A stretch of DNA of 64,000 bases from Astropecten irregularis (taxonomy: Eukaryota > Echinodermata > Asteroidea > Paxillosida > Astropectinidae). Positions within the stretch are counted from its first letter, which is position 1, and each line of letters starts with the position of its first letter. The notes beneath the pieces were generated by a model. That model was not told the DNA's origin, did not search any database, and saw only the letters and a list, made by a program, of their open reading frames with translations. This document shows, one piece after another, positions 1-64,000 of this stretch. The stretch covers positions 28,830,001 through 28,894,000 of the forward strand of contig OZ020244.1 in the NCBI GenBank assembly GCA_963971285.1, given 5' to 3'. Both the position numbers and the translations under genes were made by a program.

Positions 1-440
1 CCTCAAACTTCAAAAATCATTTAAAAATATACAGAACTCTCACAGCTGTTCAAGTTACACAGAAAAATGATGATGAACATGTCACCTTTCATTTTCTTTT
101 CATTTTATGGTAGGGTGACCATTGAATTTTTGAGATACACTCATTCTCAGCTGACCACCCCTAAAACAAGGTATGGATCACTCCAGTCAAAGAAGCCATT
201 TAAAAAAAACATCCCTCTGCATGCAAAGCGGCTGAAATAGACCCACTTTCTCACCCAATTGCATCAAAAATGGTCACAAATGGAAGCCCAGAGTCCAGGC
301 AGGAGGTCCAGTGCCATATTTCTTCAATCCTTCATTTTCTTAGCTCGCACAACTCTCTTATTTAAAATATATTGAGTGCTTAACTTTTATTCATGAGCAC
401 GGCGGACGGATTTTTGCTCTATTTACTTGGGTGCACCCTG
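1..440. mobile_element. Right part of an I-type element (GGGTGCACC end), left end outside the window
   Basis: The stretch ends GCTCTATTTACTTGGGTGCA then CCC near 440, matching the right terminal repeats of the elements at 9486-9969 and 13947-14479. The left end is not in the window and the exact right border is uncertain. No gene is seen. Confidence 0.4.
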
Positions 441-654
441 TATGTTCTCAGTTGTTTGTACTGCCATTATGAAATGAGTCTACTGTAATTCAGTATACCA
501 TATTCTTTTATAGGCGGAAATGGTATGACTATTTCTCTTCTCACGTATTGTTTCTAAGAAGTGAAACCGATATACGGTGATATGGTAAATGACGCACGAC
601 AGATCAGACAAAAGGTTTTGCTTTCTCCTTCTGGCAAATCACAATGTTATACAG

Positions 655-905
655 TTTGTATTTGTCATTTATATGCGTCATTAATTTTGTATGTGTCATT
701 TATAATGTGTCATTTATAATGTGTCATTTATAATGTGTCATTTTATACGTGTCGTTTATACGTGTCATTTATATTGTATCATTTATATGTGTAATTTATA
801 TGTGTAATTTGTGTCAGTTATATGTGTCATTTATATGTGTCATTTGTATGTGTCGCATGTGTCATTTATATGTGTCATTTGTATGTGTCATTTATAATGT
901 GTCTC
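655..905. repeat. Minisatellite of GTGTCATTTATA units
   Basis: About 18 imperfect copies of a 11-14-base unit (GTGTCATTTATA with variants CATTTGTAT and CGTTTATAC) run head to tail. This is a simple tandem repeat upstream of the adhesion gene. Confidence 0.85.
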
Positions 906-1637
906 CGTTGGTGGCAATTTTGATTTCTCATGGCTGGTGTCTTGATACAGGACCAGTGGCCAGGGGAGGGGACACGGGCCCCGAGCGCCCCTAGTTATGG
1001 GGCGCAATTAAATTATCATTATTATTCATTCGCGGCCATAATCAAGACTGAAGACAATTGAACAATGAACACAGGAACAAGATAACATGAATGCCCATGG
1101 GAAGTACAAGGGGATAGAAGAAAGACGCGTTAAAAACTGACCAGGGTATAAGAAAACAAAAGTGCACCTGTTTCGTGTTTTTGTATTCGGGGGCTTTCTA
1201 ATTCGGCCTAAGTTAAATAGCGCCCTCATTGACAAGAAGAAAACAGGGAAGATGCTACTCATTATTTTGATGGTTCATCGACTTTATTCAATACAACATT
1301 GGTAACAAACCAAAACAGAAATGTTCACAGATTTACGTATAACTTACAGGGTATAAGGACGGTTATATTGTATTTATCTAAACAACATAATTTATAGTTC
1401 ACGTTGGGATAGGCCTATCATTAAAAGGGTGATAGATATCACTCAATGCTTTTGCATTTTTTGCTAAGTTTTGGTCAAACCCGTAAAAAAAAATGCAAAC
1501 GTTTTCTATCAATCTTTCTGTCTGCTGACGGAAAATATACTTAAGGCTCATAGGAAACAATTTAAAGCTTGTTTGTCTTTTTTTCAGCTGTTCCTAATGT
1601 TTGCTTTTTGTTTGGTTTCCCCCCGAAGCACATCATC
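906..1637. other. Upstream region of the adhesion gene
   Basis: No gene is seen. Positions 1290-1345 hold a fragment of family A (AAACAGAAATGTTCACAGAT). The promoter could not be located. Confidence 0.5.
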
Positions 1638-1725
1638 ATGGAAGGTGGCTATTTTCTCTCGACGGCTGTTACATGTGTGATTTTATTCCTAGCCGCCCCG
1701 CCAGGCTGCCAGGGTCAAAACCAAT
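1638..1725 (+). CDS. Adhesion gene exon 1: signal peptide
   Basis: The ATG at 1638 opens MEGGYFLSTAVTCVILFLAA followed by PPGCQGQNQ, a clear signal peptide with likely cleavage near CQG. The exon ends in phase 1 at a GTAAGT donor (1726). A polypyrimidine tract and CAG end at 1587, so a 5' untranslated exon further upstream is possible. Confidence 0.8.
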
Positions 1726-4700
1726 GTAAGTTACTTCGATATAAACATTGGTGCTGTAAACAGCAATTTGATGCTAGATTATAACTAGGTATGTGATGAC
1801 AAATTGTGGAAAAGCACCTTTACGTACATGTATACCAAATTTCAGACATTTTGCTTTTGCAATCCGTGGAAAAGTAAAGACATAGGGCGTTTACGAAACG
1901 GAGGCTCAGGCTCCGTCTCAGGCTCCGGCTCCATTTTCATGAATCTAAAATCTAAAATAACGGGTATCAAAAAAAGAGGCTTTTAGCTGCGGTTCGGAAG
2001 AAGATTCTCTGGTTTGAAAAAGAAAATAGAGCTCCAGCTTCATTTAAAAACCACAACCTATGTTTTCACCATGGATGACATTATGAAGCCGAAACTGGAG
2101 CAAAGCTTTGGGAAAGGCCCAAAGTGGGCGAAGTGGTATTTGTGGGCGAAGTGACGCGTGGGCGAAGTGGTTGTGGGCGAAGTGGTTATGGGCGAAGTGG
2201 AAAGTGGGCGAAGTGACCGACATCCATTCAAAGGCGGCTGGGTAAGCTGTGACGTAAGCCACTTGAAAACAAAGGGAAAAAACCCTTGTTTAAAATATTT
2301 TGAGTGGTGTGGTTTAGAAACGAACCCAAGATGAATCAGAGCTCCGTATTACGCCGTGCATCATTTATAATGTCAAGATTAGCCAAGAACCAGTGGATCG
2401 AGACTGGCCAAGATTATCAGTTGAAACCCGAGTATTTCCCTGTTTACAACCCTCACGATACACGATGTATAACGATTCCCTAATCATTTTGCTTCACTTT
2501 CGTGAGTCCCTGGTGCATTATAGTGTCGATTATCAAAGATGACTAAAATAAAACTGAAATAACTGACGTTATCGAAACATAAACTGAAAACGATATTCTT
2601 TTTAAACTCAGAATATATTTTATGTAAACGTGTTTGTTTTAGAAAAAAAGTTATCTGCCAACTTTCACTTTTACACTGTGAATGGAAAAGTCATTCTGAA
2701 TCATACTATTTGCCATGAAATAAGGTAAAAAGAGGAAGAGGAAAAACAATAACCAGTGCTTTTATATACCGTAACGCAGCACACATCTATCATTGTTCCT
2801 AACTTCTGTTTTAACAAGTTCAATGACTTAAAGAGGATCTTCAACATACTCAACAAACCTCACTTTATTATTTTTTTTATGAAAAGTGACGTCACGAAAT
2901 CACACAGATTTTGTCTGCTGCCCCCATTGACGAAATTCAGACAGATTCAATTTTGGGGTAGCTTGCGGGTTGAGCATGTTGAGAGAAAAATCATAAAAAA
3001 AAACACTCTCTTTCTGAGTTCAGTGTGAGATAATTATTTTTTTCTCATGTCAAGTAATTTAAGGATTATAGTTCTGACAAATGAAGTGAGGTTTGTTTAG
3101 TGTTGAAGACTACTCTTTAAAATTAATCCAGTCAGTTTCCCTCGTGGTTATTTGGTGATTAATTTTTTTTGTTATTAATGATTGTTAGTTTTGTTTGTCA
3201 ATGTACGCGTATAATTATTTTGGGGAAATGTTTTCAGCGCCTTAAAGGTATTATATCATACTTAAAGGGATGGTACAGAACTGGTGTTTGCGACAGAACC
3301 GTTGCTGACAGTGAAAGCACATTATGTAATCCATCATATACTCTAACTGACAAACCTGTAGAAGTTTGAGGTCAATCAGCCATCTGGGTCACGAGAAAAA
3401 AAAACCGTGTACGGAGAACTGTACACATTTCAGCGAATGAATAAAACGCTTCGAAGCGATTTATTCCAATCGGAAAATAGTTTCATTTATTTCTCAACGA
3501 ATATGGCATTTCAGACAAAAACATTTCATGGGATGTTTTCTCCTATCATCACCATTATACTGTGTAAGTTTTATGTGAATCTGTGAATATGAATTGTATT
3601 TTTGTCTTACCAATTCTGTACCCTCCCTTTAAGTAGCATACCGAAACAGAAATGTTTATACATAATAACCTATAACTTACATCGTATGAAGATGGTGATG
3701 GTAGAAACATACCGTTAACATTTTGTGTGCCTGAAATGCTGTATTTATCCAGGAAATAGTATAACCTATGACCGAAAATTATTTTTACCTTTTAAAGGGA
3801 CTCAGGGAGCATATAGGATTTGCAAATGTGCGTTTTTGGCTGAATTTGGAGACGTGAAGGTCTTAAACTTCCTTACAGACGTTGTTTCATGTACCTTTTA
3901 CGCTTTGTTCATCTGGATAGCAGAAATACGGCCGAAATAATCTTGCCCACCTCCGAATCCTTCACGGTTACACCGCGCTTTCGAAATGCCAAAAAAAATC
4001 GTTCGGACGAACGATCTTTTTAAAAGACACTAAATCTTGATTTTTTTGAAAAACCCAGCATCTGATGAACCAACATTTTTCATGGTGACTGTTTGCACTG
4101 TTTACAAACTGTTGAGTTCATTTTCTGTCTCAAACTCGATAATTTGCTTTGGAGGCCTTGCAAATCCTGTACGCTGCCTTTAAAAGATAACATAACGGTG
4201 ACAAGATCTTAAAAATCCGTGGCCGTTTTAAACTGTTTTCTCAAAAGTGCCGCACCGTATATGGGACTGAAATTTTCACAGATGACTGTTACTGTATCTA
4301 TCTTGATATTTTTGCCTATAAATCTGCATTTCGTTGACAAAAACAAAGTATGACTATGATATCACCTTTAAAGGTAGTATCATACTTTGTTTTTTGTCAA
4401 AGAAGTACAGATTCATGAGCAAAAATATCAAAACAGATACAGTAACAGCCACATGTGAAAATTTCAGTCCCATTCGGTGCCCACCTTTTGAGAAAATACT
4501 GAAAATGGCCACAGTATTTCTTAAGTCTTTTCTCTGTTATTTACTTATTTTTTATCTTTTAAAAGATCAAAAAGATTTTCAGTCGTTGTTTTACTAATTT
4601 CTGGATAAATACACCATTTCAGGCAGAAAAATTTTAACGGTAGGTTTCTACCAGTACCATCTTCATACCCTGAAAGTTATACGTAAATCTGTGAACATGT

Positions 4701-7700
4701 CTGTTTTGGTTTCTTACCAGAGTATGATACTACCTTTAAGATGGTGGTGGGGGGGGGGCACCTTATAAGTTTTGTGTTGATCCCAGAAGGTGCTTGGATT
4801 TATTGGTGGTGGGTATATTAACAAAATAATATCATTGTTGGTTTGAAATTTGGCCGCCAGGATTCGGATCGGAGAAATTTTTATGATGCTTCGTTACATT
4901 CGATACTTTTCTTCCTAATAGCTCCGCCGACATTCACAGCACAGCCGACTGAGACAGTCTATTACTTGCACGATACCAAGCCAGAGGTTGTACTTCCCTG
5001 TGCTGCCAATGGCACAAACCCATTACAGTAAGTCAAAGTGGAATAGATAACTCGACCGTCATCGCCCAGAGCCTTGTTAAACGGGGTGGGGTTGGGGGGA
5101 GTGTACACCCCATAATTTCATTTTGTATGATGATTATGTACACGTACATTGTGCACAAACGTATTATGAACGTACGACCCAGCTACAGGATCAGTGGATC
5201 ACACCCAAGGTCTGAGAACCTGACTTCACTCCACTGACCATAGATAGGCCTAGGCCTTCATCTTTTCGTTCCAATGAAAATGACAGCATGCATGCATCAC
5301 CAAGAATGCCTCGCTGGTACCTTGTAAAACCAACACGCAAGCAGTGGTAAAACTCCAAATTCAACACGCATTGTAACGGTGGCTCTCACTCAATTGTGGG
5401 ACACTGACCATCGGAGCGATTTTAATTCAATCACAATCATTAATTGTAGGGTTACACAATGATAACTATAACCTAAGAACAGTTTACTGAAGTTGCTTTC
5501 CCGTGTAAAACTGTATTCAAAATGAGCGATCCAAATTATGATACAGTAGCAGGTTCCACCCCAAATGAGTGTATTTTGTTGATTTTTGAGTTTTGGCCTA
5601 TACCAACTTCTTGGCGGATATGCGATGGCTAGCTCAAGTTGAGGCTCGCCCTCCAAGGACTCGTTTATTATCGCCAACAGAGGGCGCCAGACACACTGCT
5701 CAATGGGCATTATTAATTGTTCTCTGTTGAACAGGTACCGATGGACAAATAACGCCGTGGCTGTAGAAATGGGCGGCGAAGGAGCGAGAGGGAACCTGAT
5801 CGCCAACGAAACCGGCAACTACACCTGTTTGGCTAGCAATGCATTCGGAACTGCCGTATCCAGAACGGTTCAAGTGAAGTTTGCATGTCAGTGTTATTAT
5901 ATGAAACACTTCATTCACAAAGAGACAAATCCATGTTTTTTTGCTATGATCTTATAGCGACAAGTTTTTGAGACTTCACGTCAACAGCGCACGCGCACGC
6001 ACAACAGCGCAAGCGCACGCACAACAGCGCAGGCGCAAAACAACGCGCGAATGCTCACATTTGCGTGCGCGTGCGCTGTTGACTTGAAGACCGGTTCTCA
6101 AAAGTCTCCCATTAACGTTTTCCCTTTGACAAATTGCATGCGAAACACAATAGTTTTCGCATTGGAGTTGTGCTTAAGAGAATGTAAACGTTATTCAAAT
6201 CATACACTTGAAAATGGAGGCTAAGGTTTCAAGAGAGTTTTTGTTGTACATCTAGTTTCCTCATCAGTGTAGTCTCGAACCGGAAAACATTGTTTTTGTG
6301 TTTTTACCCTCCTTTTGTTTTGATGAATAGAGGACAAAAGCCACTCGAAAGAAATGGTGTATAAGTGTTACACATGAGTTTGAATTGTGAAGTGCCTTTC
6401 CGTGTTTTTGAAATGATCAAAAGGGGTGATATTAAAAGAGCGCAATTTTAACCCACCAGATTTGGACCCATTTGACGATTCCGACAGCCCAACCACCTTC
6501 TCGGTGGAGGAAAGGGACTCCCTGGTGCTGCCGTGTAACGCTCCCCCAGGCGACCCAACCCCGCTGGTCCTGTGGACCAAAGACGACGTAATAAACGTCT
6601 TCTCCAACAACACCCTGGCCGCATCGTGGGACCCCGAGCGCGACCTGGCCCTGGACCAGGCAGGTAACTTGGTGTTCCTGCACGCCTCGACGGCGGACGC
6701 CGGCCGGTATGAGTGCAAGGTCAAGTCACCGGTGATCGGTACCCACTTGTGGCTCTCCGTGAAAAAGGTCGTGACAGTCACACAAGGTCTGTAGCATTAT
6801 ATTAAGGATCACTTTCACTTTTTCCATCGAGAAAGAAATCAAACTGTTTCTCACTATAGTTTGTCACACTTCCACTCTCTGAAGGTAGTTTATGGGATAA
6901 TCGGATCAAAAACATCATTTTGATATCTGAAAGATTCATTGTGATCTGTAAAATGGACAAAAGAAAACAATGGTCGCCCATTTAACCACATCATTAATTG
7001 CGGTCATTTTTCGAACCATTTTTTCACACTTGTAATACGATTGTTTGCCATATTTTATGTCCTATAAAGCCGAATTTGACAAAAATCTCGACAAACGGTC
7101 TTCTGTTTTGTAAACAAAGAAAGATACGTTTTTCATGCCCACCTTCTTCGTGGTTGCAGTGATATCGGTTTTAAGAGGACTTGATTTCTTCGAAATGGCA
7201 CCTTTTGATTTTCAATCCCCCATCCCGTTTTCTGAAAGCTAGATCCGCCCCTGATCGTGATTATTTATCCCGATACTTCTTGCTTCCTCAGCGGCCGGGG
7301 CTGGAGACACTCCACCGAGAATCCTTGACGGACTCGGGCAGACAGATGCCATCCGCGGTCAAGATGTCAAAATGTATTGCTTGGCCACTGGACAGTAAGT
7401 CTCGCTCTTTAAGATCAAGGAAGCCTTATTATTGCATAATGCGTCCTGTTTGATTGAGGTTCGAAACGGTAGGACTGGGGTCATGACTGTTCATACAAGC
7501 ACGTTTGTCACAGCACTGGAAATATTTTCTGGATAATTCATTCGTTTTAGAATCTGTTCTCAAATTCAGCGACAATGACACAAGATTCAATTTCAGATAA
7601 CAGAGAAAAGTATTTCGTTGATTAGTGATATTGGGTAGCTTTTGATCAAGTTACGCGTATTGTGACCAAAATCCGTGCAAATTCGAAATTGCGCCTGTAC

Positions 7701-10700
7701 AAATTAGGCCTTCTTATTCTGGCCGTATCAAGTCTACGGTCATTATAAAACGAATACTGGCGATTCACAATAGTGCGACTCCAATTGTTTACAACGGGTA
7801 CCGTATATCGTACGTATAATAGTTAATTTTACTACACTGTTTGGTAAATAATTATGTTTAATTAATTATGGCATTGATACATTATTCACCATGGTCTTCT
7901 TCAGTTAATAGCCTCGCTAAATAGGCCATAATTATCGTTGACCGTATGAGGGCGCTAGATTGACTTCATAATGAATAACATTATTTCGGGGATAAATTTG
8001 AATTCACTAAATTTGTAAATTTCAGTTCAATACAAGAGACATTGATGGGATTTTGTTCTGGTTTGTATTCCAAAGGTCCCATACATGCGCCCTCACATGA
8101 CCCCCCCCCCCCCAAAAAAGTTCGACTTTCTCAAACATTTAGGTCTACGGGGCGTCAAAATATCGTCTGCAGTAGCTCACTATTGCATTCACCCCACTGT
8201 GGCTCATTTCAAGGCAAAAAACTAAAAAATATGTCTGAATTCCCGCAGCCCGGCGCCGATTGTAACATGGACAAAATACGAAGATCCTTACTTTAGCTAC
8301 GAAGGACCGGTCCTTACAATGCGTGGTGTTCAACTCACCGACGCCGGGGTCTACACGTGCGAGGCTCGGTCAACTGGTCACCCAGCGGTCAACCGGACAA
8401 GGGTGTTACACGTTGAAGGCAAGTTGCTTTCAAACATTCCGTACCTTCAACACTGTCTCCGTAGACAGCAGTTATTGTTAGTTTGCAACAAATCCTCTCT
8501 TTTTAAGTATAACTGTATTGTTGGCAGAATGAGACGCGACTATTTTTTGGACATGAAAAAATGATCGAAGTTGCCTTGGTTGGTAAAACATTTAGATCGT
8601 ATTAAAACTTGGGCTTTTATCATATTTTTCCAGGTCTGGGAACCTGACGTGGTAAATGGCATTTGCCATCTAGGTGGGAGTAGTTACTGACGAATCAACA
8701 GATCAAAATAATGGACACGAACGTTGTGCGTAATAATTAGTTTGTTCATTATCTTGCAGTCGCTCCTTATTGGACAACGAGGCCTCGTGACGTCACTGTT
8801 CACCGTGGAGACAATGGCGTCTTATCGTGCGAGGCAAGCGGGGAACCAGTTCCTCGACTCACGTGGATGGAAAACGGTGACCCCAAGCCAGAATATGGTA
8901 CAACTCAAAACAATGCACAACTTATTCTGCGCATTTTGCACAGTTTCCAAAATAGTGAGCCCAAAGAGTTTGCAACGCGTTGACCAATCAAAATGCGCGG
9001 AATCTATTGACCCATTCCAGATCGGGTCGACAAATTCCGTGAATTGCGATTGGCCAATTCGCTTTGCAAACTATTGGTGGCGCACCGTTTAGGATAGTTG
9101 CTTTGCAAATAAATTCGAGTGACAGAAATTCATTGTACCTTTCAGTTGAGAAAATGTAAATTTGTAAAAAAAAAAAGTATCGTTTCTGCAGACAACCACA
9201 CATCGGTCACGGTGGAAAACGTCGACAGGGGAGACGTGAACGTTTACCAATGCATCGCATTCAACTCACACGGACAAATTATAGCCAACGCCATCTTGAA
9301 TATCTACCAAGCAGGTACGATGAAAAACCCCTTACAGCCATTGACAATTGGTATAAAAAGAACTCTATCATAAAAACGTTTTTGTGTGCGTGAACAATTT
9401 AACGGTTCACTTCTATTGGCGGGTCATGCAGATTGGCTATACTTATTGAACAATAGAGGGCGCTTGGCTCTGGCTTCGGTTCCATCGGGGTGCACCACAC
9501 TGAATAGTGTCCCATTGACTGCAGTGTAAAATACCTCAACTTTACAGTTCAAAATATCTCATCCAGAAGTTTCTCAGTTGTTGGTGCAAAAGTGTAAATG
9601 GTAGTGTAAACTCTCATCCTCCCAATTCTTTTCAAGTTTTGGTTGGGTAACCGATTGGATTTTTGGCTAATTGCCCCAAGAAAAAAACACCCCCGAAATG
9701 TCCTTTTCCGTAACCGACTTGCTACCAGTTTTCATATAGCAACCCTCCATGTTCAAAACAAGGTAGGACCGGATTTTAAACCAAAATGGCTCAAGTCTCT
9801 ACAACAGTCTGAAGCACTGAACCACCAGGTTGTCATAACCAGTCAAAATTACACAACATATTAATTGCACGACCCCCAAAATTGCATATTTTAAACTCAT
9901 TTGAGGGTACACAGAATATGATAATCAGCTCGGCGCATTGATTTGGGAGCTATTTATTGTGGTGCACCCTTCGGTTCCATGGCGTGCGTCCATACAATTT
10001 ATTGGGTATCAAACTAGATGCCTTTAGGCCACTGTCTGAAAGTAGAAACCCTGCTTGTAAGTGAGACAACGAATTTTAGCCTCGTAAGAAAACCCCCGAA
10101 GTTCGAGTCCCAAGTTCGAAAAGTCAGTTCACGTTTGGGTTCGACGCCCTCTAGTGACGAATTGTGACAATGTGAGTCCACGGCTGACCCCAAGCTTGGA
10201 AATCGCAAAGATTTGCATGAAATAGTTTTCACTTTGTGACCAACAGGACTAATACATGATTTGTTTCTTACGTTTATGTAGGACCCGCGCCCACCGGGCT
10301 TAAGTACGAGACGCTGAACGGCAATACGGTACTCATATCGTGGAAAGCAATCCACAACCCAAGTCTTCAAACGTTCATGGTATGTAAAAAAAAAAAAATA
10401 CAATAATTATTACAATAGATGTAGTTATAACCTTTTGAGATTCATAACAGTATTTATTGTAGAAAACTTACTCCCTATTAGCGTGGACATATAGAAATCA
10501 GTTATGATGCCTTAATTGATTAAAGATAAGTGTAGAGATGAACGCTTTGAGGCTTTGCATTGTGATAGTTTTTGTTGGTAAGTGGATATCGGTTCATGTT
10601 TCGCCACACTTCTCGCGAGAAGTGCGACGAAAATGCGTTAAGTGCGAGAAATACGAACCGCAAACCGATCCGCATACGAAGTTGATTTTAACATCAACAA

Positions 10701-13700
10701 ATTACCATTTCGCAGATGGCCGGGCTATGGTATGTTTTTGGGGGTACACATTTTATTTTATCGCAAACTGTTCAACAATACATTTCTCAATTTTCTCATA
10801 ATACCTTCATTGTACACTATCGGTCTATCAGCGAAAGTGTCCGCGTTTGCTCCCATAGGGTGCATAACACGGGTCAGCCCTTATTGGGAATGGGTGTGCT
10901 TTACTGCACAAAACAAGCGAGAGAATGGGGAAGAGGTTGACTGGTGTCGACCCGGGGAAGCTAAACGAATGCACCCTAAGGGCCTGTTTGTTTAATGCAC
11001 AGGATCACGGATTCTGCTGATCCGGATCCCATTTTAGCATACCCTGCATAAAACGTGGATCCCTAAATCTGGGATCCTTTGCATTAAACTAAAAGGCCCT
11101 TAGTTTCACCTCCACCAACACGCATGCGTAATATTTGACCGAGACATACTCATCACGCGCGTAAACTCATCACGCTGATTCTATTATTGTTGGCTCAATT
11201 CTTCACTAGGTGAAGTATCGACGCAAAGACGGCCAGCACGCCGAAAGACACATGGACTGCGGGACCAAGACGTCGTGTAGGCTGGTGCAGCTACGACGGA
11301 ACGCGTGGTTCACGTACAGAGTCGTCGCGGTCTACGACACTGGCGCGGTGTCGTCAAAGACCAAGGAATTTACTACCAGACGGTCTCTACCCGGTAAAGT
11401 CTCGGTCCAGTTGTCTACTAGTCTGGTTCCCTGCCCAAAGATTCCCTGACGACTCTTATTAAAAATCTTAGGTCAGGTATCGGCTACGGTTAAAAATAGA
11501 ACATGACACATGTCTGCGCAGGCGTGGAAGCTTTAGCGAGATTCAATTTTAGCATTCATTTTTGCACTTTTGTAAGCACAAGCAATTTTATCTGGACAGA
11601 ATAAGCAATCAAAGAGTGGGAAATAAACATACAACAAACTCCTCAAAAGTGCATAAAAGGAAAAGTGCTCTGTTGTATGTGAACAATAATTATGCTCTAT
11701 TTTGGCTAACTGTAGCCGGAATGAAACATATTTACATGACGTGTCTTTCCCTGAAGTACATGACCTCGCGTGACCTGTCGGAAATAGCCGAAAGTCAACG
11801 TTACTATCCGAAGTTGAACGAAAACGAGTTCGTAATGTTTCGGATTCTTCCGTAAAAAGTCAGAAATTGACTTTTTTGGTCACGTGACCCTCCAGTACAC
11901 GTAGCCGATACCGGACCCTATATTTGACAGACAATAGTCAGGAGCTTTTTGGGTCCGGGAACCAGACTAGTCGTCTACGGGTTCAAAATACACAAACAAA
12001 CACCTCGACATTTCAACAAACAAGCGAGCAAATTTCGATGCCCGTTTGGTTGCGGTATAAACCGTTTTGGTTTTGGGCTATAGCATTAATACATCTATCG
12101 AGTTATTACCTTTTGAAGGTTATACATGTAGTTTCAAACTTTGGTAGCATACCAAAACAGAAATCTTCGCAGATACACCTATAACTTACAGGGTATAAAG
12201 ATGGTGATGGTAGAAAACATACCGTTAACAATTTTTGTCTGCCTGAAATGCTGTATTTATCAAGAAAAGAGTAAAACCAGTGACCAACATTATTTTTTAT
12301 CTTTTAAAAGATCAAAAATAAAAGAGAAAAGACTTCAGAAATACCGTGGCCGTTTTCACTGTTTTCTCAAAAAGTGGGCACCGTATGGGGCTGAAATTTT
12401 CACAGGTGACTGTTACTGAATCTTCCTGTATTTTTGCCCATGAATCTGTATTTGTTTGACAAAAACCAGAGTATGATATTACCTTTAAATTATTGATGAT
12501 TATGATCAAAAACTCAAAAACAAACAATTGCTTATATTCTCGCAGTAATTATATGAAACCCTTCCTGAATACAGACAACTACAGGTAGTTTCACTGTGGC
12601 CTTGCATGACCTTAATTTCCTATATCTTGACCCTGATAACCCTTCCATATTAAATGTTCCAGGAGCCGATTTTACTAAGCACTATAAGAATGATCTTATA
12701 GGTGTCAATTAATCTTAATTGCTTAGCAAAGTGTGATGTCACAATACAAATTATTATGGTGATATTTACAACTCATCTTAAGACTAATCTTAGTATTTTG
12801 CCGTGAAATCTTGCCCCGCAGGACCATTATTTTCTAGTTTGTCCACTAGACGTCCTCCTTTCAGATGGAGTGAGGCTCCGCCCCCTTCGAGAATTGAATT
12901 CCAGCAGCTTGTAAATTCCTTTTTGGCCTTTGTCTTATTTTGTTTGATTTTAATTTAGTTATAATTATTTATTGATTAATTATTTTGTTTATTTCTTTTT
13001 TTACACTGCTATTCCGTTAAAGGTGGATCGGGAGTGAGTTTCACGCGGCCGGCATTGTGGAACTTGGTTATTATTGCGTCGAGTTGCGTACTGGTACTCG
13101 GCGTGTCGGTGCCTCTCATCATGTGCATAATACTCTGCATTCGGGACCAGTGAGTTCACTGACTTTGAATGTTATATGTTAAGTAGGCCTATGTAATACT
13201 CATTGTATTATTTATATAATATATAGGAACTCCTTCGGAACGGAACTTAAAAAACGATCCAACTCATCTCGAGATGAAGAACGCACATTTAAACCATTTA
13301 AGCTTAAACTTAATTGCCAAATACTGTACATGTAAAAACAAAACAAAAACAAACTCAAACTTTGGACTTTGTTGGAAATGATCCAACCGATCAAAAGATG
13401 TTATCGTTTTGGGTATTATAATTATGACAACGCAACTTCTTTCGTTGGTTCCAGGGTAAATGGTCCGCAAGCTGAAGACGAATTGCCCACTGACTCAGAT
13501 GCGTGGGGACCAGGCAGGCCGAAGCCAAAAGGTATTTATGATAATGTTCACCGAATGGTTTAACCAAATAACTGCAGATCTGCTCAAATCACTTTTGTTT
13601 GTTTCCATTTATGTTTGGATGGAGAACATTAATGTTGCTAAACATTAATGTTGTTAAAAAGTCTCCAAAAAGCGCGGCAAAGAAATCGGACACCGGCACT

Positions 13701-13871
13701 ATAGGCCTAATAATTGGTGTCCACTGACCATCATGCCTTCCTTATGAGGTCAAAATAAAAATAAGTTTCATTTCTTTTCCTTCCCCAGATGGCAAACCTA
13801 CCCAGCTAGTTTTCCGCACCGAAACCCACACTGTGACCGACGTCGGCGCAGGCGCGGTTGTGAACGTTTAA
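1638..13871 (+). CDS. L1-family-like Ig/FN3 transmembrane cell adhesion molecule (13 coding exons)
   Basis: Joining 13 exons (each listed separately) gives one open frame of about 610 residues with matching intron phases. Order: signal peptide (1-27), Ig1 (about 31-115), Ig2 (116-224), Ig3 (225-315), Ig4 (316-421), one fibronectin III domain (422-515), a transmembrane helix (about 530-555) and a 55-residue cytoplasmic tail. Ig2 has LPCNAPPG and GNLVF, Ig4 has VAPYW, ENGDPKP and VYQC, and Ig1 ends SNAFGTAVS; these are the patterns of Ig1, Ig2 and Ig4 in neurofascin/NrCAM/neuroglian. Most domain borders are phase-1 introns, as usual for Ig genes. Odd points: classical L1 proteins have six Ig and four or five FN3 domains and a FIGQY-type ankyrin-binding tail, none of which is seen here. 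The tail ends VVNV, which could bind a class II PDZ domain. The role is inferred as surface adhesion or recognition. The gene is tail-to-tail with Wnt16. Confidence 0.85.
1884..2105. mobile_element. G-family palindromic element in adhesion intron 1
   Basis: It starts AGGGCGTTTACGAAACGGAG and continues with GGCTCAGGCTC repeats. The core matches the copies at 20249, 39678 and 61431 (AAAACCACAACCTAT and its complement). The right arm is decayed. Confidence 0.6.
2108..2222. repeat. GTGGGCGAAGTG tandem repeat
   Basis: Six to seven copies of GGGCGAAGTGG with short variable spacers (TTGT, TTAT, ACGCGT, AAA) run in tandem inside intron 1. Confidence 0.8.
3262..3632. mobile_element. Family C TTAA element (copy C1), inside A2
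   Basis: TTAA, then AGGGATGGTACAGAACTGG, through to CCAATTCTGTACCCTCCCT and TTAA. The terminal inverted repeats are about 19 bases. A second full copy is at 17483-17856. It sits within the left terminal repeat of A2. Confidence 0.85.
3792..4183. mobile_element. Family D TTAA element (copy D1), inside A2
   Basis: TTAA, then AGGGACTCAGGGAGCATATAGG, ends GTACGCTGCCT and TTAA. Relatives are at 54652-54957 and, as a chimera, at 35323-35515. It interrupts A2 at the TTAA in the middle of the family A palindrome GATCTTTTAAAAGATC. Confidence 0.85.
4368..4739 (+). mobile_element. Family A TTAA element (copy A1), abutting A2
   Basis: A complete copy: TTAAAGGTAGTATCATACTT to GTATGATACTACCTTTAA. It shares its left TTAA with the right end of A2, so the two copies lie head to head with a single TTAA between them. 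Confidence 0.88.
4922..5027 (+). CDS. Adhesion gene exon 2: first half of Ig1
   Basis: The acceptor is CTTCCTAATAG at 4921 and the donor GTAAGT at 5028; phase is 1 in and 2 out. The exon encodes SPPTFTAQPTETVYYLHD and the B-strand cysteine in VVLPCAANGTNP. Confidence 0.85.
5735..5886 (+). CDS. Adhesion gene exon 3: second half of Ig1
   Basis: The acceptor TTGAACAG ends at 5734, and phase 2 restores YRWTNN, the C-strand tryptophan. The F-strand reads NETGNYTCLASNAFGTA. The donor GTCAGT at 5887 gives phase 1 and joins exon 4. An earlier GT at 5874 would give phase 0 and break the join. Confidence 0.8.
5957..6113. mobile_element. H-family GC-rich hairpin element in adhesion intron 3
   Basis: The arms are CAACAGCGCACGCGCACGC (left) and GCGTGCGCGTGCGCTGTTG (right), and it ends GGTTCTCAAAAGTCTCCCAT. 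The left outer end is decayed. Long runs of alternating purine and pyrimidine are present. Confidence 0.8.
6460..6786 (+). CDS. Adhesion gene exon 4: complete Ig2
   Basis: This single exon carries the whole second Ig domain, phase 1 to phase 1. The acceptor ACCCACCAG ends at 6459 and the donor GTCTGT starts at 6787. LVLPCNAPPGDPTP, LVLWTKDD, GNLVFLHAS and DAGRYECKV give the B cysteine, C tryptophan, E strand and F cysteine. The exon is clearly more GC-rich than its introns. Confidence 0.9.
7292..7394 (+). CDS. Adhesion gene exon 5: first half of Ig3
   Basis: The acceptor TTGCTTCCTCAG ends at 7291 and the donor GTAAGT starts at 7395; phase 1 in, 2 out. It encodes DTPPRILDGLGQTDA and RGQDVKMYCLATG, the A to B strands of Ig3. 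Confidence 0.85.
8249..8418 (+). CDS. Adhesion gene exon 6: second half of Ig3, with a GC donor
   Basis: The acceptor TTCCCGCAG ends at 8248. Phase 2 yields HPAPIVTWTKYED and later LTDAGVYTCEARSTG. The required phase-1 exit lies at GAAG|GCAAGT: a GC-AG intron with an otherwise ideal donor. No GT nearby restores the phase. Confidence 0.85.
8760..8954 (+). CDS. Adhesion gene exon 7: first half of Ig4 (3' end uncertain)
   Basis: The acceptor ATCTTGCAG ends at 8759. The exon encodes VAPYWTTRPRDV, GVLSCEASGEPVPRLTW and MENGDPKPEY. Two phase-1 donors fit: GTGAGC at 8955 (better splice site; adds 19 residues, giving a long Ig4) and GTACAA at 8898 (poor splice site; gives a normal-length Ig4 and fits the drop in GC content after 8897). 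The longer form is reported; the total would be about 591 residues with the shorter one. Confidence 0.65.
8966..9076. repeat. Short inverted repeat in adhesion intron 7
   Basis: AGTTTGCAACGCGTTGACCA at the left pairs imperfectly with TTGGCCAATTCGCTTTGCAA at the right, 111 bases overall. It looks like a small palindromic transposon remnant. Confidence 0.5.
9192..9314 (+). CDS. Adhesion gene exon 8: second half of Ig4
   Basis: The acceptor CGTTTCTGCAG ends at 9191 and the donor GTACGA starts at 9315; phase 1 on both sides. It encodes TSVTVENVDRGDVNVYQC and then FNSHGQIIANAILNIY, the E-F-G strands typical of L1-family Ig4. Confidence 0.85.
9486..9969. mobile_element. I-family element with an 11-bp target duplication
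   Basis: The terminal inverted repeat GGGTGCACCACA, then T/A-rich AATAG, is at both ends. It is flanked by the perfect direct repeat TTCGGTTCCAT at 9475-9485 and 9970-9980. No open reading frame for a transposase. Lies in adhesion intron 8. Confidence 0.8.
10282..10379 (+). CDS. Adhesion gene exon 9: first half of the FN3 domain
   Basis: The acceptor ACGTTTATGTAG ends at 10281 and the donor GTATGT starts at 10380; phase 1 in, 0 out. GPAPTGLKYETLNGNTVLIS followed by WKAI has the A-B strand pattern and conserved tryptophan of fibronectin III. Confidence 0.85.
10856..10980. mobile_element. L-family short hairpin element (copy L2)
   Basis: ATAGGGTGCAT at the left and GCTAAACGAATGCACCCTA at the right enclose GACTGGTGTCGACCCGGGGA. 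It matches 30657-30786 closely along its length. In adhesion intron 9. Confidence 0.7.
10977..11102. mobile_element. M-family short inverted-repeat element abutting L2
   Basis: Left AAGGGCCTGTTTGTTTAATG and right CATTAAACTAAAAGGCCCTT are inverted repeats. The interior has GATCC-rich palindromes (GGATCCCATTT, GTGGATCCC). Only one copy is seen in this window. Confidence 0.7.
11210..11393 (+). CDS. Adhesion gene exon 10: second half of the FN3 domain
   Basis: The acceptor CTTCACTAG ends at 11209 and the donor GTAAAG starts at 11394; phase 0 in, 1 out. It encodes VKYRRKDG, CRLVQLRRNAWFTYRVVAVY and DTGAVSSKTKEF. The L-x-x-Y-R-V-x-A-V pattern is the FN3 F strand. No second FN3 domain could be found before the transmembrane exon. 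Confidence 0.85.
12140..12488 (-). mobile_element. Family A TTAA element in adhesion intron 10 (left end worn)
   Basis: The body is diagnostic: GGTATAAAGATGGTGATGGT, the GATCTTTTAAAAGATC-like core, then AGTATGATATTACCTTTAA at the right. The left terminal repeat is degraded to ACTTTGGTAGCATACC. Confidence 0.8.
13023..13149 (+). CDS. Adhesion gene exon 11: transmembrane helix
   Basis: The acceptor CCGTTAAAG ends at 13022 and the donor GTGAGT starts at 13150; phase 1 in, 2 out. A short Gly/Ser stem is followed by LVIIASSCVLVLGVS and VPLIMCIILCI, about 26 hydrophobic residues, then IRD at the cytoplasmic face. Confidence 0.85.
13455..13531 (+). CDS. Adhesion gene exon 12: cytoplasmic tail
   Basis: The acceptor GGTTCCAG ends at 13454 and the donor GTATTT starts at 13532; phase 2 in, 1 out. 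It encodes the acidic and proline-rich stretch VNGPQAEDELPTDSDAWGPG then RPKPK. No ankyrin-binding motif is visible. Confidence 0.75.
13789..13871 (+). CDS. Adhesion gene exon 13: C-terminus
   Basis: The acceptor TTCCTTCCCCAG ends at 13788. Phase 1 gives DGKPTQLVFRTETHTVTDVG then AGAVVNV and stop TAA at 13869-13871. The end V-N-V fits a class II PDZ ligand (hydrophobic-x-hydrophobic). Confidence 0.8.
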
Positions 13872-13959
13872 ACGTGGACGCCATTGGGCGAGTGGACCCG
13901 CCAGAAGGGGCGCTGTTGATTTGGTCCCTGTGAACGAGGTTTATGGGTGCAGACCAGTA

Positions 13960-13965
13960 AATAAA
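13960..13965 (+). promoter_or_regulatory. Candidate poly(A) signal AATAAA of the adhesion gene
   Basis: AATAAA lies 89 bases after the stop codon. It falls inside the left terminal repeat of a GGGTGCA-type transposon (13947-14479), so the signal, if used, is transposon-derived. The gene may use another site. Confidence 0.35.
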
Positions 13966-14084
13966 TTCCCATAGGCTCCCACGCAAAATGGCCAATTAAA
14001 AAAAATTATTAAAAATATTCAGAAGTTTCTGAGGCAATCGACCAATACGGCAAAAGGTGAAAACTTCAATTTTCATTATCTTTT

Positions 14085-14227
14085 CAATTTTCTATAGGTT
14101 AATCGATGACTTTTTGCCGAAAAGTACATTCAAAGAAAAATACCCCTTAAACGGCCAATTTTCTATAGGTTAACCGATGACTTTTTGCCGAAAAGTACAT
14201 TCAAAGAAAAATACCCCTAAAACGGCC
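14085..14227. repeat. 71-bp tandem duplication
   Basis: Two nearly identical units run CAATTTTCTATAGGTTAAYC to CCCCTWAAACGGC. They differ at only a few bases, so the duplication is recent. It lies inside the I-type element 13947-14479. Confidence 0.85.
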
Positions 14228-15270
14228 GAATTGACCGGTGCCAGACCAAAAATAGTACCCCTCCACTACAGGGCAAAAATAGAGCGAATTTAGGGCCTGA
14301 TTTCATCCAAACGGTTCAAAGGTGAAAGTCCAAACTCTGGTGATCGGGTTCCATCCATTTTGTCTACAAGACTTCCCACGTAGGGCTCACCAGACGCTTT
14401 AAGAGAAAATATTTTGAGGGTATATAGCAAATTAATTAGCTCCGCGGACCGATTTGGGCCTATTTACTGGTCTGCATGCTTATGGCACGGGCTTCCCACT
14501 GATAAGCCAGCTTTACCACGGAGTGCGTTGTCAAGTTAACTAAATTAAGTTCCAGGGTTGCGAACGAAGCTTAAGACTTAAGAAACTTGAAAAGTAAAAA
14601 GGTAATTTTCAGCTTATTTTGGAAGGTATTACTATTAATATTTTGACAATATTATCAGACAACTTTCAATTTAATTTTGTGGTGGATTGTAATTACGTTT
14701 TGTGCTTAACATTGTGTTACTTGTACATGTAATTGCCTTATAAGGGATTGCAATACAATACAGATTGAGTGGAAAATTGTCATAAATTTTCCATTTTTAT
14801 CAGTGAACAGATCACACAATTATGCAGGAGAACTGCAACTATGCACATTTACAAGACGCTCAACGAACTGTTAGAATTAATTCTCTCCGACGAGCTGTGT
14901 TATATATTAATCATAATGAGCCTCATTTTTCCTAATGTTAGTGATTTATTACGGTAAACGCCAGTGTAATGTTAAGAGAATAAGCCTATATGCAATACTT
15001 TTTAATACCTTTTTACAAAACATGTACAAAGAAGCACTTTGATATAAGCTTTATCGTTTAAAACAAGATCGCACGCTTTTTATACTGTGCGACTCTGCAT
15101 GTACGTAAAGACACGCGTAAGTAAGTTTAAAATTACAGTAATACTTGTATACATGTTATAACACTAGGGGCTCTGTGACATTGGGAAACCCTAGATTTTT
15201 CATGTGCGTCAATATTTATGGTTCGTTTGGCACTCTGGCACAAGGAATAGCAGAACGGTTCACGAACAGG

Positions 15271-15318
15271 TCACGTGGCCGATAGGTAGAGTCACGTGGC
15301 CGATAGGTAGAGTCACGT
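15271..15318. repeat. 21-bp tandem repeat with E-boxes
   Basis: Two exact copies of a unit starting TCACGTGGCCGATAGGTAGA, plus a partial third (TCACGTGA), place three CACGTG E-box cores within 45 bases. Confidence 0.8.
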
Positions 15319-16907
15319 GACAGAAGAGAGGCACTATGGGGTAGTCACCTGACACCCAAGGATCACATGGACGGGGAGGAATGACATTGTAACTATGATT
15401 AGGTGGGCGGGGTCGTTATCACAAACTTGACCACACCCTTCGGGTAATCGGTCTATGTTGATAATTAATCAAGTTTTCCCTTTAATCAATATATCAAATC
15501 AATAGCTAATTATATTATGTAAATGTAATTGCATTATCTTGCTGAATAGTGCTGTATAGTGGATTAATTTCTTTTGTCTGTGATGAAAACACTGACGATT
15601 GAAATAACACACCAGTACTGTTATTCACAACATTGTAAATTTAATTATCGCCCGTATATAGCTTTAAGATCACAATTCTTGTTCGACAGAGTAGGTCCTA
15701 TATCACTGCTGTTTGCGGAATACCTTTATTTCAACCAGCTGAGCCTGACTTTGTGTGCGTTTGAGGGTCATGCCAACAAAGGCAATATTTTTACAGGCAA
15801 GATGGCGGCAACTTACTACACTGCATGCAAAATGATTAATTGTCTCAGCGGCACAAAAGTACCATTTTCTGGCAATTTAAAGATTAATGTTTGGTATAGG
15901 TTGCCTTGAACTGGTTGCCTGTAAATTGCATCGTGTGGCATGGGCCTTATACCCGAGTAATCGAACGCTGAGAGTGATAGGTGTATTATACGCGCACCAT
16001 GCATGCCGCGACTTGGGGTCGATATTTCACGAGAACAAAATCATTCTACCTTTCCATACTCCTCGGCCGCATCCTGAACTAGTTATTTAGAGCTAGATAG
16101 TCGCTCTGGCTCTGCCAAGTCCGTTTCGACATCAACTTAACTTTTTTTCCCGCTGAAACAACTTCTGCGGACTTCGTGTTTTTTGTGTGTATTATACGTA
16201 TAGTAAGGATATTATAACATACGTGCTCGTAGAAAATAGTACTGATAAGGAAATAATGTCTTATCTATATGAAATTGGAATATAAGTTTATTACTTAAAT
16301 GTAGATTAATCCGATTGCTGTAGAAATGCTTTACTGCTATGCACTTATTCTACTTCTGTAATTTAAACCTTTTTAATACCACATTGTATAATATAAAATA
16401 TTATAATACCCAGTCATGCAGAATCCGTTGTGGTTAGTAGATGGATGTTAAAACGACAGTATCAAAATAAAACCGCGCGCGACTTAAGAAACAAAAACCA
16501 CATATAAAGAAGCATGTTTCCTACGTTATTAAAGCAATCCATTTTATTACTTTTTCACTAACCTTCTCTTTTTTGATAAAAAAATAATTTACATGTTTTT
16601 TTTCTGTACAATACTAAATGGGTGCCGTAACAGTATGTCTAAAAAAATGCTGGTAATATTGGTAATGGTATATCAATAAGTAAATCTGGAAACTTAATTC
16701 GAATAGTCATCTAAACATTTTCAGACCCTGATAGTATTGTGGTTACTTTTATTTACAAGACTCAGTCGAAATGTTGTGCATTTCAAATTCACATTTAAGC
16801 AAGTTTGCTTACATGATTTTCCTTTCGTGAAGAAGGGCCCACCAACAAATTTCATGTACTCGTGTGCATGTCTTTTTAAGGAACAAAGGATTTGGATTTC
16901 TTTTTGT

Positions 16908-17277
16908 TTAAAGGTAATATCATACTTTGGATTTTTGTCAAAGAAATACAGATTTGTGGGCAAAAATATCAAGGAAGATACAGTAAAAGTAATCAGTGAA
17001 AATTTCAGTCCCATGCATACGGTGCCCACGTTTTGAGAAAACAGTGAAAAACGGCCACAGTATTTCTTATGTCTTTTCTCTTTTATTTTTGATCTTTTAA
17101 AAGATCAAAAAGATTTTCGGTCGTTGTTTTACTTATTTCTGGATAAATACACAATTTTAGGCGGAACAATTTTAACGGTATGTTTCTACCACCACCATCT
17201 TCGTACCCTGTAAGTTATACGTAAATCTATGAACATTTCTGTTTTGGTCTCTTACCAAAGTATGATAGTACCTTTAA
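16908..17277 (+). mobile_element. Family A TTAA element
   Basis: TTAAAGGTAATATCATACTT to GTATGATAGTACCTTTAA, with the central GATCTTTTAAAAGATC palindrome. Complete, non-coding, intergenic. Confidence 0.88.
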
Positions 17278-17482
17278 TATTGTTTGCCAGTTCTTTGTTT
17301 TCAACGCCTTGTTTTGATGCTGGAATACATATTTTCTAAAACAAAAAGTAATAAACATATTTGTGCGATTGTCAAAGTAAAATAATATACAAACACTCAT
17401 TGTGTGTATATACACTCGTATCGATGTGTTTAAAAGATATATTATTACGACAAATATTACAAGAAATGTAATTCTTTTAACC

Positions 17483-17856
17483 TTAAAGGGATGGTACAAA
17501 ACTGGTTTTTGCGACAAAACCGTTGCTAACAGTGAAAGCACATTATGTAATCCATCATATACCTTATCTGACAAACCTCTAAAAGTTTGAGGTCAATCAG
17601 CCATCTGGCTCACGAGAAAATAGTGAAAACCCGTTTACACATTTCAACGATATTATGCGTTCATAATAAAATGTTTCGAAGCGATTTATTCCAATCGGAA
17701 AATAGTTTCATTTATTTCTCAACGAATATGACATTTCAGACAAAAACATTTCATGGGATGTTTTCTCCTATCATCACCATTATACTGTGTAAGTTTTATG
17801 TGAATCTGTGATCTTGAAGTGTATTTTGTCTTACCAATTCTGTACCATCCCTTTAA
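17483..17856. mobile_element. Family C TTAA element (copy C2)
   Basis: TTAAAGGGATGGTACAAAAC to CAATTCTGTACCATCCCTTT and AA. It is close to C1 (3262-3632) over its full length, including TCATTATACTG and GAAGCGATTTATTCCAATCG. Confidence 0.88.
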
Positions 17857-18563
17857 ATGGGACCAAATGAAACGATGGGTTTCCAATTCTGGACCGACTG
17901 CTATAAACATCAAGTCATACAAAATAATCAAGCTTTCTTTAGAAAAAATAATGATGATTACTGTGTACACACGCAAAAACAACACATTAAATTTGGCAAT
18001 TTTGTTTGAAAAATAAAAATAATAATAGAAATCATGATCATGCAAAACAAGAGAGTGATAGATTACCATGGTGATAAATATCATCTTGCTACCACTCTTG
18101 GAATACCTCTGACATCAACTACACGAAGATAATAAATAGATTCTAAAACATTTACATGGCTAAAAATGTACATTCGCTTATTTCTCGATCTGGATAGGGA
18201 AGGGGGAGGGGAGGGGTTGACATGGGGGGGGGGAGATAAATGAAAAACGAACTAATGTCCAATGTCCATCAGTGGATTGGTTAAGGTGGGTCTGTGGCTT
18301 GGGCTTGGACCCACGCAGCGATACCATTTTGTCACGGGCCCGGATCGAAACATCGGCTTGGGCTCTGGCTTCGACTCTGACTCCTACCACATTCAAACAA
18401 AAGAGGTTAATTAGCTACGGCTCGCTGCCTTGCCCGCATTCAAGAAATAGCTCGTATTTTCAGGGATAGGGTGACGGTGACGAAGCCGAAGCCGAAGCCT
18501 TCCAGGATTTCGGCAAAGACTTTCTGTCACTTTTATGAGTCGTTCTCGCTATGTCTTTTTCCT

Positions 18564-18716
18564 GGGGTCGATTTCACCAAACTCATCGTAACTTACTCTC
18601 AGTCGTAGGACTCATTAATGCACTGTATCCATACGTAGGATAGGCACCCTAGTAACCTTCGTATCTGGAGCTGCGATCGATCGCAGGGCTTCGTGAAATC
18701 GACCTCTGGTTCATGT
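18564..18716. mobile_element. K-family hairpin element downstream of Wnt16
   Basis: GGGGTCGATTTCACCAAACT at the left and GGCTTCGTGAAATCGACCTC at the right are inverted repeats. The interior has GTCGTAGGACT-type sequence shared with 31553-31697. Confidence 0.7.
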
Positions 18717-19135
18717 GCCTTTTGGAAGTAGGGACAAAAATGTGTAACTCGATTTAGTCTCAGACACTGTGCAGTGCGCATCGATAGGATCCGGTTCTAT
18801 ATCTGCCACAGTTTACTGTGAGCACTGCCGGGCTATAGATGGGACTTGAAACACCGTCCTGAGTTTTTTTTTAAAAAGGGAATGCAAGCATTTGGCAGAA
18901 ACACAGGCGGGACCAAATTCTTACGGTCTGACAAGATTGTCCAATGTTTAAGCCGCGATATGTGCCTATACCTCTTGGCAATTCCAGACATTTTGTATAC
19001 TCTAGGTCTAGCCTACAGTATTAGTGATGGTTGAAGCAGGGACCATCCGTTAATAGTGTAGACTTGGTCTCACGTGGCACCAGTGTACGGATGTATACAC
19101 CCAAGGGACACAAGTCACCAAACACTGGTCTATGT

Positions 19136-19141
19136 TTTATT
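19136..19141 (-). promoter_or_regulatory. Candidate poly(A) signal of Wnt16
   Basis: AATAAA on the minus strand (TTTATT on plus) lies 41 bases after the Wnt16 stop. This would give a very short 3' UTR, so a more distal site is also possible. Confidence 0.3.
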
Positions 19142-19181
19142 ATTTGGTCTGGAAAGATCATTATTACTGTCTTGTTTTCCT

Positions 19182-19649
19182 TCACTTGCAAGTGTACAGG
19201 TCCTTCACCGACTCGCAGATCTTGCACTTCACCTCGCAGCACCAGATGAACTTGCAGTCGCATCGCTCCACTTTCCTGACCTCCTGTGTGTTGTAACCCC
19301 TCCCGCAGCAGAGCAGGTCGCAGCTGTCCGCCCCCGTGGACGTGCGGTTGCACTCCCTGCCAGACGTGCCCATGATCCCTTTAGACGAGTCGCGTACGCA
19401 GTAGTTGGGCGACCGTTCCAGGTGCACCATCTCGTCCGGGGCGATGGGTACCTTGCGGGCGGTTCGGTCCTTGCGACGGAGACGCCGCTTGGTGGGACGG
19501 TTCAGGATCTCCACGGAGTTCAGGTAGCGCTTCTTGAGAAGGTCGCCGATGGCCAGGAAGTTGGGCATGGTGTTCCAGCACGACTTGATTGTGCAGGAGC
19601 CCGACACGCCGTGGCATCGGCACTGCCTCGTCATGAACTGCTGGATGAG
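19182..19649 (-). CDS. Wnt16: Wnt16 exon 4: C-terminal cysteine-rich domain
   Basis: The acceptor TCTTTTCTCAG precedes [19 protein letters not shown]. The exon carries the palmitoylation loop, a basic linker ([15 protein letters not shown]) and the C-terminal cystine-knot part ending in KDLYTCK and TGA (19184-19182). All the family's C-terminal cysteine motifs are present. Confidence 0.97.
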   Translation of the reverse strand, partial: LIQQFMTRQCRCHGVSGSCTIKSCWNTMPNFLAIGDLLKKRYLNSVEILNRPTKRRLRRKDRTARKVPIAPDEMVHLERSPNYCVRDSSKGIMGTSGRECNRTSTGADSCDLLCCGRGYNTQEVRKVERCDCKFIWCCEVKCKICESVKDLYTCK

Positions 19650-22600
19650 CTGAGAAAAGATAGAGAGAGGAAAAAACAGAAGTCAAAATCAATGACAGAA
19701 ACTTAACCCTTTGTCCATATTCTCTCATCCATTCATGTATGCTTCCATCACTTGCATATTCTTGTAGTTCGTCATTTAGCCTTTGAGAAAGATCCTGCTA
19801 GGATCGAAACGCGCCAGGCCCTCCTAACTCCAAGCATTTGATATATTTCAGCTCATTTTGGCTGATGAGCAGTTTGCAGCAGTTTATTACTTGTAGGCCC
19901 TATTGGGAGACAATTTAGAAAAAGAACTGCAAGGGTGTGTTTTTAGTGCTCTGACTCATGGTCACTGATTCGAATTTGGTTGGCTGTTATCGTTGAGAAT
20001 CGTGCATGATGGCTGTGACTGTAGCCGTATCCGTATCCGTACAAACGTCTACGACCAGGGCTGTTTAAAACAAAGCAAGAAGCAGCGTTGTTGTTCATTA
20101 TAGCTGAAGCTTATAGCTATATATTCATAGTTCAAGCCACTTTTCCTGCCCAGTCTCGGTTACAATGAGCCTCCAAACGAACTAGAGAACACGCCAAGCT
20201 GGCTGCGATGAAGACCAGCATGCAGGAAAGCTGCATATGCAAACACTGAGGGCCTTTTCGAAACGGAGGCTTAGGCTCGGGCTCAGGCTCCGGTTCCGTC
20301 ATCCATAATGCTGAAACTGATACAGGTTGTGGTTTTTCATTGGAGCTGAAACTCTGTTTTCCTGTTCAAGCCAGAGAATCTACTTCAGAACCGCTGACAA
20401 AAGCCTCTATTTTGATACCCGTTGTGTCAGAATGGATTCACGAAATGGTGCCGGATCCTGAGCCTGATCCTACGGGCCTTTACGAAATGAGGCTTGGGGC
20501 TAGGCTTGGGATTTTATTTTGCTACTGCCATTTTGTGTCCTAAATTAAATGAAGGGCTTGAGATACATGACGAAGAGCCTTTCTTCGGCTTCGTCGTGTG
20601 GCCAAATCCCTTCATTTCGTTTTGTGGGTTTCAAAATAGCGGTAGCGAAATAAGTCCCAAGCCTAGCCTCAAGCCTGGTTTCGTAAAGGCACCAGGAGCC
20701 TTTCTCAAAGCTCGGCTCCGGCTCAGGCTCCGCCTCTCCATTTCGTGAATCCATTTCAAAATTACAGGTATCAAAATATATGCTTTTGGCTGCAGTTAGG
20801 GAAGTATATCCCAAGCCTAGCCTCAAGCCTGCATGGTTTCGGATAAAGGCCCTTGGACCCAGAACCAGTGCAGCGCCCTCTCGTGTCCACCGTCAACAGG
20901 AAAAAGGGCCGTCCCACAAAACTTCAGACGCACAATAACATTTCAGAATTGATATTGACCATTCCATCCCATTCTGCAACACGCCATAAAAAGTCACCGA
21001 TGTCCAACACAATTCGACTCATCGCATCACTTGAACTCTCAGTGAACTCTATCTACAGTAGACGCAGGTAATTCAAGATAATGGATGACTGGTCGTTCCA
21101 CCAAGACAAATTTAATCAGATTCAGACGCCGGTCGGTTTATGAGCCGGCTGACGTTCACGGTTTTTCCTCTACATATTAAGCTCCGTGTTCGGTGTGTTT
21201 CACACGAAACCGCACTAGTTAAAGGTATAGTATCATTAGAAACCAAAACAGAAATGTTCACAGATTTACGTATAACTTTACAGAGTATGAAGATGGTGAT
21301 GGTAGAAACCGTACCGTTAAAATATTTCTGCCTGAAATGGTGTATTTATCCAGAAATTAGTGAAACAACGACCGAAAATCTTTTTGATCTTTTCAAAGAT
21401 GAAAAATAAAAGAGAAAAGACTTAAGAAATACTGTGGCCGTTTTTCACTGTTTTCTCAAAAAGTGGGCACCGTATGGGACTGAAATTTTCACAGGTGACT
21501 GTTACTGTATCTTCCTTGATATTTTTGCCCATGAATCTGTACTTTTTTGATAAAAACTAAAGTATGATATTACCTTTAAAGGTACAGTACAGGATTGCTA
21601 ACATAGGCCTACTACTCAAACATAAAATGTTCACAGATTTACCCATAACAGTGTATGAAGATGGTACTGGTAAAAACATCCCGTTAAAAGTTTCGCCTGA
21701 AATGGTGTATTTATCAAAAAATGTAAAAAAAAAAAACCGACCGAAAATATAGTTTTGATCTTGGGGTTAGATCAAAACCATTCTTTTTGTTTCATTATTT
21801 TCAATAGAAAAGTTGAGTCGGGTATCACGGCGCTATTTTCTCGTGATTCAGATGTCCGTTTGAGCTCACATTTTCACAGGTTTATTATGTCATGCACATA
21901 ATTATTAGTGTGCTGTTCTGTGACCTTTACCAATCACGTATACCTGTAAAACATTATGGATAACATTATTAATAAGGATTATGTCAGTTACGCCAGAAAA
22001 GTCTTGTCGCGTGGCACAACAACCCTATAAACAGACTATAATTATATACATGGGCAGATTTCGTGGTTGGGGTGGCGGAAACCCGACTTGAACATAATAA
22101 AGCACATACACTCTGTTCAATGTCAAGGTTTAAACAAACTTAAACTGTCAAGATAATGATAATCCAACGTGTAGATGGGGCCACAACCATGCAGATATGG
22201 ACAAAGCAGTAACGGGCAAATCGCCTGTTACCAATACACATACGGTACCTCTCTCTTGGTCAACGTAATAGTAATATGAAATTTATCCGACAGTTTTTGG
22301 TTATTTTTCCACGGGAGTGAATGTGTCAAACTACAACAAAAAGGCCAATCAGTTGACCCAATACTATGGGCTTTAGTCGCTTCAAAGGTCCACCAAAATA
22401 ATGTTGAAAGATCGATTAACACACAAAAGGGATAATTCCAGCCGTGCGTGATACACAGAGGAGGCAATGGGATTAGAGATACACGCTGAAATCTGATACT
22501 ATAGGGTTGAAAAATCATCAAAGTGAAAAATGCCGCGAATATGACAATATCACTACAAACTTATCCTGTACAGAGACTATACAGTGCTGGTAGTTCTTTC

Positions 22601-25600
22601 ATTGTCAAACGTTTTTCCCATTCAGGACAAGCTTTGCGGTTTCATTATCTCTTCCTTCCTCCATGATATATTCAACTTTCAGAAACTGGAATGTTTGAAA
22701 AGTTCACTTGCTTTTTAGCAGAAACGCTTTTGGCTATTGGCTATATGCAGGGAAGGGGTTTGGGGTTAATTCTTCAAGGTTTTTTTTTTACAACAAAGCC
22801 GTGAGATTGATGTTTTTGGGCGGGAAAGCTGCACTTGTATTGTAGTCTGTGCATCTGAGGTCAAATACCGTGAAAGGTTGAGGAGAGTTACGACTGGGAG
22901 CAAAGATGGGAGGGGATTGGGTATAGCTGTTTCTCTACACAGGTATTCAAGAAGCCAATCCGATTGAAACTGTTTCACATTTCACGAGAAAACAAAGTAT
23001 ATACACACAATCACGCAAACATGCGATTTCAATTCCCAGGGAGCGGCACTTGTCAGTAAGAATCCCTCCCCTGTAATTGTAAGAAGTTGTGACAGCTTGA
23101 AGGTCGTGCCAAAAAAGAGAGAAAACGGTAGAGAAAAAACCCACTCCGCTCCCGCTGGAAGTCAAGTGTACATAGCGCGACGAACTGTTTCAATTTAGGC
23201 GGTGTTGTTTCAGCGTCGTGTCGGGGTGCCGCTGGGCCGTGTTGGGTTTACCGCGCCCATGCTGTGCTTAATTGGTCAAACATTCTCGCGAGTCGGTTAG
23301 TATGGGATTGGTTGTCCGGCCGTAGCGGGTCGCCTCGGCAAATCTCACGCAGGTCACGGCAAACAAAATCCCCGACAATCAATTTAACGGTAAAGAGACA
23401 AAATCTATCATTCTTCATTTTTTTTTTATTGAGAGGTGAACAAAGAAAGACTGCCTGGAGCGAGATTCGGACCGGCGACCTCCTGAATAACATACAGCCG
23501 CTCTACCAACTGAGATATACGCTCTACACGTTGGTGGTGTCCCAAAATAGTCAATTATCTTTGTTCGTCTAGGCCTACTTTAAAAAAAATCTACCTATCA
23601 CAAAAACAAAATTCCTCGAGCTGCCGATGTTATTCGCTCGCTATTAATGCGCGAGGATTACATTGTACTTTTCTTTAATTTACTGTATCATCTTTTGTCC
23701 CTAAAAGACATTTTCAGGCGAACTCCGAAAGTAATATTGTCTGTAAATAGTAAATACCTCATACATGGCCGGTAACTGACACTCGAAATATTTTGTAAGC
23801 GATGTGCTTCCCCCATCTGACGAAGTATAACTGTTATATGACTACCTTGCATGCTTTAAAAAGTTTTTATTGCAACTTCCAAATCGGGATATTGCCCAAA
23901 CCGTTATCATTGAAGAAGACCAATTAACACTGTACATAATTATCTATTACAGGCTGTCTCCTGACAAAACTGCAGGAGACCATGCCAGTGAAACAAAGAA
24001 TGATTCCGTTGAGGAAATTCTTGTTGCCTTAAAGGTCGTACCGTCGTATCATACTTTGGTTTTTGTCAAAGAAATACAGATTCATGTGCAAAAATAAGTA
24101 ATCTATGAAAATTTCAGTCCCATACCGTGCCAACTTATTGAGAAAACAGTGAAAAACGGCCACAGTATTTCTTAAGTCTTTTCTCTTTTATTTTTGATCT
24201 TTTAAAAGATCATAAAGATTTTCGGTCGTTGTTTTATTAATTTCTGGATAAATACACCATTTCAGGCGGAAATATTTGAACGGTAGGTTTCTACCAGCAT
24301 CATCTTCATACCCTGTACGTTATATGTAAATCTGTGAACATTTCTGATTTGGTCTCTTACCAAAGTATGATACTACATTTAATTCTATACGATATGATAG
24401 TTCAACTGACGTGAACATTTTGGCGGGAAAATACGAGCGAAGATTGAGCTTATGTATTGTATTTGAAATAAAAAGCATCGATATTCGCAATTTGTCTTTT
24501 TCTTCCTCTTGTACATTTTGTTACTCTATCAGTGTTTGCCTCAACGGCTGGAAATCATAATTTTAACAAAAGTGTCCTCTGAATACAGAAATTAAACAAT
24601 GGGAGACTTTGGAGAACCAGTCTTGAGTCCACAGCGCACGCGCAAACCATGCTTGCGCAATTGTGAGCATGCGTGCATTGTTTTGCGCGTGCGTGCGAGT
24701 GCGCTGTTGACTTGAAGACCAAGGGCCAATTTCACGGCCCTGCTTAGCACACAAAATTGCTTAGCACAAAAATGGCTTGCCAAATGAAACGAAACACCAT
24801 TAAACATTTTGTTTGATATTCATGGTCGGCAAACAACGGCCAAAGAACAATTGCAAGTGATACACAACACATGGAAATTTGGTTGTTAATCCTGTTTTCA
24901 TTAAGACAGAAATTTTCTTGGTTAGCACATTTTTGTGCTAAGCAGGGCCGTGAAATTGCCCCCGGTTTTCCAAAGTCTCCCATTGCTCAGGAGTGTACGG
25001 AATGAAAAACTCGAAATCGGAGCAAGTTTATAGAGGAAAACATTCAGGCAGTGAGCTGATGTTTAAAAAGTCAGCGGTTGTACAATTATTGGTGAGACTT
25101 TAAAGTGCCAGAACAGCGCGGTCTGAGAGTCGTCACAGTCGCCGCTAAAATATCATTACGGGCTGGTAATGAATAAATTCGATTGGGTTTGACCGTGGAA
25201 AGGCTCGTCGGGCCGGTGGGTCTGTGTCTCATGGTGACTGCCTCCCCCGGTGTGAGGTTTGTTTTGCCCTTCCCGCCGCCGACCGCGGATTTTTTGCCAA
25301 GATATTGGGACTAAATTTTCTGTATCAACACTCAAGGCGATGTGACGTGAGTGTATTATGATCGGCCCCAAAACGGTTGGTCTACAGGAGAGGAGGGAAA
25401 AAGGCAAGTGACGGGCCAAGGTCCTTGGGTATACTAGCCTCCATTGGTGAACTATTACAAACATTTCCAAAATCTTAAAAATCAAAATCTCTTTTTTTTT
25501 CTATGACCAGGGGCCAATTTCACGGCCCTGTTTAACACAGAAATTTGCTAACCATGACATTTCTGTGTTGAAAAAAAACCAGGATTAACAACAAAATGTC

Positions 25601-28600
25601 CATGCTGTGAATCACTTGTGATTGTTCTTTGGCATAGAGATATATACATTTTTTGGCATGTTGTTCGCTGACCATGAATATCAAATGGAATTTTAAATGG
25701 TATTTTGTTTTATTGGGCGAGACATTTTCCTGCTAAGCAATTTATTTTAGCTTAGCTGTCATGCAGCTCCATAAAATTGGGTTAGGTTGTTGATGGTATA
25801 TATACACATGTAAATATTATCAATGATTTTTCGTTGGGGAGAAGGTATGCTAATGGGAGACTTTGGAGGACCGGTTTTCAAGTCAACAGCGCACGCGCAC
25901 GCAATTGTGAGCATGCGCGCGTTGTTGTGCGCGTGCGTGGGCGTGCGTGCGCGTGCGCTGTTGACTAGAAAGCCGGTTCTCCAAAGTCTCCCATTAGTCT
26001 TGCTTTTGCAGATGGCATACTTATAAATTTCTTCGTAATAATCATAGGCCTCGTTATAACCGAATAGTGAAAATGAACAAAATACATGTAATAGCGGCAA
26101 TCTTGGGAGTTTGGGTCTGAATAAATACTAATTGTTAAAAGGTAGGCTATAATGGTATTTTGGCGGTCTATCTGTGCTGTGCAAAGTCATCTGATGACAC
26201 GGTTGGTCATGTTTGTCAATTTGTAAGCCTAGGCCTTTGACTGTCGTGACTTGCCGTTGAGGCTATGGATTCGTGATGCAGGTTTGAGCCGAACATTCGA
26301 GTGCCAGCCATAATACTGCATGCCGTTTTACCGGCTTGTTCACACTCGTTGCCTTTGGCTTCAATTAATACCTCAGAATGTCCCTTCAAAGCTACCATAG
26401 TGTACTGACATGAGAATAATGTCAACGATTTTGATTTATGACCGGAGGACGGCATCGTGGCAGGGCCGTCCAAAATCATAATCGCCTCGGGCCCTTTTCT
26501 TCATATCTCCACGGCCACCGACGACATAATAATAACATACAGGCCTGAGGCTAGGGCCAGAACCCACCCACGACATGGCCTGGCCCTGCCCGGTCCAGTA
26601 TGCCTCTTTCCGATCGATGACTGGAATATTATGTCATTATACAGACACTCGTTTATCACCAGGCAACAATGAACAGAGTCTGCCCCCAATCTTTGTCACT
26701 GTTTAATCCGGGATTGATCTAACAATACCAACCGCCATCAAATCTCAGATTTTACGACCTAAAGAAAAGAAAGAAAAATGTCCGACCTTGCCAACACGCC
26801 GTATAAGCTAAGCGTGCAATTTATGGCCTATTTGACCAATTCTTTTTCCTCTGTTGCTTTTTTTTTACGAGACTGTTTTTTTCTTTCTTTGCGGGATGTT
26901 GACTGTTTTGTAATCAGTGTGAGAAAATAAAAAGACTGACGAGGAAGCAACGGGGATTATTCTTTAAGTTTACTTTTTTTTTTGGATGGGAACAGTTTAG
27001 TTGTTGTCACATAAAAACTCGTAATATTATGGTTGACGAACACAAGCAACTGCCGTTTCGGTTATAAACCACTAGTGTTCTGAGCGCGAGATGCGAAACC
27101 GCAACACTTAGCATGACTAAAACGGAAGACATTTTATCATAAAAGTGCAGATATCTTAACGGTTATTACTTCTAACTCAAGTTTCATTCCTCTTCTTCTT
27201 TTTATCGCGTTGACATTTCGTAGGTCATGCAAAGTACATACGATGAAACCTTTGGCCGAAACGCACTCAATCGTCATAAGAAGACCGACATTTGTTCATT
27301 TTGTTTTCATGACGTCACAGACGATATTTCGGGGGCCAGAATTACGTTTGACATTGAAGCCTTAAAAACTATTTATCTGTGTCATGTTATTATAAGTTGC
27401 GTGATGTGTACATGTATAGCATACCTCCCTGGTTGGAACATTTTATACGTTTGCTTAAAGTTAGGACTTAGGAGGGCCTGACGCGTTTCGATCCTAACAG
27501 GATGTTTCTCAAAGGCAAACTGATGGAAGGACAAGAACATGGAAGGGAATAGAAACACAAATGTATGAATGAGGGAGTGAGGACAACGGGAGAGGGGATT
27601 GGTCACACACAGAGGGGTCAGGTAGGCAAGATCAAAGTTGCCAGACTACAACTTGTATTTTATACGTTTCAGATTTTATTTAAACTGGATCAAAATAATT
27701 GCAAAAGTTCAAATCGTATGATGGAAACCTTCCTCTTCAATTGGTTACATGCACCTAATGGCGGTGTATATGATTGGTATAATATAAGGACCATGATATG
27801 GATTAGCTTTATTGTTTAGTAGCAGTTTGAAAGCGTAAGTTTACATGATGACTGAAACCAATATTATCTTTGAACCATTTCCCTTGTGCTGTTATTCTGA
27901 CGAAAAAGACCTAAATATCAGAGGGTAAATTTAAGCTCGGAATCAATTGCAATGATACACAGAATCCACATTTTAGCTTGTTTTTCGAAAAGCGAATCCG
28001 AGTTTGACAAAATGTATCCCTCAGGTTTTGTTTTGAAAACAAGATGATTGTAATTAATTATTTACAACCAAACAAAAAGAGTGTAAAGAAAGAGAAAGAA
28101 GAAAACACGACCAAGGACTTATAACTTAAAAAACAAAATACCAGAGATTCCTCAAGCTGATATCATCATCAGCTCCATGACGTCACTATTATGTATACCA
28201 GAGGTGCGAATCATCACTTCCCATGCATTATGCCTATATACCAGCCACCAACCTCCCGCCGTTCTTATTTTTAATCAGATGTTAGGTAGGTATATAAATT
28301 TTTAATACCAAGGGCAAATATTTGTTATCATTGCTAAGTAGAGCTATTAAGCTGATATCGGTATCTCGTAACAATATTGTGGCGATAGGTTCGGTCTTAA
28401 GATGTGGTATACGGGCCCGGCATGCTTTTACACACGCATTGAGAATTTTGATGGTGATGAAGTGTTTAACGACTGGTTCCCTTTGTTTCTTACATTGTAC
28501 AGGTGTGTGTTTGTGCATTATACGAAAGGTATTGCATACGCGCACGTGGTCTTATTCCTCCTTGGTGTGGAGTTCGTGGAAACATTACACGGCTGGTCAA

Positions 28601-31600
28601 TACCCTTTTTCCGGGTATCCGGAGAACAATGAGTCATAAAACACTATCGTGACTATCATACTTTGGTAGGAAACCAAAAGAGACATGTTCATATATTTAC
28701 GTATAACTTATAATAAAGATAGACCTATATAGTACAAACATACATTCATTTTTTTTCTGCCTGAAATTGTTTCCAGAAATTGGTAAAACAAAATCAGTTT
28801 TGATCTGTGAGATCGAGACCTCACAATTACAATTACCTCACAATTTCGTGTAACAATTACAACGACTTTTGCTGTTTTCTACTGAGGTGCTTTAATAAAG
28901 ATACGACTGGATCTTTCTCAAAGGCAAAGCAAAATATATTTCAGGTCATTTTGGCTGATGTTTCCAGTAATCAATTGAGCTGAAAATTTCACACTTGTTT
29001 TTATTTCATGACAAATACAATTATGAACAGACCGCAGCTGTTCTATCAACTTCACCAAATTAAATCTCTGGCTGCAGTCAACAAGAAACGCACGAGACTA
29101 TGGAAACGGCTTTAGTCAAAATCCTCAAAATCATACACTGAAGATGTTCTGAATAAAGAACGAAATATAAAGTATCAAAAATGGCTTTCCATTTTGTAGT
29201 ACATGTATAATATTGAGTTAATATACACTGTTTAGTGCGCAGGGTTTGGGCACAAACCAGACTGGGTGTATTTAGTCCGATGGGTTTTGACGAGACGGGA
29301 ATACGACCAGACCGATAAACGCGGTTAATTGTCTGGTTCTTGGGGCTGAAATGTGCCGGTGATGATAAAGGTAAACACGGCCGAGCCTCCTTAATGAGGT
29401 ACGCCGCACTGTTTGCACAAATCATAAAAAAGGGGAGGACGACATACCTGTTATGGACTATCTTACCAGCAATGTTGGAATATTATGAAACTAAAAAGAG
29501 AGTCGTACACTGTTTTGCGAAGACAGAACAACTGTTGATTCAATGAAGTTGGAGAGAGAATGTAGTTTTTATACTCCACCGAAAGGTCCTTCAAACTGAT
29601 TTTGACAAGGCTGGGTTGCCGTTTGTAAAACCAGCCCCATGTCGCACTCCCTCCAAAATCTATCTATGAATTCCCTATTCACGTCATCATCATGGAATAC
29701 AGAATTAAACACAGGAAAGACAGGTCCTTTAGATATTTTTGTGTATTATGTCTCAACTGTCGTGTCATTGTGGCCTATAGCAAGTTCAGTGGAATGCCAC
29801 TATAACGAACACCGCTATAACGAACATTTGGCTATACTGAACATCATCCTTGACTCCCAATTTTGGTGTACAATGTATAGGCCTGCTGAACATTGTTCAC
29901 TATAACGAACAACCACTATAACGAACAATTTTGTGCATCCCAGCATGTTCGTTAGGCCCCCCCCCCCCTGCAGTGGCGTTCCACTTCTCTTTTTTTTTTC
30001 TCACAAATTTCAACAGAAAGCACCAACCTTTCCTTTAGCTTCAACTTTTCATCCCTTCAACGCCAATGTCACTGACCCAAATCAGTCCTAATTTTTCGAG
30101 TTAAAGCCAAAATTTATATCCTAATTGTTTTAATGGATATTTATCACCGTTTGCTGAAATAATTCGTGCTCATTATGCACTTACAACGACAAATGTCAAC
30201 AAGACCAATTTTGCTCTTCAATCTACACATGCATGTCTGGTATAAACCACTAATGTCCACGCTCTGTCATCTCCAGTTTAAACTCCTTCAGGGGTATTTA
30301 GGAGGAAACCAAACCAAGAACTAAGTTATTGATCCTTTACTCCAAATACCAACACCATGCAATACATTTTCTCATTATTACTACTGTATTAGGATTTTCA
30401 ACCAGCTATCGGTGCACCTTCCCCCAGCTATTGAAGCATGGCAACATTCGTTGCATCTCTCCATTGTATAGCTTATTAATCAATAGGAATGTAATGAGGA
30501 GTGTAGATTTTATGAATGATTGATTTATTGGCGAGGTAGGTGAAGGACTGTTTATCACAGAAAATACATCGGAACCAATCATCAAGTAATGTAGACTCGA
30601 TTCAGGAATAAACAGCTTTCTGTAATCAGGTATGATACCCGTCGATCGAGTTATTATGGGTGCATTCTTTTAGTTCCCCCGGGTCAGCCCTTACTGGGAA
30701 TGGTCGTGTTTTACTGCACAAAACAAGTGAGAGAATGGGGCGAGGTTGACTGGTGTCGACCCGGGGAAGCTAAACGAATGCACCCCATATACAGACCGCC
30801 ATAAAAGGTGTAGAGCCCAGTCAAGGAAAAAACCGAATAAAGCAAATCGGAAGACGGATCGTAACAGAGAAGTCGATACAAGCCTAATCATATCGCGTTT
30901 AGAACCCAGATTTTTAATAGCATTCGGCTTCCCAATCCCGATAGGCTGTATGTGTCTATTTTATTTTTTATTTACAGACAATGCGAGTTAAGATACCTTC
31001 ATTATACAGTCCTGTATAGACATTATTCACGGTGTATCAATACACGGGTTTACACCTTGGCGGCCATCTTAGATTTTGATCGCAACTTCAAAACGAGGCA
31101 CTATCACGCACGCGCACTTTTCGAAGTGTAAAGCCGTGTATTCTTCATTCGAAGCAGTGCAATCGAATCGAGGCTTGGATTCAAAGTTCATGTAGTCTGG
31201 TACCCGTTATCTTTTTAGATTGGTGTTATCTTTTTCAACGGGTATACAAGGTAGGTGACAAGATGGATGCGACATGAATATAAAGGCGTTTAGGACTATT
31301 TTTCCCACATGAGTCCGGATGCCTCATTTACTGGAAATTTACTATTGAGACTGTAGGCCTCTAGGGCACCGTGGGGTGAATTACTACAATACGTAAAGTG
31401 AAGCTTCGAGCAGGAGCATATGAATTGAGATACGTCTTGCCTAAGGGACACTAAAACACGGGGTGAAGGGGGGGGGGGGGATTCACCAGGCTGGAGGTCC
31501 CAAGAGATGCAACCCGGGGTATAAGGGTTTAAGCATCTTCGAAAGATAACCAGGGGGTCGATTTCACGAAGTCCTACGATCACTCGTAACTCGAGTTACG

Positions 31601-34600
31601 AAGGATACCCCCAATCATATCCTACACAGGGCTGCAATGCTTCGTAAGTCCTACGATTGATAGTAAGTTACGATCATAGTTTGGTGAGATGACGAGCATG
31701 GGGCCTTCAGCACTCATAACAATAGGAAAGAAACTGATGTTGTAAAGTGACGGAGAAAGAATGCAAGTACATGTAGCTTGCCACACTCACCTGTCGCCCC
31801 ACCTCGTTGTTGTGCAGGTTCATGGCGCTTCGTACCCTACTCTCCTCCTTCGCCCCACTACCTTCCTCCTCCTCCTCCTCCTTACGTGCCCGCTCAGCGG
31901 CGTCTACGAACTGCCGTGCGATCTGGATGCCGTAGTCCAGGTTATCGCTGCAGCCGCCCCACTGCCAGCCTTCGTCGTCCATCAGGCCGTTCCGGGACGA
32001 GTCGCAGGAGCAGTCAGACAGGTTGCCCGTGCTGCAGGTCCGGGTGACGGCGTGCACCACGCCAGCGCTGGTGATGGCGTACACGAACGCCGTTTCCCGG
32101 CTCCCTGTCGGAATGAAATCAAAACAAAATGGGGAAACAGAAAATGAATCGGATATCATCTCTGGAGCTGACCCTATTATTCAAAATTCCTGGGATCATT
32201 CCACTATGACAAAAAGAAAAGAAAAGATGGCGCCACATAGTATCTACATGTACTTCTCAGCAGGAGCCAAAAACCTCTATTATCTGTTGTTCTAAAAATA
32301 ATGTATGCTTGAATTGGAGTAGTAAAGGCCCCTGGATGGACGTCCTTAATGGGAGAAAGCACGAATATATAACGCAAGCAACAAGATGGATATCATTTGT
32401 TTTTATGTCGAATGTATATTATGGGAGTAAATGGGTCCCTCCACAACTTGTGTCTGTGATGTTTTTCATGCATTATCATTCGTTTAAATAAAATTCTATA
32501 ACATATACATGGAGTTTTTAAACACTCTTTTTACCGTATCTATCCGTACACTCGTTTTGAATAAATATATACATATCAATATTGGGCCCATGCCCTGTAT
32601 TTTCGTTCACAGGGTATAGGCTTGCACCGGCATGGTTTTGCCATCATCTTATGCAAACATTGAAGGGTATATTCAATGATACATGTACATGTATATTCAA
32701 GTTATTTCATGTTTTCCACCAGGAAAACGTCTTCATCAAATTACTTCATCTAAAAGCATTTGAGGACACCTACAGACCATCTTTGCCAAAACACCGGACC
32801 TTGTCAAAATGTACTGGTCTACAATCAAGGTTCAGATGAATCTTCCTTGTTATGATAATAAATCATTAATTCTTTCACGAAAAACCGGTTCGGTTCAAAT
32901 CTATACCCCGTTGCCTGAATGGTAAGTTACATCTGCGATTCTGCGTGAACCCCGCGGGTGCACTGAATTCAAAAAAGCTTAAAGGGTCTCTGCAATAGGA
33001 ATATTATGACTTGAACATGAATTGTGCCAAAAAGCAACTGTTTAATGGGGGCCTGTGATTTTTAACCACTTCCCCGCACTGATTCAGGGTTAACAACAGG
33101 TATTTTGGTTTGTATGCTAATTATAATTTCCATATTCATGAGCAATGAACTGTGATGTCATCTGGGTAACTGAGAGCAGTAACCCAATTGATTTGTGCAC
33201 AAAAAGTTGGCCGGTTGTTTTCTAGGTTTACTGTGAGACCTTTTCCTCCTCAATGGGTTTTATTGTGCCGAATATGTTAGTTTCACTCAACTGGTGGTGT
33301 AATTTCTTGGCCAGACCATTTCTGTGGGTCAAGTTTGCCTCTTCATTTAAAAAAAATTTCATTATACTTTTGCTGTTGGTCCCCCACATGAGCATGCACG
33401 AAAATCCCCCATTTTGCAAAGCCATTCAAAGGAAAACCAAATGCTAGTTTGAAACCAAAATAAGACTTGCCATTCATTATCTGTCAGTATATTCTCTGTA
33501 TAAAAGCAATAAAATAACCTGACTGAAAAAAGCACTGCAGGAACCCTTTAAATTCAGGCTGACTTCCCCAACAGCCACAAACACAGGACGAATTGGTGCC
33601 TTACGAAATCCGCAAAGAAATTACCTCAGCCCCAAAGCTTAATGAAAATGTCCACCTCACAGGATTGGACTTGAACCCCAGAAGCCGGCCTTATCGTCAA
33701 TAAGTCTCAGCAATCATGTTGTAAGATTTATACGGCGGAAGCTAACAAACAAAATGGACGGATGATGGCCGGTGAAATCCCCCCGTGTCCGGATGGTTTG
33801 GGTTCGGCCGGGTCTCAAAACATCACCATGAGCGGTCTTAACATCTACCGGTAAACCCAATGCTTTTCGAATCTGAAACAGCTTACGCCCAGATCCCATA
33901 ATACCCCGTCAAAAAATCTTTTGACAGCCTGGCCTGTTCCAATTCCAGAATCTGCAAAATCTCTGGGGCTCTCAGATCAGAGAGAAAAAAAAACTCCCCA
34001 AAAAGTCCTGTGTCCACATTGCAAGACCTGATGAAATTACAAGCTATAATTGGTATCGTTATTGCTGGAGTTTACTGTCTCGAATGCCAATGCAAGATCA
34101 CACAGTGGCGTGGCCCCTCGCTCTAGTTTTTGGACTTGAAATCAATATCATTTTGATATACTGCGATATCGAAGATTCTGGAATTGAGCAGGGAAGGAAG
34201 GCAATCGGGAGACATGCAGTCCGATCACCCTACCCCGTGGACTGCCCCAGGGAAGCCTCGGATACACGGACAAGAAGTTGTTTGGATTGAAAAACGATCG
34301 CCTCGTCTGTGTTTTGATTTCAAAATCTGGTTTTCGAGAAGGTGAGAAACCCCGCTCAAGGCAAAAAAAAAAGGGTCGAAATTGAAACAATCTTCTTTCC
34401 ACCCCAAATCTAAGCTTTTGACCTACTTTTGTTACAAATATAGTTGATTGATTGATTGATGTTTTTGGTTCACTATACGGTTGACATGTCTATCGGCTAA
34501 ATTCAAAAACTGCCTTTTTAAAAAGAGAAAGATCCTGTTAGGATCGTCGAAACGCGTCAGGCCCTGCTTACTTTAAGCATTTGATATAATTTCAGGTCAT

Positions 34601-37600
34601 TTTGGCTGATGAGCAGTTTGCAGCAGTTTATTACTTAAATTTAAAAACTGTATAATGTCCGGGGTGGATTGGTTGACAGTTTGGTAAAATTATCGATTAA
34701 TTGATTGAAGGGCTGATTATGCGTTGATCAAGAGTTGAGTCACTTTTACAAAAAAGCTGCCTAAATTGAAATTCTGCGTTCCCCAAATATTTGACAAAAA
34801 GAGTTCTTTTAGAAGCGGCTGCGTTAAAAGAAGCCTAAAATCCATTGAGACTAAAAGAGATTTCAGCCAAAATAAATAATCAACACCTTTTTATAATAGC
34901 CTAATAATCTCGGATAGAAGAGCAGATCAGAAGAAGGACATTGAAGAGATAATCTCCTTTTGATCTCTTGCCGACGTGATTCCTCTATAGGTGGATCGAG
35001 CTTTAAGAATTTAAAGTAAAGCTGGATTATACAGGGAGGATTACGGTGGGATTAACCTTAATACTATTTGGTGTCACAAAAAATAAAATTTTCAACATCA
35101 CATTATTATAAACTGGCAACTTTGTACCTCCAGAAAGGCTACTTGAAATGATTCTTTAGAACAATGAAATAAAGGGGCTAGTGGTGCAAGGATTATAGAA
35201 GAGGGAGACGAGACTTGACACAGGTGCAACGTATAGCATCTTCACAATCATTAATCCTTTCTGATTCGATCGACATCTCCAAAAATATATGAACAAAACA
35301 CCCAACATATAGATATATAGGCTTAAAGGGAGCATATAGGATTAATTTGCAAGGCCTCTAAAAATGTTTTATTGAGTTTGAGACAGAAAATGGACTCAAC
35401 AGTTCGTAAACAGTGCAAACAGTCACCATGGGTCCGGAAATCTTGGTTGATTTTTGATATGACAAAGTATGAGTGCTGTCTTGTGACCTTTACCAATCAT
35501 GAATTGTACCTTTAAGCCCGTATAAAACAGTCGGAAAAGACCAATTCGAGGGTTGAGGCAGAACAACAACTTGAACAATATGTTTCTGCCATCACCATCT
35601 TTATACCTTGTCAGTATAGGTAAATCTGTGAAGATTTCTGTTTCGATATGCCTAAGTATGATACTATAGGCCCTACCTTTAAAAATAATTGTTGCAATTT
35701 ATTGTTCAATGTACCTTCTATTGCACGTTCCCTTATACACGCAGACGTTTTTGCATTTATGCTACCATGACCGAACAATTTCCCCCCAAAGAAAATCTGT
35801 ATCAGGCGGAGTATTATGGGACTCTTTCAGGCCACACTGCCACATGGACGGACCACATACGAAAAGACCTTCAGCTTCTTAAACTTCTTAGAAGGTATCA
35901 CTATCCTCATAAAAGAGGTTTCCCCGCTAATGGATGAATGGAGCTTAAGGATAAGCTGGCAATCTATTCACTGGGATCCGAAACATCGTAAAAAGGCAGA
36001 GCGCTGGAGGATGCATGAATACCAGTCGCACGCGGGGCGTTTTAATGGGAGGACTGTTGAGACGGGCCGCTGCTGAAGGCTATACCAAAGAAGACCAGGG
36101 TGTCAGACTTGTCCTTTTCAGGACAACCGACACCAAGGGACGTCCTTGCAGGGCACTGCCCAAAATAATTCTCCGACTAGACAACTGCTTTGTCTCCGGG
36201 GTGTTAAGGGGGAGGAAAGGGTTGAAGATGGTGAAGAAGTGTCCCCACAGACAACACAATAGGGAAAAGCTGTCAAATTAAGGACATAATGAAGTCAATA
36301 AACCACCCTATGAATAACGCAAGGAATATGCACGGTACCGAGTGAAACTGTTTATTGTACAGGGTATATTAAATGTGTTAGAATCTCTTAGGGAAGATTC
36401 ACACGGTACTGTCTGTTGTCTCGTAATTACTCATCCTTGCTCATCTCAAGTTGAACCATAGAGTAAGGTCTCTATGGTTGAACAAAATGCCAGAAATGCC
36501 AGATTTCAAACGCGATTCAGCCCTGTGGGCCCAATTTCTCGGCCCTGCGTAGCACACAAATTTGCTAACCATGACAGTTCTAATAAAAACAGGATTAACA
36601 ACCAAATTCCCATGTTGTGTATCACTTTTGAATTGTTCTCTGGCTGTTGTTCACTGACCATGAATATCAAATGGAATTAATGTTTAATGGTGGTCGTTTT
36701 ATTGGGCAAGACATTTTTGTGCTAAGCATTTTTTTGTGCTTAGCAGTTCCATGACATTGGCCCCTGGTCTCAGTGATGTGACGTCAATATTAATGTGTCG
36801 TGGTTTATTATAATGTCATAATGCAGACGTTTTGTTCTTGGAGTTCTTGGACAATAATTCCGGAAGTTGTTCAGTGTTACACGGAATAATAAATCACAGA
36901 TTTACGTATAACTTACAGGGTATGTAGATGGTGGTGGTAGAAACATACCGTTTAACTTTTTTTCGCCTGAAATGGTGTATTTATCCAGAAATTTGTAAAA
37001 CAACGACGGGAACTCTTTTTGATTTTTAAAAGATCAAACATAAAAAGAAAAAAGAAATACTGTGGCTGTTTTTCACTGTTTTCTCATAAAGTGGGCACCG
37101 TATATGGGACTGAAATGTTCACAGATGACTGTTATTATATCTGTCTTGATATTTGTGCCCATGAATCTGTATTTCTTTGATAAAAACCAAAGTATACCTT
37201 TAAGCTTAATGCAGGGGCAAAGTAGCAACGAAAACAAAATGATAATTTACCTGTTTTAAGGACATTCCCGAAAGCATTCTGCTCCTCATCGTGAATTGTA
37301 CAGTTCCATCTCTCCTCCCGGAATTGCCTCTGACACTCTGTGATGCCCAGCCGGGCACCCTCGCCGATGACCGGTATGGCGTCCGGTTTCTGCTCGCACA
37401 CGACCCGCTGTTCGTTGGCCAAGTCCGGTACGAGGGAACACACGGAGCCGCCGGTCATGCCGCTGGTGGGCCGTGGAGGGGCGTGATGAGCGCCGGTCGG
37501 GGACAGGCCGTTGGGTTGGTCCACCGTACCGAGGGAAGCAATACCTAACCACCTGTGGTAGATAAAAAAAGAGAGAGGAAAATTGTATTCCTGTATATTT

Positions 37601-40600
37601 TTTTTAGGGTAAACGAGTTAAGCTTGTAACATTATTTCAATGATTCATTTTGTTCAACTTCATCGCCCCAAATCAACAAATAGATAAATTATAAGGATAT
37701 TAAAAGAAAAATCTATGACTAAATAAGCTGCCATATTACAAGAAAAAATGAAGACAAACCGTAAATCTTTTTTTTATAAAATCCAATTTGTTTTTCATTA
37801 TCCCCATCATTAAACGTACTTTGTTTTTTGTCAAAGAAATGCAGATACAATAAAAGTCATCTGTGAAAAGTTCAGTGAAAACAGAGAAAATGGCCACAGT
37901 ATTTCTTAAGTTTTTTCTCTTTTATTTTTGATCTTTAAAAAGATCAAAAATATTTTCGGACATTGTTTTACTAATTTCTGGATACATACACCATTCCAGG
38001 CGGAAACATTTTAGCAGTATGTTTCTACCAGCACCATCTTCATACCCTGAAGGTTATACATAAATATTTGAACATTTCTGTGTTGGTTTACCAAAGTATA
38101 ATACTACATGTATATTAGTTTCAAATATTTTAGATTCAATTAAGACAAGAACTACTAAGCGTGATTTGTGAAAGTTTCGCCTAAAAAAAAACAGACACCG
38201 AGAAAATGGTTTTGCCAAAATCGGCAACTGGGGTTTTCGATGAAATTATAGCGAAAACAATACATATAGGCCTAACTTCCTAAGCCTACAGTATTTAGAT
38301 ACTATACTAATATTCAAAATTTTCAAATACGTCAGCGAAAGATGAAGAATTTGCACATTTTGTATAATGAAGAACAATTTACAAAGTACCACTTTGTTGA
38401 TCAAATACCAATTATTTTCCCTCATAATCTTATCAATAAAACTGAGACGGGCGAAGGATCAGAACGACCCCTTTTGATGTAGCATCATTGTCCCTTCTCA
38501 GTGGCTCTTCCCGTGTTATGCTTGTTCAGCTGATACATGGAAATGATTCATGACTCGTTTGCTCACTGAGTAATAAAAACTACGGATTTTACAACCCCAG
38601 ATGTTTGTACAGAACTGTGTTTTTCCTTCGGTATACTCCTACTTGTAGTATTAACAGCTCAACCTAGGATCACCAAGGCCGACTCACAAAAGAAAATAAG
38701 CGGTCAGACCCTCCAGACGTGAGAGAGCTGGGAGTTTTTTTATTGCAGTGTTTTCTATTATAATGCTTTCTGACGGCTGAACAGTCTCCCGAACGTTAAA
38801 AGTGTGTTTTCGCGTTGCTTTTAACAAATTGAGTCCAATTTTCTGGCAATTTTCAAATCCGGAAATTCGACCTCCCGGGAGAAGCCCACGGTTTTGTCTC
38901 GGGTATTATAGAAATTGACAAATCAAATTCAGTGACGGTAAACACTCCACTCGCTGATTATTTGCAGTGGGTTACTGTGTATGATCTGATATAATTGGAA
39001 CTGACGCGGGAACCGTCGGTACATGCTAGCCCCGTGTCGGCATGCATCACACTGAGCCGTCTGTCCTGGCTAAGGCTAAAGTGCGCACGGGTCTATGGGA
39101 ATTGAGGCTGTAGCCGTTAGCATTGTTTCAAGCCGCAGCCGCATCGATCACGCTCTTTCTCGTGAGTTCTCGTGGCGAGTCTGAGGCTTAGGCTGCATCT
39201 GCAATCTGTTGTCTAGAGCTAGGTCTAGGTCTTCGCTCCATTAGAAATACGCGGAGACACCAAGACCTAGCCATAGCTCTGGAAGCCCGTTTCGGACACG
39301 GTCTGAGAATCATCTGTGGTCTGACTGTGATGGGTTGCGAGATTGTTCGAGGAGGGCAAACATATCAAAAACTGAGCGGGAAACCTTATTCACACCATAG
39401 AGTTATTACCATAATACATAATACTCGCAGGAGGAAAAGATAATTTACCCACGTGACTAGTGGCTACAATAAACCGTTGGCCAAAGGCCTATGAAAAAAA
39501 TATATAAACACAGCAAATTTACTTCAAAGTTCTTAAAAGACGTAGCATTGACCTTGTAAAGTTTGTCCTTACCAAAATGACAAACTTCCTTACATTGAAA
39601 GTTTATGCAAATTAATGACACCATCCCATAATATTGCCATAGTAACCCAACTAGCTATAATAATACATGAGCTAACTATGGGCGTTTACGAAACGGTGGC
39701 TCAGGCTCCGTCTCAGCCTCCGGCTCCATTTTTGTGAACAAATTCCGAAATAACGGGTTTATCAAAATAGAGGCTTTGGGCTGCGGTTCTGAAGTAGATT
39801 CTCTGGTTCGAAAAGGATAACAGAGCTTCAGCTTCAATGAAAAACCACAACCTATATTTTCAGCATATTGATGACAGAGCTGGAGCCTGAGCCTAAGCCT
39901 CCGTTTCGTAAATCCCCTAAAAGTAGGTTTGAAATTAGTTCGCCGGAGACATGCTTCTCTTTCTTTTCAAAGACCTTCTTTTTTCGTGACTCAGCCTGCT
40001 CTCACGGCAGACGGCCAATGCCAATGGAGTTCAATATTGACCGTAGGGGGATCACTCAATCGCCATCTTACTAGGGAACACAACCCCCTCCCTATATGTT
40101 CACCGAATTGTACATAAATTTCAATATTTCAATACACTCTAAGAATATCGTCAAACATTCGTTATCGTCAAAATATGCGTCGTCTTACATTCTCCTGAAG
40201 ACGGCCAGAGTATATACCGGCAGGAACGTCGAGTTAACCGGCTCTTTTCAGAGCTATACAACTCATAAAAGAGTGACATTTATGTCCCAAATCAGTTATA
40301 ATATTTCCGCCGTGTAGGCCTTAATTAATTTATGCACGATCAAAATAGGAGGTTGAAGCTGTGAAAACAAGTTACTAATAATACTAGGCAATAAATGAAC
40401 AGGACACGTTAATATTTTACAATAGGCCTAACTGTTTAATACATTCAAGAATGCATCATTGCATCACACAAATAAAACAAAAAGGAAAATGCACTCTAAT
40501 AGTATATAGTTGAACATGATAGGCACTATTGGAGGAAATGATAATTATCGGTGATCGTCAATAAATCATACTCACATCCAGGAAGCTCTGGAAGTTGCTG

Positions 40601-40679
40601 GAAGTACACCGAGAAATATCAGGCAGAAGAGGGATAGGTTCCACCGCTCACAACACCGCATGTTTTTGGGATCCGTCAT
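19182..40679 (-). CDS. Wnt16: Wnt16 secreted signalling protein (4 exons, complete)
   Basis: Four exons (40679-40576, 37552-37251, 32104-31791, 19649-19182) join in phases 2, 1 and 0 to about 395 residues. Wnts are lipid-modified secreted ligands of Frizzled receptors. Visible hallmarks: a signal peptide; [31 protein letters not shown] and [34 protein letters not shown] with the serine (about residue 256) that is palmitoleoylated in other Wnts; and the cysteine-rich end with [24 protein letters not shown] and [11 protein letters not shown]. Assignment to Wnt16 rests on the start (WMWLGIAS), [10 protein letters not shown] and the end [12 protein letters not shown] plus [13 protein letters not shown]. 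Oddities are a Pro/Gly/His-rich insertion of about 20-25 residues before the first mature cysteine and a polyglutamate tract in exon 3. The gene spans 21.5 kb and converges on the adhesion gene. Confidence 0.96.
19787..19890. repeat. Dispersed repeat with GATCCTGCTAGGATCGAAAC
   Basis: A segment running GAAAGATCCTGCTAGGATCG to TGAGCAGTTTGCAGCAGTTT recurs nearly intact at 34526-34640. Pieces recur at 27470-27520 (inverted), 28910-28955, 47020-47060 and 52750-52800. Confidence 0.65.
20249..20486. mobile_element. G-family palindromic element
   Basis: AGGGCCTTTTCGAAACGGAG at the left; at the right GAGCCTGATCCTACGGGCCT. The core contains TTGTGGTTTTTCATTGGAGC, shared with 61431-61669. Confidence 0.7.
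20477..20858. mobile_element. G'-family palindromic element abutting the previous one
   Basis: GGGCCTTTACGAAATGAGGC and GGCTAGGCTTGGGA at the left, CCCAAGCCTAGCCTCAAGCC then GGATAAAGGCCC at the right. A second G'-type copy is at 61667-61915. Internal CCCAAGCCTAGCCTCAAGCC at 20656 indicates an inner duplication or nesting. Confidence 0.6.
21219..21579 (-). mobile_element. Family A TTAA element, sharing its right TTAA with a family B element
   Basis: TTAAAGGTATAGTATCATTA to AGTATGATATTACCTTTAA. A single TTAA at 21576-21579 joins it to the next element. Confidence 0.85.
21576..21949 (+). mobile_element. Family B TTAA element (copy B1)
   Basis: TTAAAGGTACAGTACAGGAT to TGACCTTTACCAATCACGTA and TACCTGTAA (right TTAA mutated). 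Family B shares interior words with family A (GTATGAAGATGGT, CCTGAAATGGTGTATTTATC). Confidence 0.8.
23434..23567 (-). mobile_element. tRNA-derived SINE (copy S1)
   Basis: On the minus strand an A-box-like TCTCAGTTGGTAGAGCGGC and a B-box-like GGTCCGAATCTC are spaced as in a tRNA, but the stems do not close into a functional cloverleaf. The flanks (GGTGAACAAAG and CCCAAAATAGTC..TCTTTGTT) are shared with 59296-59440. Confidence 0.7.
24029..24382 (+). mobile_element. Family A TTAA element
   Basis: TTAAAGGTCGTACCGTCGTA then TCATACTTTGGTTTTTGTC; right end AAGTATGATACTACATTTAA. The core palindrome is intact but for one base. Confidence 0.85.
24597..24985. mobile_element. H-family hairpin element, split by an F-family element
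   Basis: The left outer end CAATGGGAGACTTTGGAGAA and the right outer end TTTTCCAAAGTCTCCCATTG are inverted repeats. The inner arms CAGCGCACGCGCA and GAGTGCGCTG are present. The right arm is broken after TGACTTGAAGACC by 24721-24962. Confidence 0.85.
24721..24962. mobile_element. F-family element inserted in an H element
   Basis: GGGCCAATTTCACGGCCCTG then CTTAGCACA at the left; TGTGCTAAGCAGGGCCGTGA then AATTGCCCC at the right: about 28-base inverted repeats. Other copies are at 25509-25770 and 36537-36766. Confidence 0.85.
25509..25770. mobile_element. F-family element (right end worn)
   Basis: GGGGCCAATTTCACGGCCCT at the left, then shared interior words (AACCATGACATTTCTGTG, GACCATGAATATCAAATGGA). 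The right end is degraded near AGCTGTCATGCAGCTCC. Confidence 0.7.
25851..25996. mobile_element. H-family hairpin element (most intact copy)
   Basis: TAATGGGAGACTTTGGAGGA to TCTCCAAAGTCTCCCATTA: the two halves are inverted repeats over almost their full length, with CAGCGCACGCGCACGC arms around a short centre. TA at both ends may be the target duplication. Confidence 0.88.
28650..28760 (-). repeat. Degraded family A fragment
   Basis: ACTATCATACTTTGGTAGGA and ACCAAAAGAGACATGTTCAT then TTTACGTATAACTT match the left part of minus-strand family A copies. The rest is not recognisable. Confidence 0.55.
29787..29986. mobile_element. N element with AGTGGAAYGCCACT ends
   Basis: CAGTGGAATGCCACTATAAC at the left and CAGTGGCGTTCCACT at the right are inverted repeats that are also internally palindromic. 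The interior repeats ACTATAACGAACA five times. The CAGT..CTATAACGAAC style resembles pogo/Tigger-type ends; that is inference. Confidence 0.6.
30657..30786. mobile_element. L-family short hairpin element (copy L1)
   Basis: GGGTGCATTCTTTTAGTTCC then CCCGGGTC at the left; GACCCGGGGAAGCTAAACGA then ATGCACCCC at the right: 28-base inverted repeats. In Wnt16 intron 3. Confidence 0.82.
31553..31697. mobile_element. K-family hairpin element near the Wnt16 exon 3 donor
   Basis: GGGGGTCGATTTCACGAAGT at the left; GTAAGTTACGATCATAGTTT then GGTGAGATGACG at the right (worn). It ends about 95 bases below the exon 3 boundary. Confidence 0.5.
31791..32104 (-). CDS. Wnt16: Wnt16 exon 3
   Basis: The acceptor ATTCCGACAG and donor GTGAGT bracket 314 bases, phase 1 in and 0 out. 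It encodes [16 protein letters not shown], a [12 protein letters not shown] cysteine cluster, [14 protein letters not shown], then a charged insertion with six glutamates, and [12 protein letters not shown]. The polyglutamate tract is encoded by a GAG/GAA run (TCC repeats on the plus strand, near 31864-31881). Confidence 0.95.
32979..33551. mobile_element. Family E TTAA element (573 bp)
   Basis: TTAAAGGGTCTCTGCAATAG at the left and CACTGCAGGAACCCTTTAA at the right are imperfect inverted repeats bounded by TTAA, the same end style as families A-D. It is the longest of these elements and has no convincing reading frame. Only one copy is in the window. Confidence 0.7.
34526..34640. repeat. Dispersed repeat, copy of 19787-19890
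   Basis: GAAAGATCCTGTTAGGATCG then AAACGCGTCAGGCCCTGCTT, ending GATGAGCAGTTTGCAGCAGT. The inverted pair GATCCTGTTAGGATC lies at its start. Inside Wnt16 intron 2. Confidence 0.65.
35323..35515. mobile_element. Chimeric TTAA element: D-type left end, B-type right end
   Basis: The left half (AGGGAGCATATAGGATT to CAGTCACCATGG and GAAATCTTGGTT) is family D. The right half (GACAAAGTATGAGTGCTGTC to CCAATCATGAATTGTACCTT) is family B. TTAA flanks both ends. Confidence 0.8.
35565..35687 (+). repeat. Family A right-end fragment
   Basis: TGTTTCTGCCATCACCATCT to TAAGTATGATACTATAGGCC and CTACCTTTAA: only the right third of a plus-strand family A element. Confidence 0.7.
36537..36766. mobile_element. F-family element
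   Basis: GGGCCCAATTTCTCGGCCCT at the left, TGTGCTTAGCAGTTCCATGA then CATTGGCCCC at the right. It shares interior words with the other F copies (TTCACTGACCATGAATATCA). Confidence 0.8.
36890..37203 (-). mobile_element. Truncated family A TTAA element beside Wnt16 exon 2
   Basis: It lacks the left terminal repeat and starts in CACAGATTTACGTATAACTT. The right end is AAAGTATACCTTTAA, with part of the terminal repeat deleted. It ends 47 bases from the exon 2 boundary. Confidence 0.8.
37251..37552 (-). CDS. Wnt16: Wnt16 exon 2
   Basis: The acceptor CTACCACAG lies just above 37552 and the donor GTAAAT just below 37251; the exon leaves in phase 1. It encodes [12 protein letters not shown], a Pro/Gly/His-rich insertion (about [20 protein letters not shown]), then [19 protein letters not shown] and [14 protein letters not shown] with an N-glycosylation sequon in WNCT. 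Confidence 0.93.
37808..38110 (+). mobile_element. Family A TTAA element, worn, with an internal deletion
   Basis: AAACGTACTTTGTTTTTTGT then CAAAGAAATGCAG; the segment corresponding to CAAAAATATCAAGACAGA is missing; right end AAAGTATAATACTACATG. Both terminal repeats are mutated. Confidence 0.75.
39678..39925. mobile_element. G-family palindromic element
   Basis: ATGGGCGTTTACGAAACGGT and GGCTCAGGCTCCG at the left; GAGCCTGAGCCTAAGCCTCC then GTTTCGTAAATCCCC at the right. The core TTCAATGAAAAACCACAACC is shared with the other G copies. Confidence 0.8.
40576..40679 (-). CDS. Wnt16: Wnt16 exon 1: signal peptide
   Basis: The ATG at 40679 starts [13 protein letters not shown], followed by the hydrophobic [19 protein letters not shown]. 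Splitting ATG across the intron (AT|G) gives SWM-WLGIAS, the Wnt16-specific mature start. The donor is GTGAGT. A second in-frame ATG seven codons on could also serve as the start. Confidence 0.9.
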
Positions 40680-40979
40680 GATGATAAACGAAGTCGCGTG
40701 TTATAATTCCTTTTAAAGGAGACAAACAAAGTAACAATCTACAGGCCTGTGCCTTAGACTGTCCACGATATCCCAATAAATACGGTTTCTGTAATAATAT
40801 TTTCCAAGTTTGCTCCAAAAAATGTTCGCGAAAAGAGGACAGACACTCGTCAACCAAAGACCTCGAACAGAAATGCATCTACGAAATGTTTTGGTAGCAT
40901 TCTTAACGGGGCGAGTATGCATGCACGAGCACTGCCTTTCCACATCATTGAGCATATTACACGTCAAAGAGGGACCGAT

Positions 40980-41120
40980 AGGCGGTGACTGTTTGAAGTC
41001 CCGCTCCGATTGGTTGTCATGAAACGCAGCCGCTGACGCGGCGGCCAATCGGTGGCGGTAGCTTCAGAAACTGAGGCTGTCAATCAACGCGGTGCACTTT
41101 GAAGGGGGCGTGGTCTGCAG
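40980..41120 (-). promoter_or_regulatory. Candidate Wnt16 promoter, GC/CpG-rich with CCAAT boxes
   Basis: This is a CpG-rich island in an AT-rich background, 300-440 bases upstream of the Wnt16 ATG. It contains ATTGG (41009-41013), CCAAT (41045-41049), a GGGGGCGTGG Sp/KLF-like box (41104-41113) and CTTTGAA (about 41097), a TCF/LEF-type match. No TATA box was chosen. The promoter role is inferred from position and composition. Confidence 0.4.
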
Positions 41121-41680
41121 ACAGGTAAAGACCGCTGCCGGCGCGGCATGCATACACGCTTGTGCTGGACTTCACGTATATTATTGTTAAACAGGAGGTG
41201 TATAATGTTGTGTTAATTGGCGTGCGTGGTAAATCATTTTCACTCCTTGTTGGCAAGTCTGGTTCCCAGTGTTAGTTTGGTTTATACTGTCTGATGACCA
41301 TTGAGAGTTAACGGCTTCTGAAGTATCACTTTCCAATTAGGCTAATTAGTTATTGTTGATGATGGTGAAAGATATCAAGTATAGGGGCGACATGTAATCT
41401 AAGATGGTGATGATGTTTAGTCGTGTTGACGTGAATAGGTGATAGCTTCCTTCTGGTTGTCAAATGTTAATGTTGATGAATGATAGTTACAGTGATTGAA
41501 CCATGGCATTTTGATACTGCAATCTCGTACTTTATAGTACACCAGCCAACATGGGATATTGTACTTTGCACGGCATTGTTTGTTAATAGCAGGCAACCAT
41601 GCTAGATCATTCATAGTATGAGGAAAAATATTAGGGTGGATGTCAAAATTCGGAGCAGACCTATTGGCCATTTAAATTTG

Positions 41681-42046
41681 GTAAAGGTACAGTACAGGAT
41701 TGTTAACATTCCCAAACAGAATGTTCACAAATTTACGTATAACTTTCAGTGTATGAAGATGGTGGCGGTAGAAACCTACTGTTTAAACATTTCTCTCTGG
41801 AATGGTGTATTTATCCAGAAATTAGTGAAACAACGACCGAAAACAGTTAGTGATATTGGGGTAAGATCAAAACCGTTCTTTAAGTTTTATCAAGAAAATG
41901 TTCGGTTTTTTTTCGCTATTTTCTTGCGACTCAGATGTCTGATCGAGCTCAAATCTTCACAGGTTTATCATTTCTTGTACATGCTGGATCAGACAAAGTG
42001 TGAGTGCTGTGCTGTGACCTTTACCAATCATGTATTATACCTTTAA
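41681..42046 (+). mobile_element. Family B TTAA element (copy B2)
   Basis: GTAAAGGTACAGTACAGGAT then TGTTAACATTCCCA; right end TGACCTTTACCAATCATGTA then TTATACCTTTAA. The left TTAA is mutated. Confidence 0.85.
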
Positions 42047-44364
42047 AGCGTCAAAATGCCCGCGCCAAATCTCCGTGTGAATGTCAAGATTATTGGATAA
42101 ATTCTATCTGGACGAATTTCCTCCAGTGAGCGTTCCACTAGGGAGCTTTAAACTGGAGGTGCAGTGTCGAGTGGCATTTTAGTTAACAAGCTAGCTTACG
42201 TACGTATAGGTTATACAACTCAGATTTGAAGGCAGAGGTGGTGATCGGGCCTATACTGAAGGAAGTAGATTATTCCATTCCTTTTAGTGGGTTTCCCCTA
42301 ACATAAATGTCACTGTATACCCAAACCCCGATAACAATCTCTGACTGGGGTAAGAATTCTCTCTCTTTCTTGGCGTTTCTGGATCCAGCCTGACGCGAGC
42401 TGGGATTAAGTTCGATACCCGTGCCTAGCGGCCAATGCCATACCAAAGTATACGATTAATGTCAGGTCTCTCTGTTTCGGAACTGTGAAAGTCCTCAGTC
42501 AAAATCACCGAACTAGAGTCTGAGTTCTTGGCCATTTTTGGCTGTTTGATGTCTCGCCCGGAAGCAATTCAAATAAACATGTATTTTCCTCAAAAGAAAT
42601 AAATGTATAGATCAAATGTATAAATCAACAAATTAATCATAGAGAATTAAATAAAGTCAACAACTCTGTCATTGGGACCAAGGAAAACGTCTCGAAATAT
42701 CGTGGACCGTTTTTTCCCCAAACGGAACGTTACCAATGTCTCGGAATATTGGTAACTATAATTATTTGTGAAGCTACATTTTCAATGTCAATTGCAAAAA
42801 TACACGACTTGCTTTGGACAGGTTGTCTTTTAGCTTGTATTAGATTATAATAAGGCAAGGCAAACAAGAAAATAGACAACCTAAAACAATTTAAAGAAAG
42901 GTTTTTGTGGTCACAATATGCAGGATATGCATGGGTACATTGTATGATATAAATTTGAAGAAAAAAAACTAGATATTTAAGTGTTCGTGGACGAACACGG
43001 AGCTGTTCCGACTTATTTAATTAGCTACATATAAAATACAATTTGGGGCCATACAACTATAAAAATCTTAATCTTCAATTGAGTTTTTCGTATATTCCTG
43101 GATAACAACTCGATCAATCGCCTGTATACACAACATCGAACTTCACCGAGATGTGAAATTATGGTGAGGTAACTTTATAAAGCAGCTCAGAGCCTGACTA
43201 GACATCGATACGGTATGTGAACATGATCGCATCGGGAAAGTTCAAGGACGATCGATACGATTATAATTGATATGCCATTATCCACTATGATTGCCAGTCC
43301 CTCGTTACACATAATCTTGCAAGAATCTGACCGCTGTATATTGTAATGGAACCGAAGGTGTAATTGCTGGAATCAAGACTACCTCCAGGGCTTAAAAAAA
43401 AAATTAACGATACTGCTCACACAAAAATAAACCCTCGGTGACACACACGTATACATACACAATACAATATAGCCATGGTATTTAATAACTAAAAAAGTTC
43501 ACGTCCAATATTTGGGACGGGTTACTGACGGTGTTTTGGACGGTTGATAATAGTCGGATCTACGGCTAACAGTCACCGGGTCTGACAGCCAAACATGTCT
43601 TTCATTATAACCCCTTTTCTTGGGCATTATTCGGGAAACTTTTTGACTTGTGCCGTGCGCTATTCACTAGGGACAATACTGAATTTGTTAGTGTATCGCC
43701 AGGCATTTAGCTCAACGCGGAATGCAGCCTGAAAATGACCCAGTCTGCCAGCGCTAATAACGTCATATACATGTGTTTGAAGTTCACGAGTTTGAGCTTA
43801 TGGCCTCCGACCGGAGCCTAGTCATGTTTGAACCTGAGCGAAGGCCGAGTGATTATTGTGACACGAGGTTCCAAAGTCAAGGAATTTAACTCAAGTTGCA
43901 TTTTGGTTGAGGAATGGAAACTATAATGTTCAGCAACACAGCATCAATGAAGCAATAGGACAATCAAATACACCCTGGTCCCGCTAGACTCACCCTAAAT
44001 GTTACCTCCCTCCCTCCCCCTTATGTCCTTGTCAGGGCTCAAGATGACAGCCCAAATCCATCATTGTAGTAAAACTAAGTTCAATCATCGCACGGAACTG
44101 AAAATGACTGAAACTTCCAGAGGTTTGCAATAAAAGCTTTCGTCCACAGAAAGACAGACAGTACAGGGGTGACCACATGCGACATGTCAGTGTCATTTTT
44201 TTCGTTTAGGATTCCAACTTTTCTGATTTAAATTTTGTACGAAATGCCGAACTCATTACATCAGAAGAAAAGTCCGAACCGATTGGTCTCTGCACAAAGT
44301 GGATAGACACTTTGGAGAATGGACAAGTTCACCTGTATAGCTTTAAAAAGCACTAAAGGCCTAT

Positions 44365-44728
44365 TTAAAGGTAGTATCATACTTTGGTTTTTGTCAAAGT
44401 AATACAGATTCGTGGGCAGAAATAACAAGGAAGATACAGTAACAGTCATCTTTGAAAATTTCAGTCCCATACGGTGCCCACTTTTTGAGAAAATCGTGAA
44501 ACACGGCCACAATATTTCTGAAGTCTTTTCTCTTTTATTTTTGATCTTTTAAAAGATCAAAAAGATTTTCGGTCGTTGTTTTACTCATTTCTGGATAAAT
44601 ACACAATTTCAGGGGGGAAACTTTAACGGTAGGTTTCTTCCAGCATCATCTTCATACCCTGAAAGTTATACGTAAATCTGTGAACATTTCTGTTTTGGTT
44701 TCTTACCAAAGTATGATACTACCTTTAA
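44365..44728 (+). mobile_element. Family A TTAA element
   Basis: TTAAAGGTAGTATCATACTT to GTATGATACTACCTTTAA with an intact central palindrome: a near-consensus copy. Confidence 0.9.
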
Positions 44729-45235
44729 TACATGTACATGCATTTCCCCTTGGACGAACACACCTGTATATACTGTCTAAAGGTGCTGTGTTTGTTCATG
44801 GTCCGGATATGCCTTGTTTCCCTACGGTTGTAGCACCGATTCTTCGGAGTCATAGACCTAAAGGCTTGACCTTGACATTCTGGTATCTAGACGAACCAAG
44901 TTCGACTGAAAATTCGAAGTAGATATTTTTGTATGACTATAATATGGTAAAGTATTCACCCTATAATTTGGAGTGACTTTTAGCAAGCCTGCATGGTGAT
45001 TTCCGTTTCATTGGTCTGGTACTGTGTTCAAGGACTGACTAGCTATGTACTTTTACTCTGCAATGTCTGCATGTATAAACGTATATAGGTTTTTGCTGAC
45101 GATGTTATACTAATAACAAACTATATAACACCTCGTTATATAAATTGAATTCTTCTTTATCGACTAATACATGTATCTAGATCAAATGCATACATTGTAT
45201 TATATGCACAGTTTGTTTAGTATAGCTAAACATTA

Positions 45236-45294
45236 TTGTTGCTGCTTCTGCTGCTGTCACTGCAGCTGCTGCTGTTGCATGCTGCTGCTAATGC
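45236..45294. repeat. Imperfect CTG/CAG trinucleotide repeat
   Basis: An interrupted GCTGCT run (GCTGCTTCTGCTGCTGTCAC, then GCAGCTGCTGCTGTTGCATG and CTGCTGCT). Confidence 0.85.
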
Positions 45295-45480
45295 AGTTTT
45301 ATTTTTTGGGAGGGTTGAGTCGCCCAACACAAGGACCCAGAAGGCCCCTCAAGGTGAGGGGCAAAAAAAGAACAAATGAACAAAAAGGAGAATAATTGAT
45401 AGCATTGGGAATTAGGAGGAAGAAAAGATGAGTGTTTATGTCGTGTTTGAATGACTACACGTCATGGAAAAATGCTATTA

Positions 45481-45503
45481 CCGCTGTTGCTGAGTGCAGC
45501 AAA

Positions 45504-45540
<37 letters not shown>

Positions 45541-45543
45541 AAT
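45481..45543. repeat. CTG/CAG trinucleotide repeat
   Basis: CCGCTGTTGCTGAGTGCAGC then about twelve CTG/TTG units (AATGCTGCTGCTGCTGTTGC on). It is 190 bases from the other CTG tract. Confidence 0.88.
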
Positions 45544-45698
45544 GTCGTTCTTGTTAATACCGTAATCCGTAATATTGTTCGTGGTATCAAAATATTTAAA
45601 ATTTGAAATTTATCTATACTTTTTGTCTGTGGCTCTAACAACAAAAGGCGCATGCCTTTAACTTCCTTCGAACTGCGCTATACTTGCTATGAAAAGGA

Positions 45699-46052
45699 CT
45701 TAGAGGTAGTATCATACTTTGGTTTTTGTCAAAGAAATACAGATTCATGGGCAAAAATATCAAGACAGACACAGTAACAGTCATCTGTGAAAATTTCAGT
45801 CCCATACGGTGCCCACTTTTTGTGAAAACAGTGAAAGCAGCCACAGTATTTCTTAAGTCTTTTCCCTTTTTTTTTTATCTTTTAAACGATCAAAAAGATT
45901 TTCGGTCGTAAATACACCATTTCAGGCGGAAACATGTTAACGGTATATAGGTTTCTACCACCACCATCTTCATACCCTGTAAGTTATACGTAAACAAATC
46001 TGTGAACATTTCTGTTTTGGTTTCTTACCAAAGTATGATACTATACCTTTAA
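45699..46052 (+). mobile_element. Family A TTAA element
   Basis: GAGGTAGTATCATACTTTGG to AAGTATGATACTATACCTTT and AA. It has a small internal deletion around the TCGTTGTTTTACTAATTTCT segment and small insertions near both ends of the tail. Confidence 0.85.
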
Positions 46053-46502
46053 TACTTATTACAAGCATAATATCCACTTGACTCACAGTCACATCTGTAG
46101 AGATATTGGGTCCAAGCAGCCACAACTTCACAACAAAATTGATTTTACCTCATTGTTTTTATCCGGGGGGTCAAAACCACATTCCGAGTTCCTTGCCGGA
46201 ATTCCAGACTTATGAATTATGACAATATCATCGTCGGTGAAGATTAAATCATGGTCCCCCTTAATTGCTTAACTGGCCCGGGCAAACCACCTCAACTGGG
46301 CACTCCCACGGCGCTAGCCGGGACAAAATAACCGAAAGAAATGCATCGGTAAGTTCAGGCAGATCTATCGATACTCGCATATCGATTTTTTAATGTAATG
46401 ATTTGTGAATGGTATCGATACATTGGACCTTCAGTTGAAACGTGGGGACGATGAGTGCTAAAATGTTCGATTGCAACCTCATTGCCGAAGAATGTTCGCG
46501 TT

Positions 46503-46868
46503 TTAAAGGTAGTATCATAATTTGGTAAGAAACCAAAACAGAAATGTTCACAGATTTATGTATAACTTACAGGGTATGAAGATGGTGGTGGTCGAAACAT
46601 ACCGTTAACATGTTTCCGCCTGAAATGGTGTATTTATCCAGAAATTAGTAAAACAACGACCGAAAATCTTTTTGATCTTTTTAAAGATCAAAAGTAAAAG
46701 AGAAAAGACTTAAGAAATACTGCGGCCGTATTTCACGATTTTCTTAAAAAGCGGGCACCGTATGGGACTGAAATTTTCACAGATGACTGTGACTGTATCT
46801 TCCTTGATATAGTTTGCCCACGAATCTGAACTTCGTTGACAAAAACTAAAGTATGATACTACCTTTAA
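46503..46868 (-). mobile_element. Family A TTAA element
   Basis: TTAAAGGTAGTATCATAATT to AAGTATGATACTACCTTTAA, minus orientation, near full length. Confidence 0.88.
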
Positions 46869-47748
46869 AACACTGAGCAACAAATTTAATTCGAATTCTT
46901 GGTAAGTGTTTTAGAATGGCAATGATGGCCAATGATGCTACATGAAAGTATGAAATCAACGACAAATTTACTGAAATTGAAGCAAAATGTCAAATTCATT
47001 TACATCGATGCTTAGAGTTGAGAGGGCATGACGCGTTTCGATCCTAGCAGGATCTTACATCGACTTAGTTCTTCCCAAGCTCATCCCCAAGAATGTCCGG
47101 TATTCGATGGCAACGGAAATCAATTTGTACTCATTTCTTTACCAAACGATATCGATGAGTAATTGATATGTGTGATTGTTTGAAATCAGCAGCCAACCTC
47201 TGGCACATACTTAGGTGTAGATGTCCCAAGACCCCCCGTGTTACTAAATAATTTTCCCAATCACCGTCTTGATGGGGTATTAATCTACAGCGCTGCAACT
47301 GTTTCTATTTCCAATAGACAGTGTTTACTTGCCGTGCTAGGTAGTTGGGACTTATCGCCGCAGGAGGGCGTACAATGCAAGGTTGGTGGGTTGGTGAGGT
47401 TACACACTCGGATGGAAATCACAGAAACCCATTTTTTTTCTCTGAAATAATGGGAAATGATAAAAATGCCGTTGACATTCAACTAAACTTTCGCGATGAA
47501 ACATAAAAATCAATCCCTTCCCTTTCACACCTGTGGAAAAGTTCAGTGGGCACCACTTTTCAATAATTCTACGCATAATTCAAGACATCTGTTAAGTTGT
47601 TTTGGCCTAGACCACTACACGAGAGCCAGCAGATCAATGTACATATTATGACAACGGTTTTTTTTTCAGGACACTTTGGTACAATACGGACGCACTCCTG
47701 TTGTAAGTTGTGGCGCGGCAATTTGCTGTCAGTTCCAGCACAATGATA

Positions 47749-48441
47749 CCCTGCCCTGCCCTGCCCTGCCCTGCCCTGCCCTGCCCTGCCCTGCCCCGTG
47801 CCCTTCCCCGTGCCCTGCCCTGCCCTGCCCTGCCCTGCCCTGCCCTGCCCTGCCCTGCCCTGCCCTGCCCTGCCCTGCCCTGCCCTGCCCTGCCCTGCCC
47901 TGCCCTGCCAGTGCCCTGCCCTGCCCTGCCCTACCTTCCCTGCCCTGTCCCACCCTGCCCTGCCCTGCCCTGCCCTGCCCTGCCTGCCCTGCCCTGCCCT
48001 GCCCTGCCCTGCCCTGCTCTGCCCTGCCAGTGCCCTGCCCTGCCCTACCTTCCCTGCCCTGTCCCACCCTGCCCTGCCCCGCCCGCCCTGCCCTGCCCCG
48101 CCCTGCCCTGCCCTGCCCTGCCCTGACAGTGCCCTGCCCTGCCCTGCCCTACCTTCCCTGCCCTGTCCCACCCTGCCCTGCCCTGCCCTGCCCTACCTTC
48201 CCTGCCCTGCCCTGCCCTGCCCTGCCCTGCCCTGCCCTGCCCTGCCCTGCCCTGCCCTGCCCTGCCCTGCCCTGCCCTGCCCTGCCCTGCCCTGCCCCGT
48301 GCCCTGCCCTGCCCTACCAGTGCCCTGCCCTGCCCTACCTTCCCTGCCCTGTCCCACCCTGCCCTGCCCTGCCCTGCCCTGCCCTGCCCTGCCCTGCCCT
48401 GCCCCGTGCCCTTCCCCGTGCCCTGCCCTGCCCTGCCCTGC
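47749..48441. repeat. CCCTG pentanucleotide satellite (GGGCA on the minus strand)
   Basis: About 690 bases of nearly pure CCCTG repeats. They are interrupted by recurring variant blocks (CAGTGCCC.., CTACCTTCCCTG, TGTCCCACC) at about 47908, 48027, 48127 and 48318, and by a CCCCGTGCCCTTCCCCGTGC block near each end. It yields long open frames on both strands, but only as low-complexity repeats (PCPALPCPAL or AGQGRAGQGR). It is not a gene. Confidence 0.95.
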
Positions 48442-49084
48442 ATGCCCTTCCCCGTTTCTTTCTCGTAGTTCGGACATCATCCTGCATCACACCTTTAAAA
48501 CACCAGCCTGTTTGGTAAAAGTACACACAGGCCTACTCCTGACTGCTGACACTACCAAATTCCCCGGAGACTAATAATGTATAGGTTAATATTGTGATAT
48601 AAAAAGTGTAACACTCTCTCACCTCGAGAATGGGGAATACTCCACTTTCCCACCCGTGTCCCAGCGAATGGACAACCAACCACCGTATAATAATACCCTG
48701 ATGAGTGAGGAGTGTGCGTCGGTAACCCTGAACGGTTCAATGCCGTTGAGTTACATCAAGCAGTCACGAGCGAAAATAGAAAATGTCTCTAAGGGTAAAA
48801 GTCCACCCTGTCCTAATAATCTTGAAGGCCAATATTTTTCCCCTTGTGGCGTGGTGAGGTAATATCGGGAATGCTTATGGTAAAATGACGAATACAAGAT
48901 AATTACAGAGCATCTCTTTTTCACGATCTGGTGTAACTTTCGCAGTATGGGCATTGCACTTTGTATTATTACCATAGTTACGCATCATTACGGACGTTGA
49001 CAGAAATTGTTTTAATAAAAGCGCTTTCAATGGTTAGCAATTTGCTTTGCTAAGCAGGGTTATGAAATTGGCCCCAGGGATTTA

Positions 49085-49593
49085 GGGGCCGTCCATAAAG
49101 TACGTACGCACGAAGGGGGGGAGGGGGGGTTGTTACCGATGCGTACGCCATGCGTACAGGGGGGAAGGGGGGGTTTAGGCCAATGCGTACCGTACGCAAA
49201 CGAAAAATTTGCATAGCATTTTCGCGCGAAAAGAGAGGTAAAAAACGTGAAAAAAGCACCGGGATTGTTTTGTTTTTTCCTTTTTTTTCTTATTCAACAT
49301 GATAAAAAATAGTAAAATCCATCTGTAAATGTATAAAAACCTGTTAAACTTTAGTCATTCATTTCAGAATTTGAAAGTGACGTCCAATAACGGTACCGGC
49401 CCGGATTACGGTGACATTTTAATGATACTAAAGCAAGGGACCACGAGAAGTGAAAAACCTAATGTGGAATGCGTATGCGTACAGGGGGGAGGGGGGTTGG
49501 GACCACTGCGTACGCCATGCGTACAGAGGGGGGGGGGGGGGGGGGGGTCAAAAAAGTCGGCATTTCGTGCGTACGTACTTTATGGACGGCCCC
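49085..49593. mobile_element. 509-bp inverted-repeat element with TTA target duplication (Harbinger-like)
   Basis: GGGGCCGTCCATAAAGTACG then TACGCACG at the left; CGTGCGTACGTACTTTATGG then ACGGCCCC at the right: 28-base perfect inverted repeats. TTA flanks both sides (49082-49084, 49594-49596). The subterminal GCGTACGCCATGCGTACAG is also repeated at both ends. Three-base TWA duplications are the hallmark of PIF/Harbinger; there is no transposase inside. Confidence 0.88.
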
Positions 49594-49931
49594 TTAACTC
49601 ATTTCATATTAAAAAAGAAACGACTACTAAAAAATGAACAAGTTCACCAGTAGAATACACAAAGCTTATCAGCATAACTTCCGGGTTAAAGGTCAATGTC
49701 ATAGTGATTATATCAATTTATATATTCGCACGAACCTCAAACAAGCATTTTTGCAAATCTCAATTGATTTGCCGAACAATTTTTCGGCTTCGTGTGATCG
49801 TATAGAGCAGAAAGAAGATGATCTGAACTCCTTTTGTGACATTTCTGAGCCGCCAGTTTGTGATCCAACAACATGATATGTTGAATGTTTAAACGTCTGG
49901 AGAATAGCGGCATGGTACATCTGATTGTTGG

Positions 49932-50299
49932 TTAAAGGTAATATCATACTTTGGTTTTGGTCAAAGAAATACAGATTCATGGGCAAATATATCAAGACAG
50001 ATACAATAACAATCATCTGTGAAATTTTCAGTCCCATGCAGTGCCCACGTTTTGAGAAAACAGTGAAAACGCCCAAAGTATTTTTCTTAAATTATGTCAC
50101 CGTTATTTGTTTACCTTTGAAATATCAAAATTGTATCTGATCATTGGTTTTAATCTTTTCTGGATAAATACAGCATTTCAGGCAGAAAACCGTTTAACAG
50201 TATGTTTCTACCATCACCATCTTTATACCCTGTAAGTTGAAAGGTAAATATGTGAAGATTTCTGTTTCGGTATTTGCTTAAAGGCAATAGTACCTTTAA
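49932..50299 (+). mobile_element. Family A TTAA element
   Basis: TTAAAGGTAATATCATACTT at the left; the right end is diverged (TGCTTAAAGGCAATAGTACC then TTTAA) and the core palindrome is lost. An older copy. Confidence 0.8.
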
Positions 50300-50890
50300 G
50301 GAAGGGACACACAAAGTTTCTTTCCGTGTGTTGCGGTAATAATGATAATAATGTTAATACTCGGTGACCGCAAAATATCCGATCAAAATTAATACTGGCC
50401 CTGACCATAATGTAACTTCTGTGGCGGGGTTGTTAAATGATTTTAGTCCACAAACAGACTGCGGTGCCTGAAAAGGAGAGGCAAAAGCCGCACTAGAATT
50501 TAGGATGCGGTGATATTGATAAGGTAATGTAAAGTCCTATTGACTCCAATCATGGAAAAAATATGAAACATTTCGTGCTTCAATCATGTATACATGTAGT
50601 TTCTAAACTTGAATATTACAAAATATTTTTAACATGTGAAAAATCTATCAATTTCGGAACTCTTTTTCGAGAATAACAACGAGTACCCTGATTTTTCTTG
50701 CGGCTGTTACTACATGACTTGTATAAAAACAGAAATCACCTGGTGATATTGTAAGGCCTTCTAATGTAGTTTTCTTGCAGCATTCCAGAAGGAAATCAAT
50801 TCGCAGAAAGATTGAGTTCTCTTATGAATTTTGTAAACAGATACCGTAGTTTTCAGTCCGGAACTCGGCAATTCTTCCCAATCCTGCATG

Positions 50891-51255
50891 ATAAAGGTAA
50901 TATCATACATTGGTTTTTATCAAAGAAATACAGATTCATGGGCTATGATATCAAGACAGATGCAGTAACAGTCATCTGTGAAAATTTCAGTCCCATACGG
51001 TGCCCACTTTTTGAGAAAACAGTGAAAAACATTCACAGTATTTATTAAGACTTTTCTCTTTTATTTTTGATCTTTTAAAAGATCAAAAAGATTTTCGGTC
51101 GTTGTTTGACTAATTTCTGGATAAATACACCATTTCAGGCGGAAAATTATTAACGGTATGTTTCTACCGCCACCGTCTTCATACCCTGTAAGTTATGCGT
51201 AAATCTATGAACTTTTCTGTTTTGGTTTCTTACCAAAGTATGATACTACCTTTAA
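50891..51255 (+). mobile_element. Family A TTAA element
   Basis: ATAAAGGTAATATCATACAT to GTATGATACTACCTTTAA. A perfect 22-base palindrome centred on TTAA lies near 51067-51088 (core GATCTTTTAAAAGATC). Confidence 0.88.
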
Positions 51256-52231
51256 ACCCATCAACCATTACTGGCCTTAACCGACATTCTTGGTGGAGCA
51301 AATGCTACGACACGGTGAAAACCTCCCAACTCCAACTAGAGACTCAAATTATCACAGGGGTATTGCTAAGATGCAGAAAGACAACAATTACAAACTGTTA
51401 GCCAATAATTAGCAGTAATGCAAATAATTAGTAATGCACACTTCAGTTACTGGTGGTGGAAATAGTCATCTTTTTACGAAAAGGTTTTATATTAAAGGTA
51501 CAACAGATTTTGGTTCATCAGGTGTTGCAAAGTGACCGAATGGGGGCGCTCTAACGACACAAGGAGTTATTCCAAAAGTACAATAAGATAAAAGTGTATA
51601 TTTTGTCAATCCTTGTGTAATGTGCAATATTTAGACTGCGGAAAAGCAAACCAGTACTAAACCAGCAACGAAAAAAAACCGAAACTAATTGCACCCTCTT
51701 TTTATACATGAACGACCCAACGAACTTCTACACAATGGCTTGGGCTTGGTGTTTGGGCTTGGGCTAAGGCTCGGTACATTATTCAGACAACGAAGGCATT
51801 CCTTGCGGGACTTCGTACAGTCGTAGCCCTATAATTATGCCGGAGCCAAAGCCAAAGACGTAATTTCGGTGTAGATGTTAAATCTTCCCTTCCCCCCCCC
51901 CTTGTAAAATGGAAATGATAGTCCACCCGGACTCATTTTTAAAACACATCTGTGGCCATGTACAGTATTCACTGTACACTTTTACCTGAGTAATTACGAT
52001 CCGGACACTTTTTTTGAGGGGGACACATTTAACTTTTACACTGGCAACTCACTGTACGCTATAACACAATACAGAGCAGCCATTTTGATGCCAAATTATG
52101 AAGATCTCGGCACGTCCTCTTTGTATATTAAATGGACTCTTCAAAAGACTATTGGTATTGCCATCATCTATCACTGACTCGTATAGATATAATTCAGTCC
52201 AGCATTTTCATATCAACTGTCGAGCGCGTGC

Positions 52232-52461
52232 AGCAAAAGAGTGAAAAAGCCACTCTTTGAAGAGTCATAATATTATAGGTGATAACTCTTTTTCGAGTTG
52301 TTTTCCTTTCTTAAAGAGGTTTGCATCGTTTCGAGTGATTTTTGCACTCAGGCCCGAGAGTGAAAACCACTCCAAAAGAGTGAAATAACCACCAATCTTT
52401 TTAAAGAGCCATATGAAGGACACCTCAATTTTGAGGGAGTGGCATTTTTCACTCTTTTGTA
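52232..52461. mobile_element. J element rich in ACTCTTT/AAAGAGT words
   Basis: GCAAAAGAGTGAAAAAGCCA then CTC at the left; GAGTGGCATTTTTCACTCTT then TTG at the right: about 23-base inverted repeats. The interior has many further AGAGTGA/ACTCTTT words in both directions. Confidence 0.75.
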
Positions 52462-53360
52462 TTTAGAAATTCATATTAGAGGTCAGCGCAGTTATGACAT
52501 TAAAGATGTGAACATTCAAAATAACCTTCAGGACTGACCATGTCATACGCGGCAATTTGCAAATCAGCCTGGAGGAAACCAACTATACCGCACGCAAATT
52601 GAACGCTGTAAGTTTTTTTTTTTTTCTGACATTTTTCTCACTATCCCTAGAAAACTTCTATGAAAAATTAAAGATAAGTAATAAGTATAAATCAAACTGC
52701 TGTAACCTGCTCATCAACCAAAATAATGACCTGAAATATATCATGCTTGGAGTTAGCCTGACGTTTCGTCCCTATAGAAGGAGCTTTCTCAAAGGTTAAT
52801 TGACAAAAGGACAAGAGTGTGCAAGTTAAGATGCACATAAATGGATGAGAGGATCAGAATAGGGGGATATATAGTGAGGGTGACCCGGGGAACAGGGAAA
52901 GCATGCACTGCAGTAAGGCATGGAAAGCCACAAAGAGATGATAGAGGTGGCCAAGTATCACGGTCAGGGGAAGGGGGAACGGGGGTGGGGGGGGGGGGGT
53001 TAAAGATAAATATCCTTCTTGGTGTTTGCGAGGAACTGATTGCTTGTGAATGGTTGCTTCAAGTAACATTGGTCATAGGAAAACCATATCGTACTGTTTG
53101 GTCTAGTTTTTAGGTTTTTGTGGGGTGTCATTTCATTATTTGTTTCGATTGGGTAAATAAAGAAAGATATTTTTTATTAACTGTCGATTCAATCCTCACA
53201 AATCATTTTGACATTTTGTCAACTGAAAAATCTCTGAAGTTATACAATACCACACTATGGAAATAAAAATAAGTCGGCCCATACGTTGCTTTGCGGGTCG
53301 TTCTATCAACACCCATGATTTTTCTCAACCAGAAATTTAAGTCTACTTAAGTAGGTACAT

Positions 53361-53715
53361 GTAATATCATACTTTGGTAGCATACCGAAACAGAAATCGT
53401 CACATATTTACCTATAACGTATACAGGGTATAAAGATGGTGATGGTAGAAATATACCTTTAACATTTTTCTGCCTGAAATGTTGTGTTTATATACAGGAA
53501 AGAGTAAAACCAGTGACCAAAGTTATCTTTTAAGATAAAAAATAAAAGAGAAAAGACTTAAGAAATGCTGTAGCCGTTTTTCACTGTTTTCTCAAAAAGT
53601 GCGCACCGTATGGGACTGAAATTCTCACAGATGACTGTTACTGTATCTTCCTTGATAATTCTGCCCATGAATCTGCATTTCGTTGATAAAAACCAAAGTG
53701 TGATACTACCTTTAA
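53361..53715 (-). mobile_element. Family A TTAA element (left end worn)
   Basis: GTAATATCATACTTTGGTAG at the left, AAGTGTGATACTACCTTTAA at the right. Confidence 0.85.
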
Positions 53716-54651
53716 GCATAAATCTTCTGTTTTTGTCTAATTTAATCACCATGATCATGATTAATACTTCGTTCTCAGTCATCGGTTGATGAACTATAAA
53801 TATTTCATTAGTGTATGCCTACAGGCATTATTAAGTCTTATCTCAAATCAGCACAGTCTATTCGTATATGTACACCAGAGGGAACAAATGACATTGATTA
53901 TAATTCCTGACGTGCTCGGCTCAACTCACGAAACACCACGAAACCATCGAGGATGAAGTGGTTCGGGTGACTAAAAACTGTTTCAACTTTTTCCAAACGC
54001 GGTCATCCCCAGGCGCCCTGCGTGTTGCTTGCCCCACTAAATTCCCACGCGGTAATTCCTTGAGTCAACACTGACACATACATGGACACACAAACAGTCA
54101 CCCCATGCCATGAAACTGTGATATCAAACTTATAGATCTCGTAATTTAGGAGAAATTAGGGGCCTGGCGGGAGATGGTCACCTCGAGCTGACCGGTCAGA
54201 CCAGTGGCCAGACACCTGGTCAGTATGAAAAGCCTCCTGGCATAACACTGAATTTTTGTTTTTGGTCTGACCTCCTCCTGTATGAATGCCAGCAAATTTA
54301 AAAGTTCAACCTTAATCAAGGATTTCACCAATTCGGCTACGCTCTCCTTTCTTTCTGAAGTTTGTTCCTGTATAATGTACCCCGACGCTGGGGAGGGGGG
54401 CAAGCACGCACGTAGGCAGAGGAGCAAGCAGGCAAGCAAGTATATGGAGCAAGGGCCAATTTCATAGAGCTGCTTAAGCACAAAAAACGCATAAGCATGA
54501 AATGTCTTCCTTTATAAAAAACGAATTACAAAACAAATATTCACGTGGATTTGTAGCGCTTTTTGACTTGCGTGCGGCTATTGTTTGGCTGAGCATAATA
54601 TTCACAAGGAGTTTTGGCTTTCATATATACTTTGGTCCCAATTAATTTTGC

Positions 54652-54957
54652 TTAAAAGCAGCGTACTGGATTTGCAAGGCCTCAACAAATTATTGAGTTT
54701 GAGACAGAAATATGATGGAATCAACAGTTCGTAAACAGTGCAAACAGTCACCATGGGAAATCTTGGTTCATCAGATGCTGGGTTTTTCCAAGAAAATTTC
54801 GGCCGTATTTCTGCTATCCATATGAACAAAGCGCTTGAACTAAAAAGGTACATGAAAAAACGTCTGTAACGAAGTTTAAGACCTTCACTTCTGTTTAACT
54901 TGGTACCAAATTTAGCCAAAACGCACATCTTTGTATAGTAGTATATGCTCCCTTTAA
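54652..54957. mobile_element. Family D TTAA element
   Basis: TTAAAAGCAGCGTACTGGAT at the left; GTAGTATATGCTCCCTTTAA at the right. It shares CAACAGTTCGTAAACAGTGC and GAAATCTTGGTTCATCAGAT with D1. In opposite orientation to D1. Confidence 0.85.
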
Positions 54958-56695
54958 GCACGAACAACTTTGGTAAAAAAAGATCGGTACGCCAGTCAAA
55001 ACTCCTCGTGAATGTTATAAGAGACAACACAGCTAAGCAGGCAATCAAACAGATTAATTATACACCCTACACCCCAACCAGCCGTCTCCAACCGACAAAA
55101 CCAAGAACTTGAAAAGTGATTTTCATCTTGAAGCAAGCCAAGACCTATGTGATACAACTATGCGTTCTTTAACCCTAATCTCGTGAGAAAAAGCTTGTTC
55201 CTAAATGTCAACAAGTTTTTGTATTTCATTCTCACACTCGACGGTTATTTGCAAAACAAAAAAAGGTTCATCACATCGTGGTGATTTTATTCGAGGTCCC
55301 TATAATCATTTAGTCTGCAAATCAAATGCGAACTTGAAGCGTCACCAAGGGGGCATTCTTATATATACGGTAATTATTCTGAGATTGGGTTCTTTGTGTG
55401 CGATTCAAAACTAATTTTAAATGCGCCATTTAAACCAAATTATGTGCCTTTTTAATAAAGAATCACCGCTACTTTCTCCAACTAACAATACTGCGAAACA
55501 CAATGTTGCTGTCTACTCAAACAGTTTGTCCCATCAAGAAAAATCGCATATAGGTCTATTCACTCTAAATACAACACTGGCAAATGGTTGTAATATCGGG
55601 AAAATGCTTATTTTTGAAAGTCACTCAGCCAAGTCATATGTATAGCTTTCCAATAGTCAGAGGGGGGGGGGGTTCAAGGTTCACCATTGACCCAAGTTTC
55701 AATTTAATTTGCTCGGAAGTTGAGCAAGCGTTGGCCCCAACAAACCAGACGTTATGTTTCTTGCAATTTACTAAATGTCGCTATCTTTTAATCGAGTACT
55801 ACTCTGAAGGACCCCGCGGCATGGTCTTATAGTCAAGATTGAAAGAATAGAAAAATAACGTATTACACCAACGGGGTCATTGCCCTCCGAAGAAAATTCC
55901 AAATTGAACAATAGGCAGTTACAAGTCAAAAGTGAGAATTCACATTCAAGCCCCACACTCGCTAAGTTTGTTATATTACGTGATTAATGTATTTGCAGTG
56001 GTTTAGAGTTGAACAATACATACGATAATTCGTAAGGTATATTCACTGTAAATACTTTTAATGATAATGTGTTTCAACTTACATCAAATGACAACAACAA
56101 AAAAACTTGAGGTTAGAGCACTGTCTATTTGTATATGATGATTTTTTTTTTTTTACTCAGATGTCTGCAAACAAATGACTAATTCACTAGTCGCACTACA
56201 TTTTAATCCACAGGGAGACAAGTTGACTACATTTTTTTAATTTTTAAAAATGTTCAGGAATTTTAAAATAAAAATCCTGAACATGATTCCCGTGTTCAAT
56301 TCTGGAGTTTGCCTAGTACATATATAATGAGCACCGAATCGATTCACAGGGTGGCAAAATCTTGTAATTTTCCACCGCGCGATGGCGCTGTTCTGACGCC
56401 ATCATTGTGGTCAAAGAAAGGCTTAAACAAATCCCATGAATTTACTTGTATTAATAAAGTAAATTTGCGTATAGTTTCAGTCGATAAACCAATGTACCGA
56501 GGGGTTGGCAGCACAACGTGTACAGATTAAGACCAATTTGTAAAAGCATAACTTTTGAAAAATTGATTGAAATCTTTCAACCAACATTCAAAGGTTTGAA
56601 CATAATACACAACATGCGACACTGCTATTTTGCCGAATTCATCGTACTTGGTCTCGTACAGTCTTATAAAGCCCAGATAGGAGCGTAATCAGGAT

Positions 56696-57067
56696 TTAAA
56701 GGTATAGTACAGGATTGGTAACATACCCAAATAGAAATTTGCACAGATTTACGTATAACTTTTAGTGTATGAAAACGGTGCTGATTGAAAGTTACCGTTA
56801 ACACAGTTCCGCCTGAAATGGAGTATTATCTAGAAATTAGCAAAACAAAGACCGAAAACTGTTTTGATCTCGGGGTAAAATCAAAATCATTCTTTGTTTT
56901 ATCAGTATAATTGAGTTTGGCTTTCGCTATTTTCTCGTGACTCAGATGTCCGATTGAGCTCAAATTTTCACAGGTTTATTATTCCATGTATATACATGCT
57001 GGATTAGACAAAGTGTGGGTGCTGTACTTTTTTTGTGACCTTTACCAATCATGAATTATACCTTTAA
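56696..57067 (+). mobile_element. Family B TTAA element (copy B3)
   Basis: TTAAAGGTATAGTACAGGAT to GACCTTTACCAATCATGAAT then TATACCTTTAA. Both TTAA borders are intact. Confidence 0.87.
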
Positions 57068-57401
57068 TGACAGTCATTGTCACATGGTCACCACAGACCT
57101 CTCGCGTGACAATGTGTGTTCCGTCAATGACCATCCCAGCTGCTACCAAGTCAACTTTTATTGCCGATTTCCGACTACGATGTTTTTATACCCAGCCCAC
57201 AAAAACCACCAAATTTACTGGAATCATCCAAATTACACAAACCTCAGGCATCACTCAAAATGTGAGACACTCAAAATAATTCAATGGGACAGTAATTCCG
57301 GATTGTAATTTTGTAAATTAAGATTTACATTTTTAAATTTGATTTCTGTACTTGCCTTTCCATGATGCATGGTTTGTGTCAAATGTTCTTACAAAAAAAC
57401 A

Positions 57402-57462
57402 TTTAATATTGTTTTTAAACAATATCAACTTCCCAATGATTGTTATTTATCAATCATTAAAC
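57402..57462. repeat. Two adjacent short hairpins
   Basis: AATATTGTTTTTAAACAATA and AATGATTGTTATTTATCAAT then CATT are near-perfect palindromes 12 bases apart in AT-rich sequence. Confidence 0.6.
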
Positions 57463-58565
57463 AAAATAATTTCTCATGACATTGTGACGGTTTAAAAAAT
57501 ATATTCACATTTTTGAGACATGTTGTTTTGTCCAAACTTGTGTGTTTATTGACAAACGTATGTAACATCATGATGTCAGCATTATACAATGTAGATCACA
57601 ACCAAGATGATTTATGTACATGGAACAACTATTAACCAGGAAAACGGTTTCAAAATAAACTTCGTTCATCTCTTGTTAATACCACACTTGGATCTCGCAA
57701 ACGACAAGGACCCATTTCTATAGCTTCGTAAACTTTCAGACATAAAATAATATAACTGCATGTACAATTTTTTTTTTTTTAGAAAAGATAAGGCAATTTT
57801 CTCTGGAGAAATACTCAAATAATCTGAATATAAACACGACAAAAGTGATTTCAAATGTTTTTGAGAAAAGTGAAACTGTAATATTATGTGAAGACACACT
57901 TTTGTTTCTCTGGCAAGTTACATTAAATACAATGCTTGCCATGTATTACGATAGGAAGTGCATGTGGACTGTAGGCCTACTACATGTATAAGCATGGCAT
58001 TTTAATACCATTATAGGATATCGATAAGTAGTACATTGTATCCTTATTTTCACCAATCATCTGTCGTTTTCATATCAGTTATTCATAATCTTGTGTTACG
58101 TTAGGCAAAATATGAACAATATTTATATACAATACATTAAAATCATTAATCAAATGGATACCAAAATCACTTTAAAAACCCCATGTTTGTAATACCAACG
58201 TTTATGTAAAACGATACAGGGACAGACACTGATTTTACCTTTACACTTTGATTCTTGGGCTTTTTAAGAGGCATTTTACACACACATCGGGCGCCATTTT
58301 TCACACATCAGGCAACAGAGGGCGCCATTTCACACAGCGAGCAACAGATGGCGCCATTGATTCGAGAGTAAACAAAAAAAAAACAGCGAGAATCGCAAAC
58401 GATCGAAATAATGTGCTCTACAAAACACACCCAATAGGTCCACTTCAAAAACTACTGGCAAGGCGTGCAGTTTTATCTTCTGATAATCTTTTTTTATATA
58501 ATTAAAGCTATATGCAACTTTCCAATACAAGAAATAATCATGACTCTCAGCCTTGGGCAAAATGG

Positions 58566-58792
58566 CTACCTATTCGCCGAACCGTCTTTACCAATATCGA
58601 TAATCGATATTCCATCATCGACGGCCTTTTCTTTGGTCGTCAGATTGGCGTTGGAGTCACCCACGCGGTTTCTTTTTGATGACATGCTGCAGGCGCACGT
58701 TGCAAACATCTCGTCAAACAGGTACTCGAATATCTGCACCACGGTCAGGACGCTGGCGCCCAGGAAAAGGCCGAAGTTACCGCCAAGGGATG
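58566..58792 (-). CDS. ASIC-type channel last exon: TM2, pore and C-terminal tail
   Basis: The acceptor ending CTTTCAG precedes ASLGGNFGLFLGASVLTVVQ then IFEYLFDEMFATCACSM. GAS is the selectivity-filter tripeptide. The tail (SSKRNRVGDSNANL to GKDGSANR) is short and ends at TAG 58568-58566. Confidence 0.94.
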
Positions 58793-61700
58793 CTGAAAGA
58801 GACAAAGAAATCCTAAATGAAGACGTGGAAATACTAGAGCTGAGGCTATGTCAAAGGGTATGAGGAAATCCTGATTAGAGAGCCACAGCCACAGCCACAG
58901 CCAAAATCAATATGCACAGAATTGATGATGGAGTGCATTGGCTCTGAAGGTATTATTTTGGCTATGGCGAGGTAGTTAGCCAAAATGTTACAGATTTCAC
59001 AAGCCGCTTCTAACACTGAACGCTAGAGGGCGCCATGAGCGATATAGCGATGTGACACGAAGTCAAAAGCGATGCGTGGCGAGGAGTTTATTTTCTTAAA
59101 TGCTTCTTCAAAGTTTATTTTAATGTTCTGCATTGGGATACATTGTGAGCTTAGTAACATTCATCTTATATCGGGAAACCCAACACACAATAAGGCTCAG
59201 TCCAAGTCTGAATCTTTAAAGACTTTCACGAAAACAAAGCCCAACCACTTAAACTTCTTTCTCAAATTTGGGGCTCATTCAGACATGGCCAATGAAAGGT
59301 GAACAAAGACAAAATTGACCGGAGTGGGAGATTCGAACCTGCAACCTTTCAAAAACCATACCAGCGCTCTACCAAATGAGCTCCTCAGCCCTACATAAAA
59401 AAAGGCAGTGTCCCAAATAGTCTATAATCTTTGTTAAAAGGAGTGACAAACAAATACTCATTTAATTCTTATGACATCTGCATGAAATGAAAGACCCGTA
59501 AGAGAACCTATATCAGCATCATGGGTGTCGATCCCTCAATATTTGAGGTGGGGGATGATGTGTAATATCATCCCCCCCAATATGTCATTTAAGTTTCTTG
59601 TGTAGAAATATTGCATGATCCTTGCTGTTTTTTGTGTCTTCGCAGTAAATGTATAGGGCCTACTATGTTGAATTCTTCTGAATATCGTTTTAAATGCCCT
59701 ATAAAATGCGACTTTTTTAACTCTGTTTTTATTAGAAAGTCCCTGGTGCGGGAGGGGGGTATCACACCTCCCACAGCCTCCCTCGCATAGGACACCAAAT
59801 CACCAATCACCCCCCCCCTGAATTATGAAAAGCAATCGACACCAGTGATCAACATGTACTGATTGCTTGGTTAAATAGCGTAAATCATTATTGAATGTCA
59901 TGAAATGTCTTACCCAGAAGGGTTGGAATGGTCCACTCCGGCAGTTGCTCTATGGTCTCGTGACTCAGCGCCTCGAAATATATCGACAGCAACACAAAAT
60001 TATTTCTGTAAAAGAGAGAGAAAGTCAAAATCGTCAGCCTTAAATAGAATCGTCTGACACAACGAAATTAGTACAATTATACCAAGAGTGACATGGGTAT
60101 CAACGGGATAAGAATCAATCTTATTACATGTATATGGAACTGTTTAAGCGCACGGAGCAAAACAACCTTTACAAAATGATAACTGTTATGTCAACGTTCT
60201 GGCAGCCAAAAATCTTTACGAATGATATAATTATGCTAAGCAAAGAAGCCTGTAACAACTAAGCCTGTTTCAATTTACATACAGTTTTCATCAATGACAA
60301 GACCTAGGGCCAAGACATGTGCATCATGAAGAATAAATGCAACTGGAGGTCAGATTGGGTGCCAGCGGTTCTTATCTCGCCTTTCACCTCTGCGGACCGG
60401 GTTCAATTCCGTCTCGGTCCACAAGTGGATTGGGTTTTCAGTCCCTACTTGATTCTGTGGGTTTTACCCAGAATATTACTCTGGGGTTTTCCTCCCACCT
60501 CTAAAACTGTATCTTCTTCTGATCGTCTCAACTTCCTGTCTAGTCCCTGGAGGATCTTGGGGAGGTAAACACTACAAGGTACAAAGTACACGGATGCGCC
60601 CTCGGATGTTTGTACTCATTATTTGCATCCATCTTGTCACCTTCCTTGTATACACGTTGGAAAAGGTAACCCAAATTCTACAAAGAACACGGGTACCAGA
60701 CTACCGTGGAATCCTAGCCTAGATTTGATTGCACTGCTTCGAATGTAGGATGGATATGCACCGTGAATAAGGTCTATAGTGTGGGTCATTGGTTCTGTCG
60801 ACCACTCACTCTATGTAGTCTGCTGTGAAGTTGTTGGTGGTATTGCTGTAGATGCTCTGCATGAAGTTGGCCCGCAGCTTAACGTTCGTGGTGGTGAACG
60901 GGTAGTTCTCCAGCTCGCAGGGCGAGTAGCACACGCAGGGGTGATCGATGTGGCCCGTAATGGCTTGCACTGTGTCAAAAACAAAGAATCCACATTATTT
61001 TTGACTCAGTCACCAAAGACTCTATCTCTTTTGAAGTGTATCTTTTCAGATTAATATTTCCGGAAGCCTCATATCACTCATGGACGTACAGCATAAGGAG
61101 AACCAAGTACGCCCTGATGTGACATGTGAAAGAGTGGTGTCCTGTTCAGTGTTTCTGAGGAAACAGATTTCGTCTAAGTGCTAATCATGAAAAACACCCT
61201 TTAATTATTTTCACCCCTCAGCTTTCAACTACTATACCGCCCTCCGAAGTATCACATAACATCGGCCAGCTCTCTTGGAGGTGGCAATAATAAATAACAT
61301 TCTGGGGTGGCAATAATGCATGCAAATTATTTCATTGGTTTCACATCGGTTAAAGTTGGCTAATGTGCGTTTTCGTAGCGCCCTCTTGCGAACGGAAATG
61401 GTATATAAATAGGTGACGTAGGGTATAAACATAGGGAGTTTGCGAAGCGGAGGCTTATTAGGCTCAGGCTCAAGCTCTGCCATGCATAATGTTGAAAATA
61501 TAGGTTGTGGTTTTTCATTGAAGCTGAAGCTCTGTTTTCATTTTCAAACTAGAGAGTCTACTTCCAAATCGCTGCTAAAAGCCTCTATTTTGATACCCGT
61601 TATTTTAGAATGGATTGCCAAAATGGAGCCCGAGACGCAGCCTGAGCTTCCGTTTCGTAAACACCCTATGTGCCTTTACGAAACCGGGCTTGAGGCAAGG

Positions 61701-63223
61701 CTTGGGACTTATTTCGCTACCGCCATTTGAGGCCCAGAGGCCCACAAAAATTGGGCTACGTTACGTAGCCCAATGGGCTACATGACTTTCTACAAGCCGA
61801 AGAAAGGCTCCAGCTTCAGCATGTATCTCGAGCAATTAATTTCATTAAGGACACAAAATGGATGTATGTAGCAATATAACTCCCAAGCCTAGCCTCGTAA
61901 TTAATGCCCTAAACCTATTTTGTGCGGTGTCGAGAAAATGTATGGTTTGTACCCCGACTTAAGTACATGATTTGAAATAGAAACAGATTTCAAAATTTTC
62001 CAGAGGAAATTCGATGATGAACTTACGGAGGACAACATGGGCGCACTCGTGCGTATCTTCCGGGTTGCAGACTGCAGCGTCCCCAGGCTGCTCTACCAGA
62101 CGGCACCCGCACTGCTCCACCACCAGCCTGGTCTCGCAGTCGATGCGACACGCCTGCAGCGAGTAATGGGAGTAATATTCCAAGGTGCCGTCCACTTCAC
62201 ACTCGGTGTACGGATAGGGAAGACTTGTTATCTGAAAGAGAGTGCCAGAAAAACAAAATGAGGGAAAGGATCGCTATTGTTTTAATACATGGTCCACGAT
62301 GATGGATTTGAAAGTAAGTCGAGCTAACTTTAGCCCGGTGGATTCTCTGAAGCGAGACAAATGGGAGACTTTTGAGAACCGGTCTTCAAGTCAACAGCGC
62401 ACGCGCACGCACAACAGCGCAGGCGCAAAACAACGCGCGCATGCTCACAATTGCGTGCGCGTGCGCTGTTGACTTGAATACCGGTTCTCAAAAGTCTCCC
62501 ATTGTTTTCGCCTCACAAAGGGAAAGACAGTGCGATGCCTTTTTAGAGAGCTTGCCGGCGCCGAGTTGGTGATAGTCCGAAGTAGAGACATTGGAGACAG
62601 TACTATTGAAAATTGATGGGTTAAAGGTAATATCATACTTTGGTTTTTATCAAAGAAATACGGATTCATGGGCAAAAATATCAAGACTGATATAGTAACA
62701 GTCCTCTGTGAAAATTTCAGTCCCATACGGTGGCCACTTTTTGAGAAAACAGTGAAAAACGGCCACGGTATTTCTTAAGTCTTTTCTCTTTTATTTTTGA
62801 TCTTTTAAAAGATCAAAAAGATTTTCGGTCGTTGTTTTCCGGATGAATTCAGCATTTCAGGCGAACAAAATTTGTTTTCTACCATCACCATCTTCATACA
62901 CTGTAAGTAAAACGTAAATCTGTGAACATTTCTGTTTTTGTTTCTTACCAAAGTATGATACTACCTATAAGTTCGTGGATAACAAATTTCGGGGTTGGGG
63001 TAATTATATACACTGTATATTTTTTCACTTACTTGTTCGTGACGAACAGCGACAAATGTATGGTGGCCCGGTCCGGCCCCATTACCAAGCTCCTTGACGT
63101 ACGGTGGCTCGGAGGGATGATGTAACATCCATTTAATCCCCGCATCTTCGGCTGCCCCATCTAGGTCGTTAGAGGGCGTGTACTCCTCCTCTTCGATGTT
63201 CATCGTTAATTTTAGGCCGTTTG
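58566..63223 (-). CDS. ASIC-type DEG/ENaC sodium channel subunit, C-terminal 290 residues (5' end outside the window)
   Basis: Five exons (63223-63033, 62231-62027, 60969-60810, 60005-59914, 58792-58566) join in phases 0, 1, 2 and 1 to an open frame ending in TAG. The product belongs to the trimeric, amiloride-sensitive DEG/ENaC cation channels. Visible in order: extracellular NGLKLTMNIEEEEYTP and HHPSEPPYVKELG; the cysteine-rich region SLQACRIDCETRLVVEQCGC then RLVEQPGDAAVCNPED; CVCYSPCELENYPF; NNFVLLSIYFEALSHETIEQ; and the pore helix GGNFGLFLGASVLTVVQIF with the Gly-Ala-Ser selectivity filter, then a cytoplasmic tail of about 45 residues. ACRIDCETR, VEQCGCR, FEAL..ETIEQ and GASVLT match acid-sensing channels more closely than ENaC or degenerins. 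Family members are 500-560 residues, so TM1 and the finger/knuckle domains lie right of the window. Proton gating cannot be judged from this part. Confidence 0.92.
59296..59440 (-). mobile_element. tRNA-derived SINE (copy S2) in an ASIC-type intron
   Basis: On the minus strand: A-box region GCTCATTTGGTAGAGCGCTG with a good D-stem (GCTC/GAGC), B box GGTTCGAATCT. The T-stem and acceptor stem do not pair, so it is not an active tRNA. The flanks match S1. Confidence 0.75.
59914..60005 (-). CDS. ASIC-type channel exon: palm strand before TM2
   Basis: The acceptor CTCTTTTACAG and donor GTAAGA bracket 92 bases; phase 2 in, 1 out. It encodes NNFVLLSIYFEALSHETIEQ followed by LPEWTIPTLL, the very conserved beta strand and wrist segment of acid-sensing channels. 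Confidence 0.93.
60337..60620 (+). mobile_element. Second type of tRNA-related SINE
   Basis: A B-box-like GGGTTCAATTCCGTCTCGG is followed by GGGTTTTACCCAGAATATTA then CTCTGGGGTTTTCCTCCCAC, a tail pattern common in conserved-core SINEs. The A box is poor. The 3' limit is uncertain; it lies in an ASIC-type intron (59915-60005 / 60810 side). Confidence 0.5.
60810..60969 (-). CDS. ASIC-type channel exon: lower thumb and palm
   Basis: The acceptor TTTTTGACACAG and donor GTGAGT bracket the exon; phase 1 in, 2 out. It encodes QAITGHIDHPCVCYSPCELE followed by NYPFTTTNVK and NFMQSIYSN, with sequons NTT and NFT. CVCYSPCE is the conserved C.C..PC motif. Confidence 0.92.
61431..61669. mobile_element. 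G-family palindromic element
   Basis: ATAGGGAGTTTGCGAAGCGG then AGGCTTATTAGGCTCAGGCT at the left; CAGCCTGAGCTTCCGTTTCG then TAAACACCCTAT at the right. Core TAGGTTGTGGTTTTTCATTG. Confidence 0.8.
61667..61915. mobile_element. G'-family palindromic element abutting the G copy
   Basis: GTGCCTTTACGAAACCGGGC then TTGAGGCAAGGCTTGGGACT at the left; CTCCCAAGCCTAGCCTCGTA then ATTAATGCCC at the right. It contains TTGGGCTACGTTACGTAGCC. The G and G' order is the same as at 20249-20858. Confidence 0.7.
62027..62231 (-). CDS. ASIC-type channel exon: thumb cysteines
   Basis: The acceptor CTCTCTTTCAG precedes ITSLPYPYTECEVDG, and the donor is GTAAGT (phase 1 out). SLQACRIDCETRLVVEQCGC and VCNPEDTHECAH supply the disulfide-forming cysteines of the thumb domain. 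Confidence 0.93.
62359..62504. mobile_element. H-family hairpin element in an ASIC-type intron
   Basis: AATGGGAGACTTTTGAGAAC to GTTCTCAAAAGTCTCCCATT with inner arms CAACAGCGCACGCGCACGC and GCGTGCGCGTGCGCTGTTG. Nearly perfect inverted halves. Confidence 0.88.
62621..62970 (+). mobile_element. Family A TTAA element in an ASIC-type intron
   Basis: TTAAAGGTAATATCATACTT to AGTATGATACTACCTATAA (right TTAA mutated to ATAA). It ends 62 bases from the exon at 63033. Confidence 0.85.
63033..63223 (-). CDS. ASIC-type channel: first exon visible in the window
   Basis: The acceptor CTTTTTGGCAG precedes NGLKLTMNIEEEEYTPSND, and the exon ends HTFVAVRHEQ before a GTAAGT donor. It enters in phase 1, so at least one upstream exon exists. 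It corresponds to the palm/beta-ball part of the extracellular domain (GL.L.LN, EY.P, H...PP). Confidence 0.9.
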
Positions 63224-63925
63224 CTGCCAAAAAGAAATGCATAAATACAGCTTTAGCTTTCGATGCGTTACTAATGGATTTTTATGATTGAATTAACTCG
63301 TTGGGAACTTTTCAAATGAGAAGCCAACTTATTTATAATCGGAATTTAAGACATTTCTTTCGCTGGTGGTCGGCAGGGGCCCATGCCAAATGTTGCAAAA
63401 TATGTTATTTTCTTGACAGAATACTTGTGACAGAATTCAACATTTTGTTTGCCACTGTGTCCATCACAATTAGCAATAGCTTTGAACGTTATGTACAAAT
63501 TGTGGTTATATGGTTTTGCTGGCTTATCAGGCTCGACGTAGTTTCCACCATCTTGGTTGGGCTGTGACGTTGCAAAAGGAAAGGTCTATTTTTGGTCGAA
63601 TGAGGGCGCCTTTTTAGGATAGCGAGTCAGAGAACGAAATTGATACCAAGATATACTTTTGATGAAATAAAATTTGCAAATTTAAATACGCATATCTAAA
63701 TGAAACTAAGATGAGGTTAAGTGTTATTGTTATAAGTTAGATATTTTGGGAGTGCGTAGTTATGTAGCCGGATATGGAGCTGATGGGTGAAGCGCCCTCA
63801 TCGGCACAATCATCAAACTCAGTACACACTTTAATCACTTTTAAAATACGCCTATGCTTCATCAAATATTCTTGTTTTATAGGTAACAAGAACATGCGTT
63901 GACGGCCATCAGCAGAGCTGAGAAT
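63224..63925 (-). other. Upstream intron sequence of the ASIC-type gene
   Basis: The next exon (TM1 and finger domain) is expected upstream, but no reading frame here has a transmembrane helix or DEG/ENaC motif. I see no feature I can support. Confidence 0.5.
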
Positions 63926-64000
63926 TGAAGACTTTTGAGAACCGGTATTCAAGTCAACAGGGCACGCATGCTCACAATTGCGTGCGCGTACGTGCGTTGT
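63926..64000. mobile_element. Left part of an H-family hairpin, cut by the window edge
   Basis: GAAGACTTTTGAGAACCGGT then ATTCAAGTCAACAGGGCACG matches the other H copies (here with a short deletion in the arm). The right half continues beyond the window. Confidence 0.75.

What the first reader, a model, noticed from the sequence alone, without database searches (positions are those of the whole stretch)
3242..4739. Four TTAA transposons nested and stacked in one intron
Seen: family A copy A2 is split by a family C copy within its left terminal repeat (TTAA at 3262-3265 and 3629-3632) and by a family D copy at the TTAA of its central palindrome (3792-3795 and 4180-4183). A second A copy abuts it, sharing one TTAA (4368-4371). 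Dropping D1 and one TTAA rejoins the two A2 halves. The stack is thus a natural experiment showing TTAA target duplication for D and the relative ages: A2 older than C1 and D1. Known: TTAA duplication is typical of piggyBac and a few other superfamilies. Inference: all these families are moved by related enzymes.
Basis: partly seen in the sequence, partly recalled or inferred. Interest (0 to 1): 0.75.

Follow-up and report, generated by a model that had tools for sequence, protein, structure and literature searches.

The report
Nested Kolobok-type miniature transposons in intron
Short jumping-gene remnants that insert at the four letters TTAA have landed inside and beside one another in an animal gene's predicted first intron; the stack is real and dates the insertions, but such stacks are, to within roughly twofold, as common as random insertion predicts in a genome so full of these elements.

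Summary
Every stated TTAA is at its coordinate. Leaving out C1 and D1 with one TTAA each gives a 375-base A2 that aligns end to end with other A copies. C and D copies elsewhere stop at TTAA (C: 12 of 13 copies at both ends; D: 20 of 30 loci at both ends by a strict rule). The C1 target exists empty at 26 exact 25-base matches genome-wide. Divergence from consensus suggests the order A2 (14-17%), then A1 (6.9%) and D1 (6.7%), then C1 (3.0%). All eight termini in the stack read TTAA|AGG, the Kolobok signature; two Kolobok-like elements of this host end the same way, while the piggyBac ends read (one per family, two families) begin with C. Kolobok is thus the likely mover, but no autonomous element with the A-D terminal 15-20 bases was found. 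Stacking is near chance: 4 events against 3.1 expected in the window; genome-wide A|A junctions 409 against about 249, C|A 63 against about 30. The families fit a known kind. In passing: a region of host contig C11 whose listed transposase remnants all lie on one strand.

The parts
3242..3265 (-). A2, outer end (cut off by C1); TTAA 3242-3245
3262..3632 (+). C1, 371-base C element with TTAA at both ends
   Evidence: second window copy at 17483-17856
3629..3795 (-). A2, middle part between C1 and D1
3792..4183 (+). D1, 392-base D element inserted in the central TTAA of A2; 8 extra bases at its left end
4180..4371 (-). A2, remaining half
4368..4739 (+). A1, 372-base A element, head to head with A2, sharing TTAA 4368-4371
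4548..4573 (.). central palindrome of A1 holding TTAA (the matching site in A2 was used by D1)
1638..1725 (+). predicted first coding exon (ATG to GT donor) of the host gene
   Evidence: read by eye; no RNA evidence
1726..4921 (+). predicted first intron (GT...AG), which holds the stack
   Evidence: read by eye; exons 2 and 3 give an Ig domain
4922..5027 (+). predicted second exon; with exon 3 (from 5735) it encodes an Ig domain (Ig_3)
17483..17856 (+). second C copy; its similarity to C1 stops at the TTAAs
21219..21579 (-). A copy sharing TTAA 21576-21579 with B copy 21576-21949: second stack in the window

Best explanation
Four non-coding miniature transposons (two A, one C, one D) inserted one after another in one intron, each later one into a TTAA inside or at the end of an earlier one, each duplicating the TTAA. 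Their ends (AGG..., 5'-RR) and target point to transposases of the Kolobok superfamily supplied in trans by elements elsewhere in the genome. Shown: ends, TTAA target, empty-site variants, order of nesting, high copy number. Inferred: the enzyme, and that one enzyme group moves all the families. The order was A2 first, then A1 beside it and D1 in its centre, then C1 (the order among A1, D1 and C1 rests on divergence only). The stack needs no special targeting: these elements are so dense that about one TTAA in five lies in or at one.
For: Coordinates and termini. Alignment across joints. C copies: 12 of 13 with TTAA at both ends; in 81 flanks of C and D copies, similarities only (by my reading) where the flank is itself an A or B element. 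D loci: of 30, the best-scoring ones and D1 itself among them, 20 with both strict TTAA ends, 7 with one, 3 with neither. 26 exact empty C1 targets. C1 and the C in the same place in another A copy (L003) share 1 derived site of 11 and 10, so they look like independent insertions. Divergence: A2 16.9% from the A consensus and 14.0% from a 4-copy subgroup consensus that includes it, A1 6.9%, D1 6.7% (D mean 4.2%), C1 3.0%. Kolobok-like elements L064 (6,672 bases) and L065 (7,310 bases): TTAA at both ends, all four ends AGG, a THAP exon and long DDE-type ORFs. piggyBac of the host: one end each, TTAA|CCCTTTGC (L069/L070) and AA|CTCTTCC (L071/L072, TTAA intact in one of the two). Literature: Kolobok = TTAA target, 5'-RR ends, unlike piggyBac (PMC9587614, passages; PMC6004289, passages). 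Chance level of stacking.
Against: No autonomous element carrying the A, B, C or D terminal 15-20 bases was found among the five Kolobok-like loci read (L064-L068), and termini could be read for only two of those. No Pfam model reached its cut-off on the L064 protein (best a weak MULE match, E 0.0088), so the Kolobok assignment rests on THAP, DxxH after the second D, termini and TTAA. Genome-wide junctions exceed the uniform-random expectation 1.6-fold (A|A) and 2.1-fold (C|A). 10 of 30 D loci and 1 of 13 C copies lack a strict TTAA end on at least one side.
Confidence: 0.85

Rival explanations
1. The MITEs are moved by piggyBac transposases, which also use TTAA.
For: TTAA duplication; the host has many piggyBac genes with long open frames (90 matches to PF13843).
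Against: All eight ends in the stack start AGG, not CC[C/T]T (motif as given in PMC2872659, passages). The one end read in each of two host piggyBac families starts with C, while the four ends of two host Kolobok-like elements start AGG.
Confidence: 0.08
2. Composite units moved as such: C inside A, and A|A pairs, were copied as units rather than formed by separate insertions.
For: C is found at the same position of another A copy (L003); A|A junctions recur at 409 places.
Against: C1 and the L003 C share only 1 derived site, and the outer flanks differ. Empty sites of the same type exist. A|A is no more in excess than the mixed C|A junction (1.6 against 2.1-fold). The 409 A|A loci were not read one by one.
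Confidence: 0.05
3. The elements actively prefer the ends or the central palindrome of other such elements (landing-pad targeting).
For: A|A 1.6-fold and C|A 2.1-fold over the uniform expectation; the central TTAA of A is used by D1 here and by another A in L005.
Against: The excess is small; uneven element density along chromosomes and the looser mismatch rule for junctions could give it (not modelled). Window stacking 4 against 3.1 expected; of 29 other D loci 5 lie in or against A elements (two with worn joints), while 21% of flanking TTAAs (136 of 647) lie in or at A-E elements.
Confidence: 0.1

Closest known systems
Kolobok superfamily DNA transposons (PMC9587614; PMC6004289, passages read)
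   Same: TTAA target duplication; 5'-RR (here AG) ends; Kolobok-like elements in the same genome with a THAP domain and a DDE-type transposase
   Different: A-D are about 370-390 bases and non-coding; no autonomous partner with the same 15-20 terminal bases found
T2-MITE family of Xenopus (PMC6004289, passages)
   Same: TTAA target, terminal AGG, short, high copy number
   Different: T2 is defined by AGGRR: C1 (AGGGA at both ends) fits; A and B (AGGTA) do not; D1 fits at one end only (AGGGA / AGGCA)
CMITEs of corals, linked to piggyBac (PMC2872659, passages)
   Same: TTAA-flanked MITEs that also stack: tandem arrays, and a CMITE inserted in the TTAA inside another element
   Different: CMITE ends begin CCC and match piggyBac; about 100 bases long
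KolobokP composite-like elements (PMC9587614, abstract and passages)
   Same: Kolobok ends arranged in multimers
   Different: KolobokP has long direct terminal repeats and an internal coding region; the A2/A1 pair is inverted and, by divergence, formed by separate insertions

Membership tests
Kolobok superfamily (as non-autonomous members) | TTAA target duplication | tested here: met
   C 12 of 13 copies, D 20 of 30 loci strict at both ends, single TTAA at unoccupied sites
Kolobok superfamily (as non-autonomous members) | 5'-RR and YY-3' termini | tested here: met
   all eight ends in the stack read TTAA|AG...
Kolobok superfamily (as non-autonomous members) | mobilised by a Kolobok transposase (autonomous element with the same terminal bases) | tested here: inconclusive
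   Kolobok-like elements L064 and L065 present with AGG ends, but their further terminal bases differ from A-D
T2-MITE family | terminal AGGRR at both ends | tested here: not met
   met for C1 only; A1 AGGTA, D1 AGGGA/AGGCA
piggyBac superfamily | CC[C/T]T terminal motif | tested here: not met
   none of the eight ends in the stack has it; the one end read of host piggyBac family L069/L070 does (TTAA|CCCT)
piggyBac superfamily | TTAA target duplication | tested here: met
   shared with Kolobok, so not discriminating
MITE | short, non-coding, terminal inverted repeats, high copy number | tested here: met
   371-392 bases; A ends 56,754 places at up to 1 mismatch against 1 for the reversed control; C ends 3,430 against 2. 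No coding function was sought inside them beyond the ORF list.

The most novel reading that the evidence does not exclude
The conserved TTAA in the central palindrome of A is a built-in landing pad: A-type MITEs keep it because later insertions there spare host DNA, so the MITE population grows partly inside itself, and one Kolobok enzyme group serves A, B, C and D alike.
Probability: 0.08. Interest if true: 0.5.

Novelty: new member of a known kind. Interest (0 to 1): 0.27.

Why it matters
It gives a worked, genome-checked case of how to tell Kolobok-type from piggyBac-type MITEs (same TTAA, different ends), shows several families in one host whose ends look fit for one enzyme group, and shows that a striking stack of insertions can be about as common as random targeting predicts. 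The wider value is mostly methodological; the stack itself is ordinary in a genome of which the sampled DNA is about 13-16% covered by these few families.

Tried and rejected
Autonomous partner: a THAP-domain search (107 matches listed) and a Kolobok-protein search (68 matches listed) led to L059-L068. L059-L062 look like THAP plus a DDE type other than Kolobok, and L063 like a host gene (read by eye). L064 and L065 are Kolobok-like with AGG ends; L066-L068 are diverged Kolobok-like genes whose ends could not be read. L073 and L074 were fetched to find the ends of an L066-like element and did not help. C ends on contig C1 that seemed unpaired or too far apart (L075-L078) proved to belong to C MITEs, one of them (L077) about 150 bases longer.

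Composite transposition of A-with-C was considered because L003 repeats the arrangement; disfavoured on derived sites. A 573-base element (window 32979-33551) at first seemed to be the end of the L067 Kolobok; it matches a whole MITE copy there.

Paper searches (9 of 10 allowed) did not list these families. They are word searches in one open library, so 'not described' cannot be claimed.

Limits of the counts: the element list was drawn up by hand (26 elements) and the simulation is simple; D loci are the best-scoring of 3,482 first-look candidates (40 scored); the C copies came from searches biased to C or to this stack; N of TTAA (3.24 million) is scaled from 352 kb of fetched sequence. An estimate there of A ends (69,291) was too high against the real count (56,754), and only the latter is used. 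In one search an estimate of C ends from a sample was replaced by the real count. The C|A count of 63 includes at least one D|A place (the L026 locus) and a few at 2 mismatches that read like B ends. The host species was not identified.

Full report
What is there. The stack was read base by base. From left to right: A2 begins with TTAA at 3242; C1 occupies 3262-3632; A2 resumes to 3795; D1 occupies 3792-4183; A2 finishes at 4371; A1 runs from 4368 to 4739. Each boundary is a TTAA, and neighbours share it. A2 is in the opposite orientation to A1. The sequences 1638-1725, 4922-5027 and from 5735 read as exons with a continuing frame (by eye); the last two encode an Ig domain (Pfam Ig_3, E 1.1e-07), so the stack sits in a predicted first intron. 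There is no RNA evidence.

Do the halves rejoin? With C1, D1 and one TTAA each left out, A2 is 375 bases and matches other A copies over its whole length (1-375 against 16908-17277, 21219-21579, 24029-24382, 49932-50299 and 62621-62970, at 75-80%). The alignment runs through both joints. In 12 of the 14 other copies aligned there the D target holds TTAA, in 2 it is TTGA, and none is occupied. The C target reads TTTG in the consensus, so at first the C1 story looked odd. A genome search eased this: 26 places match the A end with the TTAA variant exactly and with nothing inserted, and 15,513 places match at up to 2 mismatches (the consensus is 2 away), against 0 for the reversed pattern. Only the 25 matched bases of those places were seen. 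Another locus, L003, holds a C in the same variant site of a different A copy; the two C elements share 1 derived site, so the site was probably used twice independently.

Do C and D end at TTAA elsewhere? Of 13 C copies read, 12 have TTAA at both ends and one has TAAA at one end; 81 flanks of C and D copies were compared, and by my reading the only similarities are between flanks that are themselves A or B elements. Of 30 D loci (D1 among them), 20 have both ends by a strict rule, 7 one, 3 none.

Ages. Uncorrected divergence from consensus: A2 16.9% (14.0% against a subgroup consensus that includes it), A1 6.9%, D1 6.7% with a D mean of 4.2% over 30 loci, C1 3.0%. Nesting alone proves A2 before C1 and D1. 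That A1 is younger than A2, and C1 the youngest, is inferred from divergence.

Which enzyme? All eight ends in the stack begin AGG after the TTAA. Published passages state that Kolobok ends are 5'-RR with TTAA duplication, unlike piggyBac (PMC9587614), and that T2-MITEs end AGGRR (PMC6004289). I tested this inside the host. A THAP search led to two Kolobok-like elements of 6,672 and 7,310 bases, TTAA at both ends, left ends AGGGAAA and right ends AGGGCAATTCCAGGCC and AGGAAAATTCCAGGCC, with a THAP exon and 650- and 671-residue open frames. The five Kolobok-like loci L064-L068 show DxxH after the second D (read by eye), a motif that PMC9587614 gives for Kolobok among other superfamilies. The host also has piggyBac genes (90 matches). 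For two piggyBac families one end each could be read: CCCTTTGC after TTAA, and CTCTTCC (there one of two copies shows the TTAA); their other ends were not found. So the A-D ends follow the Kolobok rule in this very genome. No Pfam model reached its cut-off on the L064 protein, and no autonomous element with the A-D terminal 15-20 bases was found, so the mover remains an inference.

Is the stacking special? In the window the A-D set covers 13.2% of the DNA, and 85 of 443 TTAAs lie in or at these elements; a simple simulation expects 3.1 stacked insertions among 26, and I count 4 (P of 4 or more 0.38). Around the 30 D loci, 136 of 647 TTAAs (21%) lie in or at A-E elements, and 5 of the 29 other D copies lie in or against A elements, two of them with worn joints. 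Genome-wide, A ends number 56,754 and A|A junctions 409 against about 249 expected, taken as (ends/2) squared over 3.24 million TTAAs; C ends 3,430 and C|A junctions 63 (at least one really D|A) against about 30, taken as A ends times C ends over twice the TTAAs. The mixed junction is in no smaller excess than the A|A one, so there is no sign of like seeking like.

Other features. A1 and copy 44365, C1 and D1 each have a palindrome near the middle (GATCTTTTAAAAGATC in copy 44365, with TTAA; CGCTTCGAAGCG in C1; ATCGTTCGGACGAACGAT in D1); the second C copy and B do not show it clearly. The meaning is unknown.

Verdict. The elements look like members of a known kind (Kolobok-type MITEs), and the stack is an ordinary product of high copy number.

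Noticed in passing
Host contig C11, about 19.3-22.03 Mb (outside the window): Transposase remnants listed by three searches lie all on the minus strand here (rows counted by eye: Kolobok 46 of 46, piggyBac 20 of 20, THAP 3 of 3), while the listed ones just left of it (18.94-19.21 Mb) and at 22.08 Mb are on the plus strand. Several rows are pieces of one copy or duplicates, so they are not independent, and the lists hold scored candidates only. It resembles a one-strand piRNA source locus of megabase size; a fourth-family test (PF13359) did not complete.
   Followed up: partly
Host contig C30, about 3.28-3.79 Mb: 8 of 8 listed transposase matches on the plus strand (Kolobok 2, piggyBac 5, THAP 1).
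   Followed up: no
window 32979-33551: A 573-base TTAA|AGGGT element of another family (E); copies also in L015 and L067.
   Followed up: partly
window 41682-42046, 56696-57067, 21576-21949: Family B: left half like A (about 80%), right half unlike A but with short matches to C; looks like a mosaic of related MITEs.
   Followed up: partly
window 37135-37617, 31707-32180, 19182-19682 (minus strand): Three open stretches matching Pfam wnt in order: exons of a Wnt gene.
   Followed up: no
window 61959-62273 (minus strand): Open stretch matching the amiloride-sensitive sodium channel family (Pfam ASC).
   Followed up: no
window 47685-48300: Tandem array of units mostly 10 bases long.
   Followed up: no
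window 6002-6113, 25852-26005, 62350-62503: A dispersed repeat rich in cacgcgcacgc-type sequence, three copies.
   Followed up: no
Host contig C1:10839178, 10844405, 10849639, 10854840: Four exact C ends spaced about 5.2 kb apart on the same strand: probably a tandem repeat that contains a C end.
   Followed up: no
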